DNA of 58,879 bases from a virus. Positions within the stretch are counted from its first letter, which is position 1, and each line of letters begins with the position of its first letter. Shown here piece by piece: positions 1 through 58,879 of this stretch. The notes under the pieces were generated by a model. That model was not told where the DNA came from, ran no database searches, and saw only the letters and a list, made by a program, of their open reading frames with translations. The stretch covers positions 1-58,879 of IMG/VR virus record IMGVR_UViG_3300002835_000213, one strand, 5' to 3'. The position numbers and the translations under genes are program-made.

Positions 1-1
1 T

Positions 2-75
2 GGTCCCGTAGCTCAGCTGGATAGAGCAACTGCCTTCTAAGCAGTAGGTCAATGGTTCGAATCCATTCGGGATCA
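2..75 (+). tRNA. tRNA-Arg (anticodon TCT)
   Basis: A full cloverleaf can be drawn. The acceptor stem GGTCCCG pairs with CGGGATC (one G-T), and the T loop is TTCGAAT. The anticodon stem ACTGC/GCAGT encloses the loop CTTCTAA, giving anticodon TCT. The discriminator is A75 and no CCA is encoded. The tRNA reads AGA, by far the commonest arginine codon in the window's genes, so it probably supports phage translation. Confidence 0.95.
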
Positions 76-154
76 CTAATAGTGTCTTGTTCCGCTCTGA
101 CGAAAGTTAACGACAAGGTCTCGGTAGACAGAACGCGTCTGATTCTACCCATTA
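76..154 (+). ncRNA. Structured spacer between tRNAs
   Basis: The spacer is not random. Its ends CTAAT and ATTAG are complementary. Inside, CTTGT can pair with ACAAG, and a second arm nests GGTAG/CTACC around TAGAC/GTCTG with a 7-base loop. This could be a processing element of the tRNA transcript or a degenerate tRNA-like RNA. No anticodon arm or T loop is seen, so I do not call it a tRNA. Confidence 0.35.
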
Positions 155-228
155 GGTCCCTTAGCTCATTCGGTTAGAGCAACTGACTCATAATCAGTAG
201 GTGGTTGGTTCGATCCCAACAGGGACCA
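155..228 (+). tRNA. tRNA-Met (anticodon CAT)
   Basis: The acceptor stem GGTCCCT pairs perfectly with AGGGACC. The anticodon arm ACTGA-CTCATAA-TCAGT gives anticodon CAT, and the T arm has loop TTCGATC. The discriminator is A228 and no CCA is encoded. CAT could be elongator Met, initiator Met or lysidine-modified Ile; sequence alone does not settle which. Confidence 0.93.
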
Positions 229-240
229 CATAGTAAGATA

Positions 241-377
241 ATGATAGTGGTTTTCCCCATTCAACGGATGTCGACAATTCAGAATGGATTCGGAATTCAG
301 CACCCCCTGCCGATGCATCGTAAAACTAGGGTTAAGCAGTTAAGATTGGGACGAGATGGGTATCCCAACACTATCAT
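241..377 (+). ncRNA. Highly structured RNA in the tRNA cluster
   Basis: A 9-bp terminal helix (ATGATAGTG 241-249 with CACTATCAT 369-377) encloses several perfect nested helices: CCATTC/GAATGG (257-262/282-287), AATTC/GAATT (276-280/293-297), CTGC/GCAG (307-310/336-339) and TTGGGA/TCCCAA (346-351/363-368). A reading frame spans the region but has no codon bias or initiation context. It looks like a stable, possibly novel, phage RNA co-transcribed with the tRNAs. Confidence 0.5.
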
Positions 378-385
378 CATAATTT

Positions 386-463
386 AGTCAGGAGTGTAAT
401 GAGGCGCGGTGCCGAATCCCGTAAAAAGGTTGCTCATTGTAGGTTCGAATCCTACCCTGACTA
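386..463 (+). tRNA. tRNA-like RNA with atypical core
   Basis: A 7-bp acceptor stem AGTCAGG/CCTGACT, discriminator A463 and a canonical T arm (GTAGG-TTCGAAT-CCTAC) are clear. The 46-base middle does not fold into normal D and anticodon arms. Instead AATGAG (398-403) pairs with CTCATT (433-438) around about 29 bases, with no convincing anticodon loop. It could be a decayed tRNA, an unusual tRNA, or a tRNA mimic processed by tRNA enzymes. Confidence 0.5.
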
Positions 464-509
464 CTAAAAATAAAGTATTAACCTGATAACAAAAAATAAA
501 AATAAAAAA

Positions 510-665
510 ATGAGTAATAACAAAAAATTTGTAGAAGTTTGTGTGGGTATCGGTATGAATCAGTTTTTTCCTGAATACGCATTAATAGAAATACCTAATG
601 ATGAGATAGAGGAAGTTAAGGAAAAAAAGGTGAGGAAAACCAAAAAGAAAGAAGAAACTAAATAA
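510..665 (+). CDS. Small hypothetical protein with Lys/Glu-rich tail
   Basis: This 51-aa protein begins MSNNKKFVEVCVGIGMNQFF and ends in a highly charged tail rich in KK and EE pairs. The start lies behind an A-rich leader (aaaataaaaaaATG), as expected for non-Shine-Dalgarno initiation. It is the first protein gene after the RNA cluster and is followed at once by a strong terminator. Function unknown. Confidence 0.6.
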   Translation: MSNNKKFVEVCVGIGMNQFFPEYALIEIPNDEIEEVKEKKVRKTKKKEETK

Positions 666-675
666 TTTCGATATA

Positions 676-702
676 AGGTGATTTTTAATCACCTTTTTTT
701 TG
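676..702 (+). terminator. Rho-independent terminator
   Basis: The stem AAGGTGAT/ATCACCTT is closed by a short AT loop and followed by a run of T. It ends the tRNA and small-gene transcript. Confidence 0.85.
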
Positions 703-730
703 TTTATATAAAACATTTTTACTATATTTG
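700..730 (+). promoter_or_regulatory. Bacteroidota-type promoter
   Basis: TTG at 700-702, a 20-base spacer, and TATATTTG at 723-730 match the TTG/TAnnTTTG consensus. It directly follows the terminator and starts the 748 onward operon. Confidence 0.8.
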
Positions 731-747
731 TTCTTCAATAATAACAT

Positions 748-984
748 ATGAGAAAGTCAAACTATAGTTTCACCATTGATGGTAATGAATTAAAGATTGT
801 TGATGAGTGGTATGGTAATTTTATGTCGGTGACGAATAACTTTGAAAATGTCCTAACTGAGATAAGGGAAGTAATTGGTGAAAGTATTGTTGGAATGGAT
901 ATAATTTATAGAGATACTGAGGGTATATGGGATAGAGTTACTGCCGATTGGAATGGTGAGGAATGTGTAAATGTAAATTTTTAA
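748..984 (+). CDS. Hypothetical protein, first gene of the RNA-repair operon
   Basis: This 78-aa acidic protein starts MRKSNYSFTIDGNELKIVDE. It has no signal peptide, membrane segment or motif I recognise. It stands 17 bases behind a host-type promoter box and 2 bases before the nucleotidyltransferase gene, so the two are co-transcribed. Function unknown. Confidence 0.7.
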   Translation: MRKSNYSFTIDGNELKIVDEWYGNFMSVTNNFENVLTEIREVIGESIVGMDIIYRDTEGIWDRVTADWNGEECVNVNF

Positions 985-986
985 TT

Positions 987-1721
987 ATGCCAAAAATATA
1001 TGAAGTAGGTGGTTGTGTTAGAGATGAATTGATGGGTGTGGAAACAAACGACATCGATTTTACATTTGTCTTAGACAATTTGAATCGAACCGTAGAGGAG
1101 GGATTCCAAATAATGACTGATTGGCTATTACATAAGGAATTTACTATTTTCTTAAGTACACCCGACTGTTTTACTATTAGGGCAAAGTTCCCTAAAGATC
1201 ACTTCCATTATGGTTTGGTTGCAGATTTTGTTCTCGCAAGAAAAGAGGTGGGATATGTTGAAGGTACAAGAAAACCTATTTTAGAATTGGGTAGGTTGGA
1301 AGATGATTTGGTTCGTAGAGACTTTACGTTGAACGCATTGGCGAAAGATGAGAACGGTGCAATTATAGATTTGTTCGATGGTATTTGGGCATTAGAAAAT
1401 AAACTACTGTTAACTCCATTAGATGCAAGAGTAACTATGTTAGATGATCCATTAAGATTGATTAGGGCATTTAGATTCTCAATCACCAAAGGTTTTGAGA
1501 TATCACCTACGATTTGGGAGACTTGTTTAATGGATAGTGTTGTAGATAAATTAGAGCTGGTAGTATCAAAGGAAAGAATCAGAGAAGAACTTTTAAAGAT
1601 GTTAAAACACGATACGTTAAAGTCTTTGGAATTGTTTTCTAGAATAAAAACAGTTAACCCTAAAATTTTGGACATTATGTTTGGTGGGGATATGTGGTTA
1701 AAACCAACATTTGAAAAATAA
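987..1721 (+). CDS. cca: CCA-adding tRNA nucleotidyltransferase (class II, short)
   Basis: Class II nucleotidyltransferase motifs occur in order: GGCVRDELMG and DIDFT (metal-binding Asp pair), RRDFTLNALA, DPLRLIRAFRFS and ERIREELLKML, the head and neck of bacterial CCA-adding enzymes and poly(A) polymerases. At 244 aa it lacks much of the body and tail of the roughly 400-aa cellular enzymes. The ATG at 987 is preferred because it follows the upstream stop and begins the core (MPKIYEVGGCVRD). The phage tRNAs here encode no CCA, so this enzyme could complete or repair them. Poly(A) polymerase activity cannot be excluded. Confidence 0.9.
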   Translation: MPKIYEVGGCVRDELMGVETNDIDFTFVLDNLNRTVEEGFQIMTDWLLHKEFTIFLSTPDCFTIRAKFPKDHFHYGLVADFVLARKEVGYVEGTRKPILELGRLEDDLVRRDFTLNALAKDENGAIIDLFDGIWALENKLLLTPLDARVTMLDDPLRLIRAFRFSITKGFEISPTIWETCLMDSVVDKLELVVSKERIREELLKMLKHDTLKSLELFSRIKTVNPKILDIMFGGDMWLKPTFEK

Positions 1722-1725
1722 GGAT

Positions 1726-2781
1726 ATGAAAGAGATACTTAAAAAATATGAAGAGGATGGATTGTTATACAGACAATCCCATCAGACATTGGATTTAGAT
1801 ATTTGGAATTATTCTGAAAAGGTTCAGTACGAAGGACTATGGGATGACATCACATTAATGTGTCGTGGATTAGTTACAAACTCTAATGGGGATATTGTGG
1901 CAAGACCATTCCGTAAATTCTTTAACATAGAAGAGGGTAGACATACACCTACAGAACAATTTAGTGTCTACGAAAAGATGGATGGTTCTTTGGGTATTCT
2001 ATTTTCTTATAATGATGTTTGGGTTTTGGCGACTAGAGGTTCCTTTACTTCTGATCAGGCAGTTAAAGGGTTTGAGATGTTGAAGAACTATGGCTATGAG
2101 AAACTTCATAAAGATTATACATATCTGTTTGAGATAATATATGATGAGAATCGTATTGTGGTAAAATACTCATTTGAGGATTTGGTTTTATTGGGTATGA
2201 TAGAAACTAAAACTGGTTATGAAGTTGATTTATGTAATGAAGAGAATGATATCAGATTAAAAAATTTAATAACTAATATTGGTTTTAAGGTAGTAAAACA
2301 ATACGATGGTATAAAAGACTATTCATTATTGAAGGGAATGATAGGAGACGATGAAGAAGGTTTCGTTGTTCAGTTCTCTAACGGTGATAGGATGAAAGTT
2401 AAGGGTGAGGAGTATCTTCGTCTACATAAGATAATGACTAACGTATCTACCACTGCAATATGGGAAATGTTAAGTGAGGGTAAAGATGTGTTGGAGTTAT
2501 TAAAAGATGTACCAGATGAATTCTACAATAAAATTAAATTATATGTTAGTTCTTTAAACTATGGGTATTACCAATACTGGAATCAATTAGGTAAAACATA
2601 TGATTACTTTAGGTTTGGTAAATATGGTGACATAGAAGTGGAACCGACTAAGAAAGAGTTTGCGGAATTTATTAAAGATAAACACCCAATCGTTAAGGCA
2701 ATAATGTTTGCGATGTGGGATGGAAAAGATTATGATAAGATTATTTGGAAGGCACTTAAACCAGAATTTAAAAAGTTATGA
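1726..2781 (+). CDS. RNA ligase, T4 Rnl1 family
   Basis: This 351-aa protein carries nucleotidyltransferase ligase motifs: KMDGSLG (motif I, the adenylated lysine), a TRGSF segment, YLFEIIYDENRIV, EGFVVQF (motif IV) and KVKGEEYLRLH (motif V). Length and motif spacing fit T4 RnlA, which reseals tRNA cut by host anticodon nucleases. It follows the CCA enzyme directly and precedes a phosphoesterase and a P-loop kinase, consistent with an RNA end-healing cassette. The ATG at 1726 is preferred over a TTG at 1711 that overlaps the previous gene. Confidence 0.9.
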   Translation: MKEILKKYEEDGLLYRQSHQTLDLDIWNYSEKVQYEGLWDDITLMCRGLVTNSNGDIVARPFRKFFNIEEGRHTPTEQFSVYEKMDGSLGILFSYNDVWVLATRGSFTSDQAVKGFEMLKNYGYEKLHKDYTYLFEIIYDENRIVVKYSFEDLVLLGMIETKTGYEVDLCNEENDIRLKNLITNIGFKVVKQYDGIKDYSLLKGMIGDDEEGFVVQFSNGDRMKVKGEEYLRLHKIMTNVSTTAIWEMLSEGKDVLELLKDVPDEFYNKIKLYVSSLNYGYYQYWNQLGKTYDYFRFGKYGDIEVEPTKKEFAEFIKDKHPIVKAIMFAMWDGKDYDKIIWKALKPEFKKL

Positions 2782-3428
2782 TAGATAATATAGAATTAAT
2801 TAAACCGTTATTAAATTTCACAGAAAAAGGTGACTTTTATATGTTGTATGTCTTTAAAAGAAAGAAGGATCAACCAGAAGGTGAAAGAGATAACCACCAA
2901 TCAGTTCGTACTATCAAAACTTATTGTATTGATTCGGTAGAACATTTAGAAAGAAGATACGATGAGGTAAAACAATTATGTGAGATGTTTAAGGCTAGGG
3001 CATACATTCACGTTCAGAAACAAAATCATAATGATGTTTCTTTGAATATGTTGTCATTACTTGCGGAACGTATTAGAGACGGTGTGACAAATCAGAAAGG
3101 TTTGTTTGATTCTGTTGTTGGACAAATTAAAACACAGGAGAAGAGATGGATTGTAGATGTAGATGGTGAACACCTTTATAGTCCTGTGATGATAGCATTT
3201 ATTGAATATAAATGTGATCCAATTACCAAAGTTAAATTTGACGAGGTAGGAATGCCAATTGGACATGAAGTTGGACCCAAAATAGAGGCAATTATACCAA
3301 CTAAAAATGGACACCATTTAATCACAAAAAAGTTCGATGTAAAGAAGTTCAAAGATAAGTATCCTGACGTAGACATACAAAAAAAGAACCCAACATTACT
3401 TTTTTTACCTGATTGTTTGGATAATTAA
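2778..3428 (+). CDS. Conserved hypothetical, possible primase-like fold
   Basis: This 216-aa protein overlaps the ligase stop (ATGA). RWIVDVDGE resembles an hhhDhD metal motif, and TKNGHHLIT resembles the GxH motif of archaeo-eukaryotic primase-like enzymes. A third catalytic Asp is not obvious. The middle is helical and charged. The match is only suggestive; it could equally be an RNA-processing factor of the ligase operon. Confidence 0.6.
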   Translation: MIDNIELIKPLLNFTEKGDFYMLYVFKRKKDQPEGERDNHQSVRTIKTYCIDSVEHLERRYDEVKQLCEMFKARAYIHVQKQNHNDVSLNMLSLLAERIRDGVTNQKGLFDSVVGQIKTQEKRWIVDVDGEHLYSPVMIAFIEYKCDPITKVKFDEVGMPIGHEVGPKIEAIIPTKNGHHLITKKFDVKKFKDKYPDVDIQKKNPTLLFLPDCLDN

Positions 3429-3451
3429 AAATTAATCATTACTTTTACAAT

Positions 3452-4108
3452 ATGAAATTAGTTTTAGAAAAAGGTCAACGTATATTTTTTACAAGTGACA
3501 CACATTACAATCACGCTAATATTTGTTCTGCGACTACAACTTGGGTTGGTGCGGAGAATCTAACTCGTAAGTTTAAGTCTCTTAGTCAGATGAATGATGC
3601 ATTGGTGAATAATATTAATGAAGTTGTTGGTGAAAATGATGTGTTAGTCCATTTAGGCGATTGGAGTTTTGGTGGGTTTGAAAAAATTTCTGAATTCCGT
3701 AATCGTATTGTCTGTAAGAACATTCATTTAACGTATGGTAATCACGATCACCATATTCGTAATAATAAAGAAGACATAAAGGATATCTTCAGTTCTACAC
3801 ACGATTATTTGTTTTTAGATATTCGTCGCCCATCTATTGTTGGTAAAGGACAAATGGATAAATACTCTTTTGTGTGTATGCACTATCCAATTGCGTCTTG
3901 GGATAGTATGAATGACGGTGTAATTCATTTACACGGTCACGTACATTTACCACCTAATTTACGATTGGGTGAGGGTAAATCATTAGATGTTGGAGTAGAC
4001 GGTAACAACTTACACCCAATATCTTTGGACGAGGTTTTATCTATCGTTAAAAACCAACCTATTAGAAAATTATCCTTACCAAAGGATCATCACGAAAAAA
4101 GAATTTAA
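3452..4108 (+). CDS. Calcineurin-like metallophosphoesterase
   Basis: This 218-aa protein has the full metallophosphoesterase signature: SDTHYNHANI, LGDWSFGG, GNHDH, CMHYPIASW and HLHGHVH, which supply the Asp/His/Asn ligands of the two-metal centre. There is no signal peptide, so it is cytoplasmic. Small phage enzymes of this type can act on phosphomonoesters or 2',3'-cyclic ends. Beside the RNA ligase and kinase, an RNA-end processing role is plausible but unproven. Confidence 0.88.
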   Translation: MKLVLEKGQRIFFTSDTHYNHANICSATTTWVGAENLTRKFKSLSQMNDALVNNINEVVGENDVLVHLGDWSFGGFEKISEFRNRIVCKNIHLTYGNHDHHIRNNKEDIKDIFSSTHDYLFLDIRRPSIVGKGQMDKYSFVCMHYPIASWDSMNDGVIHLHGHVHLPPNLRLGEGKSLDVGVDGNNLHPISLDEVLSIVKNQPIRKLSLPKDHHEKRI

Positions 4109-4123
4109 ATTAAATTAATATAT

Positions 4124-4306
4124 ATGAGTAGAGAAAGTAGTTCTAGTGGAATTGGAATCGGGATGGTTCTTTTCCTTATTTTTATGGTTTTAAAATTGAC
4201 AAACCATATTGATTGGAGTTGGTGGTGGATCACAAGTCCTTTGTGGATACCATTCTTATTATTCATTATCTTTTTGGTGATAGGTTATTTAATTTTAAAA
4301 CGATGA
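4124..4306 (+). CDS. Small membrane protein, two TM segments
   Basis: This 60-aa protein has two hydrophobic stretches (about residues 11-25 and 36-58) separated by a Trp-rich turn (DWSWWW). No cleavable signal is apparent. Its stop overlaps the start of the kinase gene. Function unknown. Confidence 0.65.
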   Translation: MSRESSSSGIGIGMVLFLIFMVLKLTNHIDWSWWWITSPLWIPFLLFIIFLVIGYLILKR

Positions 4307-4725
4307 GTGAAAAAATTTTATATATTGTAAGAGGTGTACCTGGTTCAGGTAAATCTACATTCGCTAAAAGATTAGTGGGAGACGATTTCTTAGTTTGTGA
4401 GGCAGACAAATATTTTGTCGATAAAGAAACTGGGGAGTATAATTTTGATTTTACCAAAATCAAAGATGCCCATAAATTTTGTCAGGATACTGTCGAAACA
4501 TATATGAAGGATTCGTTGGTTAATGATAACTTCTACAGAGAGATTGCCGTTTCGAATACCTTCACACAAGAATGGGAAATGGATCGTTATTATGAGTTGG
4601 CGAAACAATATGAATATAAAGTGTTTTCAATAATCGTAGAGAACAGACATAATGGTATAAATGAACACGGTGTACCTGAAGACAAAATTCAGATAATGAA
4701 AGACAGATTTGAAATAAGTCTATAA
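4303..4725 (+). CDS. P-loop kinase (polynucleotide-kinase-like)
   Basis: This 140-aa protein begins MSEKILYIVRGVPGSGKST, with Walker A GVPGSGKST at residues 11-19, followed by a DKYF segment and a VSNTFTQEWEM strand typical of AAA_33 or polynucleotide-kinase-like phage proteins. ATG 4303 is chosen because it overlaps the previous stop (ATGA) and puts the P-loop near the N-terminus. With the RNA ligase and phosphoesterase nearby, RNA 5'-phosphorylation is a reasonable but unproven role. Confidence 0.8.
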   Translation: MSEKILYIVRGVPGSGKSTFAKRLVGDDFLVCEADKYFVDKETGEYNFDFTKIKDAHKFCQDTVETYMKDSLVNDNFYREIAVSNTFTQEWEMDRYYELAKQYEYKVFSIIVENRHNGINEHGVPEDKIQIMKDRFEISL

Positions 4726-4774
4726 AATACTTTACTATGTGGTGGAGTATTATATAATTAAATAAAAAAATATT

Positions 4775-5200
4775 ATGAGTAAAGTTGAACTAAATAAGAG
4801 TGTAACAGTCCATTACACAGGAAGATTAGAGGACGGAACAGTATTCGATTCATCACTAAGTGAAGGAAGAGAACCATTAAGAACTATTTTAGGTCAAGGT
4901 AATTTAATTCCTGGTTTTGAAAAAGGTATTTTAGATAAAAGTGTTGGTGATAAAGTCACCGTAGAAATTGAACCTTCAGATGCGTATGGAGAATACTTAG
5001 ATGGTTTAGTGACTACGTTAGAGAAAGGTAGATTCCCTATGGGTGTCAGTGTTGGTGACGTTTTACAATCTGAGAGTGAAAGAGGTACTATGGTGGTAAC
5101 TGTTACAGAAATTACTGATGATGGTGTTACAATAGACGCTAATCACCCTATGGCTGGTAAAAAACTAATTTTTGATATTGAAATTCTAGAGGTAGAATAA
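4775..5200 (+). CDS. SlyD-like FKBP peptidyl-prolyl isomerase
   Basis: This 141-aa protein aligns by eye with bacterial SlyD. The FKBP half includes VTVHYTGRLEDGTVFDSS and NLIPGFEKGILDKSVGDK. The inserted chaperone flap follows (DAYGEYLDGLVTTLEKGRFP), then the closing strand NHPMAGKKLIFDIEILEVE. The His-rich metal-binding tail of enterobacterial SlyD is absent. It is predicted to be cytoplasmic, assisting proline isomerisation and folding of phage proteins. Confidence 0.92.
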   Translation: MSKVELNKSVTVHYTGRLEDGTVFDSSLSEGREPLRTILGQGNLIPGFEKGILDKSVGDKVTVEIEPSDAYGEYLDGLVTTLEKGRFPMGVSVGDVLQSESERGTMVVTVTEITDDGVTIDANHPMAGKKLIFDIEILEVE

Positions 5201-5214
5201 TTTTATTAGGGGTA

Positions 5215-5245
5215 TTGACATTGTAGATTTTTTTCATTAACATTA
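5215..5245 (+). promoter_or_regulatory. Possible weak host-type promoter
   Basis: TTGACATTGT (from 5215) is identical to the extended upstream box of strong promoters elsewhere here, but the downstream box at 5238-5245 is TAACATTA, a poor match to TAnnTTTG. It precedes the gene at 5267. Confidence 0.35.
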
Positions 5246-5266
5246 TAAAAAATTAATAATCACATT

Positions 5267-5467
5267 ATGAAAAACGTCAAAAAAGTGTCTCAAAAGGCAG
5301 TTAAAAACAGAGAAGAGGAATTACTTTCTCTATTCGGACCCTCTAAAACAAATGTCCCTACAGAATCATTAAGTTACATTAGAAAAAATCCTAAAAGATT
5401 TGTTCAAAAGATAACTCAAATTTATGGACTTAATTCTGTAGTTAAGTGGGTAGGTGAGAAAGCCTAA
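5267..5467 (+). CDS. Small basic hypothetical protein
   Basis: This 66-aa Lys-rich protein begins MKNVKKVSQKAVKNREEELL. Its second half contains LSYIRKNPKRFVQKITQIYG, probably helical. The basic character suggests nucleic-acid contact but no known fold is recognised. It is bounded by a strong terminator. Confidence 0.65.
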   Translation: MKNVKKVSQKAVKNREEELLSLFGPSKTNVPTESLSYIRKNPKRFVQKITQIYGLNSVVKWVGEKA

Positions 5468-5487
5468 TTCTCTAAAGTTTTTGTTTG

Positions 5488-5517
5488 AAGGGGGGGTACA
5501 TTTTGTACCCCCCTTTT
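5488..5517 (+). terminator. Rho-independent terminator
   Basis: The G/C-rich stem AAGGGGGGTACA/TGTACCCCCCTT is followed by TTTT. It is one of the most stable hairpins in this AT-rich sequence. Confidence 0.9.
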
Positions 5518-5518
5518 A

Positions 5519-5526
5519 TATTTATA
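5519..5526 (+). promoter_or_regulatory. TATTTATA motif (candidate late promoter)
   Basis: TATTTATA stands directly after the terminator and 29 bases before the thioredoxin start. The same octamer recurs upstream of many tagged genes. Confidence 0.4.
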
Positions 5527-5555
5527 TAATAATAAAAAGATAAAAAATAAAAAAA

Positions 5556-5846
5556 ATGAATTTAGATGAAATTTTAAAATCCGATAAACCAGTTTTGGTT
5601 GATTTTTGGGCGGCTTGGTGTGGTCCATGTAAAATGATGAACCCAGTGATAGAACAAGTGAAAAGTAAAAATGAAAACTTAGAGGTTGTTAAAGTTAATG
5701 TTGACGAGGAAAGGGAATTGGCAGTTAAATACCAAATAAGAAGTATACCAACATTAGTATTATTTAAAGAAGGTAAACCAATATGGAGAAATAGTGGTGT
5801 ACTTAATGAACAAATGTTAACAGATAGAATAAAAGAAGTACTTTAA
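5556..5846 (+). CDS. trxA: Thioredoxin
   Basis: This 96-aa protein contains the classic core VDFWAAWCGPCKMM with the CGPC redox site, the cis-proline segment IRSIPTLVLFKEG and normal thioredoxin length. No signal peptide, so cytoplasmic. It may serve ribonucleotide reduction or phage protein folding. It is a single-gene unit, with a terminator on each side. Confidence 0.95.
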   Translation: MNLDEILKSDKPVLVDFWAAWCGPCKMMNPVIEQVKSKNENLEVVKVNVDEERELAVKYQIRSIPTLVLFKEGKPIWRNSGVLNEQMLTDRIKEVL

Positions 5847-5851
5847 AATAA

Positions 5852-5875
5852 AACCCACTGATGTGGGTTTTTTTA
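5852..5875 (+). terminator. Rho-independent terminator
   Basis: The stem AACCCAC/GTGGGTT with a short loop is followed by seven T, just after the thioredoxin stop. Confidence 0.9.
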
Positions 5876-5885
5876 TTTTATAGAA

Positions 5886-5893
5886 TATTTATA
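5886..5893 (+). promoter_or_regulatory. TATTTATA motif (candidate late promoter)
   Basis: TATTTATA stands about 50 bases upstream of the first tagged gene of the 5946-7846 cluster. Confidence 0.4.
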
Positions 5894-5945
5894 GATAATA
5901 ACAATAATAAAGTTTTTTTGTGTGAGAAAATTAATACAAAAAATT

Positions 5946-6236
5946 ATGAAAATCTTTAAAGATATTCTAACAGAAAAAGGAATATATTCTCAAAGTAGAA
6001 TATATCTGTTATGGGCGATTATTGCTTACTATGTTACATTAGGTGTATTATTGGTTGCTGGTATGAATAAAACTACTCAGTTAGATATTGAAAAATTTAA
6101 AATTATTATTGATGCACTTGAATATGCAATGGTTCTTTTTGCAGGATATACCTTCGGTGGTAAATTCTTAGGGGTTATTAAAACTATTGGTACTCATAGA
6201 AAAGACAATAAAAAAGAAGAAGAAGAAGGTAATTAA
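5946..6236 (+). CDS. Tagged membrane protein with two TM segments
   Basis: From the ATG at 5946 this 96-aa protein starts MKIFKDILTEKG, which resembles a T4-style capsid-targeting sequence ending in L-T-E. Two hydrophobic segments follow: about residues 21-41 (LLWAIIAYYVTLGVLLVAGM) and 60-82 (YAMVLFAGYTFGGKFLGVI). The C-terminus is charged (KKEEEEGN). A GTG at 5922 would extend it by eight residues. A holin-like or virion membrane role is possible; no family is recognised. Confidence 0.65.
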   Translation: MKIFKDILTEKGIYSQSRIYLLWAIIAYYVTLGVLLVAGMNKTTQLDIEKFKIIIDALEYAMVLFAGYTFGGKFLGVIKTIGTHRKDNKKEEEEGN

Positions 6237-6237
6237 A

Positions 6238-6852
6238 ATGAAAATTAGGTTAACAGAGAATCAATATAAAAGACTACTTAAAGAAAATGATAAAGAATTT
6301 TTGAGTGGTGACGTTGATTTTACCAATATTGATAATAAAGTTACACCTGTTATTGCAAAAATATTCATAGTATTAAAAAATAAAAACTTTGAACCTAGTG
6401 GTGATTACCTCAGAATGAAAAATCCTATAGAGTCCCAATCATTCAGAAAGATTGCGGAAGAGTTAAGAACTTTGACTGGATATGAAAACGATGAAGTTAT
6501 ATTACTAACACATAATTATAGTACTGTTATATGGGAAAATATTAATAATACTGATGATTGGAAATCTTTGGTGGGAATACCTTTAGAATATTACGGTAAA
6601 ATGAATCTCCCACATTCAGTAAGTTGGACAGGATATTTAACTGGTTACGGTAGTGGTAGTATATCTGCATACGCATCTAGTTATGAAAATTTTCAAGAAA
6701 AGATAGATGGTGGGGATGTTGAGATAGATTATGAAAATGGTGAAATCGATTATGATGATCGAGACATACATTGGGAGAGAAATTATGATTGGGACTATGA
6801 GAATCTAAGTGAAATAGATTTTGATTTAGATAGTATATACTTTAATGGGTAA
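6238..6852 (+). CDS. Tagged acidic protein, family C-like
   Basis: This 204-aa protein starts MKIRLTENQYKRLLKEN, the QY-type tag with L-K-E as the predicted cleavage motif. A helical segment (VIAKIFIVLKNK and ENDEVILLTHNYSTVIW) then resembles the family C domain of this window. The C-terminal third is very rich in Asp, Glu and Tyr. The start at 6238 follows the preceding stop by one base and restores the tag. Inferred to be a head-packaged protein of unknown activity. Confidence 0.75.
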   Translation: MKIRLTENQYKRLLKENDKEFLSGDVDFTNIDNKVTPVIAKIFIVLKNKNFEPSGDYLRMKNPIESQSFRKIAEELRTLTGYENDEVILLTHNYSTVIWENINNTDDWKSLVGIPLEYYGKMNLPHSVSWTGYLTGYGSGSISAYASSYENFQEKIDGGDVEIDYENGEIDYDDRDIHWERNYDWDYENLSEIDFDLDSIYFNG

Positions 6853-6854
6853 TT

Positions 6855-7427
6855 ATGAAAATAAAATTAACCGAAACACAATACAACAGATTACTTACTG
6901 AAGATAAAAACTACGGTAGGTTAGGGGACACCTTCCAACAATATATGGTTAGGGTATTTAAATTATTAGGTAAGAAAAACTTATCTGACGAGGGAATGAA
7001 AAAAATAATTAAAGGGGATTTAGGTTTGTCTGATCATGAAACTAATATCCTTTTATATAACTATAAAAATAAATTCCGACCATTACCTATCACAGAATAT
7101 GATAGTCTAATTGGGGAACCAATAGAATTTGTAGGTACATATAAAATTGCAGTTAATATGCCAACAGTAGTATCTTGTAGGACATATATAGATGGATTTG
7201 TTGAAGTTACTGCCAATTCAAAAGAAGATGCAATAAATAAGGTAGAAAATGGTACTTATGAAAGAATGTATTTAGATACGAATTCTTTAGATTTTATGAA
7301 TCCTGAATTAGATTTTGATTTACCTGATGATGGAGAAATAATGGAGGAGATGACATTAGATAATTTTAGAGATGTGGATTGGAGTGATGAAGATGAGGTT
7401 GATTGGAGAGTAAATTTAAAAATATGA
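6855..7427 (+). CDS. Tagged acidic protein, family C domain
   Basis: This 190-aa protein starts MKIKLTETQYNRLLTED (predicted cut after L-T-E). A family C segment follows: YMVRVFKLLGKK then GDLGLSDHETNILLYNYKNK. The remainder is acidic and ends DVDWSDEDEVDW. It is adjacent to and paralogous with the previous gene, and its stop overlaps the next start. Probably a virion cargo protein. Confidence 0.75.
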   Translation: MKIKLTETQYNRLLTEDKNYGRLGDTFQQYMVRVFKLLGKKNLSDEGMKKIIKGDLGLSDHETNILLYNYKNKFRPLPITEYDSLIGEPIEFVGTYKIAVNMPTVVSCRTYIDGFVEVTANSKEDAINKVENGTYERMYLDTNSLDFMNPELDFDLPDDGEIMEEMTLDNFRDVDWSDEDEVDWRVNLKI

Positions 7428-7846
7428 AAATAATAATAACTGAAAGTCAATATAAAAAAGTTTTACTAAGAGAATTTGGTGAAACCGTAAGTGATCCTAA
7501 GAAATGGTATAGAATGATACTTAAGTGGGTAGGTAATGATCCTAAAAGGTTAAGTTTTGATAGTAAGGAATATGAAACTATTGCCTACGATGATAAAGGT
7601 ATATACTTAGGTTATTACGATAAAGAAGGTGGGTATGGTTTCGTTGTTACCGAATATGGTATCGGTGTAGATGATTATACTGAAGAGATATTAGACGAAG
7701 AAGATGCGGCTGGTGGAGATGCACCTGCAGGTGGATCTTCTACAGTTTGGCCACTTACCGATGTTGGTAGAGGACCTGCGAACCCTATAGATAGTACACC
7801 GTGGGGTGTAAGTCCGACTAGAGGGCCCGCAAATCAATTAACGTAA
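7424..7846 (+). CDS. Tagged protein with Gly/Pro-rich tail
   Basis: This 140-aa protein starts MKIIITESQYKKVLLREFGE (tag with L-R-E). The middle is beta-rich (YETIAYDDKGIYLGYYDKEG). The tail is Gly/Ala/Pro-rich (GGDAPAGGSS, then GRGPANP and RGPANQ) and probably disordered. ATG 7424 is chosen because it overlaps the previous stop and removes a non-homologous extension. It ends the 5946-7846 unit. Confidence 0.7.
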   Translation: MKIIITESQYKKVLLREFGETVSDPKKWYRMILKWVGNDPKRLSFDSKEYETIAYDDKGIYLGYYDKEGGYGFVVTEYGIGVDDYTEEILDEEDAAGGDAPAGGSSTVWPLTDVGRGPANPIDSTPWGVSPTRGPANQLT

Positions 7847-7853
7847 TTAAACG

Positions 7854-7958
7854 TTATTTACCGTTATTGTTTTGTGTGGTTTGTTGTGTAGTGGTTTGAT
7901 TACTACTTTGTGCTGCTGGTTTAGCAACTGGTTTTTTGTTTTTACATCCGCATCCCAT
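7854..7958 (-). CDS. Small Cys-containing protein MGCGCK
   Basis: A minus-strand frame encodes 34 aa: MGCGCKNKKPVAKPAAQSS followed by a Gln/Thr/Asn-rich tail. The N-terminal GCGCK could bind metal or be modified; the tail is disordered. It lies convergently after the tagged cluster in an otherwise empty 240-base gap. The composition looks protein-like, but no homology can be claimed. Confidence 0.5.
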   Translation of the reverse strand: MGCGCKNKKPVAKPAAQSSNQTTTQQTTQNNNGK

Positions 7959-8039
7959 AATTTCTAATGTTTTTTATAGTATTATTTTAATATAAATATC
8001 ATCTATTTTTTTTAATTGTAAATATTTCACACTAAAAAT

Positions 8040-8070
8040 TTGGTAGTTTGCGAAACATTGCCTATATTTG
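8040..8070 (+). promoter_or_regulatory. Bacteroidota-type promoter
   Basis: TTG at 8040-8042, a 20-base spacer and TATATTTG at 8063-8070 stand 15 bases before the peptidase start. Confidence 0.8.
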
Positions 8071-8085
8071 TAGAAAATATAACAT

Positions 8086-9096
8086 ATGAATTTAGATTTT
8101 TTGAAAGAAGTTTTGTCCCTACCATCAATATCTGGTGATGAAAGTATGGTTAGAGATTACATTATAGAGTTTGCAAAAACTAACGGCATAGAGTATTACA
8201 CCGATAAAAAAGGTAATCTCTATCTCACTAAGGGTATGTTAGATTCTACGGACGAATATTTTCCTTGTGTCGTTTCCCATATGGACACCGTACATAGAAC
8301 ACATAGAAATCTAATTGAAAATAAAGTTAGGTTAACCATTAAAGAAGATAATCTAGGTGTGTTAACTGCACATCACCCAGAAACGGATAAACAAACTGGT
8401 ATTGGTGGTGATGATAAATGTGGTGTCTATGTTTGTTTAGAGTTATTCAACAACTTTGATAAATTAAAGGGTGCCTTTTTTGTTGAGGAAGAAATAGGGA
8501 TGTTAGGTTCTAAGGAATCTGATGATAGATTCTTTGAGAATGTGGGATATGCAATCCAATTCGACGCACCATCATCAAACTGGATAACGGAAGTATGTAG
8601 TGGTGTTAAATTATTCGATGAAGACTTTAAAACTGAGATTAAAGGTGTCTTAAATGAATCGGGTTACCATAAATTTAGTATTGACCCATTTACCGATGTT
8701 AATCAATTGGCTAAGAAATATGACTTTAACTGTTTGAATTTAGGTTGTGGTTATTACAGACAACACAGTGATTTGGAATTTGTAGTGATTAGTGAGGTTG
8801 AGGATTCTTTGGTTGCAGGTGTAAACCTTATTTCTAAATTAAGTAGCAAAAAATATATCCATAAAAAAGTTGAGGTTAAACCTATATTAAATGAAAGTTA
8901 TGGTAATGGGTATTACAGTAATGTAGATTACGATAAATTTGGTGACTTCGATGACGATGTTTTTAAAGATGAGTTTGATGAGATGGGTGCAGAAGTCAGT
9001 GAAATGGTTATAACTATGTTTATTGGTGGTATTGGTGAGAAAGATATTTACGAAGAAGTTTCAAAGTACCTAAGAGACTATTATACTAATTATTAA
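8086..9096 (+). CDS. M20-like metallopeptidase
   Basis: This 336-aa protein resembles tripeptidase or carboxypeptidase members of the M20/M28 clan: PSISGDE, SHMDTVHR (zinc His/Asp), TGIGGDDKCGV (bridging Asp), VEEEIGMLGS (catalytic Glu pair) and a late GCGYYRQHSD metal His. The roughly 70-residue C-terminal extension is acidic and contains ILNES, the window's putative cleavage signature. No signal peptide. It may recycle peptides or process a host product. Confidence 0.85.
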   Translation: MNLDFLKEVLSLPSISGDESMVRDYIIEFAKTNGIEYYTDKKGNLYLTKGMLDSTDEYFPCVVSHMDTVHRTHRNLIENKVRLTIKEDNLGVLTAHHPETDKQTGIGGDDKCGVYVCLELFNNFDKLKGAFFVEEEIGMLGSKESDDRFFENVGYAIQFDAPSSNWITEVCSGVKLFDEDFKTEIKGVLNESGYHKFSIDPFTDVNQLAKKYDFNCLNLGCGYYRQHSDLEFVVISEVEDSLVAGVNLISKLSSKKYIHKKVEVKPILNESYGNGYYSNVDYDKFGDFDDDVFKDEFDEMGAEVSEMVITMFIGGIGEKDIYEEVSKYLRDYYTNY

Positions 9097-9100
9097 TATT

Positions 9101-9286
9101 ATGTTTAATTTTGATTTTGACGAATTGGATAGAAGTCAAATTAGAACATTTGTTTTAATTGCAGTTTTAGTTTTTTTTAGTATTGTTGCAATACTTTTGA
9201 TTTTCCCAATAATTTTTTATATAATTGTATTCTTAGGTATAGTAATACCATCTTATTTCCTTTATAAAAACTATAAAAATAAATAA
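9101..9286 (+). CDS. Small membrane protein
   Basis: This 61-aa protein has a short acidic N-terminus (FDFDELDRSQ) and a long hydrophobic stretch from about residue 16 to 55 that could form two TM helices, ending in Lys/Asn residues. It is tightly placed between the peptidase and the large PcfJ-like gene. Function unknown. Confidence 0.65.
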   Translation: MFNFDFDELDRSQIRTFVLIAVLVFFSIVAILLIFPIIFYIIVFLGIVIPSYFLYKNYKNK

Positions 9287-9287
9287 T

Positions 9288-11354
9288 ATGAATAGTGACA
9301 TCTTAAAAGAAAAAAACATTGTAGATAGAATCCTTAATGATTTATCTAAGTACGGTGAGATACCCAATAAAGGATTTTTATCTGGTGGGGCAGTTGCGAA
9401 TACACTAATGGGTTATGTGTGGGACGGAGAATACCCTATTAATGACTTAGATATTTTTATTGACGATACTGATAATATGTTATTCCGTACCGTAACTACA
9501 CCATTGAGATCAAATAAATTAATCATTGAGGGTGATGGTTATATGGTTACTAAATTATCCTACGATCACGGAAGTAACTATCAAATAGCGTCTGTGGAAA
9601 GAGAAGGGTTTTTGAATACGATATTTATACATTCGGCTCGACAAAATGTTGGTTATTCATATATCCTTAACGGATTCGATTTTAATTGTTGTCAAGTTGG
9701 GATTGATTTAGATAATAACACTATGTGTTATACAGAATCTTTTGAGAATTTCCTTAATAACAAACAGTTAGAGGTTACTGCAATTTATACGCCAGCACAC
9801 ACTGCCATTAGATTGTTTAAAAAATTAGATGAACTTAAATGTTATTGTAATGTTGAGGAGTCAATGAATCTGTTATCTCAACCGTTATTAATGGAAAACA
9901 TAATCAATTTAAGTCCTAGACATTTTGGTTTATATTTTAGTACAAAGTATAAAGAAATGTATTTCACATATTACAATAAAATAAGAGAATATTTTAAATT
10001 AACTAAATTCTTCGATCATAAGAAGAGTATGTGGAATTTAAGAAATGGTGTTAGTCAGGTTGATAACTCTAATCATGTGGCAAATTGGTTGAACCCAAAT
10101 GCGAATATACCAACAGAGGTATTAAGTAATTGGGCTAAAAACAATGATATAATGTGGACACTTACACCCAAAAAATATGTTGATGTAGATCCTGAGATCA
10201 GAAAAGTTTTATTCGGTATCAGTTTCAACCCTTTAACATTCATGAACGCATATAACATAGTTAAGGGTAAAACTAATAAAAAGTTAAAGTCTAAGGCGGA
10301 GAAAGTTGTTATGGGTGATTACTACCTATGTAAGGTTATCTCTTTGGTGGATAATAATTTCTACAACTGTGATTTCGATTCTTCACACGTTAAAGAATTA
10401 GAATCTTTTATGGATAAGGATAGATGGGTAGTACCATATATCGCAAAGAATAGATTAAACCTACAAGAATCATTAAATTTAAGTAGAGAGATTAAACGGG
10501 TTTATAACAACGAAGGTGAGTGGGTTTCAGAATTAGTATCAGGATACTTAACTACCGTTAATAAATTTTATAAAGTTACATATGAAAGTATTGTTGAGGG
10601 TATTAGGAAAGATAAAGAGAAATTCTGCGTCAACCTTTATGAACCATTAGATTTTAGTGATTTAACTTTACCTGAAGGTGTAAAAATAAAAGAGTTGAGT
10701 ACTGAGTTAGATTTACAATGGGCGGGTAAAAAACTAAAAAATTGTATGAACAATCCTGGACAAAATTATAAAGATAAAATTATAAAGGGTGATACTAAAC
10801 TATTTGTAATTATAACACCGAACAATATGTCAGGTTTAGAACTAAGGTTAGTCGAAGACTCAGTTTATAAAGAAGTACAATTATTATCATATTGTAATAG
10901 AGTGAGTAGTGAGTATCACAGAATTATTTCTACTATTTTTACAAACTATGTCAATATGATACATTTGAGAAAAACTTATGAAAGTAAGATTAATAATTTC
11001 ATAACTATTGATATGTTGAATAGAGGTATTCTCGTTAATGTAAAAGATGAAGACACCTCAAAAAATAGACAGTCGTTTGGTTTGGGGATGATAGATGAAT
11101 TTGAGGGGTTTGAAGAACCAGTACCAATGGATGAACCTATAATGGAACAGGAACAAGTGCCAGTAGTACATATGGTACGAGATGACAATGGATTTCTTAG
11201 AAGGGCACATAATCAAAATGAAGAGTATTACCCACACAATAGAAATATTAGAATGGAACTGGAGGCACTTTTACCAAATATAGGTCCTGATAATGAAGTA
11301 CGTGATAATGAGGTAGATGGGTATGGGTACGAATATCCTGATCACAGGGCTTAG
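9288..11354 (+). CDS. NTase-like plus PcfJ-like protein
   Basis: This is a 688-aa two-part protein. The N-terminus (about residues 25-60) has GFLSGGAVANTLMG and NDLDIFID, the G-G and D-x-D pattern of the pol-beta nucleotidyltransferase superfamily. The C-terminal part (about residues 470-560) has LQWAGKKLKNCMNN, IIKGDTKLFVI, LELRLVED and VQLLSYCNR, resembling PcfJ-like proteins of plasmids and phages. The final 100 residues are acidic and probably disordered. A nucleic-acid or nucleotide-modifying role is a guess; the fusion is unusual. Confidence 0.75.
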   Translation: MNSDILKEKNIVDRILNDLSKYGEIPNKGFLSGGAVANTLMGYVWDGEYPINDLDIFIDDTDNMLFRTVTTPLRSNKLIIEGDGYMVTKLSYDHGSNYQIASVEREGFLNTIFIHSARQNVGYSYILNGFDFNCCQVGIDLDNNTMCYTESFENFLNNKQLEVTAIYTPAHTAIRLFKKLDELKCYCNVEESMNLLSQPLLMENIINLSPRHFGLYFSTKYKEMYFTYYNKIREYFKLTKFFDHKKSMWNLRNGVSQVDNSNHVANWLNPNANIPTEVLSNWAKNNDIMWTLTPKKYVDVDPEIRKVLFGISFNPLTFMNAYNIVKGKTNKKLKSKAEKVVMGDYYLCKVISLVDNNFYNCDFDSSHVKELESFMDKDRWVVPYIAKNRLNLQESLNLSREIKRVYNNEGEWVSELVSGYLTTVNKFYKVTYESIVEGIRKDKEKFCVNLYEPLDFSDLTLPEGVKIKELSTELDLQWAGKKLKNCMNNPGQNYKDKIIKGDTKLFVIITPNNMSGLELRLVEDSVYKEVQLLSYCNRVSSEYHRIISTIFTNYVNMIHLRKTYESKINNFITIDMLNRGILVNVKDEDTSKNRQSFGLGMIDEFEGFEEPVPMDEPIMEQEQVPVVHMVRDDNGFLRRAHNQNEEYYPHNRNIRMELEALLPNIGPDNEVRDNEVDGYGYEYPDHRA

Positions 11355-11380
11355 AAATTTATGTATAAAATATAACAATA

Positions 11381-11427
11381 TTCCCATTCTCCCAGATATT
11401 TATTATTAAAATATGGGGAGATGGGAA
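11381..11427 (+). promoter_or_regulatory. Hairpin overlapping a start codon
   Basis: TTCCCATTCTCCC (11381-11393) can pair, with one bulged T, to GGGGAGATGGGAA (11415-11427). The 3' arm contains the ATG of the next gene. The 21-base AT-rich loop contains a TATTTATT motif. It could hide the start codon unless transcription begins inside the loop. It may also act as a weak terminator for the preceding gene. Confidence 0.4.
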
Positions 11428-11609
11428 CAAAGGAAAATAAGGGGTGTGTCCTATTCTATCTTGGTAAAACCAAAGAAGAAGAACTTATGTCAAATTTTGA
11501 TCGAATATATGACATCTACAAATTTTTAGCAATAAAAAAGGGATTCTTAGGTGAAATTAAATTCGTAGAATCCCTTGAAACTATCTATATATATGTTAAA
11601 ATTTCTTAG
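11421..11609 (+). CDS. Small hypothetical protein
   Basis: This 62-aa protein begins MGTKENKGCVLFYLGKTKEE and ends IYIYVKIS. An internal Met (LMSNFDRIYD) is an alternative start. It overlaps the convergent ferritin gene by 4 bases. The start sits in a hairpin, suggesting translational control. Function unknown. Confidence 0.55.
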   Translation: MGTKENKGCVLFYLGKTKEEELMSNFDRIYDIYKFLAIKKGFLGEIKFVESLETIYIYVKIS

Positions 11610-12103
11610 ATTGTTTTAGAAACGTTTAATGATTTGTTTATCTCATACAATCCAACCTTATCGTTACCGACAATCTTTAAGTTGTCAATAATCTCTTTAA
11701 ATTTATTTTCTTCTTCTCTTTGTTCAGTAACAAACCACTGTAAGAAGTTTTCTGTTGTGTAATCACCAACTTCTTTACATTTACTAATAATCTTATTAAT
11801 TGAATTAGTAACCTTTCTTTCGTTGGATAATGACATCTGAAAAAGATAGAGGATATTAAATTCTAATTCTTCGTCATCCATATAGTTATAATTTGGTACT
11901 ATTGGATTTCCTTCTTGTTCTAAAACATACTCAAACAATTTAACCATATGTTCTCTTTCTTCATTTGATTGATTTAGGAAAAATTTAGATATACCGTAAT
12001 AATGATTTTCACTAAATTTTTTAGATAGGTTTAGGTAAAAATACGATGCCGTATTCTCTAACCATATTTGTTCGTTTAATAACGATAAAACTTCTTCATT
12101 CAT
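11606..12103 (-). CDS. Ferritin (non-haem, bacterial type)
   Basis: This 165-aa four-helix protein has all the ferroxidase positions expected of bacterial ferritins: the helix A Glu in QIWLENTASYFYL, the helix B pair in SNEEREHM (E-x-x-H), the helix C Glu in LSNERKVT, and the helix D motif FLQWFVTEQREEE. The tail LYEINKSL resembles the Bacteroidota ferritin C-terminus. Such proteins oxidise and store iron in a 24-mer shell. It lies in a minus-strand pair with bS21. Phage ferritins are unusual. Confidence 0.93.
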   Translation of the reverse strand: MNEEVLSLLNEQIWLENTASYFYLNLSKKFSENHYYGISKFFLNQSNEEREHMVKLFEYVLEQEGNPIVPNYNYMDDEELEFNILYLFQMSLSNERKVTNSINKIISKCKEVGDYTTENFLQWFVTEQREEENKFKEIIDNLKIVGNDKVGLYEINKSLNVSKTI

Positions 12104-12104
12104 G

Positions 12105-12293
12105 TTAATTGTTTTGTTCTTTTTTTTTCTGATTATATATTGCCTTAATTTTCTCTTCTCTTTTTCTGACAGATTCTTTTAAATATTCCTCTCTGTCTTT
12201 ACATTCTTTCACAATTTTGGTTTTTACGAATTTACCTTTCAACTCCTTTAAACCTCTTTCGATGTTACCGTTTTTAATTTGTACTATTAACAT
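12105..12293 (-). CDS. rpsU: Ribosomal protein bS21
   Basis: This 62-aa basic protein matches Bacteroidota bS21 by eye: MLIVQIKNGNIERGLKELKG, KFVKTKIVKE, then KREEKIKAIYNQKKKE. Length and the conserved GxNIExxLKxxKxKFxKT pattern fit. bS21 binds the 30S platform near the 16S 3' end and is known to be carried by some large phages. In Bacteroidota it takes part in hiding the anti-Shine-Dalgarno, so a phage copy could bias initiation. It lies directly upstream of the ferritin gene. Confidence 0.9.
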   Translation of the reverse strand: MLIVQIKNGNIERGLKELKGKFVKTKIVKECKDREEYLKESVRKREEKIKAIYNQKKKEQNN

Positions 12294-12367
12294 TTATTTA
12301 TTTTTATTATTAAATATGGTTATTTACTCAAAAATTAATATTTATTAGTAAAATGTAAAGGTTAATA

Positions 12368-13183
12368 ATGAAATTTAGTGAAATATTAAGTGAGGAGTTA
12401 GATAGAAACGGAATTAGGAGAGTACTCAATACAATTCAGAGACGTTTTATAGATAAATTAGAAAAAAAACCTAATTCATTGTACCCGTTTGATGGGTCTA
12501 TGGTAAAGGTAGATTCTGTATATATACCATTATTTGATTTCATCAAAGAATTCATAACGACAGAATATTCTGATATGATGAATATATTTTACACTTTCAT
12601 AGTAGAGTACAATACTGAAGGTAACTATGAAAATGTTGATTCATTAGTAAAAATAAGTGAAAGTGAATTGGAGTCTATGTTTTCCGATGAAGTTATTATC
12701 TTATCTAAATATTTTAGAACATCACCATTTTTAATTAGTAAAGAATCTTCATTATATTATGGTTTGCCTATATATTATGTTTATGAAGAAGAAAATTTCT
12801 TTTGTTTTGGGGATTTCCATCAAATGGTTGACGCAACAAAGGAATTTCTTAAAGATCGTTATTGGGATAGAAATGAAATTATACAAAGTATTGGTATAGA
12901 AAATTACATAGGTTACCTTTATGTTGAAGATAAAGATATAATACCTAAAGAAATGGATATTTTCGAATATTTATTAGAAAATGAGTTTATAGAAGTTAAT
13001 GAAAAGGGTAGAATTGTTATAAATGAAATACCACCTTATTTTAAATTCGATTGGGATGAATTTATTGATGACGAATCAAAACACGTTCATTTCGATCAAC
13101 TTAGTGATTATGGGCAAGTTTATAAGTATGGTGGTGGTTATGACAATGATGGTACATATTATATGATTAAAATAGATTATTAG
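12368..13183 (+). CDS. Tagged family C protein
   Basis: This 271-aa protein starts MKFSEILSEELDR, a short T4-like tag with I-L-S-E. A family C-like domain follows (RRVLNTIQRRFIDKLEK to MNIFYTFIVEY), then the region YVYEEENFFCFGDFHQMVDA, resembling the Y-x-VGD segment of its neighbours at 13184 and 17373. It begins a run of three co-directional paralogous or tagged genes. Inferred head cargo of unknown activity. Confidence 0.75.
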   Translation: MKFSEILSEELDRNGIRRVLNTIQRRFIDKLEKKPNSLYPFDGSMVKVDSVYIPLFDFIKEFITTEYSDMMNIFYTFIVEYNTEGNYENVDSLVKISESELESMFSDEVIILSKYFRTSPFLISKESSLYYGLPIYYVYEEENFFCFGDFHQMVDATKEFLKDRYWDRNEIIQSIGIENYIGYLYVEDKDIIPKEMDIFEYLLENEFIEVNEKGRIVINEIPPYFKFDWDEFIDDESKHVHFDQLSDYGQVYKYGGGYDNDGTYYMIKIDY

Positions 13184-14266
13184 ATGAGAAGATTAATATT
13201 AGAAAATGAAATAACTCCCTTTTATAAAAGGGTTTTAAAGTTACTTAATAAAAAGTTGGGTGAAGGTGAGGATGCCAGCGTAGTTTGGGATATACTATCT
13301 AATGAATTATCGATAGATGATACAGATACTAAAATAGAAATATTACATCTTTATACTAATCATTATGATGAATTAGGTAATTACGATAATTTAACTGATG
13401 CAGATTTAGAAGGTGTGAACGATACTTCTTCATATAATAATGAATTAGTTGCTTTGTCAATGTTTTTAGATATACCACCGATTTTAATAGAACACGAAGG
13501 TAGTCATCATGGTTTAGATACTTATAGGGATTTAACTTCAGATGAGGTTTATGCGGTAGGTGATGACGATGAGGTTAGTAGTGCGATGGAAGACTATTTT
13601 GATGGGTATGTTGATGAAGTTGGTGGGGTAGATAATATAGATAGATATACCGTTGATGACTTTATAGAGTTAGACCAATATAGTGTTGATCAATACGCAG
13701 AAGAAACTGCAGATTATAGGCTCGATGATATGACTGAAGAAGATGTAATATCAGAGGCAGGATATGACAGTAGAGAAGAGTATGAAGAAAGGATGGTAAT
13801 ATTAGAGGAAAGAATTGATGAGTTAAATAACCTTTTAGAAGAAAAAGAAAGTGAATTAGAAGAGAGGTTAGATGACGATGAAGATTTTTTTGGTACTGAA
13901 GAATATGAAGAATTGAAAGAAGAGATTAATGACTTAGAAATAGAACTTTCGGATAAACAAACTACATATGAAGGATTGGGAGATGAGTTAAGAGAACTAT
14001 TTGACACTGCGAGAGAAGAGTTACGTGACACAATGGTGAGTGAGATAATTAGTGAAATTGATAATGATGGTGTAGATTATTTTGTAAATAATTTAGGGTT
14101 AAGTTTTAAGGAGGCAGTAGAATATTATTGTACATTCGATGAGTCTGGTTTAGAGAGATATCTCGCAGAAAATGAAGACAGAGGTAATACTTTATCTGGT
14201 TATGATGGTAGTGAAAATGAAGAATATTATAATGGGGTAACTTATTATATTTATAGAACAGATTAA
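13184..14266 (+). CDS. Tagged family C protein with coiled coil
   Basis: This 360-aa very acidic protein starts MRRLILENEITPFYKRVLKL, with a possible cut at L-I-L-E. The family C segment (VLKLLNKKLGEG to EILHLYTNHYDELGNYDNL) is followed by an EVYAVGDDDEV segment and, at about residues 205-275, a strong coiled coil (ILEERIDELNNLLEEKESEL). It is immediately adjacent to the previous gene and paralogous to 17373. A structural or cargo role is inferred. Confidence 0.72.
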   Translation: MRRLILENEITPFYKRVLKLLNKKLGEGEDASVVWDILSNELSIDDTDTKIEILHLYTNHYDELGNYDNLTDADLEGVNDTSSYNNELVALSMFLDIPPILIEHEGSHHGLDTYRDLTSDEVYAVGDDDEVSSAMEDYFDGYVDEVGGVDNIDRYTVDDFIELDQYSVDQYAEETADYRLDDMTEEDVISEAGYDSREEYEERMVILEERIDELNNLLEEKESELEERLDDDEDFFGTEEYEELKEEINDLEIELSDKQTTYEGLGDELRELFDTAREELRDTMVSEIISEIDNDGVDYFVNNLGLSFKEAVEYYCTFDESGLERYLAENEDRGNTLSGYDGSENEEYYNGVTYYIYRTD

Positions 14267-14278
14267 ATATATAAAAAA

Positions 14279-15844
14279 ATGAAGATAAAATTAAACGTAA
14301 GTCAATATAAAAGATTACTATCAGAAATGAGACATGATGGTAAGTCCACTGGTTTATTTGCGGATGAAGAACCTAAAGTGGTTAATGAATTCGGTAAAAA
14401 AATGAAATCGTATGTTAATGATAAAAGTGATGAATTAAAAAATTCTTGGAAAACTTTTGTTAGTGTGGCGAAAAGAGAAAAGGGTGAAACAATTGAGTTA
14501 CTTAAAGTATTACAAAAACTTGTAAGTGGTAAAGAAGTAACTGAAAATGAAATAAAACTATTGAAGGCACAGTCTAAAGATATTGTAAAGATAGTTGCGG
14601 TTATGGGTATGGGAGCAGTATCAATGGCAATACCACTATTGTTGGAAAAGGTTTTAAATAAATACGGTATATCTATAATGCCTAGTAGTCATAAAGAATT
14701 GGGTAGTGAAGAAAGTACTGAAGAAATTAATGAAGGTAAAAAGAAAAAGAAAAATACATTGTGTGCTAGAGGTGTAAGTGCTGCAAAATCTAAATACGAT
14801 GTTTATCCTTCTGCATACGCTAATGGTTATGCAGTTCAGGTATGTAAAGGTAAGATTAAAGGATTGGATGGTCAAAAAAGATGTAGTGGAAGTTACTGCA
14901 GTGGTAAAAGAAATGAATCATATAATTTTGACGATATAGAAGTTGCGGAAAGATTAGATGAAGATTTGGCAGTTTGGTTTGGTACTAAAAAAAAGGGTAA
15001 AGGTACTAAACAACCACAAGGACCTTGGGTTAACATATGTAGAAAAAAAGAAGGTGGTGGACATCCTGAGTGTGGTAGAAGTGATTCCGATAAAGGTGGA
15101 TATCCAGTTTGTAGGGCAAAGAGTGTTGCTGCGAATATGAGTCAGGAGGCTAAAGATTCTGCGTGTAGACGTAAGAGAGAAAAAGAAAAAAATGATGGTA
15201 AATCAGGAAAAGGACAATCACCAAGTCCTATTAAAGTTAAAAACTATAAACCTAAAAAGAATGAATCATTAAACTACGATAGAATGTTAATTACTGAAAA
15301 CAGGACTATCATTAGTGAAGGTTTAAGATATCATATAGATAATGAAATACCATTAACTGAATCAGTTTATAGATATGGTAGTGAATCTTTCTTTAACTTA
15401 ATAAACGAAGTTAGAGAATTATATACAAACGGTAAAATTGATTTATCATTTAATGATGAGGAGATTATAAGAACCGATATTGGTAAACAAGGTATCTATG
15501 AGGGTAGAAAGGTTTGGTTGGACATACCAAATGAGTATATGGAAATAAATGAGGCAGAATATAAAGGTAAGACAGTTGAGTTGAGTAAACCTAAAAGAGG
15601 TGGTAGTAAAAAGTTTTATGTTTATGTGATGTGTAATGGTAAGGTTAGAAAAGTTTCCTTTGGGGCAAAATCTGGTGGATCAAATTTGTCAGTAAAACTT
15701 AGAGACCCTAAGGCTAAAAAGGCGTTTTCAGATAGACACAATTGTCCACAGAAAAATGATAAATGTAGTGCTGGTTATTGGAGTTGTAGATTACCGAGAT
15801 ATGCAAAACAATTAGGATTATCAGGTGGAGGTACTTGGTGGTAA
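14279..15844 (+). CDS. Tagged multi-domain protein with DUF5872-like region
   Basis: This 521-aa protein starts MKIKLNVSQYKRLLSEM (tag, L-L-S-E). A hydrophobic helix follows at about residues 99-122. Then come a Cys segment (LCARGVSAAKSKYDVYPSAY) and GPWVNICRKK...CGRSDSDKGGYPVCRAKSVAA, resembling a phage/giant-virus domain I remember as DUF5872. Possible cleavage motifs LITE|N, IISE|G and PLTE|S precede a basic C-terminal domain. It may be a packaged polyprotein with DNA-binding parts. Confidence 0.75.
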   Translation: MKIKLNVSQYKRLLSEMRHDGKSTGLFADEEPKVVNEFGKKMKSYVNDKSDELKNSWKTFVSVAKREKGETIELLKVLQKLVSGKEVTENEIKLLKAQSKDIVKIVAVMGMGAVSMAIPLLLEKVLNKYGISIMPSSHKELGSEESTEEINEGKKKKKNTLCARGVSAAKSKYDVYPSAYANGYAVQVCKGKIKGLDGQKRCSGSYCSGKRNESYNFDDIEVAERLDEDLAVWFGTKKKGKGTKQPQGPWVNICRKKEGGGHPECGRSDSDKGGYPVCRAKSVAANMSQEAKDSACRRKREKEKNDGKSGKGQSPSPIKVKNYKPKKNESLNYDRMLITENRTIISEGLRYHIDNEIPLTESVYRYGSESFFNLINEVRELYTNGKIDLSFNDEEIIRTDIGKQGIYEGRKVWLDIPNEYMEINEAEYKGKTVELSKPKRGGSKKFYVYVMCNGKVRKVSFGAKSGGSNLSVKLRDPKAKKAFSDRHNCPQKNDKCSAGYWSCRLPRYAKQLGLSGGGTWW

Positions 15845-15866
15845 ATAAAAATAAAAAATTAATGAT

Positions 15867-16298
15867 ATGAAAAGAATAGTTAAATTAACGGAAGAAGACA
15901 TTAAAAACATGGTTAGAAAAACTATGGACCAAATTAATGTACAAGGTAATGAACATCACGATAGAGGAAATAGATATATGTTCTTCTCAAACTTACAACA
16001 AATGAGAAGACAATGTGATATATTATTAGATATGGATCCAGAAATGGTTGAGGGTGTTTTAGAAAATGGACACGATTGGGCTCAAGATCACATTGCGGAA
16101 GCAAAAAACAATATGGATCAAGTATTTGATTTCTTAATGAATGAAAGTAAAAAGTATGGTATGGAGTTATCTATGAATATAGATGATAGTGATATGATGA
16201 ATGAAAAGTGGAGTAAAGAATATAAAAATTCCATAGATTGTAATAACCCAAAAGGGTTCTCTCAGAGAGCACATTGTCAAGGTCGTAAGAAAAGATAG
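15867..16298 (+). CDS. Tagged protein with conserved C-terminal SIDC-NPKGFSQ motif
   Basis: This 143-aa protein starts MKRIVKLTEEDIKNMVRKTM, an SDL-type tag whose usual terminal Glu is missing. It ends KWSKEYKNSIDCNNPKGFSQ followed by RAHCQGRKKR, a basic Cys/His motif I recognise from the C-termini of diverse phage proteins. The middle is helical and acidic (QVFDFLMNESKK). Probably a virion-associated protein. Confidence 0.75.
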   Translation: MKRIVKLTEEDIKNMVRKTMDQINVQGNEHHDRGNRYMFFSNLQQMRRQCDILLDMDPEMVEGVLENGHDWAQDHIAEAKNNMDQVFDFLMNESKKYGMELSMNIDDSDMMNEKWSKEYKNSIDCNNPKGFSQRAHCQGRKKR

Positions 16299-16299
16299 T

Positions 16300-16566
16300 A
16301 TGGATTTTCCGTTTGAAGAAAATAAAATAAATGGTTTTTATGTTCGTAAATTTTCTGATAATGTAGAGAATAGTGAATTGGTTTGGCATAGAGATAAAGA
16401 AGATAGGATTGTTGAGAGTGTTGGACATACGGATTGGATGGTTCAATTAGATAACCAACTACCTATCCCATTAACAGAAACAGTACTTATACCAAAAGAA
16501 GTATATCACAGAGTAATTAAAGGTACTGGTGAATTAACAGTTAGAATAAAAAAATTAAATGATTAA
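16300..16566 (+). CDS. Small cupin-like phage protein
   Basis: This 88-aa protein contains LVWHRDKEDR, WMVQLDNQLP and LIPKEVYHRVIKGTGELTVRI, an order typical of a small cupin-type beta barrel with possible metal His residues. It lacks the N-terminal tag of its neighbours and overlaps the next start by 8 bases. Enzymatic role unknown. Confidence 0.65.
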   Translation: MDFPFEENKINGFYVRKFSDNVENSELVWHRDKEDRIVESVGHTDWMVQLDNQLPIPLTETVLIPKEVYHRVIKGTGELTVRIKKLND

Positions 16567-17371
16567 GTTAACTAACATATTAAAAGAATCTGAGAGTAAT
16601 TTATCTTATTTAGATAATAAAGTTTATAGGAAATACTTAAATGTCCTTAATAAAAAATATCCAGAAATACAAAACGAAGTTAAGAAATATGTTTACCCTA
16701 ATAATGAGTGGGGTGTAGAATTTAATGATAGTAAACCATATAAAAAAATGTTTGATTTCTTTGGTGCAGACTTTTTTAATTTGGATGTTGAAGAAAAAAG
16801 TGATTTAATATTTCTTTTTATCATTAATTTAAATGTTAATGATTTTTTAACTGAAAAATTAAATGTTGGGGATGGGTTGTATTTTGTTACTTTAGAAGTT
16901 GCGCAAGAAGGTAGTGAATATGAAACAGAAACAAATCGTGTAACCTGTGATGAATGTAATGGAAGAGGTAGTGAAACATATGAATGTCCTTATTGTGAAG
17001 GTACTGGTGAAATTAGTAATGAAGAAGATGAAACATTTGCCTGTGATGACTGCAATGGTTCGGGAGAAAATGAGGAAGAATGTTCATATTGTGGGGGTGA
17101 TGGTGAGTATGATGAGGAAGAAGAAAGATACACTAAACATATAGAAAAGTGGAATATGATTATGACTGAAAAACCTAATCTTAGTCAAATAGATTATGGT
17201 ACTTATTTTATTGAAAATTATAAAGACAAAGTATATATGATGACTGAAATGAATTCTTTCTGGGATACTAAGACTGAAAATTATGAATCCCAACTACCAG
17301 AAGATTCAGAAATTTTAGATTATGATGTCAGTGAGGCAAATAGGTTTGGAATAAGATATATTGTATTGTGA
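16559..17371 (+). CDS. Tagged protein with DnaJ-type zinc finger
   Basis: This 270-aa protein starts MIKLTNILKESES, with a cut predicted after I-L-K-E. The centre (about residues 130-185) has four Cys pairs in the DnaJ zinc-finger pattern: CDECNGRGS, CPYCEGTGE, CDDCNGSGE and CSYCGGDGE. No J-domain is present. The flanks are acidic. DnaJ-type fingers bind unfolded protein and fold around two zincs. A packaged zinc-finger protein could act on a host target after injection; that is inference. Confidence 0.78.
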   Translation: MIKLTNILKESESNLSYLDNKVYRKYLNVLNKKYPEIQNEVKKYVYPNNEWGVEFNDSKPYKKMFDFFGADFFNLDVEEKSDLIFLFIINLNVNDFLTEKLNVGDGLYFVTLEVAQEGSEYETETNRVTCDECNGRGSETYECPYCEGTGEISNEEDETFACDDCNGSGENEEECSYCGGDGEYDEEEERYTKHIEKWNMIMTEKPNLSQIDYGTYFIENYKDKVYMMTEMNSFWDTKTENYESQLPEDSEILDYDVSEANRFGIRYIVL

Positions 17372-17372
17372 T

Positions 17373-18587
17373 ATGGAAATAGATTTCAGTAACATAACAC
17401 CATTAGATTTAAGGATATTAAATCATTTAAGAAAGAATTCGGTAACAGATGAGTGGGAACCACTTTATAACTATTTGATCAATAATTTTAATACTGATCC
17501 TGAGGACACACAAAAAATTATCCTAATTTATAGTGATGTAAAAAATGAAAATATAGATTTTAAGAACGTTAACGATATACACACACCAAACATCGATTAC
17601 TCATCCTATGATGAAAAAAGATTGGCGTTTGCGGAATTTATTAACGTTGATCCTGTTTTTGTAAAACCATTCGCAACATATCTTTCTAATCTTTCTTCTT
17701 TTAAAGTATTAATACCTTCGATTAGTTATAGTACTAGATATGTTTATTATATAGGTGACTTTTATGCGGTATATAGAGAATCGGAAATGAAAATTCGTGA
17801 AAAATTAGATGAGGAAGGATGGGATTTTTTTAGTCATAGTTTTTTAATTGATTATGTCGAAATTAATCGTCAATATTTAGATTATAACGTAACTGAAATT
17901 GCTAAAGAAGAATATGAACGTGAAATAGGTAGTTCTAAATTTAATGTGGAATCAAAAGAAAATCTTTTAAAAAATATTGATAAATATGATGAATACGAAG
18001 ATTTAAAGTATACGTTTGATGAATTGACTGAAACTAAAAAAGAAATAGATAAAACTTTTTTAGGGTTAGATAATAACATCAATAAATTAGAGAAAGAAAA
18101 AAGAATTATTGAGATAGAAATAGAAAGGTTATCTGATATTACAGATTATGGTGATGATGAAGATAGTTACTCAACAGAATTTGAGGGAGAAATAGAGGAT
18201 TTAGAAAATAAACTAAATAAAATTGAAAACAGATTAGAAGAGGCTGAGTATGAATATAACCAACATTATAAAGATTATGATTCATTAGTAGATGAATTAG
18301 AAGATGTAACCGAAGATTTATCCAAATATGAGGGAGATAATTTCGAAAAGTTATATATGACTATTAGGAAAGAAAAATTAAAAGAAGATTATAGTTATGA
18401 TATTGAAGGGTATGTAGATGAATTAGGTTTAACTTTAGGTGAGGCAATATCCGATAACATTTTAATTGTAGATGAAGAGTACATAATAAGTGAGGCAATA
18501 GAAAAAGATGGTCCTGAATATTTCATTGGTGACTTAACAAAAGATGTTTTTATTTATAACGGTGAGGAATATTACGTTCTTTGGTAA
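17373..18587 (+). CDS. Family C protein with long coiled coil
   Basis: This 404-aa protein (ATG 17373 just after the previous stop) starts MEIDFSNITPLDLRILNHLR and has a family C domain to about residue 70, then a YYIGDFYAVYRESEMKI segment shared with 12368 and 13184. A long coiled coil covers roughly residues 190-330 (LDNNINKLEKEKRIIEIEIE). No clear N-terminal tag is seen. Probably a structural or cargo paralogue. Confidence 0.7.
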   Translation: MEIDFSNITPLDLRILNHLRKNSVTDEWEPLYNYLINNFNTDPEDTQKIILIYSDVKNENIDFKNVNDIHTPNIDYSSYDEKRLAFAEFINVDPVFVKPFATYLSNLSSFKVLIPSISYSTRYVYYIGDFYAVYRESEMKIREKLDEEGWDFFSHSFLIDYVEINRQYLDYNVTEIAKEEYEREIGSSKFNVESKENLLKNIDKYDEYEDLKYTFDELTETKKEIDKTFLGLDNNINKLEKEKRIIEIEIERLSDITDYGDDEDSYSTEFEGEIEDLENKLNKIENRLEEAEYEYNQHYKDYDSLVDELEDVTEDLSKYEGDNFEKLYMTIRKEKLKEDYSYDIEGYVDELGLTLGEAISDNILIVDEEYIISEAIEKDGPEYFIGDLTKDVFIYNGEEYYVLW

Positions 18588-18589
18588 TA

Positions 18590-18620
18590 TTGACATTTTA
18601 AGAAAAAATCCTTATTTTTG
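18590..18620 (+). promoter_or_regulatory. Bacteroidota-type promoter
   Basis: TTGACATT at 18590, a 20-base spacer and TATTTTTG at 18613-18620 stand 11 bases before the DUF3310 gene. Confidence 0.8.
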
Positions 18621-18631
18621 TATAAAAAGAT

Positions 18632-18859
18632 ATGGATAAACCAATTAACCCAAACGAAAGGGTAGTTCACCCGACTCATTATAACAGAGGTATTGAAATG
18701 TGGGATTATGCACATTCACATAATTTAGATTTTTTTGAGGGCAACATTGTTAAATATGTTACTAGATGGAAACAGAAAAACGGTATCGAAGATTTAAAAA
18801 AGGCAAAACAATATTTAGATAAACTTATCGAATTAAATGAGAGTAATAATTGCAGGTAG
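18632..18859 (+). CDS. DUF3310 family protein
   Basis: This 75-aa protein matches the phage DUF3310 pattern: HPTHYNRGIEMWDYA, then FFEGNIVKYVTRWKQKNG and EDLKKAKQYLDKLIEL. Members are common in phages next to nucleotide-metabolism genes, but their activity is not settled. The next gene overlaps its end. Confidence 0.88.
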   Translation: MDKPINPNERVVHPTHYNRGIEMWDYAHSHNLDFFEGNIVKYVTRWKQKNGIEDLKKAKQYLDKLIELNESNNCR

Positions 18860-19184
18860 TAGGGACTTTAATGACTACGAAAAACTAAAGAAAAAATTAA
18901 ATGCAATTCTCGAAAATCAAAAAGATGTTACTATAATATCTGGTACTGCAAATGGTGCAGATAAGATGGGTGAATGGTATGCAAATGAAAATCACCTTAA
19001 GTTAGAACAGTATCCTGCGATGTGGGATTTATTCGGTAAGAAGGCTGGGTATATGAGAAACGAAGAGATGGCTAAAGTCGCAGATGCGGCTATAATATTT
19101 TGGGACGGTAAGAGTAAAGGGTCCAAACATATGATAGATATCTCAAAAAAATATAATTTAAAATTGCGCATTGTGATGTTTTAG
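18837..19184 (+). CDS. DUF2493 / SLOG-domain protein
   Basis: This 115-aa protein begins MRVIIAGSRDFNDYEKL and contains VTIISGTANGADKMGEWYA, AGYMRNEEMAKVADAAIIFWDG and GSKHMIDISKK, the nucleotide-binding pattern of DUF2493 (YspA-type SLOG fold). SLOG domains bind nucleotide ligands and occur in phage and anti-phage signalling. It is translationally coupled to the DUF3310 gene. Confidence 0.88.
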   Translation: MRVIIAGSRDFNDYEKLKKKLNAILENQKDVTIISGTANGADKMGEWYANENHLKLEQYPAMWDLFGKKAGYMRNEEMAKVADAAIIFWDGKSKGSKHMIDISKKYNLKLRIVMF

Positions 19185-19208
19185 CATATTTATTTTCAAA
19201 AATATGTT

Positions 19209-19535
19209 ATGGATTATATTATAGATGAAATTTATGAAATTTTTTGTGATACAGACAAACTACTTACAGTAACCTTTAAGGTTGAGGGTGACATTGAAGA
19301 TTCTTATAGGGAATTAATTGACAGTGAATATTATAATTGGTGTAACGAACATTACATTACCGAAGGTGAAAACTTAGTAGACTATGATCGTTACGATGAT
19401 GAAGATGAATATATGTCAGACTTCTTTAATCACGACAAATGGAATATGTATTACTCCAATGAGGATATGATTATTGAATACTTATATGAGAACTATTCAG
19501 ATTTGAGAACCTTACCTTCACCAAAGGTAGATTAG
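19209..19535 (+). CDS. Acidic hypothetical protein
   Basis: This 108-aa strongly acidic protein (DYDRYDDEDEYMSDFF) is rich in Tyr and has no TM or known motif. It overlaps by 4 bases the end of the convergent 802-aa polyprotein-like gene. Function unknown. Confidence 0.6.
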   Translation: MDYIIDEIYEIFCDTDKLLTVTFKVEGDIEDSYRELIDSEYYNWCNEHYITEGENLVDYDRYDDEDEYMSDFFNHDKWNMYYSNEDMIIEYLYENYSDLRTLPSPKVD

Positions 19536-21940
19536 TATCTCCAATCTATCCAATCTATAGAGTCACCTTTATAGTATTCTACATATAGTACATCGTCAGT
19601 CTCAATATCCTGAACTCTAGATTCTGTTGGTTTACTAACAGAATTTGTGGAAGAATTATATACACTGTCATCATATATATGAACCATTTTACCAAATAGT
19701 TTAGACAGTATTTTTTCAGAATCTGTTGAGTCAAACCCCATAGAATATAAATTGTATATGTAAGGTGGTTCTAATTTGGGTACTACTTTATCTATTAAGT
19801 CATTGGTAACTGATTCGTTTATATCACCCATCGTATGAATCTGTAAATTCTCAACACCTTTATCGAAATCTGCCCAATCACCGTTAGGCCATTCCCTATA
19901 GGTTAGTCTACCATTATTTCTATCCCTAACTTCAATGAATTGTTGGTAAAAATCCAAATGTACTTCTTTACTAAAAACAACACTAAGTATTGTATCCCAT
20001 TCAGATTGTGGTATACCTAAAGATTCTAAATCAGAAAAATAAGGTGGATTGATTAATTTTGAAATTTTATCGAATAAAATTTTTTTTTTATCGATAGACT
20101 CGTTGACTAAATCATTTACACCACCTTTTATAATTTGCCCATCACTAGTGACTAAATTAACTTTTAAGTTTACTCCATTTTCTTTTCCCCACTGTTTAAA
20201 CTCAATGGCGTGTGGTTCTCTATCTTCCCACATTTCTATCTGATTAACATTAGGGAATCTATTCAGTAGACTTTTAATGGTATTAAATTTACTAGTCAAA
20301 GTATCGCCATTACCTTTATAGTGATATTCATCAAAAGATATGTTATGTAATAGTAATAATTCTTCTATTTGTTCTGACTGATGTGGTATTCTACCTGTTA
20401 ACATTATTACTAAAGTACTAGGATTAGATTTCTCTCTTAGGTAATCTGCAACAGTATTTTCTATAGGTTGTATGTCGAATACTGCATCATCTAAAGACTC
20501 TGGTTTACTCCACCATCCTATATGTGGATATTCTTTACCAGTAAATTCCTCCCACTGTTTCTTACCTTCTTCAGGGTGTGGTGTCTTCATTAATGTACCA
20601 TCGAAATCAAATATTGAAATTTTGTTGATTAGATTATAACTTTCTACTAGTAATTTTACTTTCTTATTGTATCTAACACTTTCGTTTAAATCTAAAACAC
20701 TACCTGAAACCCAATTAGTTAATTCTTCTATGGGTGTTATATGTGTTTGATCATCGTATGTGAATTTAACTTTATTATTTTTAAAGTCGATATCGTTACT
20801 ATATAGTGTTAATATACCATTTCTAGCCATATAATATTCACCCTGCGAAGTGTCTGTTATTTTTTTAAAACCTAATTTATTTAATAAATCTAAAACATAC
20901 TTTCTATTTAATATTAACTCCTCTAAGTCAATATCTTCTGATTCAGTAATTTTTTCTATTGTGGATTTTAATGATCTGTTTAGTTCGGTAACCACCTCAT
21001 CTACACCATCACTATCAATCCACTCACCGTAGTAAGCATCCTCCAAATCAACATCAGGTTGTATTTCCGCATCTTTTAATTCAGAAAGATTAAGTAGATT
21101 CCTTTCTTTTACTATTTCTATTAATTCAACATACGGTATTTCTATACAATAATCACCGAATCTACATCTAGTTTTATTAGTATCGTATTTAATTTCATTT
21201 GTATAAGTTTTTCTTACACTATCTTGTCTAGCCCTAGTTATGACAATACTCATCTCACCTATATAATCATCAACTATCCTTTCGTAATATTCTTTAGGTA
21301 ATACTTCACCTAAAAAATCGTTAACTTCTTGTTCCCCAATCTTTTTACCATCTTTACCAGGCCATTCAGATAACCCTGACAGTATCGCCAAAGTTTCTAA
21401 GTGTTCTACTGTCTCATCATTAGTATATACATAATCAAACTCTGATGTTTCTATTTCTTCATAGTAATCACCATAAGAACTAAATGCCTCATAATATTTC
21501 CATAAATCATCATCACCTAACCCAGAAAAATATTTTTCCCATTCATCTCTATCTAAAGTTATTGTCACTGACTCATTTCCAAAGTCTAAACAGGGTGTAT
21601 TGTAGTTATTACATAAAACAAACCAGTCACCGATTAAAGAGTCTAATTTTTCACGATTGTTATCATATAACTCATCTATATATTCATTTACGTTTGAATT
21701 TAATAAAGATATATTATTCAAAAAATTGAGAAGAGGTCCTTCTCTATCTACTTCTATTGTATCGTAATCACCAGTACCCTTATTATAGTACCAAAGTCTA
21801 TATAAATCTAGTACCTCAGATTTATCCAACCCAAATTCATCTTTAAGTATTTTAAACACTTGATCCTTATTGGAGGTGTTATCAATCTTTTTATCTAAAT
21901 AGGATAGTATTTTTATCTCAAATTTCGTAAGTTTGTCCAT
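19532..21940 (-). CDS. Multi-domain protein: family C, HAD phosphatase, two family B modules
   Basis: This is an 802-aa minus-strand protein. Residues 1-62 are a family C domain (FEIKILSYLDKK to DEFGLDKSEVLDLYRLWYY). A long acidic part follows. About residues 435-610 are a HAD phosphatase, with FDFDGTLMKTP (nucleophile), MLTGR and EMWEDREPHAIEF, resembling Swiss-Army-Knife RNA-repair HAD domains. The C-terminus has two family B modules (NPPYFSDLESLGIPQSEWD and EPPYIYNLYSMGF). Between modules lie DLNE|S, LLVE|S, LVNE|S and DINE|S, matching the I/L-x-E cleavage signature, so it may be cut into separate proteins. Confidence 0.75.
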   Translation of the reverse strand: MDKLTKFEIKILSYLDKKIDNTSNKDQVFKILKDEFGLDKSEVLDLYRLWYYNKGTGDYDTIEVDREGPLLNFLNNISLLNSNVNEYIDELYDNNREKLDSLIGDWFVLCNNYNTPCLDFGNESVTITLDRDEWEKYFSGLGDDDLWKYYEAFSSYGDYYEEIETSEFDYVYTNDETVEHLETLAILSGLSEWPGKDGKKIGEQEVNDFLGEVLPKEYYERIVDDYIGEMSIVITRARQDSVRKTYTNEIKYDTNKTRCRFGDYCIEIPYVELIEIVKERNLLNLSELKDAEIQPDVDLEDAYYGEWIDSDGVDEVVTELNRSLKSTIEKITESEDIDLEELILNRKYVLDLLNKLGFKKITDTSQGEYYMARNGILTLYSNDIDFKNNKVKFTYDDQTHITPIEELTNWVSGSVLDLNESVRYNKKVKLLVESYNLINKISIFDFDGTLMKTPHPEEGKKQWEEFTGKEYPHIGWWSKPESLDDAVFDIQPIENTVADYLREKSNPSTLVIMLTGRIPHQSEQIEELLLLHNISFDEYHYKGNGDTLTSKFNTIKSLLNRFPNVNQIEMWEDREPHAIEFKQWGKENGVNLKVNLVTSDGQIIKGGVNDLVNESIDKKKILFDKISKLINPPYFSDLESLGIPQSEWDTILSVVFSKEVHLDFYQQFIEVRDRNNGRLTYREWPNGDWADFDKGVENLQIHTMGDINESVTNDLIDKVVPKLEPPYIYNLYSMGFDSTDSEKILSKLFGKMVHIYDDSVYNSSTNSVSKPTESRVQDIETDDVLYVEYYKGDSIDWIDWRY

Positions 21941-21986
21941 ATTAATAAATATATGAAATAAATATTAAAAAAAAAGTATAAAATGT

Positions 21987-22017
21987 TTGGCAGAATGAAA
22001 AAAGGTCCTTACATTTG
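21987..22017 (+). promoter_or_regulatory. Bacteroidota-type promoter
   Basis: TTG at 21987-21989, a 20-base spacer and TACATTTG at 22010-22017 lie in the divergent gap before the DUF932 gene. Confidence 0.8.
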
Positions 22018-22037
22018 TAGATATAAAACTAAAAGAT

Positions 22038-22832
22038 ATGAGTTACTTAAATTTTAATGAGATTGGACAACGTTGTCCTTCGGCTTTGACACAAGAACCG
22101 TCAAACCATTTGTCGAACATTTATCGATTCATTCCGACTACGGAAGTGATTGATTTATTGGGGGAACAAGGTTGGTTACCTACACAGGCGATGCAAACTC
22201 GTTCTCGTAAGGGACATGAGTCAAAGATGCCGTTTAAGAAACATATGTTACGTTTCAGAAATGAAAATAACATTAACATCGCCAGAGAGATTGGGGACAC
22301 ACACCCAGAAATCCTTTTGACGAATTCACACGATGGTTCATCATCGTTTAAGTTTCACGTTGGTTTATTCCGTTTGGTGTGTTCTAATGGATTGGTGATT
22401 GCGGATAAGACTTTCGATGAGTTCCGTGTAATGCATAAAGGGTTTCAGAAAGAAGATATCCTTAAAGTTGTTAATATGACAACGGAAAAAATCCCTATGG
22501 TTGTTGGTAGAGTTCAGGATATGATGTCTAAAGAACTGTCTATGGCACAACAGTATGATTTCGCTAAGATGGTTGCGGACAACTATTGGGGTGAAGATAA
22601 AATGATTGATGTGAATCAGATGCTTAAGATTCGTAGAGAAGAGGACGCTGGTACCGATTTATGGAGTGTATTCAATAGAGTACAAGAGAATGTACTTCAA
22701 GGTGGTATCATAACCATTACACCGAAAGATAATGGTAATCTTCGTAGATCTCGTAGTAGAGCGATTCGATCAATCGATCAGAACATTGAGGTTAACAAAA
22801 TGTTGTGGGAAATGTCGGAATTAGTTTTGTAA
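22038..22832 (+). CDS. DUF932 family protein
   Basis: This 264-aa protein has the phage/plasmid DUF932 layout: an N-terminal segment around YRFIPTTEVIDLLGEQGW, MLRFR, a central SHDGSSSFKFHVGLFRLVCSNGLVI, then helices. Its arginine codons are unusually often CGT, unlike the AGA-rich neighbours, which may indicate high expression or a different origin. It is a single-gene unit with its own promoter and terminator. Function unknown, possibly nucleic-acid related. Confidence 0.88.
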   Translation: MSYLNFNEIGQRCPSALTQEPSNHLSNIYRFIPTTEVIDLLGEQGWLPTQAMQTRSRKGHESKMPFKKHMLRFRNENNINIAREIGDTHPEILLTNSHDGSSSFKFHVGLFRLVCSNGLVIADKTFDEFRVMHKGFQKEDILKVVNMTTEKIPMVVGRVQDMMSKELSMAQQYDFAKMVADNYWGEDKMIDVNQMLKIRREEDAGTDLWSVFNRVQENVLQGGIITITPKDNGNLRRSRSRAIRSIDQNIEVNKMLWEMSELVL

Positions 22833-22857
22833 TTCATAGTTGTTTGTTTGTGAAAGG

Positions 22858-22884
22858 TGGGGGATTTATCCCCCATTTTTTTTT
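22858..22884 (+). terminator. Rho-independent terminator
   Basis: TGGGGGAT/ATCCCCCA with a two-base loop is followed by nine T, ending the DUF932 transcript. Confidence 0.92.
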
Positions 22885-22914
22885 ATATTTTTTTCACTTT
22901 TATGATTGAACTTA

Positions 22915-22922
22915 TATTTATA
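22915..22922 (+). promoter_or_regulatory. TATTTATA motif (candidate late promoter)
   Basis: TATTTATA stands 18 bases before the start of the membrane-anchored protein at 22941, right after a terminator. Confidence 0.4.
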
Positions 22923-22940
22923 ATATAAAAGTTTAAAATT

Positions 22941-23540
22941 ATGATGGAGTTAATTATTGCTTTCATAACAGGTGTTATAAGTCCGATTACAATACTACTG
23001 TTTAAGAATTGGTTAGAGAAGAAAAAGAAACCTGATATGGTGGCGGATACATTAGAATTAGGTGAGGTTGTAACACATAAAATAGAGGAAATTAGAGAAG
23101 AAATAAGTGCAGATAGAGTTTGGTTGATACAGTTCCACAACGGAGGACATTTTTATCCAACAGGTAAATCGATGGCAAAATTCTCAATGATATATGAAAC
23201 AGTTAACATCAAAGTAAATTCTATACAAAATAATTTTCAAAATATACCTGTTAGTCTATTCTCAAAATCAATAAATGAATTATTAAAGAATGATGTAATA
23301 GAGATAATTGATTTCAAAGACGAAACAATTGCAACTTTTGGGTTAAAGTATATAGCAGAAGAATCTGGTTGTAAATCAGGTTATTTATTCTCAATAAAAA
23401 GTATTGATGATAAGTTTATAGGTATATTAGGTGTAGACTATACGGGAAAGAAAACAAAACTTAATGATGACACCATCAATAGGTTGTCAATTAAAGCAAC
23501 ATCAATTGGTGGTGTTTTAATGAATCATCTGAAAGTCTAA
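22941..23540 (+). CDS. Membrane-anchored GAF-like protein
   Basis: This 199-aa protein has an N-terminal TM helix (IIAFITGVISPITILLF), a basic stop (EKKKKP), then a cytoplasmic domain containing DRVWLIQFHNGG, GYLFSIKS and FIGILGVDYTG, similar in pattern to GAF-type sensor folds. The 3' end overlaps the convergent gene by 50 bases. A ligand-sensing or membrane-tethered role is plausible but untested. Confidence 0.7.
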   Translation: MMELIIAFITGVISPITILLFKNWLEKKKKPDMVADTLELGEVVTHKIEEIREEISADRVWLIQFHNGGHFYPTGKSMAKFSMIYETVNIKVNSIQNNFQNIPVSLFSKSINELLKNDVIEIIDFKDETIATFGLKYIAEESGCKSGYLFSIKSIDDKFIGILGVDYTGKKTKLNDDTINRLSIKATSIGGVLMNHLKV

Positions 23541-24009
23541 ACCAGTTTGGGACATCCCTATTTTTCCATTTAGCAAAATCCTTTTTAAAATCAATGTAGT
23601 ACTTCCTATATGAAAGTATAGGGTTATTATCTATTTTACATTCATCAGGCATCGCCAACTTAAAATCTGTAACAGTACCATTCTCTTTAATTTTTGGTAG
23701 GTTTAAAAGACACCATTCAATTATTTCCTGTGACTTATGTCTCTTACCATAACGGTATGTATATTCCTCACATAACTCTAAACCTAAATCACATAACCAA
23801 ACATAGTTTTCAATACACTCTCTAGTCCAAATGGAACATGGGTGATTTTTATGTGATAACTTATACGGTACATGTTCGGTTTCTTGATTTGTCATATGAT
23901 GAACACCACAAAGAAGTTGTGCCGTCTCCAAAATCATTTTTACTACGTGTTTATCACAATGCATTTGTGCACACGACTTAGGATCGTAATCCAAAACAAA
24001 AATATTCAT
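23491..24009 (-). CDS. Conserved phage protein with CDKH motif
   Basis: This 172-aa minus-strand protein begins MNIFVLDYDPKSCAQMHCDK and has HVVKMILETAQLL, SHKNHPCSIWTRE, CEEYTYRYGKRHK and WKNRDVPNWF. I recognise this Cys/His-rich pattern from many phage genomes, where it is uncharacterised. Conserved His, Asp and Lys residues suggest an enzyme. It overlaps a convergent gene by 50 bases. Confidence 0.75.
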   Translation of the reverse strand: MNIFVLDYDPKSCAQMHCDKHVVKMILETAQLLCGVHHMTNQETEHVPYKLSHKNHPCSIWTRECIENYVWLCDLGLELCEEYTYRYGKRHKSQEIIEWCLLNLPKIKENGTVTDFKLAMPDECKIDNNPILSYRKYYIDFKKDFAKWKNRDVPNWFRLSDDSLKHHQLMLL

Positions 24010-24011
24010 AG

Positions 24012-24221
24012 TTAAAAATTTACGTGTTCTTCTTCTACTACACCATCATTAATTCTGTAGTAATTTCCAGTTTTTCTACTGGCACCTTCTTTAATACCAA
24101 TTAGGGCTTCCCATTTTCCATCAGGAAATTTACAGAGATAAAATTTAGTAAATTGTTCACCGTGCGTTTTTTCTAAAACAGTCTTTAATTCTAAAATTAA
24201 TTCACTTATTGTCTTTTCCAT
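24012..24221 (-). CDS. Small hypothetical protein
   Basis: This 69-aa protein starts MEKTISELILELKTVLEKTH and ends GVVEEEHVNF. It has a helical N-terminus then a beta-rich segment (KFYLCKFPDGKWEALIGIKE). It is transcribed with the CDKH gene from a minus-strand host-type promoter. Function unknown. Confidence 0.65.
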   Translation of the reverse strand: MEKTISELILELKTVLEKTHGEQFTKFYLCKFPDGKWEALIGIKEGASRKTGNYYRINDGVVEEEHVNF

Positions 24222-24246
24222 AAAACATTTATCTTATAAATATCGC

Positions 24247-24276
24247 CAAATATACTAAATTTTTTTATTAATACAA
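24247..24276 (-). promoter_or_regulatory. Minus-strand Bacteroidota-type promoter
   Basis: On the minus strand, TATATTTG (plus-strand CAAATATA at 24247-24254) is preceded by TTG (CAA at 24274-24276) with a 19-base spacer. It drives the 24221 to 23491 genes. Confidence 0.7.
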
Positions 24277-24283
24277 ACGATTG

Positions 24284-24314
24284 TTGATTTTTTTATTAAA
24301 AATCCATATAATTG
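24284..24314 (+). promoter_or_regulatory. Host-type promoter, variant box
   Basis: TTG at 24284-24286, a 20-base spacer and TATAATTG at 24307-24314 (one mismatch to TAnnTTTG). It is divergent with the minus-strand promoter nearby. Confidence 0.65.
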
Positions 24315-24318
24315 TTTT

Positions 24319-24738
24319 ATGGAAAATGAAGGAGTAACTAATTCAGTGATTAGATTCATCAATAAAAATGGTGAACTAACACCACAATACTTATCTGATA
24401 TGAAAGAAAAAATATCTGTGTTGTGGGATTTAAGAGAAAGGATTGATAGTACACTAGATAGATTAAAAATTAACATAATAAAAAGTAGTACACACTTATT
24501 AATTGATAAAGTTCATAGGGGTGATAACGAAACTAGTTTGAAGATTTTGGAGAACACTAGAGACAGATCAGTTTTCTATGATTTCATCACAATATTTGAT
24601 GAGTTAATAGTATTGAATGAACAGTATCTACAAAAGTATGAGAATGAATATTCAGATATTAAAGACATTAAAGATAATTTGGGGTTGAATGATTATAAAT
24701 TATTCAAAATTATTAATGACATAAATTTGGATAAGTAA
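24319..24738 (+). CDS. Helical hypothetical protein
   Basis: This 139-aa mostly helical protein (SVLWDLRERIDSTLDRLKIN; FDELIVLNEQYLQKYENEY) could form coiled coils. Its leader is only a few bases, so the transcript may be nearly leaderless. No family recognised. Confidence 0.65.
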   Translation: MENEGVTNSVIRFINKNGELTPQYLSDMKEKISVLWDLRERIDSTLDRLKINIIKSSTHLLIDKVHRGDNETSLKILENTRDRSVFYDFITIFDELIVLNEQYLQKYENEYSDIKDIKDNLGLNDYKLFKIINDINLDK

Positions 24739-24757
24739 AATATTATTTCTATATTTG
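24727..24757 (+). promoter_or_regulatory. Bacteroidota-type promoter
   Basis: TTG at 24727-24729, a 20-base spacer and TATATTTG at 24750-24757. The upstream box lies inside the end of the preceding gene. Confidence 0.78.
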
Positions 24758-24774
24758 TTTCAAATAAGACAACT

Positions 24775-25050
24775 ATGGAAAACAACCCTTTGAAAAGTGA
24801 AAGAGTGATGAAGTTCTTAGAGAAGTTTTATCCTACTAAAGTAGATAGATTAGGGTTACCTTCATTAATTACTGTTAATGATAAGGATCATTCATTGACT
24901 TGTTCTATCGACAGAGTTCATTTGGTTAAGGTTATACTTAATGAACTAAAATCAAATTTTGGTTACGACAACGATCAATCTAAAACTATTGCAGAATTTT
25001 ATTGTAATGAAAAATACGGTGTCTATAAAAAAATAATACTATCGATATGA
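24775..25050 (+). CDS. Hypothetical protein, first of IMPDH operon
   Basis: This 91-aa protein starts MENNPLKSERVMKFLEKFYP. It contains LITVNDKDHSLTCSIDRVHL and no recognised motif. It is followed by overlapping small genes leading into the IMPDH/GMP reductase gene. Function unknown. Confidence 0.65.
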   Translation: MENNPLKSERVMKFLEKFYPTKVDRLGLPSLITVNDKDHSLTCSIDRVHLVKVILNELKSNFGYDNDQSKTIAEFYCNEKYGVYKKIILSI

Positions 25051-25370
25051 AAGATTTCTATTTTTCAAATGAAGAGGAGGAAAAAGATTTTTTAAAAAAT
25101 CAAAAGTGGTTGATACATAGTTTGATTATAGAAGGAGTTAAAAAGTCGATGAAAGATGGGTTAGATGAAATTGTATTGTTCAGGATCATAAACCCATTAA
25201 GTAATTTTATAATGATTTCGGAATTAAGAAAGGAAGATTGGTTTTCTAGTCTGAGTAAAAGTTTAGAATATTTTGAGTCTGTTGAGGAGTATGAGATATG
25301 TTCTGATGTTAAAAAACTATTAAAAAAAATAAAAAATGGAAATAGTAAATCAAATGATGGCAAAAAGTAA
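25047..25370 (+). CDS. Hypothetical protein
   Basis: This 107-aa charged helical protein (DFYFSNEEEEKDFLKNQKWL; a Lys/Asn/Ser-rich tail) overlaps the previous stop by four bases. No recognised family. Confidence 0.62.
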   Translation: MKDFYFSNEEEEKDFLKNQKWLIHSLIIEGVKKSMKDGLDEIVLFRIINPLSNFIMISELRKEDWFSSLSKSLEYFESVEEYEICSDVKKLLKKIKNGNSKSNDGKK

Positions 25371-25527
25371 ATGTGTTGCAGTTATTGAAAGTTGTAAAAC
25401 CTTAGAACAACTGAAAGTTGCTAAGAGGTTCATAGAACTATATAATAAAAAGTATGAAGACTTTTTGGGTTATAATATGTTAAATAGAAAAATAAATGAA
25501 AATGAAGAGAGCATTAACTTACGATGA
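25336..25527 (+). CDS. Small hypothetical protein
   Basis: This 63-aa protein overlaps both neighbours. Its core is SKCVAVIESCKTLEQLKVAK followed by RFIELYNKKYED, probably two helices. A later Met (MMAKSK) could be the true start. It is coupled to the nucleotide enzyme that follows. Confidence 0.55.
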   Translation: MEIVNQMMAKSKCVAVIESCKTLEQLKVAKRFIELYNKKYEDFLGYNMLNRKINENEESINLR

Positions 25528-26572
25528 TATTCTGTTAGTACCTAAGTACTCGGAAATAGAAACAAGAAACAGTATTGATTTATCAACATTAGTCAGTAGA
25601 AGATATGGTATCTTAAAACCTTATGTTGCATCTTGTATGGACACTGTATGTGAATATAGGATGGCAATCAAAATGGTTGAGTTTGGTGGTGTTGGATGTA
25701 TACACCGTTTTATGACTGTTGAGGAGCAATGTGAACAAGTAGGGAAGGTTATGGAATACATAACTACAAACCATATGCATGAAAATTGGGGTGTTATGTA
25801 CGATAATTGGCACGCAGAGATACAGGACATACCTGTTATGGCTGCCGTAGGTGTTAGTGAATCAGATGTTAGTAGGGCGGAGAGTTTGGTTAAGTGTGGT
25901 GCAAATATAATTTTAATTGATGTTGCACACGGACACCACAAAAATGTTAAAAATATGATTCAAAAACTTAGGGAGGTTTTACCTGAAAGAATAGACATTA
26001 TTGCTGGAAACATATCAACGGAGGAGTCCGCAATTGATTTATGTGAATGGGGTGCGGATGGATTAAGAGTTGGTATTGGTGGTGGTAGTTTGTGTACCAC
26101 CAGAATTCAAACAGGACACGGAGTACCAAATGTAACGTCTATCATTGATTGTGTAAAAGGTTCTAAAGTTCCTGTTATGGCGGATGGTGGTATTAGAAGT
26201 AGTGGTGATATTGCAAAGGCATTATCAATCGGTGCAGATTGTGTAATGTTAGGTTCACTATTGGCTGGTACCAAAGAATCGCCAGGTAAAATTATTACAA
26301 AGGGTGATGGACTTTTATGTAAAAAATATAGAGGTTCTGCTAGTTTAGAAACTAAATCATCTCACGGTCAATCAACAAAACACGTAGAGGGTGAGTCAAC
26401 ATTAATACCTTATAAAGGTAGTGTCGATATCATAATAGAGAAATTAACTGATGGTATTAAATCAGCGTTGTCCTATAGTGGTTCTAACAACATAAAGAAT
26501 TTCCATTTAAAATCGGAAACTGTGGAAATCACACCTTCGGGTATGGCTGAATCTAAAGCACATTTATTGTGA
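25496..26572 (+). CDS. IMP dehydrogenase / GMP reductase family enzyme
   Basis: This 358-aa TIM-barrel enzyme has TYDDILLVP, ASCMDTVCEYRMA, GGVGCIHRF, IILIDVAHGHHKNV, the catalytic loop GGGSLCTTRIQTGHGVP, VMADGGIRSSGDIAKAL and KYRGSASLE. It lacks CBS domains. The T-G-x-G after the catalytic Cys leans towards GMP reductase, but IMP dehydrogenase is not excluded. Either would alter guanine nucleotide supply. An ATG at 25502 is an alternative start. Confidence 0.9.
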   Translation: MKMKRALTYDDILLVPKYSEIETRNSIDLSTLVSRRYGILKPYVASCMDTVCEYRMAIKMVEFGGVGCIHRFMTVEEQCEQVGKVMEYITTNHMHENWGVMYDNWHAEIQDIPVMAAVGVSESDVSRAESLVKCGANIILIDVAHGHHKNVKNMIQKLREVLPERIDIIAGNISTEESAIDLCEWGADGLRVGIGGGSLCTTRIQTGHGVPNVTSIIDCVKGSKVPVMADGGIRSSGDIAKALSIGADCVMLGSLLAGTKESPGKIITKGDGLLCKKYRGSASLETKSSHGQSTKHVEGESTLIPYKGSVDIIIEKLTDGIKSALSYSGSNNIKNFHLKSETVEITPSGMAESKAHLL

Positions 26573-26958
26573 TAAAAAAATATCCTGACAATATAGTTTA
26601 TAATGAAGAGACTGGTAAATTCGACGCCAATTTAAAGAACTATCCGACAACAGTGGGATCACAAAAGTTTGATCCCATTATTGTCGATAAAAGTGAAGGG
26701 GTAAAGGCTGATAAATATTTTAATAGTAGACTAAACGAATTAAAAAAAGAATACGAAACATTAGTCAGTAAATATGTTGATACAAAATTAGTCTATGAAT
26801 CAGATTACAACTTCCAACCAATAGTTGGGGAAACTTATCATCTATACGAAAGAAAAAATGGGAGTAAATTTTTAAGTATTATACCACCTAGTGAATGGAA
26901 ACAAAGTTATGTCGGTTCCTATTTATTATTAAATAACGGTACTTGGGAAAAATTATAA
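26569..26958 (+). CDS. DUF2452-like protein
   Basis: This 129-aa protein with a GTG start overlaps the IMPDH stop. It contains NYPTTVGSQKFDPI and, near the end, VGETYHLYERKNGSKFLSII then PPSEWK, the pattern of DUF2452, a family I associate with Bacteroidota. This supports the host assignment. Biochemical role unknown. Confidence 0.75.
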   Translation: MIKKYPDNIVYNEETGKFDANLKNYPTTVGSQKFDPIIVDKSEGVKADKYFNSRLNELKKEYETLVSKYVDTKLVYESDYNFQPIVGETYHLYERKNGSKFLSIIPPSEWKQSYVGSYLLLNNGTWEKL

Positions 26959-27780
26959 CTCCTCTACCTTAATTATTTTCACACCCATACCTTTATTTTT
27001 AAGGGTAATCTCTTCTTCATGTGGGTACAATATATTGTTTGATAATGTTTCCATAACATTTACCATTAATTTTTCTGCAGATACAGTTAATAAGAAAACC
27101 TTTTCCCCTCTACAGTCACCTGCGATACTACCTTTTCTATAATGATTATTCTTAAGATTGTTTTTATTTAAAGAATAGTGTGAACCCACCTTTGACAAAT
27201 TTATTTCTTCTTCAGAATCGGAACAAATTATCCTATATAAGATTAAAGGGGATTTTAAATTATTTAGATAAGAAACTAATTCTATTAATTCATCAATAGC
27301 GTAATCTACATCATAACCCATATAGTCATAATCTTTCATTAGTTTACTAATATCATTTTTAGATAATTTATATTTACTAACATTAGATTCCATAGTTTCA
27401 TTTATTGGGCTATCACTAATAAAAGGTTCATAATATTTTTTATATAATTTAGGGAAAAAATAGTATATCATAAAAATAGTTAACAATTCCCCATTATTAT
27501 CGTTAGGTACATTATATTCTTTTCTTAAACTATCAAACACCAATGAGGGTAATTTATGAGATGCGGTTATCAACCTCTTCGAATCGTACCTTAATATATT
27601 TTGTAAATAATTCTGACTAACGTTTATAGATGTTCTGTGACAACTACCATCACGAAAACAAAAATTTATAAAATCTTCACCATCTAAAGAAGTATACCTA
27701 TCTACCAATAAATCAGATAATTTTTCAAACAGTCTTTCGAACCCACTTTTTTTTACTATATCTATATAATCTATTCCCAA
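26953..27780 (-). CDS. ADP-ribosyltransferase-like protein
   Basis: This 275-aa protein has a C-terminal half resembling the R-S-E class of ADP-ribosyltransferases: SPLILYRIICSD (Arg), GSHYSLNKNNL (Ser), KVFLLTVSAEK and YPHEEEITLKNKGMGVKII (E-x-E). The N-terminal half is helical. Phages such as T4 use such enzymes (Alt, ModA, ModB) to modify host RNA polymerase and other proteins. The tag seen elsewhere is absent at the N-terminus, but PINETMES near residue 130 resembles a linker cleavage site. Confidence 0.7.
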   Translation of the reverse strand: MGIDYIDIVKKSGFERLFEKLSDLLVDRYTSLDGEDFINFCFRDGSCHRTSINVSQNYLQNILRYDSKRLITASHKLPSLVFDSLRKEYNVPNDNNGELLTIFMIYYFFPKLYKKYYEPFISDSPINETMESNVSKYKLSKNDISKLMKDYDYMGYDVDYAIDELIELVSYLNNLKSPLILYRIICSDSEEEINLSKVGSHYSLNKNNLKNNHYRKGSIAGDCRGEKVFLLTVSAEKLMVNVMETLSNNILYPHEEEITLKNKGMGVKIIKVEEL

Positions 27781-27830
27781 AATACTTTATTTTATAAAAA
27801 TAAATATCTATAATTGTAATAAAATTGTAG

Positions 27831-28412
27831 ATGGCAAAATTATATTTTAGGTACTCAACAATGGGTGCTGGTAAATCATTAGACTTATTGAAAACTGCAT
27901 ATAACTATGATGAGAGAGAAAAAAATGTAATTCTTTTCACGTCTTGTTTAGATAATAGACATGGAACTAAAAAAGTTGCGTCTCGTGTAGGAATAAGTAG
28001 AGAGGCACACGTTTTTGATGAGACTACTAACATATTCCAATTTGTAACAGAAAACTGTTATGGTTGTGATTGTGTGTTGATTGACGAATCACAGTTCTTA
28101 ACTAAAGATCAGGTGTGGCAATTAACTAAAATTGTGGATGAGTTGGAGTGTGATGTTATCACATACGGTTTGAGGTCAGATTTTAAAGCGGAGCCATTCG
28201 AAGGATCAATTTATCTTATGACTTGGGCAGATGAAATTGAGGAATTAAAAACAGTATGCAAATATGGTAGTAAAGCCTCTATGAATATGAGACTTAATAA
28301 TGACATACCTGTTTTTGATGGTAATAAAGTTATGATAGGTGGTAATGATTCTTACTTACCAGTTTGTAGAACACATTATAAAAAAATGAAAGAAAAATAT
28401 GGAAATTCTTAA
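27831..28412 (+). CDS. tdk: Thymidine kinase
   Basis: This 193-aa protein has the thymidine kinase pattern: YFRYSTMGAGKSLDLLKTA (P-loop), VLIDESQFLTKDQV (Walker B and catalytic Glu), CDVITYGLRSDFKAEPFEGS and TVCKYGSKASMNMR. The CxxC zinc ribbon of many bacterial enzymes is partly reduced. It salvages thymidine to dTMP, a common phage function. It overlaps the thioesterase gene. Confidence 0.94.
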   Translation: MAKLYFRYSTMGAGKSLDLLKTAYNYDEREKNVILFTSCLDNRHGTKKVASRVGISREAHVFDETTNIFQFVTENCYGCDCVLIDESQFLTKDQVWQLTKIVDELECDVITYGLRSDFKAEPFEGSIYLMTWADEIEELKTVCKYGSKASMNMRLNNDIPVFDGNKVMIGGNDSYLPVCRTHYKKMKEKYGNS

Positions 28413-28806
28413 CACTCACCCAATTAAAAAATCAGATTTAGGGTTTCACGGTAATCTGTTTGGTGGTAAATTACTTGCTTGGATTGATGCTTCTGCTGCA
28501 GGTTACTCGATGCAGTTATGTGATACACCCAGAATGGTTACAGTAAGTATTGATCAATGTAATTTTGAGAGGCCTGCAAAGGAAAGTCAACTACTAAAAA
28601 TATACGCTAAACCTATGAAGGTTGGTACCACATCTATGACACTATATATGGAGGCTAGAGCACATAACGTTTACACAGGTAAACAAGATTTAGTTCTTAA
28701 AACTAACATAACATTTGTTCAAATAGATGAAGGTGGTAACCCTATACCATTAGGTGAAAAGGCTAGAAGAAGAATCGATAGTATGATAGAAACCCCAATT
28801 AAGTAA
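28399..28806 (+). CDS. Acyl-CoA thioesterase (hotdog fold, YciA-like)
   Basis: This 135-aa protein contains GFHGNLFGGKLLAWIDASAA, VTVSIDQCNFERPAKE, MKVGTTSMTLYMEARAHNV and VLKTNITFVQID, the hotdog core of YciA-type acyl-CoA hydrolases. The Asp in AWIDASAA is the expected catalytic position. Such an enzyme could change host fatty-acid or membrane composition. It is rarely seen in phages, yet it is embedded between tdk and the sigma factor. Confidence 0.92.
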   Translation: MEILNTHPIKKSDLGFHGNLFGGKLLAWIDASAAGYSMQLCDTPRMVTVSIDQCNFERPAKESQLLKIYAKPMKVGTTSMTLYMEARAHNVYTGKQDLVLKTNITFVQIDEGGNPIPLGEKARRRIDSMIETPIK

Positions 28807-28823
28807 TATTTTTAAAAACTCAT

Positions 28824-28854
28824 TTGTTTTTTAGAATATAATGTTGTATATTTG
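28824..28854 (+). promoter_or_regulatory. Bacteroidota-type promoter
   Basis: TTG at 28824-28826, a 20-base spacer and TATATTTG at 28847-28854 stand 11 bases before the sigma factor gene. Confidence 0.82.
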
Positions 28855-28865
28855 TTAAAAAAAAT

Positions 28866-29378
28866 ATGGATAATTTAAATCTCATTAACAGTAATACTCT
28901 ATCCCAATCTAAATTCTATGAATCATATAAAATTTTAGGGTACGATACTGTTAAAAGATATATTAAAGATGAATTTGATAGGGATGAAGTTGTCCAACAA
29001 GGATTTATAAAAATATTTAAATTAATTGATACACCAATAGATGTAAAAAATTTAAACGGTTATCTATATAAGATTTTTAGAAATTGTGCCTTAGATCATT
29101 TAAGAAAGAAAAAATATACTTATGAGTATGATGACAATTTACACTTTGATACTATTGATGAGGTAGATTGTAAACAAGATATGTTGACAGATATTGATGA
29201 AGAAATTGAAAAATTGAGTCCTATGTATAATTTAGTTTTTAAATGTTATCACATAGAAAATATGTCACATAAAGACATCTCAAAAAAATTGGGTATTTGT
29301 GAAGGTACATCTAAATCTAATTTACATAAGGCAACTAAGAGAATACAAAACAAATTAAAAACTAAAATATATGAATAA
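28866..29378 (+). CDS. Sigma-70 family (ECF-like) sigma factor
   Basis: This 170-aa protein has region 2 (DEVVQQGFIKIFKLI; NLNGYLYKIFRNCALDHLRKKK, the usual end of region 2) and region 4 (IEKLSPMYNLVFKCYHIENM then SHKDISKKLGICEGTSKSNL). Region 3 is missing, as in ECF sigma factors. It has its own host-type promoter and could direct host RNA polymerase to phage promoters, for instance the recurring TATTTATA motif; that link is speculative. Confidence 0.9.
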   Translation: MDNLNLINSNTLSQSKFYESYKILGYDTVKRYIKDEFDRDEVVQQGFIKIFKLIDTPIDVKNLNGYLYKIFRNCALDHLRKKKYTYEYDDNLHFDTIDEVDCKQDMLTDIDEEIEKLSPMYNLVFKCYHIENMSHKDISKKLGICEGTSKSNLHKATKRIQNKLKTKIYE

Positions 29379-29496
29379 AATGTTAATCATTGTAGGGATA
29401 CTTTTATTGTGTTCTTGCGCGTCTACAAAAAAAACTGAATGTGATGCATATGGTAAGAGTAATGTAACAGAGTTAAAGTCTAATAAAACAAAGTAA
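29371..29496 (+). CDS. Small lipoprotein
   Basis: This 41-aa protein MNKMLIIVGILLLCSCASTK has a type II signal: hydrophobic core then LLCSC, with lipidation at the second Cys likely. The mature part is short and charged with one Cys. It overlaps the sigma gene's 3' end. Small phage lipoproteins often act in superinfection exclusion or lysis; here only the export signal is clear. Confidence 0.7.
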   Translation: MNKMLIIVGILLLCSCASTKKTECDAYGKSNVTELKSNKTK

Positions 29497-29499
29497 AAT

Positions 29500-29739
29500 A
29501 TGTTAGATAAAATTTTAGAATGGTTTCCTGAAGAAGATATTCTTAAGGCGGATGGTTTCGATGAGGCAATCATAGGTATTGAAACTAATGAAATGAGGTT
29601 AATTTACTCAGTCAGTAAGTGTATACAAATACTATGTAGAGATATGAACGAAGAAGAGGCGGTAGAATTTTTTGACTTTAATGTTAGGGGTAGTTATGTG
29701 GGTGATAAAACACCTATATGGTGTGTTGATGATCTTTAA
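29500..29739 (+). CDS. Conserved small phage protein
   Basis: This 79-aa protein, MLDKILEWFPEEDILKADGF, contains DEAIIGIETNEMRLIYSVSK and GSYVGDKTPIWCVDD. The pattern is familiar from many unrelated phages as an uncharacterised small protein. It is acidic with no TM. Confidence 0.7.
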   Translation: MLDKILEWFPEEDILKADGFDEAIIGIETNEMRLIYSVSKCIQILCRDMNEEEAVEFFDFNVRGSYVGDKTPIWCVDDL

Positions 29740-29745
29740 ATATAT

Positions 29746-30006
29746 ATGGATTGTTATAATTGTAAATTCAGAGGTGGTGTAATTGGTAGTGCACATTCTT
29801 CTTGTAAAGTGATATCCCAAACCAACACTGAAAATTCGTCTATGTTGGAGTTGTTACTATCTACACATCAAGTTAGATTAACTGCGGATGAAAAGGATTT
29901 AGTAGAACTTAACCCAAACGGTATTAGTAATGGTTGGGCTAATTGGCCATTAGATTTTGATCCTGTTTGGGTTGATAGTTGTAAATTTTATAGCGAAAAA
30001 CAATAG
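29746..30006 (+). CDS. Conserved small Cys-containing phage protein
   Basis: This 86-aa protein has CYNCKFRG near the start, GSAHSSC, then NGISNGWANWPLDFDPVWVD and a final Cys. The four Cys could hold a metal. Similar proteins are widespread in phages, function unknown. Confidence 0.68.
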   Translation: MDCYNCKFRGGVIGSAHSSCKVISQTNTENSSMLELLLSTHQVRLTADEKDLVELNPNGISNGWANWPLDFDPVWVDSCKFYSEKQ

Positions 30007-30013
30007 TATGTTA

Positions 30014-30021
30014 TATTTATA
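30014..30021 (+). promoter_or_regulatory. TATTTATA motif (candidate late promoter)
   Basis: TATTTATA stands 31 bases upstream of the holin-like gene. Late expression would suit a lysis role. Confidence 0.4.
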
Positions 30022-30052
30022 TTATAATAACAAACTATAAAAACTTTATATT

Positions 30053-30223
30053 ATGAGTAAAGAACAAATTTTAGGACTTATCAGACACATATTGACATCT
30101 GTGGGTGGTGCAGTAATTATGTTGGGTTATTTCGATGAGGCGATTGTTACTGAAGTTACTGGTGGATTGATGACTGCGGTTGGTTTCGTATGGTCAGTCA
30201 TAGACAAGTATAAGGCATCTTAA
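30053..30223 (+). CDS. Holin-like small membrane protein
   Basis: This 56-aa protein, MSKEQILGLIRHILTSVGGA, has two hydrophobic segments: residues 8-26 (with GGAVIMLGY) and 36-49 (GGLMTAVGFVWSVI), separated by DEAIVTEV, and ends DKYKAS. The RHxLTxxGG...EVxGxxMTxxGxVWS pattern matches a common small phage membrane protein thought to be a holin. A strong terminator follows. Confidence 0.7.
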   Translation: MSKEQILGLIRHILTSVGGAVIMLGYFDEAIVTEVTGGLMTAVGFVWSVIDKYKAS

Positions 30224-30246
30224 AAAAATAAAAAATAATATTTTTA

Positions 30247-30278
30247 ATCCATATAGAATTCTATATGGATTTTTTTTT
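30247..30278 (+). terminator. Rho-independent terminator
   Basis: A perfect 10-bp stem ATCCATATAG/CTATATGGAT with an AATT loop is followed by eight T. Confidence 0.92.
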
Positions 30279-30288
30279 GCTTAATTAT

Positions 30289-30319
30289 TTGTTTTTATGA
30301 AAATAAAATACTATATTTG
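30289..30319 (+). promoter_or_regulatory. Bacteroidota-type promoter
   Basis: TTG at 30289-30291, a 20-base spacer and TATATTTG at 30312-30319. Confidence 0.82.
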
Positions 30320-30337
30320 TACCACTAAAAAGTTTAT

Positions 30338-30532
30338 ATGAAATATTTTAAAATTTTATTGATGTGGTTTGGGTTTATGGTAATGACATCATTATACGGT
30401 GAGTACATCGTAAGTAGAGAGGTAAATGGGTTTATCCAACTTTTAGGTTTCGCACTGTTGGTTATTACCCTAATATTTTTAGGAGACGAAACAATTAATG
30501 TATTATTTAAAAACAAAAAAGAAGAAAAATGA
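30338..30532 (+). CDS. Small membrane protein
   Basis: This 64-aa protein has two TM segments (ILLMWFGFMVMTSLYG and FIQLLGFALLVITLIFL) and a Lys/Glu tail. It overlaps the SPFH gene start (ATGA), so the two are likely made together and may interact in the membrane. Confidence 0.68.
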   Translation: MKYFKILLMWFGFMVMTSLYGEYIVSREVNGFIQLLGFALLVITLIFLGDETINVLFKNKKEEK

Positions 30533-31458
30533 TTGGACTTAGTATTTTTATTTTAGGATTATTATTTGCAGGGTTTACTGCATACAAAACAAAAAATCAA
30601 ATGACTGGTGGTAAATGGAATGAGTTTCAACTCAAATGGTTACTTAAACCAATAGGTATTTTATTACTATCCATTATCATTGCGTTAGTACAACCTTTCA
30701 CTATTGAAAGGGTTGATACAGGTTATAAAGGTTTAAAGATAAACCTAACTGGTGGACAAAGAGGTGTATCAGACTATCAGTATAAAACAGGATGGGTAAT
30801 GTATAACTCTTGGACTGAGCAAGTTAAAGAATTCCCCCTATACCAACAACACATCGAATACGATGAACAAACTGTTATCACAAAAGGTGGGTTTGCTGCG
30901 ACGATTAAACCATCCTTTAACTATTCTTTGAGAGAGGATGCTATTGGAGATATGTTTGTTAATCTAAGATTGGAAACCAAAGCAATTGAACAAGGTTGGT
31001 TGAAAAATGCAATTGTATCTTCAGTTAATGATGTGGCAAACAGATGGGAAGTAGATGCCATTTTTAATCAGAGAGAACAGTTTGAAGCTGCAATTGTGGC
31101 AGAGTGTAATAAGAGAGTGGAGCAGTGGTTTTTAGTGTCCCAATTAAGAACTAATATTATTCCACCAACATCTTTACAACAGGCTATTGAGGGTAAAACT
31201 AAGGCAGTACAAGAGGCACAAGCCGCACAACAAAGAACATTAGTGGCACAAGCAGAGGCACAAGAAAAGATGGCAATTGCTAGAGGTGACTCCGCAAAAA
31301 CTATCATCAATGCAAACGCAGCAGCACTCGCAATGAAGATTAAACAAAAGGAATTGACTCCTTTATACGTTGAGTTTGTTAAGGCATCTGCTTGGAATGG
31401 TGCGCTACCGACTACTATGGCTGGTGGATCAGGAACTTTCTTAAATATAAAGAATTAA
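30529..31458 (+). CDS. SPFH / prohibitin-like membrane protein
   Basis: This 309-aa protein has two N-terminal hydrophobic segments (residues 1-17 and about 43-60). An SPFH domain follows: RVDTGYKGLKINLTGGQRGV, EFPLYQQHIEYDEQTVITK and ATIKPSFNYSL. The C-terminal coiled region is Ala/Gln/Glu-rich (AVQEAQAAQQRTLVAQAEAQ). Cellular SPFH proteins form membrane scaffolds that regulate proteases. A phage copy may protect or reorganise the inner membrane; that is inference. Confidence 0.9.
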   Translation: MIGLSIFILGLLFAGFTAYKTKNQMTGGKWNEFQLKWLLKPIGILLLSIIIALVQPFTIERVDTGYKGLKINLTGGQRGVSDYQYKTGWVMYNSWTEQVKEFPLYQQHIEYDEQTVITKGGFAATIKPSFNYSLREDAIGDMFVNLRLETKAIEQGWLKNAIVSSVNDVANRWEVDAIFNQREQFEAAIVAECNKRVEQWFLVSQLRTNIIPPTSLQQAIEGKTKAVQEAQAAQQRTLVAQAEAQEKMAIARGDSAKTIINANAAALAMKIKQKELTPLYVEFVKASAWNGALPTTMAGGSGTFLNIKN

Positions 31459-31488
31459 AATAAAAAATACCTCATATAAACTTAATTA

Positions 31489-31516
31489 AATCCATACGAA
31501 AGTGTGGATTTTTTAT
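31489..31516 (+). terminator. Rho-independent terminator
   Basis: AATCCATAC pairs with GTGTGGATT (one T-G) around a GAAA loop and is followed by T residues, after the SPFH gene. Confidence 0.82.
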
Positions 31517-31526
31517 TTTTGTGTAG

Positions 31527-31534
31527 TATTTATA
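31527..31534 (+). promoter_or_regulatory. TATTTATA motif (candidate late promoter)
   Basis: TATTTATA lies 20 bases before the first of three consecutive tagged genes, just after a terminator. Confidence 0.42.
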
Positions 31535-31554
31535 TGTAGTAAGATATTTTATAT

Positions 31555-32040
31555 ATGGAAAATTTAAATGAAGAAATAGACAGAATCAAAAAGTTAATGT
31601 TATTTGAGTCCTCTGAAGTTAAATCTGATGTTGAAACAGATACTGAAGAAACTGAAAATGTTACTGACAATGAAGATGAAGGTGATAAAAATTTTATGGT
31701 TTATGGTGATACCGTAATAAAAGTTTCTGGTGGTTGGTTAAAAGATAATAAAAATAGATTAGGGTGTGTTAAGGTTGAAAAACCATTTTATATGGGTGGT
31801 GGAGATTTTGCTCAGGGTATAAAAAAATTAGTCCAAAGAGTGAAAGGTAATGTGGTTGCCGAACCAGTAAATGCTATTAGTTTATATGATGAAATTAAAT
31901 TGACTAAAGATGAGAAAAATGATTTAGTAAAAAAATGGGAATCTAATAAGGTTTATAGTAAAGAACAGTCAGGTGCGGTAATTAAAATAGGTAGAACAGA
32001 CGGATTAAAAAATTACTGTAAAAATGAATGGGGTGGTTAA
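31555..32040 (+). CDS. Tagged protein (NEEI-RIK tag), unknown cargo
   Basis: This 161-aa protein starts MENLNEEIDRIKKLMLFESS. The tag is the RIK-type with F-E at the cleavage position. An acidic linker (TDTEETENVTDNEDEGD) separates it from a compact basic domain with VKVEKPFYMGGGDFAQGIKK. The arrangement of tag, linker and domain suggests packaged cargo. Function of the domain unknown. Confidence 0.72.
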   Translation: MENLNEEIDRIKKLMLFESSEVKSDVETDTEETENVTDNEDEGDKNFMVYGDTVIKVSGGWLKDNKNRLGCVKVEKPFYMGGGDFAQGIKKLVQRVKGNVVAEPVNAISLYDEIKLTKDEKNDLVKKWESNKVYSKEQSGAVIKIGRTDGLKNYCKNEWGG

Positions 32041-32055
32041 TATAGCATAAAAGTT

Positions 32056-32586
32056 ATGAAAAATACAATTAAAAAAATATTAAAGGAAACTGTTGACAAT
32101 AAGAAAGATAAGTTTGATAGATATATTATCAGCACCCTTAAAAAAGAAGGTTTTGTCCCTTCTACGGATTACGTTAAAGTTATAAAATTTTTAAATAGTA
32201 ATTTCACCTTAAGTGGTATGGAAGCATTTGAGATGTACCAACTATTCCTTAACAATTTTAAAAGTGACATCGAATATGGTGATTTGAATAGAACCGTTAA
32301 TACCACTAAAAAAATTAAATCTGCAAATAGTAGTGCTAGAGATTTAGTTTCTAGTAAAATACCGTTTAAAGGTAGTAATACACATGCAGAATACGTTGGT
32401 AAGACGTATGTAGTATATTCATATAATTGGTACCCAATATTTGTATTTAAGGATGGGCAATGGTTTGAAAATGAAAATAGATACTCAATGTCAACCGCCA
32501 AACAAATGAGTCAATTGAGACCGAATGGGCAAGGTGAAATAATAAAGGCGTCTAAGTCTAAACTAAGTGATATAATATATAGTTAA
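32056..32586 (+). CDS. Tagged family C protein
   Basis: This 176-aa protein starts MKNTIKKILKETVDNK (cut predicted after I-L-K-E). The family C segment runs from FDRYIISTLKKEGFVPS to NFTLSGMEAFEMYQLFLNNF. A beta-rich C-terminal half (YVGKTYVVYSYNWYPIFVFK) follows. Located in a run of three tagged genes. Confidence 0.73.
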   Translation: MKNTIKKILKETVDNKKDKFDRYIISTLKKEGFVPSTDYVKVIKFLNSNFTLSGMEAFEMYQLFLNNFKSDIEYGDLNRTVNTTKKIKSANSSARDLVSSKIPFKGSNTHAEYVGKTYVVYSYNWYPIFVFKDGQWFENENRYSMSTAKQMSQLRPNGQGEIIKASKSKLSDIIYS

Positions 32587-32589
32587 TGT

Positions 32590-33408
32590 ATGGGTAACTT
32601 AAATGAAGAAATAAGTCGTATTAAATCTATCATGGGTGTGATTACTGAATCGGAAAAATTCGGTATGAGTGACACCTTTAAAAAATTAAAGAAGACTATT
32701 GAGGTTTTAAAAGAAAAAGATAAGGTTTTAATACTATCTTGTTCTAATAGATATCAGTTTGATCCTAAAAATATTGATATACCTAAATCTAAATTGTTGG
32801 CAATGTACATACAGGAAGAATTAGGGGATAAGGCAACTTTTATTGATGTTACGGAATTAAAAATATTACCTTGTGAAGGTAATGTTTCCAGATCAGAAGG
32901 TAACTCTTGTGGATTATTAAAGGCATTACTTAAAGATAAAACAAAAAACCCATCAGGACATCACAGATGTTGGGTCAATATTAACGAACCGTCTGATGAA
33001 CTTTGGAAAATCAGTAAGGAATTGTTTGAGTCTGACGCAGTTGTATTCTTTTCATCTGTTAGATGGGGACAAACAAATATGTACTACCAAAATCTAATCG
33101 AAAGATTAACTTGGATTCAAAATAGACATACTACGTTAGGTGAATCAAATCTTATTAAAGACATTGAGTCTGGGTATATATGTGTTGGACAGAATTGGAA
33201 TGGTGCAAATGTAATTGAAACACAAAAGGGTGTTCACCATTATTATGGTTTTAAAGTGAATGAAGACTTATATTGGAATTGGCAATATACACAAAATGCT
33301 GATGATGAAACACAAAAATCTTATAAGGCATCACATAATAAATTTTTAAAGGACACTAAGATACCTGAAGAATTTGTTGAGGAGAATGAAAAATCAAAGA
33401 AAAAATAA
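32590..33408 (+). CDS. Tagged flavodoxin-like / FMN reductase-like protein
   Basis: This 272-aa protein starts MGNLNEEISRIKSIMGVITE. The rest resembles NAD(P)H-dependent FMN reductases: KVLILSCSNRYQF (phosphate loop), KLLAMYIQEELGD, FIDVTELKILPCEGN, DAVVFFSSVRWGQTNMYYQN then LIERLTWI, and GYICVGQNWNG. The tag implies packaging and the domain implies flavin-dependent redox chemistry. A terminator follows. Confidence 0.78.
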   Translation: MGNLNEEISRIKSIMGVITESEKFGMSDTFKKLKKTIEVLKEKDKVLILSCSNRYQFDPKNIDIPKSKLLAMYIQEELGDKATFIDVTELKILPCEGNVSRSEGNSCGLLKALLKDKTKNPSGHHRCWVNINEPSDELWKISKELFESDAVVFFSSVRWGQTNMYYQNLIERLTWIQNRHTTLGESNLIKDIESGYICVGQNWNGANVIETQKGVHHYYGFKVNEDLYWNWQYTQNADDETQKSYKASHNKFLKDTKIPEEFVEENEKSKKK

Positions 33409-33416
33409 ATACGAAA

Positions 33417-33440
33417 AACCCACCAAAAGTGGGTTTTTTT
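33417..33440 (+). terminator. Rho-independent terminator
   Basis: AACCCAC/GTGGGTT with a short A-rich loop is followed by T residues. Confidence 0.9.
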
Positions 33441-33442
33441 AT

Positions 33443-33473
33443 TTGACATTGTTAAATATAATCTCTATATTTG
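33443..33473 (+). promoter_or_regulatory. Bacteroidota-type promoter with extended upstream box
   Basis: TTGACATTGT from 33443 and TATATTTG at 33466-33473 with a 20-base spacer follow the terminator directly. Confidence 0.85.
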
Positions 33474-33477
33474 TCGT

Positions 33478-33705
33478 ATGGAAAGCAATGAGTTATATCA
33501 AGAATTAGAAGACTGGCAAATGGTTCGGTACCGAATGGATAATGAAGGTATTGATTATTGTTTTAAACATTACTCTAGTTTCGAAGAGATTAAAGACGAA
33601 AAGTTTCATGAACTTAGGAATAAGTTCTTAACATCATTAGATGAAATCCAAAATTATGTGGATAGTAAAATAAACGAATTAAATGATAAGATAAATGAAT
33701 ATTGA
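33478..33705 (+). CDS. Small acidic helical protein
   Basis: This 75-aa protein (ELYQELEDWQMVRYRMDNEG; C-terminal helix YVDSKINELNDKINEY) is encoded immediately downstream of the promoter, possibly with an extremely short leader. Function unknown. Confidence 0.65.
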   Translation: MESNELYQELEDWQMVRYRMDNEGIDYCFKHYSSFEEIKDEKFHELRNKFLTSLDEIQNYVDSKINELNDKINEY

Positions 33706-33958
33706 GAAATTTAATATTGCGAAGGATTTACACTCTAAAATAGAGAAATTACAACATAGGATATCTCAGTTAGAGAGGTCACAACAAACTTGTGGTATTA
33801 AGGTAACTGTAAACTATAATATCTCTAAGATGTCTACTGGAATGACAGGTGAATTATATATTTACGATAAAGACTCAATCAGCGGTATGTTAAATAAAGA
33901 AGAACTTAAACTTAAAGAGGAATTAAGTTTGTTAGAAAAAGAATTTAAAAAAATATAG
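33695..33958 (+). CDS. Coiled-coil hypothetical protein
   Basis: This 87-aa protein has helices at both ends (DLHSKIEKLQHRISQLERSQ; LKEELSLLEKEFKKI) and a beta-rich middle (GIKVTVNYNISKMSTGM). It overlaps the previous gene. Function unknown. Confidence 0.65.
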   Translation: MNIEKFNIAKDLHSKIEKLQHRISQLERSQQTCGIKVTVNYNISKMSTGMTGELYIYDKDSISGMLNKEELKLKEELSLLEKEFKKI

Positions 33959-33960
33959 TA

Positions 33961-34497
33961 ATGAAATATAGAAAAAAACCTGTAATAATAGATGCAGTCC
34001 AATGGACTGGTACGAATCATAGGGAAATGTTTGATTTCCTAACATCGGATACATTTGTTAATGAAACTATGTCAGTAAATGGTGATCATTTTTACATTGA
34101 TCATAGTAGAATTGATGGTGGACTAATCATCAAAACAATGGAAGGTGAACACGTTGCAACTATTGGGGATTACATTATAAAAGGTGTGAAAGGTGAATAC
34201 TATCCTTGTAAAGAAGACGTGTTCCACCAAACATACGAAAAGGTAAATGAGACACAAACACCAAAGTACCCTTTTGGTGATATATTAACAATACCTTGTG
34301 GCACTAAACCTATTGAGGATCATTTGGGTAGGTTACCTGACGAAGTACCGTATGGGACTATCTGTTCTTGTAACCCATCAAACGGAGGTAGTGGCATATG
34401 TGGATGTGTTATGGGTAATAAAATGGTACCTAACCCTAAAAAACAAGGTACGGGTAACATCAATTATACTACTAACACAACAGGTACATATTCTTGA
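33961..34497 (+). CDS. Conserved phage MKYRKKPV protein
   Basis: This 178-aa protein starts MKYRKKPVIIDAVQWTG and contains IGDYIIKGVKGEYYPCKEDV then FHQTYEKV, a pattern common in phages and prophages and uncharacterised. An extra C-terminal part has a Cys cluster (TICSCNPSNGGSGICGC) that could bind metal. It belongs to the 33478-35409 unit. Confidence 0.78.
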   Translation: MKYRKKPVIIDAVQWTGTNHREMFDFLTSDTFVNETMSVNGDHFYIDHSRIDGGLIIKTMEGEHVATIGDYIIKGVKGEYYPCKEDVFHQTYEKVNETQTPKYPFGDILTIPCGTKPIEDHLGRLPDEVPYGTICSCNPSNGGSGICGCVMGNKMVPNPKKQGTGNINYTTNTTGTYS

Positions 34498-34535
34498 GAT
34501 GATATTTCCCAAACTGATTAAAATAATATAAAAAT

Positions 34536-34973
34536 ATGAAAACAAAAGTTTATTCTGCGTTCCCTGGTGTTGGGAAGACAACTTATTTTAACACCACAGA
34601 AAAAAATGTATTAGACAGTGATAGTTCAAAGTTTGATAAAAAACACTTTCCTGATAACTACATTGAACATATTGAGAGAAATATTAAAGATCCAAATGTG
34701 GATAAAATTTTAGTATCTTCACATAAAGATGTAAGAGATGCTTTAGTTAAAAGGGAAATACCTTTCGTATTGGTTTACCCTGATAGATCATTAAAAGATG
34801 AGTACATCCAACGATATAAAGAAAGAGGTAATAATGACGCATTTGTATCTTTATTGGATAAAAATTGGGATGACTGGATGGATGAGATGGATGCAATGGG
34901 ATCACAAGATGGGCAAAATCTTTATAAAGTTAAATTAGGACCTGGTCAGTATTTAACCGATGTGATTGATTAA
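34536..34973 (+). CDS. P-loop nucleotide kinase-like protein
   Basis: This 145-aa protein has AFPGVGKTTYF (P-loop) at residues 8-18, VLDSDSSKFD, DKILVSSHKDVRDALVKRE and PFVLVYPDRSLKDEYIQRYK. This is the pattern of small phage P-loop kinases related to deoxynucleoside monophosphate kinases. Substrate not determinable. Confidence 0.75.
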   Translation: MKTKVYSAFPGVGKTTYFNTTEKNVLDSDSSKFDKKHFPDNYIEHIERNIKDPNVDKILVSSHKDVRDALVKREIPFVLVYPDRSLKDEYIQRYKERGNNDAFVSLLDKNWDDWMDEMDAMGSQDGQNLYKVKLGPGQYLTDVID

Positions 34974-34975
34974 TT

Positions 34976-35227
34976 ATGATAAGAAAATTTAGTATTATTA
35001 CAACATTAGTGATATCAATAGTATTGGTATACGGGTTATTAACGTACACAATAGGTGAGGAAGATAAAGTTTGTGATGAATTAGTCATTATGAATGATGG
35101 TACACAAATAGAGGCAACTCAAGTGGCGTCTTATAATAATGGGATGAGTACTATAAAAATGTGTGGAGGTGAATGGTTAGATACCCCAACACTAAACATC
35201 AAAATGGTTAAACATATAGAAAAATAA
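34976..35227 (+). CDS. Small membrane-anchored protein
   Basis: This 83-aa protein has an N-terminal TM or signal anchor (SIITTLVISIVLVYGLLTYT) and a small beta-rich outer domain with two Cys. No lipobox. Function unknown. Confidence 0.65.
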   Translation: MIRKFSIITTLVISIVLVYGLLTYTIGEEDKVCDELVIMNDGTQIEATQVASYNNGMSTIKMCGGEWLDTPTLNIKMVKHIEK

Positions 35228-35232
35228 ATGAT

Positions 35233-35409
35233 ATGGAAGTAACAGACAATAAAAAATTGTGTGAGGTATATAAGTTAAGGGATACTCATATTATAAATGA
35301 GATGATAAAATATACTAAAAAGTTGAATGAAAAAGAAAAGGACAACCCTAAATTGGTTCTAAAGGATAAACATATTATTATTGATTCTTATGTAAATTCC
35401 GAATATTAA
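35233..35409 (+). CDS. Small hypothetical protein
   Basis: This 58-aa protein, MEVTDNKKLCEVYKLRDTHI, then helical KYTKKLNEKEKD and a strand KHIIIDSYVN. Good spacing to the previous gene and A-rich initiation context. It ends just before a terminator. Confidence 0.58.
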   Translation: MEVTDNKKLCEVYKLRDTHIINEMIKYTKKLNEKEKDNPKLVLKDKHIIIDSYVNSEY

Positions 35410-35433
35410 TTTATTGGTATGTCGAAACAAATG

Positions 35434-35462
35434 ATCCGTATGAGAACCATACGGATTTTTAT
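35434..35462 (+). terminator. Rho-independent terminator
   Basis: ATCCGTATG pairs with CATACGGAT around AGAAC, followed by T residues. Confidence 0.88.
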
Positions 35463-35473
35463 GTTTAATAGTA

Positions 35474-35481
35474 TATTTATA
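35474..35481 (+). promoter_or_regulatory. TATTTATA motif (candidate late promoter)
   Basis: TATTTATA 12 bases before the tagged gene at 35494, directly after a terminator. Confidence 0.42.
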
Positions 35482-35493
35482 TATAAAATAAAT

Positions 35494-36165
35494 ATGAAAC
35501 GTAATATAGAACAACAAATTGACAAAATTAAATACCTTTTCGAATATGAAATGGGTGTAACTAAAAGTGAACAGAAAACTTTACTTAGAGAATATGATAT
35601 CGATGATGATAACATGAAATCATTTATGGATGAACTAAAGTCTGATGGTGGTGAGGAAATTATGAATGAGATTGGTGTAACTGTTCAAGATGAACAAAGT
35701 ATGGTTGATTCCATAGACAATACTGAGATATGTCAATTTTCTGATATGGGCGCATATGTAGATAAAAAATTCGGACAGGTTGTTAGAGAGAAATTCAAAG
35801 ACGGTGCGGAAGAAGCACTTAAGACTATCAAAGAATATTTGGATAAGTTCGTAGATTTCCTTAATACATTAAGTAGTGGTGATCTTAAAAAACTTTATAA
35901 AAATATTAAATCTAAAAAATCTGAGGCGGAGAAAGAAACTGAAGGGGAAGAAGTACTTAAAGAATTCTTTGGTACCAGTATGGCGTTGGTAACAATATTT
36001 GGTTCCTTTACAATGCCTGCATTGGTGTTAACTATTGCGAGTGCAGTGTTAGTTACACTGATTGGTATATGGTTACTTAAAACTATATTATGTGCATTAA
36101 ATATAAACATCACTTCAAAAAAGGGATGTAGAGTTAGAAGTTTCTCTTGGGGAAAGTGTAGTTAA
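35494..36165 (+). CDS. Tagged protein with C-terminal membrane hairpin
   Basis: From ATG 35494 this 223-aa protein starts MKRNIEQQIDKIKYLFEYEM, an RIK-type tag ending F-E-Y-E. An acidic helical region follows, then two hydrophobic segments (about residues 163-180, SMALVTIFGSFTMPALVLTI, and 182-200, SAVLVTLIGIWLLKTILCAL). The C-terminus is basic and Cys-containing. A packaged membrane-active protein is possible. The longer frame is rejected because it runs through the terminator. Confidence 0.72.
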   Translation: MKRNIEQQIDKIKYLFEYEMGVTKSEQKTLLREYDIDDDNMKSFMDELKSDGGEEIMNEIGVTVQDEQSMVDSIDNTEICQFSDMGAYVDKKFGQVVREKFKDGAEEALKTIKEYLDKFVDFLNTLSSGDLKKLYKNIKSKKSEAEKETEGEEVLKEFFGTSMALVTIFGSFTMPALVLTIASAVLVTLIGIWLLKTILCALNINITSKKGCRVRSFSWGKCS

Positions 36166-36166
36166 T

Positions 36167-36556
36167 ATGAATAGATTACTCATAAAAAATATAGTTAAAA
36201 AAATACTAAAAGAAGATGCGGAAGATAAACTCTATAAAAAAATTGCTTCTATAGTAAAACCACCATATGTTACAGATATGGATACAATGGGTTTAACCAA
36301 TAAGGAGATTTTAAAAGTACTTGAAGTTATATTTGGTATGGAGTTAAAAATCTATGGAATTGACACGGGTGGTGATGTGTTTGTTCACCCTAAAATGGGT
36401 GGACAATGGATTTATTTTGAGGAGTTTGATGGTCGTGGTTGGGAAGTTGTAGAAAGAAATGAACAAGATAGTGCAATAAAAAAATATGGTTTTGATGGTG
36501 ACGATTATTATGATGAAGAAGTTAAACCAATAGATTTAAGTAATGTGAGATTATGA
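36167..36556 (+). CDS. Tagged family B protein
   Basis: This 129-aa protein starts MNRLLIKNIVKKILKEDAED (I-L-K-E). The remainder is one family B module: KIASIVKPPYVTDMDTMGLT, then EILKVLEVIFGMELKIYG and an acidic beta-rich tail. The same PPY module occurs at 49940, 57277 and in the 802-aa protein. Likely head cargo. Confidence 0.75.
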   Translation: MNRLLIKNIVKKILKEDAEDKLYKKIASIVKPPYVTDMDTMGLTNKEILKVLEVIFGMELKIYGIDTGGDVFVHPKMGGQWIYFEEFDGRGWEVVERNEQDSAIKKYGFDGDDYYDEEVKPIDLSNVRL

Positions 36557-37965
36557 ATGGGAAAAAAATAATTAAATTAACTGAATCTGATTTACATAGA
36601 ATAGTAAAGAGGGTTATTAGTGAAAGTCAATTACTTGTTGAAGGGGTTAGTGCAGGTAAAAGATGTTGGTATTATAAACAAATTGCAGAAAAAAAATTCT
36701 TTAGTGATGAAAGAGTTCCTAACCCATATGAAGGTGCTGGTGGTGTACAAGATTTTTTAATTGCAATTGGTTGGAATATTTCTAAAGATTGGGATTTCGG
36801 TAATCAAACTGCGAAGGCTTTAGGTTATTGGAGATACGGCACAAAATCAGGTATAGATACTGTAAATAAATTGTGGTTACAACTAAAAAAACAAGGGTAT
36901 GATGTGGGTGAAACTACTGGATATGGACCAAAAATGTTAAAGGCGGTTGGGGCAATGATTGTTATAACATGTACTAAGTTGGCTAAGACTTGTGAGGTTG
37001 ATGCTCAAACGGTATTTGATATGTCATTTAAATTATTACCTAAAGAAGATATTGAAGCAAAAAAAGTAATAATACCTAAAACATTAGATGGTAGTTTTAA
37101 ATATGCACTAAAATATTGGAGATCGTATTTGAAAACTCCAGCAGTACAAAAAAAGATAAGATCTAACATGGAAATGTGGGATTATTTAACTACTCTTGGT
37201 AGTGATGTAATTGATGATTATTTATCTGCATTAGATAAAATAGAAAAAAAAGGGTGGACTGATTATACTAAACAGGCGGAAGAAATAAATGCAAATATGT
37301 ATGTTAATGGTAATTGTCCTGAATACACAGTATGTGTTAATATGGAATCATATTTTAGAATGTATAAAAAAAGTGGTATAGGTAAAGTCGCTCAAAAAAC
37401 AGAAGACACTTTTGTTCATGAAATACAACACATACTATGGAGAAAAGTTCGAAAACTTAATTCGACAATAACTATACAACAAGCGTTACCTTCAGCATAT
37501 GATTATTATGGTGAACTAGAAGGAAAAGATGATGTAAATATTAAAAATTTATCACAAACTGAATCAATTCCTGCTGACACCAAAAAAGAATTACAGTCTA
37601 AAGGTATTGATGTAGAAAAGTTAAAAAAACATTTTACTGGTGATGACTGGAAAAGTGGATACAATTGTGATTGGAATGAAAAACTATCAAACTTAGCAGG
37701 ATATAGAAGTTATTTAACTGACAATAATATGATAAAACTTGGTGAGGATATTCCACTAAGTATACTTTCGACTCATATACAGGCAACAATAAACAATAAT
37801 GAACCATCACTTGATTTTGAACGTTTGATTGCTTGTTGGGTAATAGGTGGTATGACACCAAAACTTACTGTGTTTTTAAAAGAACTTAATGATTTGGCAC
37901 AAAATGAAATTAAGGAAAAGGGTAGTGATGATATTAATAAAAATGACACGACTAATATGGCTTAA
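36553..37965 (+). CDS. Tagged putative zinc metalloprotease (HExxH)
   Basis: This 470-aa protein begins MNGKKIIKLTESDLHRIVKR and its SDL-type tag ends V-I-S-E. A second site, LLVE|G, follows. At about residue 288, TFVHEIQHILW supplies HExxH, the zinc-protease signature; a downstream Glu-rich stretch (YYGELEGKDD) could give the third ligand. The rest is helical with many Trp/Tyr. A packaged protease could attack a host protein or peptidoglycan after injection. Active-site assignment rests on the motif alone. Confidence 0.72.
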   Translation: MNGKKIIKLTESDLHRIVKRVISESQLLVEGVSAGKRCWYYKQIAEKKFFSDERVPNPYEGAGGVQDFLIAIGWNISKDWDFGNQTAKALGYWRYGTKSGIDTVNKLWLQLKKQGYDVGETTGYGPKMLKAVGAMIVITCTKLAKTCEVDAQTVFDMSFKLLPKEDIEAKKVIIPKTLDGSFKYALKYWRSYLKTPAVQKKIRSNMEMWDYLTTLGSDVIDDYLSALDKIEKKGWTDYTKQAEEINANMYVNGNCPEYTVCVNMESYFRMYKKSGIGKVAQKTEDTFVHEIQHILWRKVRKLNSTITIQQALPSAYDYYGELEGKDDVNIKNLSQTESIPADTKKELQSKGIDVEKLKKHFTGDDWKSGYNCDWNEKLSNLAGYRSYLTDNNMIKLGEDIPLSILSTHIQATINNNEPSLDFERLIACWVIGGMTPKLTVFLKELNDLAQNEIKEKGSDDINKNDTTNMA

Positions 37966-37970
37966 ATATT

Positions 37971-38435
37971 ATGAGACTACACGAATCTATAAGAAGAATA
38001 TTAAGGGAAGAAACCGAACAAAAAAATAAATCATATACGCTATATGTTGATATGGGTGGTGTTTTATTTAAAAAAATGGGTGCAGATGAAGGTGGATCAG
38101 GAGATGAAACTGATTACATTGGGAGTGAATTGTGGGAAGGTATTAAAAAATATAACCCAACTATCTTATCATCCACTGGTACTAAAGATATTGATGGTGC
38201 GAAAAAAACCAAAAGACAACAAGTTAAAGATTACTTAAACCCAATACCGCCAATTGTATTTGTCACATCAGGTAAAGACAAAGGTATAAAATATGGAAAT
38301 GAAAATTCAATACTAATTGATGATAGTCAAACCAACATAGACTCATGGGTTGGTAATGATGGTATAGGTATTAAACACAGTTCCGATAATGTTGGCAAAA
38401 CATTAAGTAAGTTAAAACAACTGTACGAATATTAA
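37971..38435 (+). CDS. Tagged HAD-like hydrolase
   Basis: This 154-aa protein starts MRLHESIRRILREETEQ (I-L-R-E). The HAD core follows: SYTLYVDMGGVLFKKMG, PTILSSTGT, and SILIDDSQTNIDSW (acidic motif IV). The usual second Asp of DxD is Gly, so phosphatase activity may be altered, as in DxG-type HAD members. Tagged and inferred to be packaged. Confidence 0.76.
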   Translation: MRLHESIRRILREETEQKNKSYTLYVDMGGVLFKKMGADEGGSGDETDYIGSELWEGIKKYNPTILSSTGTKDIDGAKKTKRQQVKDYLNPIPPIVFVTSGKDKGIKYGNENSILIDDSQTNIDSWVGNDGIGIKHSSDNVGKTLSKLKQLYEY

Positions 38436-38450
38436 TATTTGTCTTTTAGT

Positions 38451-38481
38451 TTGATTATTTAAAAAATTGTCCTTATATTTG
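38451..38481 (+). promoter_or_regulatory. Bacteroidota-type promoter
   Basis: TTG at 38451-38453, a 20-base spacer and TATATTTG at 38474-38481. It starts the 38503-41094 gene train. Confidence 0.82.
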
Positions 38482-38502
38482 TTTAATTAAATCTAAACAA
38501 CT

Positions 38503-38979
38503 ATGAAAAACGTGTATCTGTTACCAACAGACAAACCTAGTAGAATAGGATATTTAACCAAAAAGGGTAAAGAGGTTTTTAACCATTTAGTTTTATTTGA
38601 TAGGATGATGCCTATCATTTTAGATAGTGAAAACCAAAACATCTACATCACTTCTGATGAAGAAATTAAAGAAGGAGATTGGTATTATTTACCAAGAACA
38701 AATTCAGTTCATAAATGTATTGAAGCAACTGAATTAAACTTAGAAAGAAGATTAGGTGTAGCAAAAATCATTTTAACAACAGACCAAGAGTTAATCAAAG
38801 ATGGTGTACAAGCTATTGATGATGAGTTTTTAGAATGGTTTGTAAAGAATTCAAATTGTGAGTGGGTTGAAGTTCTATATGATTATTTTCAAGTAGATCA
38901 AAATAATCCAGTATTAAGAGGAAGTACATCATTAGTAAAACAACATAAAATAATCATTCCACAAGAAGAACCTAAATAA
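38503..38979 (+). CDS. Conserved hypothetical protein of Bacteroidota phages
   Basis: This 158-aa protein contains NIYITSDEEIKEGDWYYLPR, KIILTTDQELIKDGVQAIDD and EFLEWFVKNSNCEWVEV, a pattern I associate with an abundant uncharacterised family in Bacteroidota and their phages. It supports the host assignment. No catalytic motif evident. Confidence 0.8.
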   Translation: MKNVYLLPTDKPSRIGYLTKKGKEVFNHLVLFDRMMPIILDSENQNIYITSDEEIKEGDWYYLPRTNSVHKCIEATELNLERRLGVAKIILTTDQELIKDGVQAIDDEFLEWFVKNSNCEWVEVLYDYFQVDQNNPVLRGSTSLVKQHKIIIPQEEPK

Positions 38980-38980
38980 A

Positions 38981-39076
38981 ATGGATAATAGAAAATTAAA
39001 ACCGATGCCAATAGAAGTGGCAGGAATCATAGTGTTTGTACTAACGTTAGTATGGACAATTGCATTAATAATCTAA
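38981..39076 (+). CDS. Single-TM micropeptide
   Basis: This 31-aa peptide, MDNRKLKPMPIEVAGIIVFV, continues as a hydrophobic helix to the end (LTLVWTIALII). It sits in a tight gap between two clear genes with good spacing. Function unknown. Confidence 0.5.
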   Translation: MDNRKLKPMPIEVAGIIVFVLTLVWTIALII

Positions 39077-39082
39077 ATAACT

Positions 39083-39595
39083 ATGGAACAACCTTATTTG
39101 ATAGAAAATAAAGTTTTTGAGGATAATAGAGGTGTATTCGCACCACTACCTTTAAATTATGATAATTCAGATAATTCAGAGTTACAAAAGAATTGGGTAC
39201 AAAGTAACGTTAGTTTCAACCCTAACCAATACACACTTAGAGGATTACATTTCCAAATAGGTGATAAGGCACAATCCAAACTCATTAAAGTAATCACTGG
39301 AAGAATAATGGATTTTATTATTGACATAAGATCAGAATCACCTGATTATATGAAATTGTATACATTCATTATGGTACCCAATTTAGAACTATTTGTTCCC
39401 AAAGGATTTGCACACGGTTTTATTACCACCGAACCAAACACAATTGTTCAGTACTTAGTCGATAATGATTATTCACCAGAAAGTGAAGGGTCCATATATT
39501 GGAAAGAGGTTGATGAATTGAGAGTACTGTTAGGTGAGTATGAGTCTGATATGACAATATCTGAAAAAGATTTTTACACTAAAAACTTTAATTAA
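39083..39595 (+). CDS. rfbC: dTDP-4-dehydrorhamnose 3,5-epimerase (RmlC)
   Basis: This 170-aa cupin enzyme has RGLHFQ (catalytic His region), KLIKVITGRIMDFIIDIR, LFVPKGFAHGF and YWKEVDEL. These match RmlC, which makes dTDP-rhamnose precursors for LPS or glycans. The other dTDP-rhamnose genes are absent from this window. It could support glycosylation of virion or host surface together with the glycosyltransferase at 41197. Confidence 0.93.
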   Translation: MEQPYLIENKVFEDNRGVFAPLPLNYDNSDNSELQKNWVQSNVSFNPNQYTLRGLHFQIGDKAQSKLIKVITGRIMDFIIDIRSESPDYMKLYTFIMVPNLELFVPKGFAHGFITTEPNTIVQYLVDNDYSPESEGSIYWKEVDELRVLLGEYESDMTISEKDFYTKNFN

Positions 39596-39607
39596 AATTA
39601 TTAACTA

Positions 39608-39694
39608 ATGAATAAAATATATTGGTTTTTTTGGTGGGTATGGAATTACCCCGAAATAGTTTGGATGAAAATTAAATCAAAATTTAAAAGATGA
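39608..39694 (+). CDS. Trp-rich micropeptide
   Basis: This 28-aa peptide, MNKIYWFFWWVWNYPEIVWM, is remarkably rich in Trp and ends KIKSKFKR. It is membrane-seeking and cationic. Its stop overlaps the next start (ATGA), supporting translation. Confidence 0.5.
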   Translation: MNKIYWFFWWVWNYPEIVWMKIKSKFKR

Positions 39695-39909
39695 TAATTG
39701 AAGTAAAAAAAGATTGTTTTTGTGAAGGATATTTACACGAACTATTACGATATTATAGAAAGGGACTTGTGGAGAAAAAATTTGTAACGGGTGAACAGTT
39801 TGAAGTTGATAAAGAATGGTTAAATTTTTATGGGTCCTATTATAGAGTAAAGGTTGATGGTAAACTACATGACATAGATAAAAGTAATTGTAAAATCATT
39901 ACAATATGA
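39691..39909 (+). CDS. Small hypothetical protein
   Basis: This 72-aa protein has an SH3-like beta pattern (FVTGEQFEVDKEWLNFYGSY; RVKVDGKLHDIDKSNCKI). Overlaps both neighbours. Function unknown. Confidence 0.62.
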   Translation: MIIEVKKDCFCEGYLHELLRYYRKGLVEKKFVTGEQFEVDKEWLNFYGSYYRVKVDGKLHDIDKSNCKIITI

Positions 39910-40070
39910 GTAAACGAGAAATCAAAAAATGTGTTTTGGAGATTATAGATTCATTAGGTAATAGAAAGGGATTTGATGATTGGTGGTATAACTTGGATGA
40001 TGACATTGAGGAAGAAATAGTGACAGAACTTGAATCTATAATTGAAAGGAGATTAAACAAAGATGAGTAA
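39906..40070 (+). CDS. Small acidic helical protein
   Basis: This 54-aa protein, MSKREIKKCVLEIIDSLGNR, ends with a helix rich in Glu (EEEIVTELESIIERRLNKDE). It overlaps neighbouring genes by four and eight bases, consistent with coupling. Confidence 0.55.
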   Translation: MSKREIKKCVLEIIDSLGNRKGFDDWWYNLDDDIEEEIVTELESIIERRLNKDE

Positions 40071-40266
40071 AGAAATAGAAGAAGCAGCTGCTAATCTCGC
40101 AGACCCTAATTTATGTAAAACTGATAACTGGATAGCAGGCGCTAAATGGCAAGCTGAAAGAATGTATAGTGAGGAAGAAGTTATAGCATTTGCAAAATGG
40201 ATGTACGATTACAAAGCAGATATCAATAAAGTTGAAGAATGGTTTCAACAATTCAAAAAGAAGTAA
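40063..40266 (+). CDS. Small conserved phage protein (WIAGAKWQAE)
   Basis: This 67-aa protein contains DNWIAGAKWQAERMYSEEEV then IAFAKWMYDYK, a helical pattern common in Bacteroidota phages and uncharacterised. Soluble. Confidence 0.65.
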   Translation: MSKEIEEAAANLADPNLCKTDNWIAGAKWQAERMYSEEEVIAFAKWMYDYKADINKVEEWFQQFKKK

Positions 40267-40267
40267 T

Positions 40268-40411
40268 ATGGATTTTGCAATAGGATTCTTTACAGGTGCT
40301 TTTGTTACATGGGCAACTGCTTATGTTATAGTAAAAGAATGGAAGAAAGAAAAATTAGAAAAACTTAAAGACTTTGAAACATGGAAGGAATGGAAAAACA
40401 GACATCAGTAG
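40268..40411 (+). CDS. Single-TM small protein
   Basis: This 47-aa protein has an N-terminal TM helix (FAIGFFTGAFVTWATAYVIV) and a charged cytoplasmic helix (EWKKEKLEKLKDFETWKEW). Function unknown. Confidence 0.58.
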   Translation: MDFAIGFFTGAFVTWATAYVIVKEWKKEKLEKLKDFETWKEWKNRHQ

Positions 40412-40647
40412 AATGGTTGGTTAGTGAATTAATGAGTAAAGGTATCATCAATTTAGACGGATGGATATGGGATGATGAGGTTTCTATTGTAGAAATTGTT
40501 AATCAAGCCAAACAGATGGAAGAAAATATGGTATGTGAAAGTTGGGACGATGGTTATGAAAAGGGGTTAAGAACCAGAGAGGAAAAGATTATTGATCCAG
40601 TCTTTAATTCTAAACATTATTATGATACAAAATTTAAATCAGAATAA
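40390..40647 (+). CDS. Small hypothetical protein
   Basis: From ATG 40390 this 85-aa protein starts MEKQTSVEWLVSELMSKGI. It is acidic and helical (IVEIVNQAKQMEENMV). An earlier ATG at 40381 is possible. Overlaps the previous gene. Confidence 0.62.
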   Translation: MEKQTSVEWLVSELMSKGIINLDGWIWDDEVSIVEIVNQAKQMEENMVCESWDDGYEKGLRTREEKIIDPVFNSKHYYDTKFKSE

Positions 40648-40648
40648 T

Positions 40649-40840
40649 ATGAGTAGGTTTAAAAGAGAAATGACTTGGGAAGAAAGAGTACAATGGGTTA
40701 TGAAGAACACTGATGTAGAGTGGGAGAACCTTTATATTACAGAAGAAGTGTATAAAGACACTACACCAACACATATAGTATCAATACAAGTGGGTGAAGA
40801 AATAATTATTTCATATGAAAATCATAATATTAAAAAATAA
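40649..40840 (+). CDS. Small hypothetical protein
   Basis: This 63-aa protein begins MSRFKREMTWEERVQWVMKN. ATG 40649 follows the preceding stop and has the better leader; an earlier frame start lies inside the previous gene. Function unknown. Confidence 0.58.
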   Translation: MSRFKREMTWEERVQWVMKNTDVEWENLYITEEVYKDTTPTHIVSIQVGEEIIISYENHNIKK

Positions 40841-40869
40841 ATACTATATTTGTAAATAAATTATAAATT

Positions 40870-41094
40870 ATGAGTGAGAAAGAAGAATTGATTTACGGTG
40901 TACTTGATCGTTGTATCGATGAGGCACCACAAGAGGACTACGATTTTATATATGATTGGATGACGGATGTATTTAGTTATGCCGAATCTCATCTAATGGA
41001 TGATCTGAGTGAAGAAGAGTTAGATGAACTTAAATATGTCTATGATGATTATGTTATGGACTTTTGGGTAGGTGAAGAAGATGATGAAGAATAA
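40870..41094 (+). CDS. Small acidic protein
   Basis: This 74-aa protein is strongly acidic (DDLSEEELDELKYVYDDYVM; tail GEEDDEE). TATATTTG at 40845-40852 suggests a promoter, but no good upstream TTG is present. A terminator follows. Confidence 0.62.
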   Translation: MSEKEELIYGVLDRCIDEAPQEDYDFIYDWMTDVFSYAESHLMDDLSEEELDELKYVYDDYVMDFWVGEEDDEE

Positions 41095-41111
41095 TAACTA
41101 CTACTACAATA

Positions 41112-41140
41112 AAACCCCTATAAAAATATAGGGGTTTTTT
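41112..41140 (+). terminator. Rho-independent terminator
   Basis: AACCCCTATA/TATAGGGGTT with an A-rich loop is followed by T residues. Confidence 0.9.
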
Positions 41141-41196
41141 ATTGTTAATAAATCATTAACAAACCTAACAACAAAAAAACACACGTATTTATTAGT

Positions 41197-41895
41197 ATGA
41201 TATCAAGTTTTATAACAGTAATAATACCTTGTAAGGATGAGGAGAATTATATAGGTGATACACTATTATCACTAAACAATCAAAAAAACATAGAAGGTAC
41301 AAAAGTTATTATTTTGGACGGTGATTCTACCGATAATACTATTGATATAATAAATAACATTAAGAAAAAAGTTAAGTATGAAATCTTTATTGAGAAAGGT
41401 GGTAAAGTTTCGTATGCACGTAATAAGGGTGCATCTATGGTTAATACAAAATATGTATTATTTTTGGATGCTGATGTAACATTTACTGATGATGATACCA
41501 TATTGTCATCCCTAAATGAATTAGAAAATGGGTACGATTTAATTACGTGTAAGTTAAAAAGTAGATCAGGTTTCCCACTTAACTTAGGATTTTATTTATT
41601 CAACATAATACATTCAAAACTAAAAACTTCTTTTTCTATGGGTGCATACTTTATGTCATCTATAGAATCATTTAATAGTTATGGTGGATTCGATGAGACG
41701 ATAAAACAAAGTGAAGATTTTATCCTAAGTAAAAAATACCCAATAGATAAATTTAAAATCATAAACAGATATGTCACACAAGATGATAGAAGGTTTAAGA
41801 AGATGGGGTACTGGTTCTATGTGAAATTTTTGGTTAATAACTATAAAAAAAGAAATGATGAAGATCATTTTAGAAAAGAAATAAATTATTTTTAA
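41197..41895 (+). CDS. Family 2 glycosyltransferase
   Basis: This 232-aa protein has a GT-A family 2 core: ITVIIPCKDEENYIGDTLLS, VIILDGDSTDNTIDI, KVSYARNKGASMVNTKYVLF, then the metal motif LDADVTF and later FDETIKQSEDF. No TM helices, so it is probably a soluble cytoplasmic enzyme using a nucleotide sugar. It is coupled to the LpxH-like gene that begins at its stop. Target unknown: LPS, virion protein or DNA. Confidence 0.92.
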   Translation: MISSFITVIIPCKDEENYIGDTLLSLNNQKNIEGTKVIILDGDSTDNTIDIINNIKKKVKYEIFIEKGGKVSYARNKGASMVNTKYVLFLDADVTFTDDDTILSSLNELENGYDLITCKLKSRSGFPLNLGFYLFNIIHSKLKTSFSMGAYFMSSIESFNSYGGFDETIKQSEDFILSKKYPIDKFKIINRYVTQDDRRFKKMGYWFYVKFLVNNYKKRNDEDHFRKEINYF

Positions 41896-42597
41896 ATGAA
41901 AGTTGACGCGTTATTTATATCGGATGTACATTTAGGTAGTAAGGGATCCAATGCCGAATTACTATTGGAGATGTTAAAAAAATATGAACCTAAAGAATTA
42001 ATCATAGTAGGTGATTTTATAGATGGTTGGTTATTGAAGAAGAGACACTATTGGAATCAATCCTTTTCTAATGTTATTCGTAAGATTTTATCATATACAA
42101 AAAAGGGAACTAAGGTAACTTATATCACTGGCAATCATGATGATTTTTTAAGGAGTTATATTCCATTATACTTTGGTGAGAATATTACTGTGGTGAATGA
42201 GATGATATGGGAAGATTACTTCATAACCCACGGAGATTTATATGATGGTATAGTACAAATGAAATGGTTGGGTAAGTTGGGATCATTTGGGTATGAGTTG
42301 GCGATAAGTTTAGATATGTTAATGAAGAAGTTTGGTTATAAGAAGTCATTAAGTAAGTTCTTAAAAAAGAAAGTAAAGGATGCGGTTAAGTTCATAACTA
42401 ACTTTGAAGAACAGTTGGTGTACCAATCTAAGAAAAGAAACTGTAAGGGAGTTATTTGTGGACATATACATACACCAGAAAATAAATACATAGATGGAAT
42501 ACATTATCTAAATTGTGGTGATTGGATTGAGAACAATAGTTATATTATCTACGATAAGGGTAAATGGGAATTAAAAGAGATGATTAAACCTATATAG
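41896..42597 (+). CDS. LpxH-like metallophosphoesterase
   Basis: This 233-aa protein has DALFISDVHLGS, LIIVGDFIDGWLLKKRHYWN, YITGNHDDFLR, DYFITHGDLYDG and GVICGHIHTPE. The order and the long helical insert fit UDP-2,3-diacylglucosamine pyrophosphatases of lipid A synthesis and relatives. Adjacent to a glycosyltransferase, it suggests modification of host envelope lipids. Exact substrate is inferred. Confidence 0.85.
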   Translation: MKVDALFISDVHLGSKGSNAELLLEMLKKYEPKELIIVGDFIDGWLLKKRHYWNQSFSNVIRKILSYTKKGTKVTYITGNHDDFLRSYIPLYFGENITVVNEMIWEDYFITHGDLYDGIVQMKWLGKLGSFGYELAISLDMLMKKFGYKKSLSKFLKKKVKDAVKFITNFEEQLVYQSKKRNCKGVICGHIHTPENKYIDGIHYLNCGDWIENNSYIIYDKGKWELKEMIKPI

Positions 42598-42616
42598 GAA
42601 TATAGGGGTTTTTTCT
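42588..42616 (+). terminator. Rho-independent terminator overlapping stop
   Basis: AACCTATAT pairs with ATATAGGGGTT (imperfect) and runs into T residues. The 5' arm includes the last codons of the preceding gene. Confidence 0.75.
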
Positions 42617-42626
42617 TTTTAACATA

Positions 42627-42634
42627 TATTTATA
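42627..42634 (+). promoter_or_regulatory. TATTTATA motif (candidate late promoter)
   Basis: TATTTATA 14 bases before a tagged gene. The surrounding leader is nearly identical to that at 43164. Confidence 0.45.
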
Positions 42635-42648
42635 ATAAAATATTAGAT

Positions 42649-42963
42649 ATGAAAAGAATAGTTAAACTTAGAGAATCAGATTTGGTTAATATTGTTAAAC
42701 GAGTTATCAATGAAGGTGACCCCAATCAGTGGGTGATGAAAATACCCGCACCATCAAAATGGAACCCAGGATATGGTGTAGGACTTTGGGAAAAAGATGA
42801 TACCAAATTAACCTTTTATGAGATGCTTCCAAATTCTAGTAAAGGTAAAATGTTGGCAACATATGATAATAATGAATATCCTGAATCGGATAAACTTAAA
42901 AAACCCACAGGTAAAGGTCAATGGAGACAAACTAGTAGTGATAATATAATTACCTTTTGGTGA
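42649..42963 (+). CDS. Tagged small protein (SDL tag)
   Basis: This 104-aa protein starts MKRIVKLRESDLVNIVKRVI, tag ending V-I-N-E|G. The mature part is a small beta-rich domain with several Trp (NQWVMKIPAPSKWNPGYGVG). Inferred virion cargo, activity unknown. Confidence 0.72.
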   Translation: MKRIVKLRESDLVNIVKRVINEGDPNQWVMKIPAPSKWNPGYGVGLWEKDDTKLTFYEMLPNSSKGKMLATYDNNEYPESDKLKKPTGKGQWRQTSSDNIITFW

Positions 42964-43030
42964 TTATATCATAACAATTTCATAATATACAAAGGTTACA
43001 CAATATAGTTTATCTTAGTATATATACGAT

Positions 43031-43123
43031 ATGATTATATTAAGTATACTAAGTATAACGTTTCTGATAGTAACGGTACTTAAAGACAGAAAAGACTATT
43101 TCGATTATTACGGAAAAAGATAA
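43031..43123 (+). CDS. Single-TM micropeptide
   Basis: This 30-aa peptide, MIILSILSITFLIVTVLKDR, continues KDYFDYYGKR. One TM helix and a charged tail. It overlaps the 5' arm of a terminator at its stop. Function unknown. Confidence 0.45.
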   Translation: MIILSILSITFLIVTVLKDRKDYFDYYGKR

Positions 43124-43152
43124 ATCCTCACCTCATAAGTGGGGATTTTTTG
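43121..43152 (+). terminator. Rho-independent terminator
   Basis: AATCCTCAC pairs with GTGGGGATT (one T-G) and is followed by T residues. Confidence 0.85.
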
Positions 43153-43163
43153 TATATATAATA

Positions 43164-43171
43164 TATTTATA
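43164..43171 (+). promoter_or_regulatory. TATTTATA motif (candidate late promoter)
   Basis: TATTTATA 13 bases before the tagged gene at 43185, immediately after a terminator. The leader matches that of 42649 almost base for base. Confidence 0.45.
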
Positions 43172-43184
43172 ATAAAATATTATT

Positions 43185-43622
43185 ATGAAAAGAATTATAA
43201 AACTTACGGAATCAGATTTAAATAGAATCGTTAGAAGGGTTATTCGAGAAAACGAAGAAGGTGGTGAACAATCTTCCGATTTTAGTCAAATCAATAATAA
43301 ATTATTAAGTGATTTATTTACGGTAAAACATGGGTTTAATTATGTTAAAAACATTGATGGTATGGAAATTTATTCCCTTCCAAAAAGGGGATTTAAAGTG
43401 ATGGTTGCAACAAAATCAGTGAACGACCCATCTAAAGTATCACTTGCTATTTTCCTTAAATTCCCAATGGGAAAAAGTATTAACTATTTAGAAGAAGTTA
43501 AAGGAACAAACAGTATGGTATTATCAACTAATGACTATAATGGAATAACCAGATTAATACAAGGGGCAATTGATTTTGGTAATGCTCAGGATGAATATGA
43601 CAATCTTCCACCATTGAAGTAA
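43185..43622 (+). CDS. Tagged small protein (SDL tag)
   Basis: This 145-aa protein starts MKRIIKLTESDLNRIVRRVI, tag ending V-I-R-E|N. The mature domain (YVKNIDGMEIYSLPKRGFKV; VSLAIFLKFPMGKSINYLEE) has alternating strands and helices. Unknown fold; inferred head cargo. Confidence 0.72.
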   Translation: MKRIIKLTESDLNRIVRRVIRENEEGGEQSSDFSQINNKLLSDLFTVKHGFNYVKNIDGMEIYSLPKRGFKVMVATKSVNDPSKVSLAIFLKFPMGKSINYLEEVKGTNSMVLSTNDYNGITRLIQGAIDFGNAQDEYDNLPPLK

Positions 43623-43685
43623 ATTTTAAACACCCCCATATTTTTTAATTGGGAATTTTTGTTATAATATAATGAAATATTAGAT

Positions 43686-44348
43686 ATGAAAAATTTAAAC
43701 GAAGAAGTTAATAGGATGAAACAAATGATGGGACTTCTTACAGAAGAACAGAAGTCTTATGAAAATAAACCAATTGTCTTTATTGGAACTGCAGGTAGTG
43801 GTAAATCTACCACCGCAGAAGCCTTATCTAAAAAATTGGGTATATCACGTATTGATGTGGATAAAATGGAAGGTAGTGAAGAATATGAAAATTTGTGTAA
43901 GGATGAACCTGGTGTGGAAGTTAATATTACAAGAACTGAAGATGGTCATAATTACGGTGAATCGAATGATGAATATAAAAGATGTGTTCTTACTAAACTA
44001 TTAGATAAATATGGTAATGAAAAAGTAATTTTTGATATAGGTGGGGACAGTATAAAAAATCCTGACTTATTAGAAGATTTACCAAATCTATTTGTTTTCG
44101 GATTACCAACAACACCTGAAGATGATGGACCATATATTCAATTTATAAAAGATAGGAGAATCAAAAGGGCAAAAGAAATGGGTCAACCTGAATTGGAGGA
44201 TGATACGAATGATGAAGAAATACAACAATCTATTAATAGTATTAGGGAATTTTATAAAGGTAAAACAACCATCAATCCACGTAATGAAAATGGGGAAAGT
44301 AAATCAACAGACGAATTAGTTGATGAGGTTATATTTAAACTTACATAA
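43686..44348 (+). CDS. Tagged P-loop kinase (shikimate-kinase-like)
   Basis: This 220-aa protein begins MKNLNEEVNRMKQMMGLLTE, the RIK-type tag with L-L-T-E. The kinase core starts at once: PIVFIGTAGSGKSTTAEALS (Walker A), KKLGISRIDVDKMEGSEEY, KVIFDIGGDSI and IKDRRIKRAKEMG (lid-like Arg). This is the layout of shikimate or nucleotide kinases. A kinase with a capsid-targeting-like tag would be an injected enzyme. It overlaps the GNAT gene. Confidence 0.82.
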   Translation: MKNLNEEVNRMKQMMGLLTEEQKSYENKPIVFIGTAGSGKSTTAEALSKKLGISRIDVDKMEGSEEYENLCKDEPGVEVNITRTEDGHNYGESNDEYKRCVLTKLLDKYGNEKVIFDIGGDSIKNPDLLEDLPNLFVFGLPTTPEDDGPYIQFIKDRRIKRAKEMGQPELEDDTNDEEIQQSINSIREFYKGKTTINPRNENGESKSTDELVDEVIFKLT

Positions 44349-44971
44349 TGAATTTACAGGAAAACATAAAAAGAATATTAAGGGAAGAACTTTTAACTGA
44401 AGAAGTTAAATCTGAAGAAATGAAAGATGAGAGTAGTATATACGGTAAACTATTATCATCTATAAGTAGATTTGTTAAAGGGGAAGAACTACACAACTTC
44501 TTAAAAAAAATACAAACAGTAGTATCTTTTGATGACTTTTCACTTCGTTATAGTAGAGGTACTGATGCATCAAACCAAATTATAATAGATATTATTGATA
44601 ATACTACAAATGATAAGGTTGGTAGATTTGTTGCCTTTGTTTATAAAGATAGTATGACAGGTTTATTTTCACTACAAATACAAAAAGTAGATATCTATCC
44701 TAAGTATAGAGGTAAAGGTATAATGAGAAAATTCTATATTGATTTCAACCAATGGTTAAAAGATAATTTTGAGAACTTTGATATGTTCACATCTGACTTT
44801 ATATTTTTATATAATACACAAACAGGTCAGTATGATGGTTTTAATATGTGGGAAGATTTAGTTAGTAAAGGTTTGGCAGTAAGATTGGGTCCAGATGAAG
44901 ATTACATCCCACCAACAGAAGTACCAGAAAAAAATATGTGGAAGATAAAATCAGGTTATAAACTAATATAA
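44348..44971 (+). CDS. Tagged GNAT-type acetyltransferase
   Basis: This 207-aa protein starts MNLQENIKRILREELLTEEV, with two candidate cuts (I-L-R-E and L-L-T-E). The GNAT core: GRFVAFVYKDSMTGLFSLQI, KVDIYPKYRGKGIMRKFYID (acetyl-CoA motif R-G-K-G), then NQWLKDNFENFD. Phage-injected acetyltransferases could modify host proteins. Substrate unknown. Confidence 0.8.
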   Translation: MNLQENIKRILREELLTEEVKSEEMKDESSIYGKLLSSISRFVKGEELHNFLKKIQTVVSFDDFSLRYSRGTDASNQIIIDIIDNTTNDKVGRFVAFVYKDSMTGLFSLQIQKVDIYPKYRGKGIMRKFYIDFNQWLKDNFENFDMFTSDFIFLYNTQTGQYDGFNMWEDLVSKGLAVRLGPDEDYIPPTEVPEKNMWKIKSGYKLI

Positions 44972-44972
44972 T

Positions 44973-45410
44973 ATGAAAAATCTACAAGAACAAATATCAA
45001 GGATACAATCAATGATGGGAGTTATATCTGAAAACATTCCACAACTTGGTATGTCAAGTGGTAAACCAATTTCAGACGAAGAAAAAGAAAGTATGGACAA
45101 ATATACGGAACAACTTACATTAAATGAATTAATTGAGATGTTAGATTATATTCCATACTACAAAGAAGTTTTACAGGATGTTCAAAACAAAGAATATGAT
45201 TGGGGTGTAACAAAAAAGGTTATGGAATATGCAGATTACTTAAAAAAGAACCCTGAATCAATATACAATCTTCCCCCAATAATAATAGTTAATGGAACAC
45301 TACAAGATGGGGCACATAGATTATCGGCATTATATTTATTACAGAACCATTTAGATTCTAATAATCCTTTGTGGGGTGATACAAAACTTAATGTTGAATT
45401 TTATAATTAA
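44973..45410 (+). CDS. Tagged ParB/sulfiredoxin-like domain protein
   Basis: This 145-aa protein starts MKNLQEQISRIQSMMGVISE. The C-terminal part has NLPPIIIVNGTLQDGAHRLS then ALYLL, the P-I-x-V...DGxHRxxA signature of ParB-like N-terminal nuclease folds. In this fold the motif can hydrolyse CTP or ATP or act as a nuclease. Tagged, so inferred to be packaged. Confidence 0.78.
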   Translation: MKNLQEQISRIQSMMGVISENIPQLGMSSGKPISDEEKESMDKYTEQLTLNELIEMLDYIPYYKEVLQDVQNKEYDWGVTKKVMEYADYLKKNPESIYNLPPIIIVNGTLQDGAHRLSALYLLQNHLDSNNPLWGDTKLNVEFYN

Positions 45411-45411
45411 T

Positions 45412-45828
45412 ATGAAACTACAAGAACAAATAAGAAGAATAATAAAGGAAGAACTATACTCACCTAAAGGTACTGAAATGACACCTAATAAGTTCGTTGT
45501 TCACCAGTCAAATCCTGTGTGGAGAGATAATATAAAACTTACTGGTTTACAAACATCGGTGGGAGAATGTTATCAAAGTTATGTAGGTGGTGATGTGGAA
45601 TGTCAACCATCAATTTTTGCTACAGATTCTCTAAATAAAGAAGATATGTTTGATGATGGTTACGATGATGATATATGGTTAATAGATACAGAATGTGCGG
45701 GAGTTACTTGGTATAGGGATACACATTTTGAAGGGGGTGATTACGAACATCACATAGTAACATTTGAGAATATACCGTCTAACTGTATAAAATTAATTTA
45801 TAAAGGAAGTGGTAAAAGTATTTGGTAA
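45412..45828 (+). CDS. Tagged protein, possible ADP-ribosyl/phosphotransferase-like fold
   Basis: This 138-aa protein starts MKLQEQIRRIIKEELYSPKG. The mature part has FVVHQSNPVWRDNIKLTGLQ, PSIFATDSL, DDDIWLIDTECAGVTWYRDT and HHIVTFENIPSNCIKLIY. The H...I...GL...PsIFaT order resembles ART or RNA 2'-phosphotransferase-type folds. The match is weak. ATG 45412 restores the tag and follows the previous stop. Confidence 0.65.
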   Translation: MKLQEQIRRIIKEELYSPKGTEMTPNKFVVHQSNPVWRDNIKLTGLQTSVGECYQSYVGGDVECQPSIFATDSLNKEDMFDDGYDDDIWLIDTECAGVTWYRDTHFEGGDYEHHIVTFENIPSNCIKLIYKGSGKSIW

Positions 45829-45829
45829 T

Positions 45830-46156
45830 ATGAATCTACAAAAACAAATACATAGAATAAAATCTATGATGGGTTTAATAACCGAATCAAATGATTATAT
45901 AGAAAGATTATATATTGATTGGGATGAAAACTATGGTAATTCATTTAAAATAGTTCATACACCTGAAGGTACTCAAACAGGTGGTGAATGGAACCCTGAT
46001 TTAATATCAATTGTTACACCTGAAAATACAAATGCATGGTATGAATGGGAAGAATTACCTGAAGAAAAATTAATAGGGTGGAAAGAAAATTGGGACGGAA
46101 TACAAAAAGGATTAGGGGTTCACAAGTATAATCAAATAATTAGAAGTATGTCATAA
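45830..46156 (+). CDS. Tagged small acidic protein
   Basis: This 108-aa protein starts MNLQKQIHRIKSMMGLITES, tag ending L-I-T-E|S. The remainder is acidic and Trp-rich (GGEWNPDLISIV; EWEELPEEKLIGWKENW). No family recognised. Part of a run of seven tagged genes. Confidence 0.7.
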   Translation: MNLQKQIHRIKSMMGLITESNDYIERLYIDWDENYGNSFKIVHTPEGTQTGGEWNPDLISIVTPENTNAWYEWEELPEEKLIGWKENWDGIQKGLGVHKYNQIIRSMS

Positions 46157-46157
46157 T

Positions 46158-46526
46158 ATGAATCTACAAGAACAAATACATAGAATTATAGAAATGATGG
46201 ACATATCTGATATGAATATATTAGACGAACCATTACAAATATGTGGAGAAAGCCCAATGACAGGATATTACAGAGATGGATATTGTAAGACAGGTAGTTC
46301 TGATAAAGGAACACACACAGTTTGTAGTGAAGTTGATGATCGATTTCTTGAGTTTACAAAGTCAAAAGGAAATGATTTATCTATGTTAAAAAGTGGGGAT
46401 AGATGGTGTTTATGTGCAAAAAGATGGAAAGAGGCGTATGATGAAGGAGTTGCACCAAAGGTGATAAAAAACGCAACAAACAAAGAAACATTAGATGTTA
46501 TTGGTGATGAGATTAAAGATGTGTAA
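46158..46526 (+). CDS. Tagged DUF2237-like protein
   Basis: This 122-aa protein starts MNLQEQIHRIIEMMDISDMN. From residue 21 it matches DUF2237: ILDEPLQICGESPMTGYYRD, GSSDKGTHTVCSEVDDRFLE, FTKSKGNDLSMLKSGDRWCL then CAKRWKEA and GVAPKVIKNAT. The cellular family is a small Cys-rich conserved protein of unknown function. Here it carries the phage tag, with ILDE|P as candidate cut. Confidence 0.85.
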   Translation: MNLQEQIHRIIEMMDISDMNILDEPLQICGESPMTGYYRDGYCKTGSSDKGTHTVCSEVDDRFLEFTKSKGNDLSMLKSGDRWCLCAKRWKEAYDEGVAPKVIKNATNKETLDVIGDEIKDV

Positions 46527-46536
46527 TTAAAAGAAT

Positions 46537-47001
46537 ATGAACCTAAAAGAAAATATAAAAAGAATATTGAAGGAGGAATCCGATGGGGTTGATAAGAATT
46601 TATTTTTATCTAGAATAAAAAAGTTTGGGTTGTATTATTTTATGGAGACAACACAAATGTCACTTACAAATATATTACTTAAAATAGGTGAACTACCGAG
46701 AGATATAATAGAACGATACATCATAGATTTCATAATGGATGAAGGTACAAAAGATTATTATGGTGAGGAAGGTGAATTATATGTAGATATTAATTTATAT
46801 TTGACAGGTTTAAAAGTTATAGATAAAGTAATCAGTGATGGTAATTTACTAGAGATTGAGGTAACAGAATATGAGAGGGGACATTACGGTTATAATGAAG
46901 AGGTTGCCAATTATATAAATGAATCAAAGGAATTTGATGATGGTGTTATATACGAAATATTTAATACCATTAGAAAAAAGAAAGACTTCCAAAGACGATA
47001 A
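46537..47001 (+). CDS. Tagged acidic helical protein
   Basis: This 154-aa protein starts MNLKENIKRILKEESDGVDK (I-L-K-E|E). The remainder is helical and acidic (ELPRDIIERYIIDFIMDEGT) with no recognised fold. It ends the tagged array and is followed by a terminator. Confidence 0.7.
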   Translation: MNLKENIKRILKEESDGVDKNLFLSRIKKFGLYYFMETTQMSLTNILLKIGELPRDIIERYIIDFIMDEGTKDYYGEEGELYVDINLYLTGLKVIDKVISDGNLLEIEVTEYERGHYGYNEEVANYINESKEFDDGVIYEIFNTIRKKKDFQRR

Positions 47002-47028
47002 GATATAAATACATATGAAGAATATTTG

Positions 47029-47057
47029 AACCTCTACATTACTGTAGGGGTTTTTTT
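47029..47057 (+). terminator. Rho-independent terminator
   Basis: AACCTCTAC pairs with GTAGGGGTT around a short loop, followed by seven T. Confidence 0.88.
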
Positions 47058-47146
47058 ATAATATGTAAAATGAAATCCTTATAATATGTAAAGTAAAACC
47101 CACAAGAAGGGTTGGGATGATCGGACAAAAGGGGTATCATTCGTTT

Positions 47147-47177
47147 TTGACATTGTAATATGAAATTATTATAATTG
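47147..47177 (+). promoter_or_regulatory. Host-type promoter with extended upstream box
   Basis: TTGACATTGTAAT from 47147, a 20-base spacer and TATAATTG at 47170-47177 (one mismatch) stand 4 bases before the HNH gene. Confidence 0.7.
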
Positions 47178-47181
47178 TGGT

Positions 47182-47904
47182 ATGGAAAAGAAAGTATGTA
47201 CCAAATGTAAAGAAGAAAAAGAATTATCTGAGTTTAATAAAGGTAGGTCTGAATGTAGACTATGTAGTAAAGAATACAAGAAAGAATACTATGAAAATAA
47301 TAAAGATAAAATAAAAAAAGGTAAAAAAGAATACAGGGAAAATAATAAAGATAAAATAAAAGAATATGATAAAGAATATAAACAGAACAATAAAGATAAA
47401 TTAAAAGAATATGATAAAGAATATAAACAGAACAATAAAGATAAAGTAAAAGAATATGGTAAAGAATACAGGGGAAATAATAAAGATAAAATGAAAGAAT
47501 ATAATAAAGAATACAGGGAAAATAATAAAGATAAAATAAAAGAATATAATAAAGTAAGGAGACAATCTGATTCACTTTATAAACTTACTACTAATATTAG
47601 AAACTTATTAAAACAATCCTTTAGACTAAAAGGTTACACTAAAAAAACTAAATCATATAAGATATTAGGTTGTACATACGAAGAATTTAAAACACAAATA
47701 GAATCACAATGGGAAGAATGGATGAATTGGGATAACTATGGTAAGTATAATGGAGAAGAAAGATATGGGTGGGATTTAGATCATATAATACCTGTATCAT
47801 CTGGTAAGTGTGTGGAAGATATCATTAGATTAAATCACCATAGTAATTTACAACCATTATGTTCTTATGTTAATAGGTGTGTAAAGAGAGATAAAATAAA
47901 TTAA
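47182..47904 (+). CDS. HNH endonuclease-like protein with Lys-rich repeats
   Basis: This 240-aa protein has an N-terminal zinc-ribbon-like part (CTKCKEEKELSEF; CRLCSKEY), six tandem 15-residue repeats (unit near ENNKDKIKEYDKEYK, residues 38-127), and a C-terminal HNH-type domain (YGWDLDHIIPVSSGKCVEDI then RLNHHSNLQPLC and KRDK). The repeats form a long charged helix. Similar genes are mobile homing-type endonucleases in phages. Confidence 0.88.
   Translation: MEKKVCTKCKEEKELSEFNKGRSECRLCSKEYKKEYYENNKDKIKKGKKEYRENNKDKIKEYDKEYKQNNKDKLKEYDKEYKQNNKDKVKEYGKEYRGNNKDKMKEYNKEYRENNKDKIKEYNKVRRQSDSLYKLTTNIRNLLKQSFRLKGYTKKTKSYKILGCTYEEFKTQIESQWEEWMNWDNYGKYNGEERYGWDLDHIIPVSSGKCVEDIIRLNHHSNLQPLCSYVNRCVKRDKIN
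47293..47562 (+). repeat. Six tandem 45-bp coding repeats
   Basis: In-frame 45-base repeats encode the 15-residue Lys/Asn/Glu-rich units of the HNH protein. Their near identity suggests recent expansion or contraction by recombination. Confidence 0.88.
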
Positions 47905-47952
47905 CGTAATAGAAATTACAGTAACGGGGATTACGATAAAATAAAAAAGTAT

Positions 47953-48213
47953 ATGAATAAAAATATAAAAGTCGGAGATGACTATAAATGGGAAGGACAC
48001 TACTTCGATGGATTCGTATTGAACGGTAAAGACATTGATACCGATAAATTAAGTGGTGTAAGAAAACGTAGACTTATAGAAAAAGAATCCTATAAAACAA
48101 AATATCTAAGTGGTATAAATAAAATTGTATCCGTAGAAGAAATAGATTTTTGTGGACAACTATGTACTAAAATAGTGTTGGATAATAACAAAGAAATGTA
48201 CATAGGTTTATAG
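47953..48213 (+). CDS. Small hypothetical protein
   Basis: This 86-aa protein has a beta-rich start (VGDDYKWEGHYFDGFVLNGK), a basic helix (GVRKRRLIEKESYKTKYLSG) and closing strands with two Cys. It lies between the HNH gene and the non-coding stretch. Function unknown. Confidence 0.62.
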   Translation: MNKNIKVGDDYKWEGHYFDGFVLNGKDIDTDKLSGVRKRRLIEKESYKTKYLSGINKIVSVEEIDFCGQLCTKIVLDNNKEMYIGL

Positions 48214-48239
48214 TTCGAATAAGACTATTTGAGACACTA

Positions 48240-48494
48240 TATTATCTGTATGGTATACTATAATATATTTTAAAAGATCGTTTAATACAGTGTACCAGAA
48301 ACCCCCACAATTAAATCTATAAACTGTACCTTTAGTATAAAATGTGTTTGCCTCATTAAAATACGGTTATTTTAATAATCGATGTCTACGGTGGTAAATT
48401 GTGGGAATTTGGTTAACGTTTAATCATAAAGGGATAGAAAACATTGCGTTGACCGTAGATTTACCCTATATTTTTTCTGAAATTTACAAAAAAC
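48240..48494 (-). ncRNA. Candidate minus-strand structured RNA
   Basis: No good gene fills 48214-48602. A perfect minus-strand promoter would start RNA near 48494, reading left. The region holds perfect inverted repeats: CCCACAATT/AATTGTGGG (48304-48312/48397-48405), TCTACGGT/ACCGTAGA (48385-48392/48452-48459), GGTAAAT/ATTTACC, and a hairpin ATTAAAATA-CGGT-TATTTTAAT (48355-48376). The second and third pairs interleave, so a pseudoknot is possible. The left end is not defined by a clear terminator. Confidence 0.5.
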
Positions 48495-48500
48495 CTATTA

Positions 48501-48531
48501 CAAATATACGGAAAAAAAACGTAAAAATCAA
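48501..48531 (-). promoter_or_regulatory. Minus-strand Bacteroidota-type promoter
   Basis: TATATTTG on the minus strand (CAAATATA at 48501-48508) and TTG (CAA 48529-48531), with a 20-base spacer. No protein gene follows, which supports an RNA product. Confidence 0.75.
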
Positions 48532-48602
48532 CTTTTTAGTATAAAAGTTATTAACAAAAAACTGTACCTTACCACTTTTTACCACACCGTATATTTAATA
48601 CT

Positions 48603-48653
48603 ATGGAAGATGAATTAGTAGATTGGGAACACGGAGATAATATTTCATTTTAA
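48603..48653 (+). CDS. Possible 16-aa micropeptide
   Basis: MEDELVDWEHGDNISF follows a short AT-rich leader containing TATATTTA. It is acidic. Only the start context and reasonable codons support it, so it may be spurious. Confidence 0.25.
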   Translation: MEDELVDWEHGDNISF

Positions 48654-48665
48654 TATGGTTCTCTA

Positions 48666-48673
48666 TATTTATA
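48666..48673 (+). promoter_or_regulatory. TATTTATA motif (candidate late promoter)
   Basis: TATTTATA 4 bases before the start of the family A gene. If it is a -10-like box the transcript is leaderless or the real start is further in. Confidence 0.4.
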
Positions 48674-48677
48674 TTAT

Positions 48678-49670
48678 ATGAATAGAGAGAGATATATAGA
48701 GAGAGTATTAGATACGATTATTAAGGATACACAGATAGATAAGAAGGATCTGAGAATAGTATATCCTTTTAATCAACCTTTGTATGCGTTACAAACAAAT
48801 TTCTATTTACCACTACATAAAAACTTCTATGAATACTGTAAGGATCAGTATGGGTTATCTTTAGTAGAGTGTAAAGAACTATGGTATAGATATAGTGATT
48901 CAATTAATTATGATTTTAGTGGTAGTATAAATGAATTATATCTACACGGTAATTTAGAACCATCCGAAAGTGATCCGAGACAGACATTAAGAATATACGG
49001 TTTCAACAGTGAGGGACATTATAAATTCTTTATGAGAGTATATAATAGGATCATTGACTCAATAGGGTTGGTACATAGTTTTGGTGATAATGTAGATATA
49101 TTATACATTAATGAATTCGGTAGAACTAGAGAAGGTTTGTTAGGTTTAAATGTATGGTTGGAGGATGGTGATCCACGTGAAGATTTTAAATCATTTTCTA
49201 ATAGGTATACTGATTATATATTCAGATGTTGTATACAGTTAATGACTGAAGGATTACCAGATGGTGGACAATATGTATCTATCACTTTAACTGATATGAT
49301 ATTAAAATATATCTATGAGAATGTATTTGAAAATAGAATACTTCAAAAGAAGTTTAATATTAATGAATCAGATGAGAGAATGGATCGTTTTGTTGATAAG
49401 GTATTACAGTTCTTAAAGGATGATACATATCAGATAGGAGAAGATTTAATACGTGTACCATTCTTAGATCAACCAGTATCTATTAGTTATAAGAGTAAAA
49501 GAGTACATACCGTAATAGAGATTATAATGTTTATAGATGAACCACCTAAACCATTTACTCATTACTGTATTGAAACTTATGGATTGGATCCACAAACCAT
49601 TAATTCATTATGGGATCAGTATAGAGTATTCCTTATGGAGAACTTTCATAGATTAAAAAAAACTTATTAA
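48678..49670 (+). CDS. Family A protein, two modules
   Basis: This 330-aa protein has two family A modules. Module 1: RYIERVLDTIIKDTQI, IVYPFNQPL, then FYEYCKDQYGLSLVECKELW. Module 2, after INE|SDER at about residue 227: RFVDKVLQFLKDDTYQ, IRVPFLDQP, then THYCIETYGLDPQTINSLW. The inter-module I-N-E|S matches the predicted prohead-protease signature. Function unknown; inferred virion polyprotein. Confidence 0.75.
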   Translation: MNRERYIERVLDTIIKDTQIDKKDLRIVYPFNQPLYALQTNFYLPLHKNFYEYCKDQYGLSLVECKELWYRYSDSINYDFSGSINELYLHGNLEPSESDPRQTLRIYGFNSEGHYKFFMRVYNRIIDSIGLVHSFGDNVDILYINEFGRTREGLLGLNVWLEDGDPREDFKSFSNRYTDYIFRCCIQLMTEGLPDGGQYVSITLTDMILKYIYENVFENRILQKKFNINESDERMDRFVDKVLQFLKDDTYQIGEDLIRVPFLDQPVSISYKSKRVHTVIEIIMFIDEPPKPFTHYCIETYGLDPQTINSLWDQYRVFLMENFHRLKKTY

Positions 49671-49675
49671 TTTAT

Positions 49676-49706
49676 TTGTGTATGTCGTTTTTTATTACTA
49701 CCTTTG
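49676..49706 (+). promoter_or_regulatory. Bacteroidota-type promoter into an inverted-repeat element
   Basis: TTG at 49676-49678, a 20-base spacer and TACCTTTG at 49699-49706. No protein gene starts within about 230 bases; it faces the opposing promoter at 49882. Confidence 0.75.
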
Positions 49707-49889
49707 TATTGTTGGTGGTAATACCGAAACAGGCGTACATATAGATATATAGTATGAAGGGATCAAAGGTCGGTTGGTCTAAAGTTTCCCTTATAAAAAA
49801 ATATAAGACAGGTCGGAGTATACCCTCTTAGAGAAGAACCTGTTTCTCTGACCCGTTTCGAGGATACCCTCACCAACATAACAAAGGTA
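49699..49889. ncRNA. Inverted-repeat RNA element with convergent promoters
   Basis: The ends TACCTTTGTATTGTTGGTG (49699-49717) and CACCAACATAACAAAGGTA (49871-49889) are complementary at 17 of 19 positions, and partial pairing (CCGAAAC/GTTTCGAGG) extends inward. Inner helices ACAGGT/ACCTGT (49808-49813/49838-49843) and AGAGAA/TTCTCT occur. Each end contains the TACCTTTG box of a promoter pointing inward. It is not convincingly coding. It may give two overlapping RNAs or be a mobile or regulatory element. Confidence 0.55.
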
Positions 49890-49912
49890 CGAAGAATTTT
49901 TGACACTACCAA
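49882..49912 (-). promoter_or_regulatory. Minus-strand promoter facing left
   Basis: Minus-strand TACCTTTG (CAAAGGTA at 49882-49889) with TTG (CAA at 49910-49912), spacer exactly 20 bases. Its upstream box lies outside the inverted repeat, so the match is not simply a by-product of the repeat. Confidence 0.7.
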
Positions 49913-49939
49913 ATATTTATTAATATATTTTATAAAAAA

Positions 49940-50812
49940 ATGAAGGTAACAATTAAAGGAATCATTAAGGAATCGAATGATTATAAACAAAGATATTATG
50001 ATAAACTATCTAAGGTAATACGTCCACCATACTTTTTGGATCTACAAAGATTAGGTGTACCAGAGGATGAATGGAGAGGTGTGTTTTATACATTATATAA
50101 TCAAAATGTATTAGTGTCTTCATTCTATCGTGATGAACAAATAACAGGTGGTATAGTAACAGATAAGGGAACTAATATATTATACTATGAAGGTGAAGGT
50201 GGTGACTATGTGATCAGAGAATTCGATAAGAACGATAATGTAACATATCTATTTAAAACAGATGGTAAAGGAAATGAATATTGGGAGAAATCAATATTTA
50301 ATGATAAGGGTGAATCTATATACTATGAAAACTCTGAGGGTAAAATATCTGATGTAAAGGATCCAGATTATGATCTCAATGAGTCTGTGTATAGTGATAA
50401 ACTAATAGATAAAATAATAGATACATTGAAACCACCATTTAGGTATGATCTAGAATCATTAGGGATACCAAGAGATGAATGGGATGGTATTATATCTAAA
50501 GTATTTAATGAGGACTTAGTGGTGAAGGATGTAGTAGACGCCATATACGTTACAGATATATATGGACAATCTAGATATATGGAATCTAGAAACGGTAATT
50601 ATTTTATTGATGAATACGATGATGATGGTAATGTAATATATAAGGAAAGTAATTATCCTAACTCTGGTACTAAATATAAAGAATGGTTTACATATGGTGA
50701 TGGAAAACTTATAGACTATATAGATAGTAATGGTAGAGGGTTGGATCAGTATTTAAGATCCTCTGAATATTATACTAGAAAAGAGAGTGTAAAAAAGAGA
50801 TATGGGTATTGA
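49940..50812 (+). CDS. Tagged protein with two family B modules
   Basis: This 290-aa protein starts MKVTIKGIIKESNDYKQRYY, tag I-I-K-E|S. Module 1: DKLSKVIRPPYFLDLQRLGV then PEDEWRGVFYTLYNQ. Near residue 146, DLNE|SVYSDK leads to module 2: IIDTLKPPFRYDLESLGIPR then DEWDGIISKVF. Each module continues with a beta-rich acidic part (TNILYYEGEGGDYVIREFDK). Inferred head polyprotein cleaved into two similar units. Confidence 0.76.
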   Translation: MKVTIKGIIKESNDYKQRYYDKLSKVIRPPYFLDLQRLGVPEDEWRGVFYTLYNQNVLVSSFYRDEQITGGIVTDKGTNILYYEGEGGDYVIREFDKNDNVTYLFKTDGKGNEYWEKSIFNDKGESIYYENSEGKISDVKDPDYDLNESVYSDKLIDKIIDTLKPPFRYDLESLGIPRDEWDGIISKVFNEDLVVKDVVDAIYVTDIYGQSRYMESRNGNYFIDEYDDDGNVIYKESNYPNSGTKYKEWFTYGDGKLIDYIDSNGRGLDQYLRSSEYYTRKESVKKRYGY

Positions 50813-50860
50813 CTTTTTAATTTAATATAGTTAATATTGTATCATAGTTGTTTGATATAT

Positions 50861-50955
50861 TAATCTACGGGGTTCCTTCCTTCCTCCCCACCCTATGGAA
50901 GGAAAAGGTGATTATGGATGAACAATTGTTTGTCATCACTGGACAACGTAGATTA
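50861..50955 (+). ncRNA. Structured non-coding RNA segment
   Basis: The 9-bp closing helix TAATCTACG/CGTAGATTA (50861-50869/50947-50955) surrounds two hairpins: TTCCTTCC/GGAAGGAA (50873-50880/50897-50904) and GTGAT/ATCAC (50908-50912/50935-50939) with the palindrome AACAATTGTT at its tip. It follows the family B gene and has no reading frame. It could be a 3' element or a separate RNA; I see no clear promoter. Confidence 0.5.
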
Positions 50956-51000
50956 GATGAAGGGACGTAACGTATTGAACAAAAGATATGGTTACACTTC

Positions 51001-51075
51001 ATCACATAAGAAGGGATAATATAATCATCGTAACAGTGTGATCTGTAAAACGAAAAAAATTATCCCTTTTTTTAT
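51001..51075 (+). terminator. Large terminator-like pseudoknot
   Basis: A perfect 10-bp stem AAGGGATAAT/ATTATCCCTT (51011-51020/51059-51068) is followed by T residues. A second helix ATCACA/TGTGAT (51001-51006/51037-51042) interleaves with it, giving an H-type pseudoknot topology. It ends the 49940 transcript or the preceding RNA. Confidence 0.6.
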
Positions 51076-51085
51076 TCCCTATAAT

Positions 51086-51116
51086 TTGACATTGTAATAT
51101 TTTATCCTTATATTTG
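51086..51116 (+). promoter_or_regulatory. Strong Bacteroidota-type promoter with extended box
   Basis: TTGACATTGTAAT from 51086, a 20-base spacer and TATATTTG at 51109-51116. It is one of the best promoters in the window and is followed by non-coding sequence. Confidence 0.88.
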
Positions 51117-51122
51117 TAGTAT

Positions 51123-51338
51123 GAAAAATACCTAAACCATATATATAGTCCGTAGGGGGAGGGGGGTACTTTGTGTACAGTAATATATACAATACCTCTC
51201 CCCTAGAGGGGAGTCCCCCCTCAGGTACCCCTACATCACCCCCCTTCCCTCTGGGGGTGTTTTGACGTAAAGGGGGTAGGTGATGTTGTCCACAAATTTT
51301 CCAGGAAATTTTAAGGTTTAGAAATGAACCTTTTTTTA
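51123..51338 (+). ncRNA. GC-rich structured RNA with own promoter and terminator
   Basis: This 215-base stretch is far more GC-rich than its surroundings and lacks a plausible gene. Strong helices: GGGGTAC/GTACCCC (51163-51169/51225-51231), CTCCCC-TAGA-GGGGAG (51198-51213), and ACATCACC plus CCCCTT (51233-51246) against AAGGGG and GGTGATGT (51270-51286). It is bounded by an excellent promoter and by the terminator AAGGTT/AACCTT plus T run (51313-51338). This is the strongest candidate for a discrete phage small RNA here. Confidence 0.68.
51313..51338 (+). terminator. Rho-independent terminator of the GC-rich RNA
   Basis: AAGGTT pairs with AACCTT around an 8-base loop, followed by a run of T. 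Confidence 0.75.
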
Positions 51339-51430
51339 TTTTATATCCCCCACAAACAACACCCATTTCTGGTGGGGTTAGGGGTACCCTTCAAAATTTT
51401 CCAGGAATTTTTTCGTTTCCAAATATTTCA
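51339..51430. other. Gap after the GC-rich RNA
   Basis: No gene is seen. TTTTCCAGGAA occurs at about 51297-51307 and again at about 51398-51408, and GGGGTACC recurs near 51383. These may be remnants of duplicated RNA or regulatory sequence. Confidence 0.35.
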
Positions 51431-51431
51431 A

Positions 51432-51439
51432 TATTTATA
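51432..51439 (+). promoter_or_regulatory. TATTTATA motif (candidate late promoter)
   Basis: TATTTATA 2 bases before ATG 51442 and 8 before ATG 51448. The tight spacing favours the second ATG as start if this is a promoter box. Confidence 0.4.
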
Positions 51440-51441
51440 TT

Positions 51442-51762
51442 ATGTATATGGAGGATAAATTAGGAAGATATTTCAATTATGTTGTTGACGATTTAGTTAA
51501 GAGAACCAAACACTGGACAAAACCTTCCAACAGAGATCACATAGGTGTGAATTTTCCAATGTATGGTATTGAGGAATTAGAATTTTATTATACGGAAGAT
51601 GAACTAAAGGAGTGGTTACATAGTGGATGGTTAATCGGTACCGATGACATTAAATACCTTGTGGGATATTATGGGTTAACAGAAGATGAGTGTCGTAGAG
51701 TTATGGATATGTACGGAATAAAATTGGCAACTTTATTAATATCAAAGTATGGAGAACAATAG
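51442..51762 (+). CDS. Family A protein, single module
   Basis: This 106-aa protein (MYMEDKLGRYFNYVVDDLVK; an ATG at 51448 is an attractive alternative) is a single family A module: helix FNYVVDDLVKRT, strand INF-type VNFPMYG, then LVGYYGLTEDECRRVMDMYG. It is most like the product at 57956, sharing a WL-GT-DIKY segment. It overlaps the six-module gene by 14 bases. Confidence 0.72.
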   Translation: MYMEDKLGRYFNYVVDDLVKRTKHWTKPSNRDHIGVNFPMYGIEELEFYYTEDELKEWLHSGWLIGTDDIKYLVGYYGLTEDECRRVMDMYGIKLATLLISKYGEQ

Positions 51763-53632
51763 AAAAAATTTTTTACATAAGGTGGTAGAGTTTCTGGTTA
51801 AGGACACTATTATAGACTATGGGGATAACCATATAGATTTTCCTTTTTTTCCATCGTACAGATTATATATTAGTGACGCCAATTTAGATTATTTTTTTCA
51901 TAAGGGTAGATACTCTCAATACTGTAAAGACAACTATGGTTTAACTCATGAAGAATCTCTGTATGTTTGGGGTATTTATATTGATATGATTAAAGAAAAG
52001 ATTAATAATAAAGGTGGTTCTATCAATGAGTCTGATGACAGAAGAAAAAACTTTTTAGATAAGGTTGTTGATTTTTTAGTTAAGGACACCAAAGTAAATT
52101 ATGATAATAAGACGTTATTTTTTCCTTTTACATATAATAACTCACTTAGACAAGGTAGTAGTAATCTCACAACTTTTCATAAACGTCTTTTTGATACATA
52201 TATTCCTATTGATGGTTTTACGGAATACATTGAGGAAATGTATGGAATTAATTTAACGGAGGACATTGATTATGTTTGGGAGACATATAAGGTTATTATG
52301 TATAATATTGTATTTGGTAATAATGTCAGTCCCCTCTACTTTAATGAGTCTGACGATAGAAAAATAAAGTACTTAGATAAGGTTGTAGATTTTTTAGTTA
52401 AGGATACCAAAGTGGATTATGAGGAAAGGGAAATATTTTTTCCTTTTACTCAAAAGATTGCAACTAGACGAAATACTGATAATTCTACACCGTTCCATAA
52501 AATTCTTTTTCATAAGGATAGTGTTATTCCTATAGGTGGTTTTATGGAATACATTGAGGAAATATATGGTATAACATATATAAAAGATGTTTCTTATGTA
52601 TGGGGGAAATATAAGGATATAATGAGGAACACTATGTTTGGTGACGATCCTACTAATGAACCTATCTATGAATCTGATGATAAGAAACAGAATTACCTTA
52701 ATAAGATTATTGATTGGTTGGTTAGTGATACAGACGTGAATAGTCTTTGGTTTGAACCCCCATATAAAACTGGTAATTTGTACGCAGAAAATAGTATCAC
52801 ACTTTCTTCTCTTTATAAACAAACGTTTGGTTTATTAAAATACGTTACTGATGTAGAATCTGTAAAATTCGCAATTCAGAAGAATTATTTTAAAAAATTC
52901 TGTGAGGAACAATATGGACTTACAGAAGATGAGACTGAATATGTGTGGAAAGGGTTTATGAAAGATTTATATGAATCTGAAAAATACAATTCTTTAAATG
53001 AATCTGAAGTTAGGAAACAAAAATATTTGGATAAGATTCTTAAGTGGTTTGTTGACGATACTATAATTAGATATGAAACGGGTGTTATAATATATCCTTT
53101 TTCTCAGATAGGTCCGAATGGTAAACCGTTACCTAGTTTTATTGATGATTTAAAAAATAAACTTTCGTGGGGTATGTCTTCGGATATACAGATAACTTGT
53201 AGGGATACTTATGGGTTAAACTATGATGAGACAAAATACATTTGGAATAACTATAAAAAAATTATTAAGGATAGGTACAATAAAGAATCTATAATGTATG
53301 ATCTTAAACCCATAAATGAATCTGACGATAAGAAACAGGCTTATTTAGATAAGATTGTTGATTGGTTGTTTAAGGATACCGAAGTTGGTAATAGTTGGTT
53401 TAACCCTCCTTATTATTATCCAGGCAGTTCCGCAGGTAGGACTGGATTTAAATCGGTTTATGAACACACATTTGGTTTATCGACAAATAATACTTATAGT
53501 GGGTTAGATTCTCAGTTAATTTATTTTGATAGTTACTGTAAGAACAATTATGGACTTACTGGTGAGGAGACTAAAATTGTTTGGTTTGAGTATATGAAGA
53601 AATTAAAGGAGTCTTATGATTGGAGATTTTAA
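51749..53632 (+). CDS. Six-module family A polyprotein
   Basis: This 627-aa protein is six family A modules of about 105 aa. Each has FLDKVVDFLVKDT-type helix, an F-P-F strand and YCKDNYGLTHEESLYVW-type end. Joints fall near residues 91, 197, 306, 417 and 523 with linkers SINE|SDDR, YFNE|SDDR, PIYE|SDDK, SLNE|SEVR and PINE|SDDK. Four linkers match (I/L)-x-E|S and one has F. This regularity strongly suggests a precursor cut into similar small proteins, or a beads-on-a-string scaffold. Confidence 0.8.
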   Translation: MENNRKNFLHKVVEFLVKDTIIDYGDNHIDFPFFPSYRLYISDANLDYFFHKGRYSQYCKDNYGLTHEESLYVWGIYIDMIKEKINNKGGSINESDDRRKNFLDKVVDFLVKDTKVNYDNKTLFFPFTYNNSLRQGSSNLTTFHKRLFDTYIPIDGFTEYIEEMYGINLTEDIDYVWETYKVIMYNIVFGNNVSPLYFNESDDRKIKYLDKVVDFLVKDTKVDYEEREIFFPFTQKIATRRNTDNSTPFHKILFHKDSVIPIGGFMEYIEEIYGITYIKDVSYVWGKYKDIMRNTMFGDDPTNEPIYESDDKKQNYLNKIIDWLVSDTDVNSLWFEPPYKTGNLYAENSITLSSLYKQTFGLLKYVTDVESVKFAIQKNYFKKFCEEQYGLTEDETEYVWKGFMKDLYESEKYNSLNESEVRKQKYLDKILKWFVDDTIIRYETGVIIYPFSQIGPNGKPLPSFIDDLKNKLSWGMSSDIQITCRDTYGLNYDETKYIWNNYKKIIKDRYNKESIMYDLKPINESDDKKQAYLDKIVDWLFKDTEVGNSWFNPPYYYPGSSAGRTGFKSVYEHTFGLSTNNTYSGLDSQLIYFDSYCKNNYGLTGEETKIVWFEYMKKLKESYDWRF

Positions 53633-53636
53633 ACGG

Positions 53637-53785
53637 TTGTACGACCGAACTGTTCCATCACCCCGACCCCTCTAATGTAGAATTTGTGTCCGCGCAAAAA
53701 TTGTGATGGACTTGGTTAGAGACTTGTTCTTACGATCCCATTACCTAAAGATGGGCAACCCACTTACGGAGTGGGTTTTTTTATT
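53637..53785 (+). ncRNA. Pseudoknotted RNA element with duplicated 5' segment
   Basis: The first 40 bases (53637-53676) recur at 54896-54935 with only a couple of differences. TCCATCAC (53654-53661) pairs with GTGATGGA (53703-53710), while CTCTAA (53670-53675) pairs with TTAGAG after it, giving a pseudoknot order. GTCC/GGAC adds support. It ends in the terminator at 53758. It could be a 3' UTR element of the six-module gene or a processed RNA. Confidence 0.5.
53758..53785 (+). terminator. Rho-independent terminator
   Basis: AACCCACT pairs with AGTGGGTT around a short loop, followed by T residues. Confidence 0.9.
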
Positions 53786-53793
53786 TTTTATAA

Positions 53794-53801
53794 TATTTAT
53801 A
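53794..53801 (+). promoter_or_regulatory. TATTTATA motif (candidate late promoter)
   Basis: TATTTATA right after a terminator and 4 bases before the tagged gene at 53806. Confidence 0.42.
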
Positions 53802-53805
53802 TTGT

Positions 53806-54291
53806 ATGAAAATAATTGTAACAGAAAATCAAGTTAATCGTTTATTCATTAATGAGAATGAGGAATTACTAAATAAGATTCTCGATAAGATTAGTGATTA
53901 CGGTATGGAGTCGTTGACGGACAACGAAAAAAAGTTCTTAGATGATATGTCTAAGGATAAGGTTGATCCACATATCGAAAATTTACTTAATATGGACTCA
54001 GGTTACGAGTTCGAGGGCGAGGTGGATGAAGTACCTGTTAAGTTCACTTACGAGTCCACAGAGGAGTGGGATGACAATCCTAAAGAATATAAACACATAG
54101 GTATATTTAATTTTATGAATGGTACTGATGAAATAGATTATTACGCTGAGTTATATACTGACGCAGATTATAACTTTATGCATTTCGATTTACACGATGG
54201 TGTAGATTATGTTAGTCTAAATGAGGATCTTGAGGATGAGTTAACTCATTTCTTTTTGGATGTGAGTAATAAGTTGGCACAGTCGATGTAA
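53806..54291 (+). CDS. Tagged acidic protein with DUF6576-like segment
   Basis: This 161-aa protein starts MKIIVTENQVNRLFINENEE, tag ending F-I-N-E|N. Next, LLNKILDKISDYGMESLTDN then EKKFLDDMS is very like the C-terminal tail of Bacteroidota rhomboid proteins (DUF6576). An acidic beta-rich domain follows. The host-like segment suggests capture or mimicry of a host sequence. It adjoins a family A gene. Confidence 0.75.
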   Translation: MKIIVTENQVNRLFINENEELLNKILDKISDYGMESLTDNEKKFLDDMSKDKVDPHIENLLNMDSGYEFEGEVDEVPVKFTYESTEEWDDNPKEYKHIGIFNFMNGTDEIDYYAELYTDADYNFMHFDLHDGVDYVSLNEDLEDELTHFFLDVSNKLAQSM

Positions 54292-54891
54292 ATGGATAAA
54301 GGTAGACACATATTTTTAGAAAAGGTAGTTAACCGTTTGGTTAAAGATAGTATAATCACCTATGATAAATATGAGGGGGACACTGTGGTAATCACACCTT
54401 TTCCTGTTATGGATGGTTATCTTACAAAACGTTGGTTTGGTACTAATGCGGTAGGTAGTAGGATGCCATCTTTTAAAACTTATATAGAATATACATACGG
54501 TGTTACAGATACCGAAGAAATTAATTACATATACAGTTATTACGAAAGTATAATTTCAGATAAATTAGATAACGATATGATTACTGAAAATATCTATCAC
54601 GATATTTTTGGTGAAAAGGTTTCTAACTATATGGAAAAAGTTCTTAAGTATTTGGTGAGTGACACTTATATTAAAGAAATGTCGGATGGTGGGACTATGA
54701 TAGAGGTACCATTTTCAGATTTCCAGTATAGTAGAATTAGACATTTTAATGTAGGATTTTTTATTGATTATTGTAAGGACACTTATGGTTTAACTCGAAA
54801 GGAATCTGAATACTTATGGGGTGATTATTTAAATGAGATGGATTATATCCTTAAATACGAATTTGGGATTAAGGATCCTGTTTATCATTAA
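54292..54891 (+). CDS. Family A protein, two modules
   Basis: This 199-aa protein has module 1: IFLEKVVNRLVKDSIITYDK, ITPFPVMDG, FKTYIEYTYGVTDTEEINYI. After MITE|NIYHD near residue 97 comes module 2: NYMEKVLKYLVSDTYIKEMS, IEVPFSDF, IDYCKDTYGLTRKESEYLW. I-T-E matches the cleavage signature. Confidence 0.75.
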   Translation: MDKGRHIFLEKVVNRLVKDSIITYDKYEGDTVVITPFPVMDGYLTKRWFGTNAVGSRMPSFKTYIEYTYGVTDTEEINYIYSYYESIISDKLDNDMITENIYHDIFGEKVSNYMEKVLKYLVSDTYIKEMSDGGTMIEVPFSDFQYSRIRHFNVGFFIDYCKDTYGLTRKESEYLWGDYLNEMDYILKYEFGIKDPVYH

Positions 54892-54895
54892 ACCT

Positions 54896-54935
54896 TTGTA
54901 CGACCGAACTGTTCCATCACCCCAGCCCCTCTAAT
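54896..54935 (+). repeat. Second copy of the 40-bp 3' repeat
   Basis: This copy matches 53637-53676 except for a base or two (GACCCC versus AGCCCC region). Each copy directly follows a family A gene, so the repeat is probably a shared 3' element or a duplication footprint. Confidence 0.85.
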
Positions 54936-55002
54936 CGGACATTTTTATAAAATCTAATATATTTATCTAATCGGACATTTTTATAAAATCTAATATATTT
55001 AT
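54931..55002 (+). repeat. Perfect 36-bp tandem duplication carrying a promoter-like motif
   Basis: Two identical 36-base units (54931-54966 and 54967-55002) each contain CTAATCGGACATTTTTATAA and end ATATTTAT. The first unit overlaps the 40-bp repeat. The downstream edge forms TATTTATA before the tagged gene at 55019, so the duplication may double a promoter or operator. Confidence 0.9.
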
Positions 55003-55003
55003 A
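54996..55003 (+). promoter_or_regulatory. TATTTATA motif (candidate late promoter)
   Basis: TATTTATA at the end of the tandem duplication, 15 bases before the tagged gene. Confidence 0.42.
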
Positions 55004-55018
55004 TAAAAACTAAAAAAA

Positions 55019-55654
55019 ATGAAAAGACATATTAATAATTTAAACGAAACGATTGAAAGAATGAAATCTCTTTTTACAGAAGAGAGAATGTTTGGTAACT
55101 TAGTTGTAGAAGAGAAATCTTCCGAAGAAGATAAGGGAGAAGAAGATGTGGATAGTGAAGAATCTACATCAACAAAACCTGAATGTTGTACAAGTTGTAA
55201 CTGTTGGGGAGATTGTGGTGGATCATCACACTTCAACGGAACCAATGGTAGACCTAAAATTGTTGTAGATAAGAGTGATAGTTATTTTTCGGTATCATAC
55301 GATGGACCATCTACGGGTTATTTAATTAAACACGGTAAATGTGGGTCTGGTGACTCCATACATCAACTATGTAATGTTTTAACATATGAGATAAACAAAT
55401 ACCTTAAAGGTAAAAAATTAAAACCAAATATCAACGATATAGAATTCGAAAAAGATGGTGGAGAATTCACTATTGGTGTTCCTTTAGAACCTTCTGAAAA
55501 AAGTTATAAACTAGAAAGAAGAGGAAGATGGAACGGTGGTGAGTCAGGGAAACAAGAAGTAATAAGTGCCTATAGTGATAGATCAGGATATGAAGGTCCT
55601 GTAAGATATTCTTCTGGTGGTGTAATAGAATTCTTTGTAACATTTTACGAATAA
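55019..55654 (+). CDS. Tagged Cys-rich protein
   Basis: This 211-aa protein starts MKRHINNLNETIERMKSLFT then EE|RMFGNLVVEEK: an RIK-type tag ending L-F-T-E. An acidic linker precedes a Cys cluster (ECCTSCNCWGDCGG) and a beta-rich domain (SYDGPSTGYLIKHGKCGSGD). The Cys cluster may bind metal. Inferred packaged protein, function unknown. Confidence 0.72.
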   Translation: MKRHINNLNETIERMKSLFTEERMFGNLVVEEKSSEEDKGEEDVDSEESTSTKPECCTSCNCWGDCGGSSHFNGTNGRPKIVVDKSDSYFSVSYDGPSTGYLIKHGKCGSGDSIHQLCNVLTYEINKYLKGKKLKPNINDIEFEKDGGEFTIGVPLEPSEKSYKLERRGRWNGGESGKQEVISAYSDRSGYEGPVRYSSGGVIEFFVTFYE

Positions 55655-55660
55655 AATAAT

Positions 55661-55691
55661 TTGACGTTGTAACAAAATTTTTGTATATTTG
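55661..55691 (+). promoter_or_regulatory. Bacteroidota-type promoter
   Basis: TTGACGTTGTAA from 55661, a 20-base spacer and TATATTTG at 55684-55691. Only 4 bases separate it from the next ATG. Confidence 0.82.
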
Positions 55692-55695
55692 TTAC

Positions 55696-56316
55696 ATGGT
55701 TAATCAAAGATTTATTGAAAAGATTTATAAATTCCATAATTTTGGGATTGAGGTTGATTGTATCCCTACAAATTATTATAGTGATGATGGGGAAATATAT
55801 GTAATTTTTTTTGATGGTATAGATATACATCACTACGGTGGTGAATACTACGAATCAATTATGAATCTAATAACGTTAAGTGAATGTGTGTATAAACACA
55901 CCATAGATGACGATAGAAGTAAAACCTACCCATACCCACATAAAAGTAATAAGATAAAATTTTCTGGTTATCTAAGAGAAGTCATCTGTAGAGTTTACGG
56001 ACATTTTGTAGAAGAAATGAATGTGAGTAAAGATGAGTTTAGTTATGTGTGGGATTTATTCGTAACAGATATAAATAAAGTAATAAAAGAAAAATCAATT
56101 AAATTAATTTTTGAGGATAGGTCTTGTAAACCTTTAGACATTAATCTTTTATTATTTCCAAAATATAATAAAATATGGGATAGACTTACGAATGATATTA
56201 TAAGCCCTAAAAAATATGATGGTAGAAAAGTTAGTATTACATCTACCGTTAGGAGTAAAGATTATACTTTGTTTAATCAACATCACGATATAAAGTTCAT
56301 TGAATTAACCTTTTAA
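55696..56316 (+). CDS. Divergent family A-like protein
   Basis: From ATG 55696 this 206-aa protein starts MVNQRFIEKIYKFHNFGIEV. The segment KFSGYLREVICRVYGHFVEE then MNVSKDEFSYVWDLFVTDI resembles the C-terminal half of family A modules. Unlike other family A genes it has a host-type promoter, so it may be expressed early. The ATG is chosen because an upstream Met would lie inside the promoter box. Confidence 0.65.
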   Translation: MVNQRFIEKIYKFHNFGIEVDCIPTNYYSDDGEIYVIFFDGIDIHHYGGEYYESIMNLITLSECVYKHTIDDDRSKTYPYPHKSNKIKFSGYLREVICRVYGHFVEEMNVSKDEFSYVWDLFVTDINKVIKEKSIKLIFEDRSCKPLDINLLLFPKYNKIWDRLTNDIISPKKYDGRKVSITSTVRSKDYTLFNQHHDIKFIELTF

Positions 56317-56331
56317 TTACTGAATCTTTCT

Positions 56332-56352
56332 AACCCCTTCTAAGGGGTTTTT
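56332..56352 (+). terminator. Rho-independent terminator
   Basis: AACCCC/GGGGTT with a 6-base loop is followed by T residues. Confidence 0.85.
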
Positions 56353-56393
56353 TATTGCCTTCGTTATATTTATTATTATAAATTACACTAACG

Positions 56394-56918
56394 GTGAACG
56401 ACTACATAAAAAAAATACTGAGTAAATTATCTAACCCATCTTGGTCATTAGAAAAAAGAAGTGATTTTGTAGATGTTTATGGTTTATCTGAAGATGAATA
56501 CTTAAATGGTATTGTTGATTTTGAGGTTAATCAGTTAAATAAATTACAGAATGAATTTTTTAGTACGTTAACATACAAATATTCAGGATCATACGATTTT
56601 GTTTTTAAAGTTACTAATATCCAATTTATTCAATACACCAAAGTATCTGTTTCATTAGAAAATAGTTTATTTGGTGAGGTAATTAGATTATATGTTGAAA
56701 TTGGTTACGGTGGTACTGTGGGAATAACGGATAATCTTGGACCAGTAACCGTATATATAACCGATGAACTAATTAGTGATAGTGATATCGGTTGGGAAAT
56801 AGATAATGAGGTAAAAGAAATCATTTTAGAAATGATAATGGAAAAAGGATCTGATTTATTTAAAAACATAAAAACAAACGATATTATCGAACTATATATA
56901 GAATACCCTAAAAAATAA
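56394..56918 (+). CDS. Hypothetical protein with helix-then-sheet layout
   Basis: This 174-aa protein with GTG start begins MNDYIKKILSKLSNPSWSLE, loosely like the short tags but without a clear I-x-E. A YGLSEDEYLNGIVDFEV segment echoes the YGL motif of families A and C. The C-terminal half is beta-rich. TATTTATT lies upstream. Function unknown. Confidence 0.65.
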   Translation: MNDYIKKILSKLSNPSWSLEKRSDFVDVYGLSEDEYLNGIVDFEVNQLNKLQNEFFSTLTYKYSGSYDFVFKVTNIQFIQYTKVSVSLENSLFGEVIRLYVEIGYGGTVGITDNLGPVTVYITDELISDSDIGWEIDNEVKEIILEMIMEKGSDLFKNIKTNDIIELYIEYPKK

Positions 56919-56939
56919 TAATAAAATAAAAAAAACACA

Positions 56940-57275
56940 ATGGATAAATTGACAAATAAAGACATTAAAAGAATTGTAGAGAACTTCATCAATGAAGGTA
57001 TGAGTAATGATGAGGCTGCCCATCTATATAGAAGAATACAAAGAAATGGGGAAGATATAGACTCAATTATAATGAAGTTTAGAGGTGCAAAAAATGAGTT
57101 AGACGATAAAATTAAAACACATATTAAAAGAGAAACTGGTGGTGCTATTTTTGATCCAAATCAAAGAACACCAAACGATGTATTAGATAGTGCGGCAACA
57201 CTTAATAGAGTTTTAAATAATTTAGAAAGTTTAATTAGTGAATATAAAACTATTATTAGAAGAAGTATAAACTAA
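56940..57275 (+). CDS. Tagged helical protein
   Basis: This 111-aa protein starts MDKLTNKDIKRIVENFINEG, an SDL-like tag ending F-I-N-E|G. The rest is helical (AAHLYRRIQRNGEDIDSIIM; LNRVLNNLESLISEYKTIIR), perhaps a small coiled coil. Inferred cargo. Confidence 0.7.
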   Translation: MDKLTNKDIKRIVENFINEGMSNDEAAHLYRRIQRNGEDIDSIIMKFRGAKNELDDKIKTHIKRETGGAIFDPNQRTPNDVLDSAATLNRVLNNLESLISEYKTIIRRSIN

Positions 57276-57276
57276 A

Positions 57277-57966
57277 ATGGACAAATCATTAATTGATAAA
57301 ATATCTAAGGTAATAAAAAAACCGTATGTCTCTGATTTATTGAGTTTGGCGGTACCTCAGGAATATTGGGGTACTATATTTAAAAAAATATATGGTGACA
57401 TTACCACTACAGAAATTGAAACTGACTACGCAGATGGGATAGTTAAACCAAACCAATACTTTTTCTTTACAATTAGAAAAGTTTTCCCTAATGTCGGAAG
57501 TGTAATGGTATATTATGAAGGATGGGATGGTGACTGGGTTGAAATGATACTTGATGATAGGGGACATAAAATAGGGTACGAAGACGCAAATGGTTTTGTA
57601 GATACAACAGAAAAAACAGATATAAGTGAAAGTCACAATAAAAATGTAGACGTATATTTAAACAAAGTAGTTGATTTCTTATTAAGAGATACTAAATGTA
57701 GAGTACATCACACTACATATGGATTTAGCCCAAATTATAAGGAAGTAAAGGTTGAGGTAAAATTCCCACTATATAGTGATATAGCCAATTACGAAAGACA
57801 TGAGGTTGAGAATTGGACTGAGGCAGTAATTAGTGACTTTGAGTCTAAATTTTTTTCGGATAACTATGGTTTAGACAGAAATGAATCACAGATAGTTTTT
57901 GAAAAGTTTATATTAAAACTAAGGGATAAAATTTTAAATGAAATGGAATTAAAGTATGGACAGTAA
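57277..57966 (+). CDS. Fusion of family B and family A modules
   Basis: This 229-aa protein has a family B module at the N-terminus (DKISKVIKKPYVSDLLSLAV then PQEYWGTIFKKIYG) and a family A module at the C-terminus (VDVYLNKVVDFLLRDTKCRV; FFSDNYGLDRNESQIVFEKF). The joint at about residue 115 is TDISE|SHNK, matching I-x-E|S. It links the two families in a single polypeptide and supports a common destination. It overlaps the next gene. Confidence 0.76.
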   Translation: MDKSLIDKISKVIKKPYVSDLLSLAVPQEYWGTIFKKIYGDITTTEIETDYADGIVKPNQYFFFTIRKVFPNVGSVMVYYEGWDGDWVEMILDDRGHKIGYEDANGFVDTTEKTDISESHNKNVDVYLNKVVDFLLRDTKCRVHHTTYGFSPNYKEVKVEVKFPLYSDIANYERHEVENWTEAVISDFESKFFSDNYGLDRNESQIVFEKFILKLRDKILNEMELKYGQ

Positions 57967-58294
57967 AATTTTACCTTATTTAGAAAAAATTGTATCTAAT
58001 TTAATTAGGGATACAGAGTATAAAATACATACAGTAAATTATGGGGGGACTATTGGGGATTTATTAGTAGATATTTATTTCCCTATGTATCCCGATGAAG
58101 GATATACTTATACCGAACATGAGTTATTGGATTGGATAAAGGATCCAACTTGGTTAGTTGGTACAAGTGACATAAAATATTTTGAAAACTATTATGGTTT
58201 GTCGGAATATGAGACAGAAATTGTTTTAAATATGTTTTTGTTAAAATTCTCATCTATAATTTACGATGAAATGGGAAAACATAAAACTTTTTAA
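57956..58294 (+). CDS. Family A protein, single module
   Basis: This 112-aa protein, MDSKILPYLEKIVSNLIRDT, has the module end YFENYYGLSEYETEIVLNMF. It is closest to the product at 51442 (shared WLVGTSDIKY-type segment). No N-terminal tag. Confidence 0.73.
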   Translation: MDSKILPYLEKIVSNLIRDTEYKIHTVNYGGTIGDLLVDIYFPMYPDEGYTYTEHELLDWIKDPTWLVGTSDIKYFENYYGLSEYETEIVLNMFLLKFSSIIYDEMGKHKTF

Positions 58295-58304
58295 AGTAAG
58301 TTAA

Positions 58305-58312
58305 TATTTATA
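58305..58312 (+). promoter_or_regulatory. TATTTATA motif (candidate late promoter)
   Basis: TATTTATA 15 bases before the tagged gene at 58328. Confidence 0.42.
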
Positions 58313-58327
58313 AATAAAATAATTGAT

Positions 58328-58696
58328 ATGAAAAAAATAGTTAGATTAAAAGAATCGGATTTACATAGAATTGTAAAAAGAGTAATTAGAGAAAGTCAAA
58401 ACCCTATACTAAATGAGTTAGGTGGTATGGATGATGGTCACCCGTTTTCTGGTAGTATGAACTTTAATGATTTATCATCTGATGACAGAGAAAAGGTTAA
58501 TAAATATTATAGAGTTGATGATGTAGAAGTGGGCGATTCTTTTTCTGAATTAGATAGTGAATTAGAAGATGATTTTGAGGATGATGAATACCCAAAACCA
58601 AGTATGAGACATAATAGAGAATACCCAAAACCAAGTATGAGACATAATAGAAATAGTGAAATACCATTTCGACCACGTCCATTTAATAGAGATTAA
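58328..58696 (+). CDS. Tagged acidic protein with tandem 11-residue repeat
   Basis: This 122-aa protein starts MKKIVRLKESDLHRIVKRVI, tag ending V-I-R-E|S, with a second candidate site PILNE|L. The middle is acidic (SELDSELEDDFEDDEYP). The C-terminus has two copies of EYPKPSMRHNR followed by a basic Pro/Arg tail. Probably disordered cargo. Confidence 0.7.
   Translation: MKKIVRLKESDLHRIVKRVIRESQNPILNELGGMDDGHPFSGSMNFNDLSSDDREKVNKYYRVDDVEVGDSFSELDSELEDDFEDDEYPKPSMRHNREYPKPSMRHNRNSEIPFRPRPFNRD
58586..58651 (+). repeat. Perfect 33-bp tandem duplication in a coding region
   Basis: Two identical 33-base units (58586-58618 and 58619-58651) encode the EYPKPSMRHNR repeat. Perfect identity suggests recent slippage or assembly duplication. 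Confidence 0.9.
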
Positions 58697-58700
58697 TATT

Positions 58701-58879
58701 ATGAAAAATTTAATCAGAAGAATATTAAAAGAAGAGGTCGAGGAGGCTTCTCTCAGCAAACATCCTAACGCAGAAGAAATAAAAAAAGGTAAGAAAACTG
58801 GTTGTTATAAAGTTAACAGTGGTGATCAAATGTTAAAAATTGCATTGGCTTTCGGAATTACTTTAGACGATATTAAGGC
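58701..58879 (+). CDS. Tagged LysM-domain protein (3' truncated by window)
   Basis: The visible 59 residues begin MKNLIRRILKEEVEEAS (tag I-L-K-E|E). Then GCYKVNSGDQMLKIALAFGI followed by TLDDIK has the YxVxSGDxxxKIAxxFGxTxDDI pattern of a LysM motif. LysM binds peptidoglycan, so the full protein could be a packaged or tail-associated cell-wall enzyme. The gene runs past the end of the window. Confidence 0.7.
   Translation, partial: MKNLIRRILKEEVEEASLSKHPNAEEIKKGKKTGCYKVNSGDQMLKIALAFGITLDDIK

Follow-up and report, generated by a model that had tools for sequence, protein, structure and literature searches.

A six-module reading frame in a T4-like phage as a candidate substrate of the prohead protease

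Why would a phage join six related small domains in one reading frame and place nearly the same four residues at every joint? The question arises from a 58.9-kb virus fragment of an uncultured T4-like phage (30% G+C), here called the window and analyzed over its full 58,879 nucleotides. An open reading frame (ORF) on its plus strand (51749..53632) encodes 627 amino acids, about 75 kDa at full length, and divides into six modules of one family, called family A. Also on the plus strand, these are module 1 (51749..52030; 94 aa; C-terminal SINE), module 2 (52031..52348; 106 aa; C-terminal YFNE), module 3 (52349..52672; 108 aa; C-terminal PIYE; the first row of the AlphaFold model), module 4 (52673..53002; 110 aa; C-terminal SLNE), module 5 (53003..53320; 106 aa; C-terminal PINE), and module 6 (53321..53629; 103 aa), which is without a terminal IxE. 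The plus-strand joints read INE↓S at 52022..52033 (SINE↓SDDRR), FNE↓S at 52340..52351 (YFNE↓SDDRK), IYE↓S at 52664..52675 (PIYE↓SDDKK), LNE↓S at 52994..53005 (SLNE↓SEVRK), and INE↓S at 53312..53323 (PINE↓SDDKK), with the arrow marking the putative cut; [I/L/F]-[N/Y]-E↓S occupies five of five. The answer favored here, with moderate confidence, is that the ORF encodes a polyprotein processed by the prohead protease to release head proteins of ~12 kDa, which are probably ejected into the host.

The initial annotation of this DNA described six paralogous modules of about 105 aa with similar linkers, and the ORF call, the split, a module HMM, and BLAST bear this out. The HMM finds all six modules (i-E 8e-31 to 9e-23), a result that is partly by construction because the model was built including the window modules, and BLAST between modules of three related polyproteins gives about 29 to 100% identity. 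As paralogs, the modules have diverged and would give six different proteins rather than the multiple copies of a small protein first proposed. The suggestion that they are DNA-directed finds no support, since most are acidic (pI 4.7-5.7 in five of six; 8.6 in the remaining one). The codons at the joints differ (ATC/ATA/TTA, GAA/GAG, TCT/TCA/TCG/TCC) while the residues are kept, indicating that conservation acts through selection on the protein.

It had also been claimed that chance does not easily explain the motif, and the statistics agree. Outside the polyproteins, the window and its relatives have a background of 0.275 [ILVF][NY]ES per 1000 aa; at that rate 0.17 would be expected in 627 aa, and 6 are observed, 5 of those at joints (Poisson P for at least five ~1e-6). 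Shuffling the modules 2000 times gave a mean of 0.13 strict motifs and a maximum of 2. The Poisson value overstates the case, since the joints may owe part of their similarity to duplication, and joints between unrelated domains, described below, are the better argument. Confinement of the motif to joints, as originally stated, does not hold, as the pattern is also matched by LYES at aa 407, 9 aa ahead of joint 4, and by LKES at aa 619. Inside the modules the loose form [IL]xE shows no enrichment or depletion: it occurs 7 times off the joints, and shuffles give a mean of ~6 over the whole ORF. Selectivity of cutting would therefore have to stem from exposure.

Structure prediction, which the initial annotation had proposed as a check, gives a compact alpha/beta fold for a single module (mean pLDDT 75.7, pTM 0.70), with the first helix from residue 3. 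In a two-module model, which is weak overall (pTM 0.45), the joint (residues 98-107) falls below pLDDT 50, and this low confidence agrees with an exposed and flexible linker. Such a linker would also suit a protein that is never cut and stays as beads on a string, the joint combining flexibility with a helix N-cap (Ser-Asp-Asp) and being kept via tandem duplication. The modules are homologous, their first helix begins from module residue 2-3, Ser-Asp/Glu is a good N-cap, and duplication could copy the joint DNA. This explanation does not account for the hydrophobic P3 and the P1 Glu, which precede the helix and are missing in terminal modules, and modules at the start of an ORF lack the Ser N-cap; with the variable codons and the findings on unrelated domains and head proteins given below, it is considered unlikely.

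Family A also occurs in neighboring ORFs, all on the plus strand. A 330-aa ORF (48678..49670) has two family A modules, the second of which starts after NINE↓SDER (49359-49370). A family B module is joined to a family A module by DISE↓S (57622-57633) in the ORF at 57277..57966, and the gene at 57956..58294 is a single family A module recognized by the module HMM. The exception is a two-module ORF at 54292..54891, where module 2 is without a perfect site at its start and ITE↓N lies about 9 aa upstream (INE↓N in the relative G001). Another single-module gene (MYMEDK..., 51442..51762) overlaps the polyprotein ORF by 14 nt. The relative of this module in G001 (IMG/VR 3300027659_000009, 166 kb) is fused to another module as ...PLNE↓SEDK..., which indicates that gene boundaries and joints are interchangeable. 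The terminal xIxE is absent from 11 of 11 ORF-terminal family A modules; this half of the motif is present only where something follows.

Family A itself is an orphan, and no function is claimed for it. There was no credible match in Pfam, PHROGs, PADLOC, or PDB sequences, no credible fold match in the PDB or BFVD, and no credible match among INPHARED phages or bacterial genomes. A link to a leader-bearing zincin gene (L042:294) appeared by HMM (i-E 5e-4), but profile-profile comparison gave 6.5% probability and the link was dropped. Module HMM matches in two further records (G038 and G041) were weak, some with stop codons, and were left unused. Elsewhere in the window, ~630 bases (50813-51441) have no plus-strand gene, share 88-92% DNA identity with relatives, and contain a minus-strand ORF of 95 aa. 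A 688-aa ORF (9288-11354) has its only annotated-phage matches, at 26-31% identity, in LR745206 and LR756502 (635-642 kb, "huge phage").

The same joint is found between domains that are not related to each other. A second polyprotein of 802 aa, on the minus strand (19532..21940), has the order KITE↓S, DLNE↓S, HAD_SAK_1, LVNE↓S, family B, DINE↓S, family B. Its HAD_SAK_1 match (PF10307, aa 472-589, E 7.6e-11) is to an RNA-repair-type phosphatase domain, and homologs without the B modules (L200, L201) stop directly after HAD with no VNE. On the plus strand, the ORF at 49940..50812 has a leader-like MKVTIKGIIKE↓S followed by two family B modules joined by DLNE↓S. Family A was found more distantly in the diverged relative G006 (IMG/VR 3300023112_001138), in a 1435-aa ORF (L142:4890-9197) that carries several unrelated domains, some of them family A-related, with xxE↓S joints. 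The sites in this ORF include LNE↓S, VNE↓S, LGE↓S, and IRE↓S, and, of its internal A-like modules, the three whose start is detectable directly follow VNE↓S, LGE↓S, and IRE↓S, although one of the three HMM matches is weak by itself. The pairings seen across a joint are A-A, B-B, B-A, unknown-HAD, and HAD-B. A plain linker is made less likely by this sharing among unrelated domains, by the conditional presence of xIxE, and by the interchangeability of joints with gene boundaries. No peptidase domain was found in the 627-, 802-, or 1435-aa ORFs.

A candidate for the protease comes from near relatives, from which its assignment is taken because the head genes (protease, capsid) lie outside the 58.9-kb fragment. 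In both close relatives a Peptidase_S77/gp21 protein (85.6-87.4 bits, cut-off 27; E 2e-41 to phrog_207, "head maturation protease") adjoins the terminase, the portal, a scaffold-like protein, and a gp23-type capsid protein; the scaffold call is based on position and composition, with no family matched. T4 gp21 cuts after L/I-X-E (PMC9026906). All 79 capsid proteins aligned from the clade carry (I/L/M)-(N/T/S/C/K)-E↓(A/S/T/G/N) immediately ahead of the conserved shell domain, and both close relatives have LLNE↓S at this gp23-type maturation site. The scaffold-like C terminus has (L/I/V)xE↓(S/T/N/H) in 74 of 80 by the strict pattern, with variant sites in the rest and LNE↓S in the close relatives. 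The protease itself was examined for a conserved C-terminal self-cleavage site, and none was consistent across the clade.

The five joints equal the specificity inferred for this protease from capsid and scaffold. The joints thus match the phage group's own cleavage site, one deduced without recourse to the polyprotein, and this match also counts against an uncut linker. The original proposal that the prohead protease cleaves at the joints is well supported by the gp21-type protease, the site match, and the joints between unrelated domains, and the processing itself is predicted from them.

Comparison of close relatives suggests how the polyprotein changes. G001 has six modules in a different order, and G002 (IMG/VR 3300042936_001056, 53.9 kb) has a homologous polyprotein with five. 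One close relative is 99% identical to the window downstream of the polyprotein gene. Against G002, only two mismatches occur across 53307-58879. Upstream of this stretch, the second half of module 5 has diverged, and over modules 1-4 the two phages differ in both the count and the kind of module. The G002 breakpoints (52996/52997 and 53306/53307) fall at joints 4 and 5, from which modules appear to be exchanged as units, even among otherwise near-identical phages.

Breakpoints at joints could mean that the joint is mainly a recombination seam, a short stretch of shared DNA for cassette swaps with no proteolysis. Short repeated DNA does exist nearby: the 22-nt TGTACGACCGAACTGTTCCATC recurs a few bases past the stops of the polyprotein gene (53638-53659) and of the 54292 gene (54897-54918). 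Codons differ from one joint copy to the next with the amino acids preserved, and the motif also links domains without detectable shared history, making this the least probable of the explanations considered and a very improbable one. The two copies of TGTACGACCGAACTGTTCCATC are the only ones in the window, and it is also found behind both genes in L001 and L007; folding gave no clear conserved structure. An Rfam match to CRISPR-DR17, weak, below gathering, and overlapping a terminator-like hairpin, was judged to be chance.

Processing in the prohead requires that the precursor enter it, and many other ORFs in the window have what looks like an entry signal. They open with short helical leaders ending in (I/L)xE, such as MKKIIRLTE↓SDLxRIVKRVIRE↓, MNLQESIRRILRE↓, and MKIIITENQLKKILLNE↓. 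ORFs with leaders are at 6187-7846, 14279, 31555-33408, 36167-37971, 42649-47001, 53806, 55019, 56940, and 58328; leader-bearing ORFs are mutually unrelated, and some have a second internal site (LTE↓SDL...VIRE↓). An (I/L)xE-type site within residues 8-30 is found in 25 of 70 window proteins versus 8% expected, in 37 of 171 in G001 (7% expected), and in 19 of 76 in G006 (6% expected), and narrower leader patterns go in the same direction in eight records. The window leaders resemble T4 capsid-targeting sequences, and by analogy we infer that they do the same job; they may constitute a genome-wide capsid-targeting system. Searching phages by tblastn with a 24-aa leader returned nothing, as expected for so short a query. 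Leader-bearing genes outside the window include one for a conserved protein (L042:294-1334, L142:11148-12245) with the leader ILKE↓E and a C-terminal HExxH zincin-like domain behind INE↓G/VDE↓S, which is a candidate packaged metallopeptidase.

A targeting propeptide ending in (I/L)xE is absent from the 627-aa ORF, which starts with module 1 (MENNRKNFLHKVVEFLVKD), and the polyprotein's two homologs, as well as the 802-aa and 1435-aa ORFs, are likewise without a leader. This is the main weakness of the prohead-processing reading, the gap being entry. The joints were considered as relics of whole leaders, an idea that was dropped because the segments ahead of them lack the character of basic amphipathic helices. 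In T4, core proteins such as gp22 serve as prohead substrates without carrying an IP-type leader, and a missing leader is therefore not fatal.

The lack of leaders invites the explanation that the joints are cut outside the prohead, either by the prohead protease acting in the cytoplasm or by a different protease of the phage or the host. The products would then stay inside the cell and never be packaged. All of the polyproteins seen here are leaderless, although about a third of the other window proteins have a leader-like site, and relatives of a leader-bearing gene carry the HExxH zincin-like domain behind INE↓G or VDE↓S. The gp22 precedent weakens the first of these points, and the agreement with the capsid and scaffold sites favors the prohead protease as the enzyme. 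Proteases of the gp21 type act in prohead maturation (PMC9026906). Cutting outside the prohead is judged improbable, more so than an uncut chain.

The preferred reading, processing inside the prohead, can be set out as a series of steps, in which cleavage, packaging, and ejection of the modules are predicted from sequence. A precursor with six small paralogous domains would be taken into the prohead during head assembly. While maturing the capsid protein and scaffold, the gp21-type protease would sever the joints after Glu in (I/L/F)-(N/Y)-E↓S, and six proteins of ~11-13 kDa would remain in the head. These would be ejected with the DNA through the portal and act early in infection. The T4 portal is ~30 angstrom wide and is thought to pass the small folded IPI (PMC9026906), which would favor cutting a long chain into small units. 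The modules appear to be exchangeable cassettes, and the delivered set could change quickly between relatives. Cassette exchange suggests a role in host takeover or anti-defense, which is a guess, and its speed makes the modules candidates for an arms race with the host. The wider proposal has about an even chance of being right: that the clade's capsid-maturation protease is also a polyprotein protease, and that sets of cassette effectors are cut in the prohead and injected alongside dozens of leader-bearing proteins. Should the (I/L)xE rule hold, sequence alone could suffice to predict which proteins uncultured T4-like phages inject, and joints and leaders could be used as cargo-delivery tags.

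The nearest known counterparts are the T4 internal proteins IPI, IPII, and IPIII and Alt, which bear capsid-targeting sequences and are similar in being small proteins, in their placement in the head (predicted here), and in gp21-type trimming after (L/I)xE (PMC9026906). One of them, IPI, is small and folded, has an alpha/beta structure, and counteracts restriction (PMC9026906). The T4 system has one protein per gene with a short propeptide that is removed, whereas the ORF described here has six domains, a site at each joint, and no leader. Most modules are acidic and the T4 proteins are basic, and the sequence and fold of family A match nothing known in the databases searched.

Polyvalent proteins of phages and conjugative elements are also multidomain proteins with exchangeable domains; they are proposed to be codelivered with DNA and have been likened to RNA-virus polyproteins (Iyer et al. 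2017; PMC5512222). Their release is proposed to occur mainly through an embedded zincin-like peptidase or a C-terminal assemblin-like domain (PMC5512222), whereas no embedded peptidase, a frequent though not general feature of that class, was found here and the joints match a prohead protease acting in trans. Several different domains are a trait of polyvalent proteins; the 627-aa ORF has six paralogs, and the 802-aa ORF includes HAD_SAK_1.

In phiKZ and SPN3US, many head proteins are cut after Glu in a short motif, and SPN3US shows a preference for Ser at P1' and several cuts per propeptide (PMC10052503, PMC9026906). The reported SPN3US cuts remove propeptides (13 of 14 N-terminal) to leave one mature product, and P3 is Ala, not Ile/Leu as here. 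The T4 scaffold gp22 and core proteins have several internal (L/I)xE cuts, and the small fragments mostly leave the head; multiple (L/I)xE sites are a shared feature, but here the sites lie between folded domains. Prohead proteases are known for propeptide removal and scaffold clearing. No report of a prohead protease freeing several mature proteins from one precursor was found in a literature search that covered few subscription journals, so that the absence carries little weight. If the preferred reading is true, the prohead protease has a second job, the freeing of several folded proteins from one precursor. This would account for the ability of a large phage to load many small proteins in a single assembly step. 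Under the wider proposal, a DNA phage would have its own equivalent of the polyprotein processing seen in RNA viruses, and swapping cassettes at the joints would alter the injected set.
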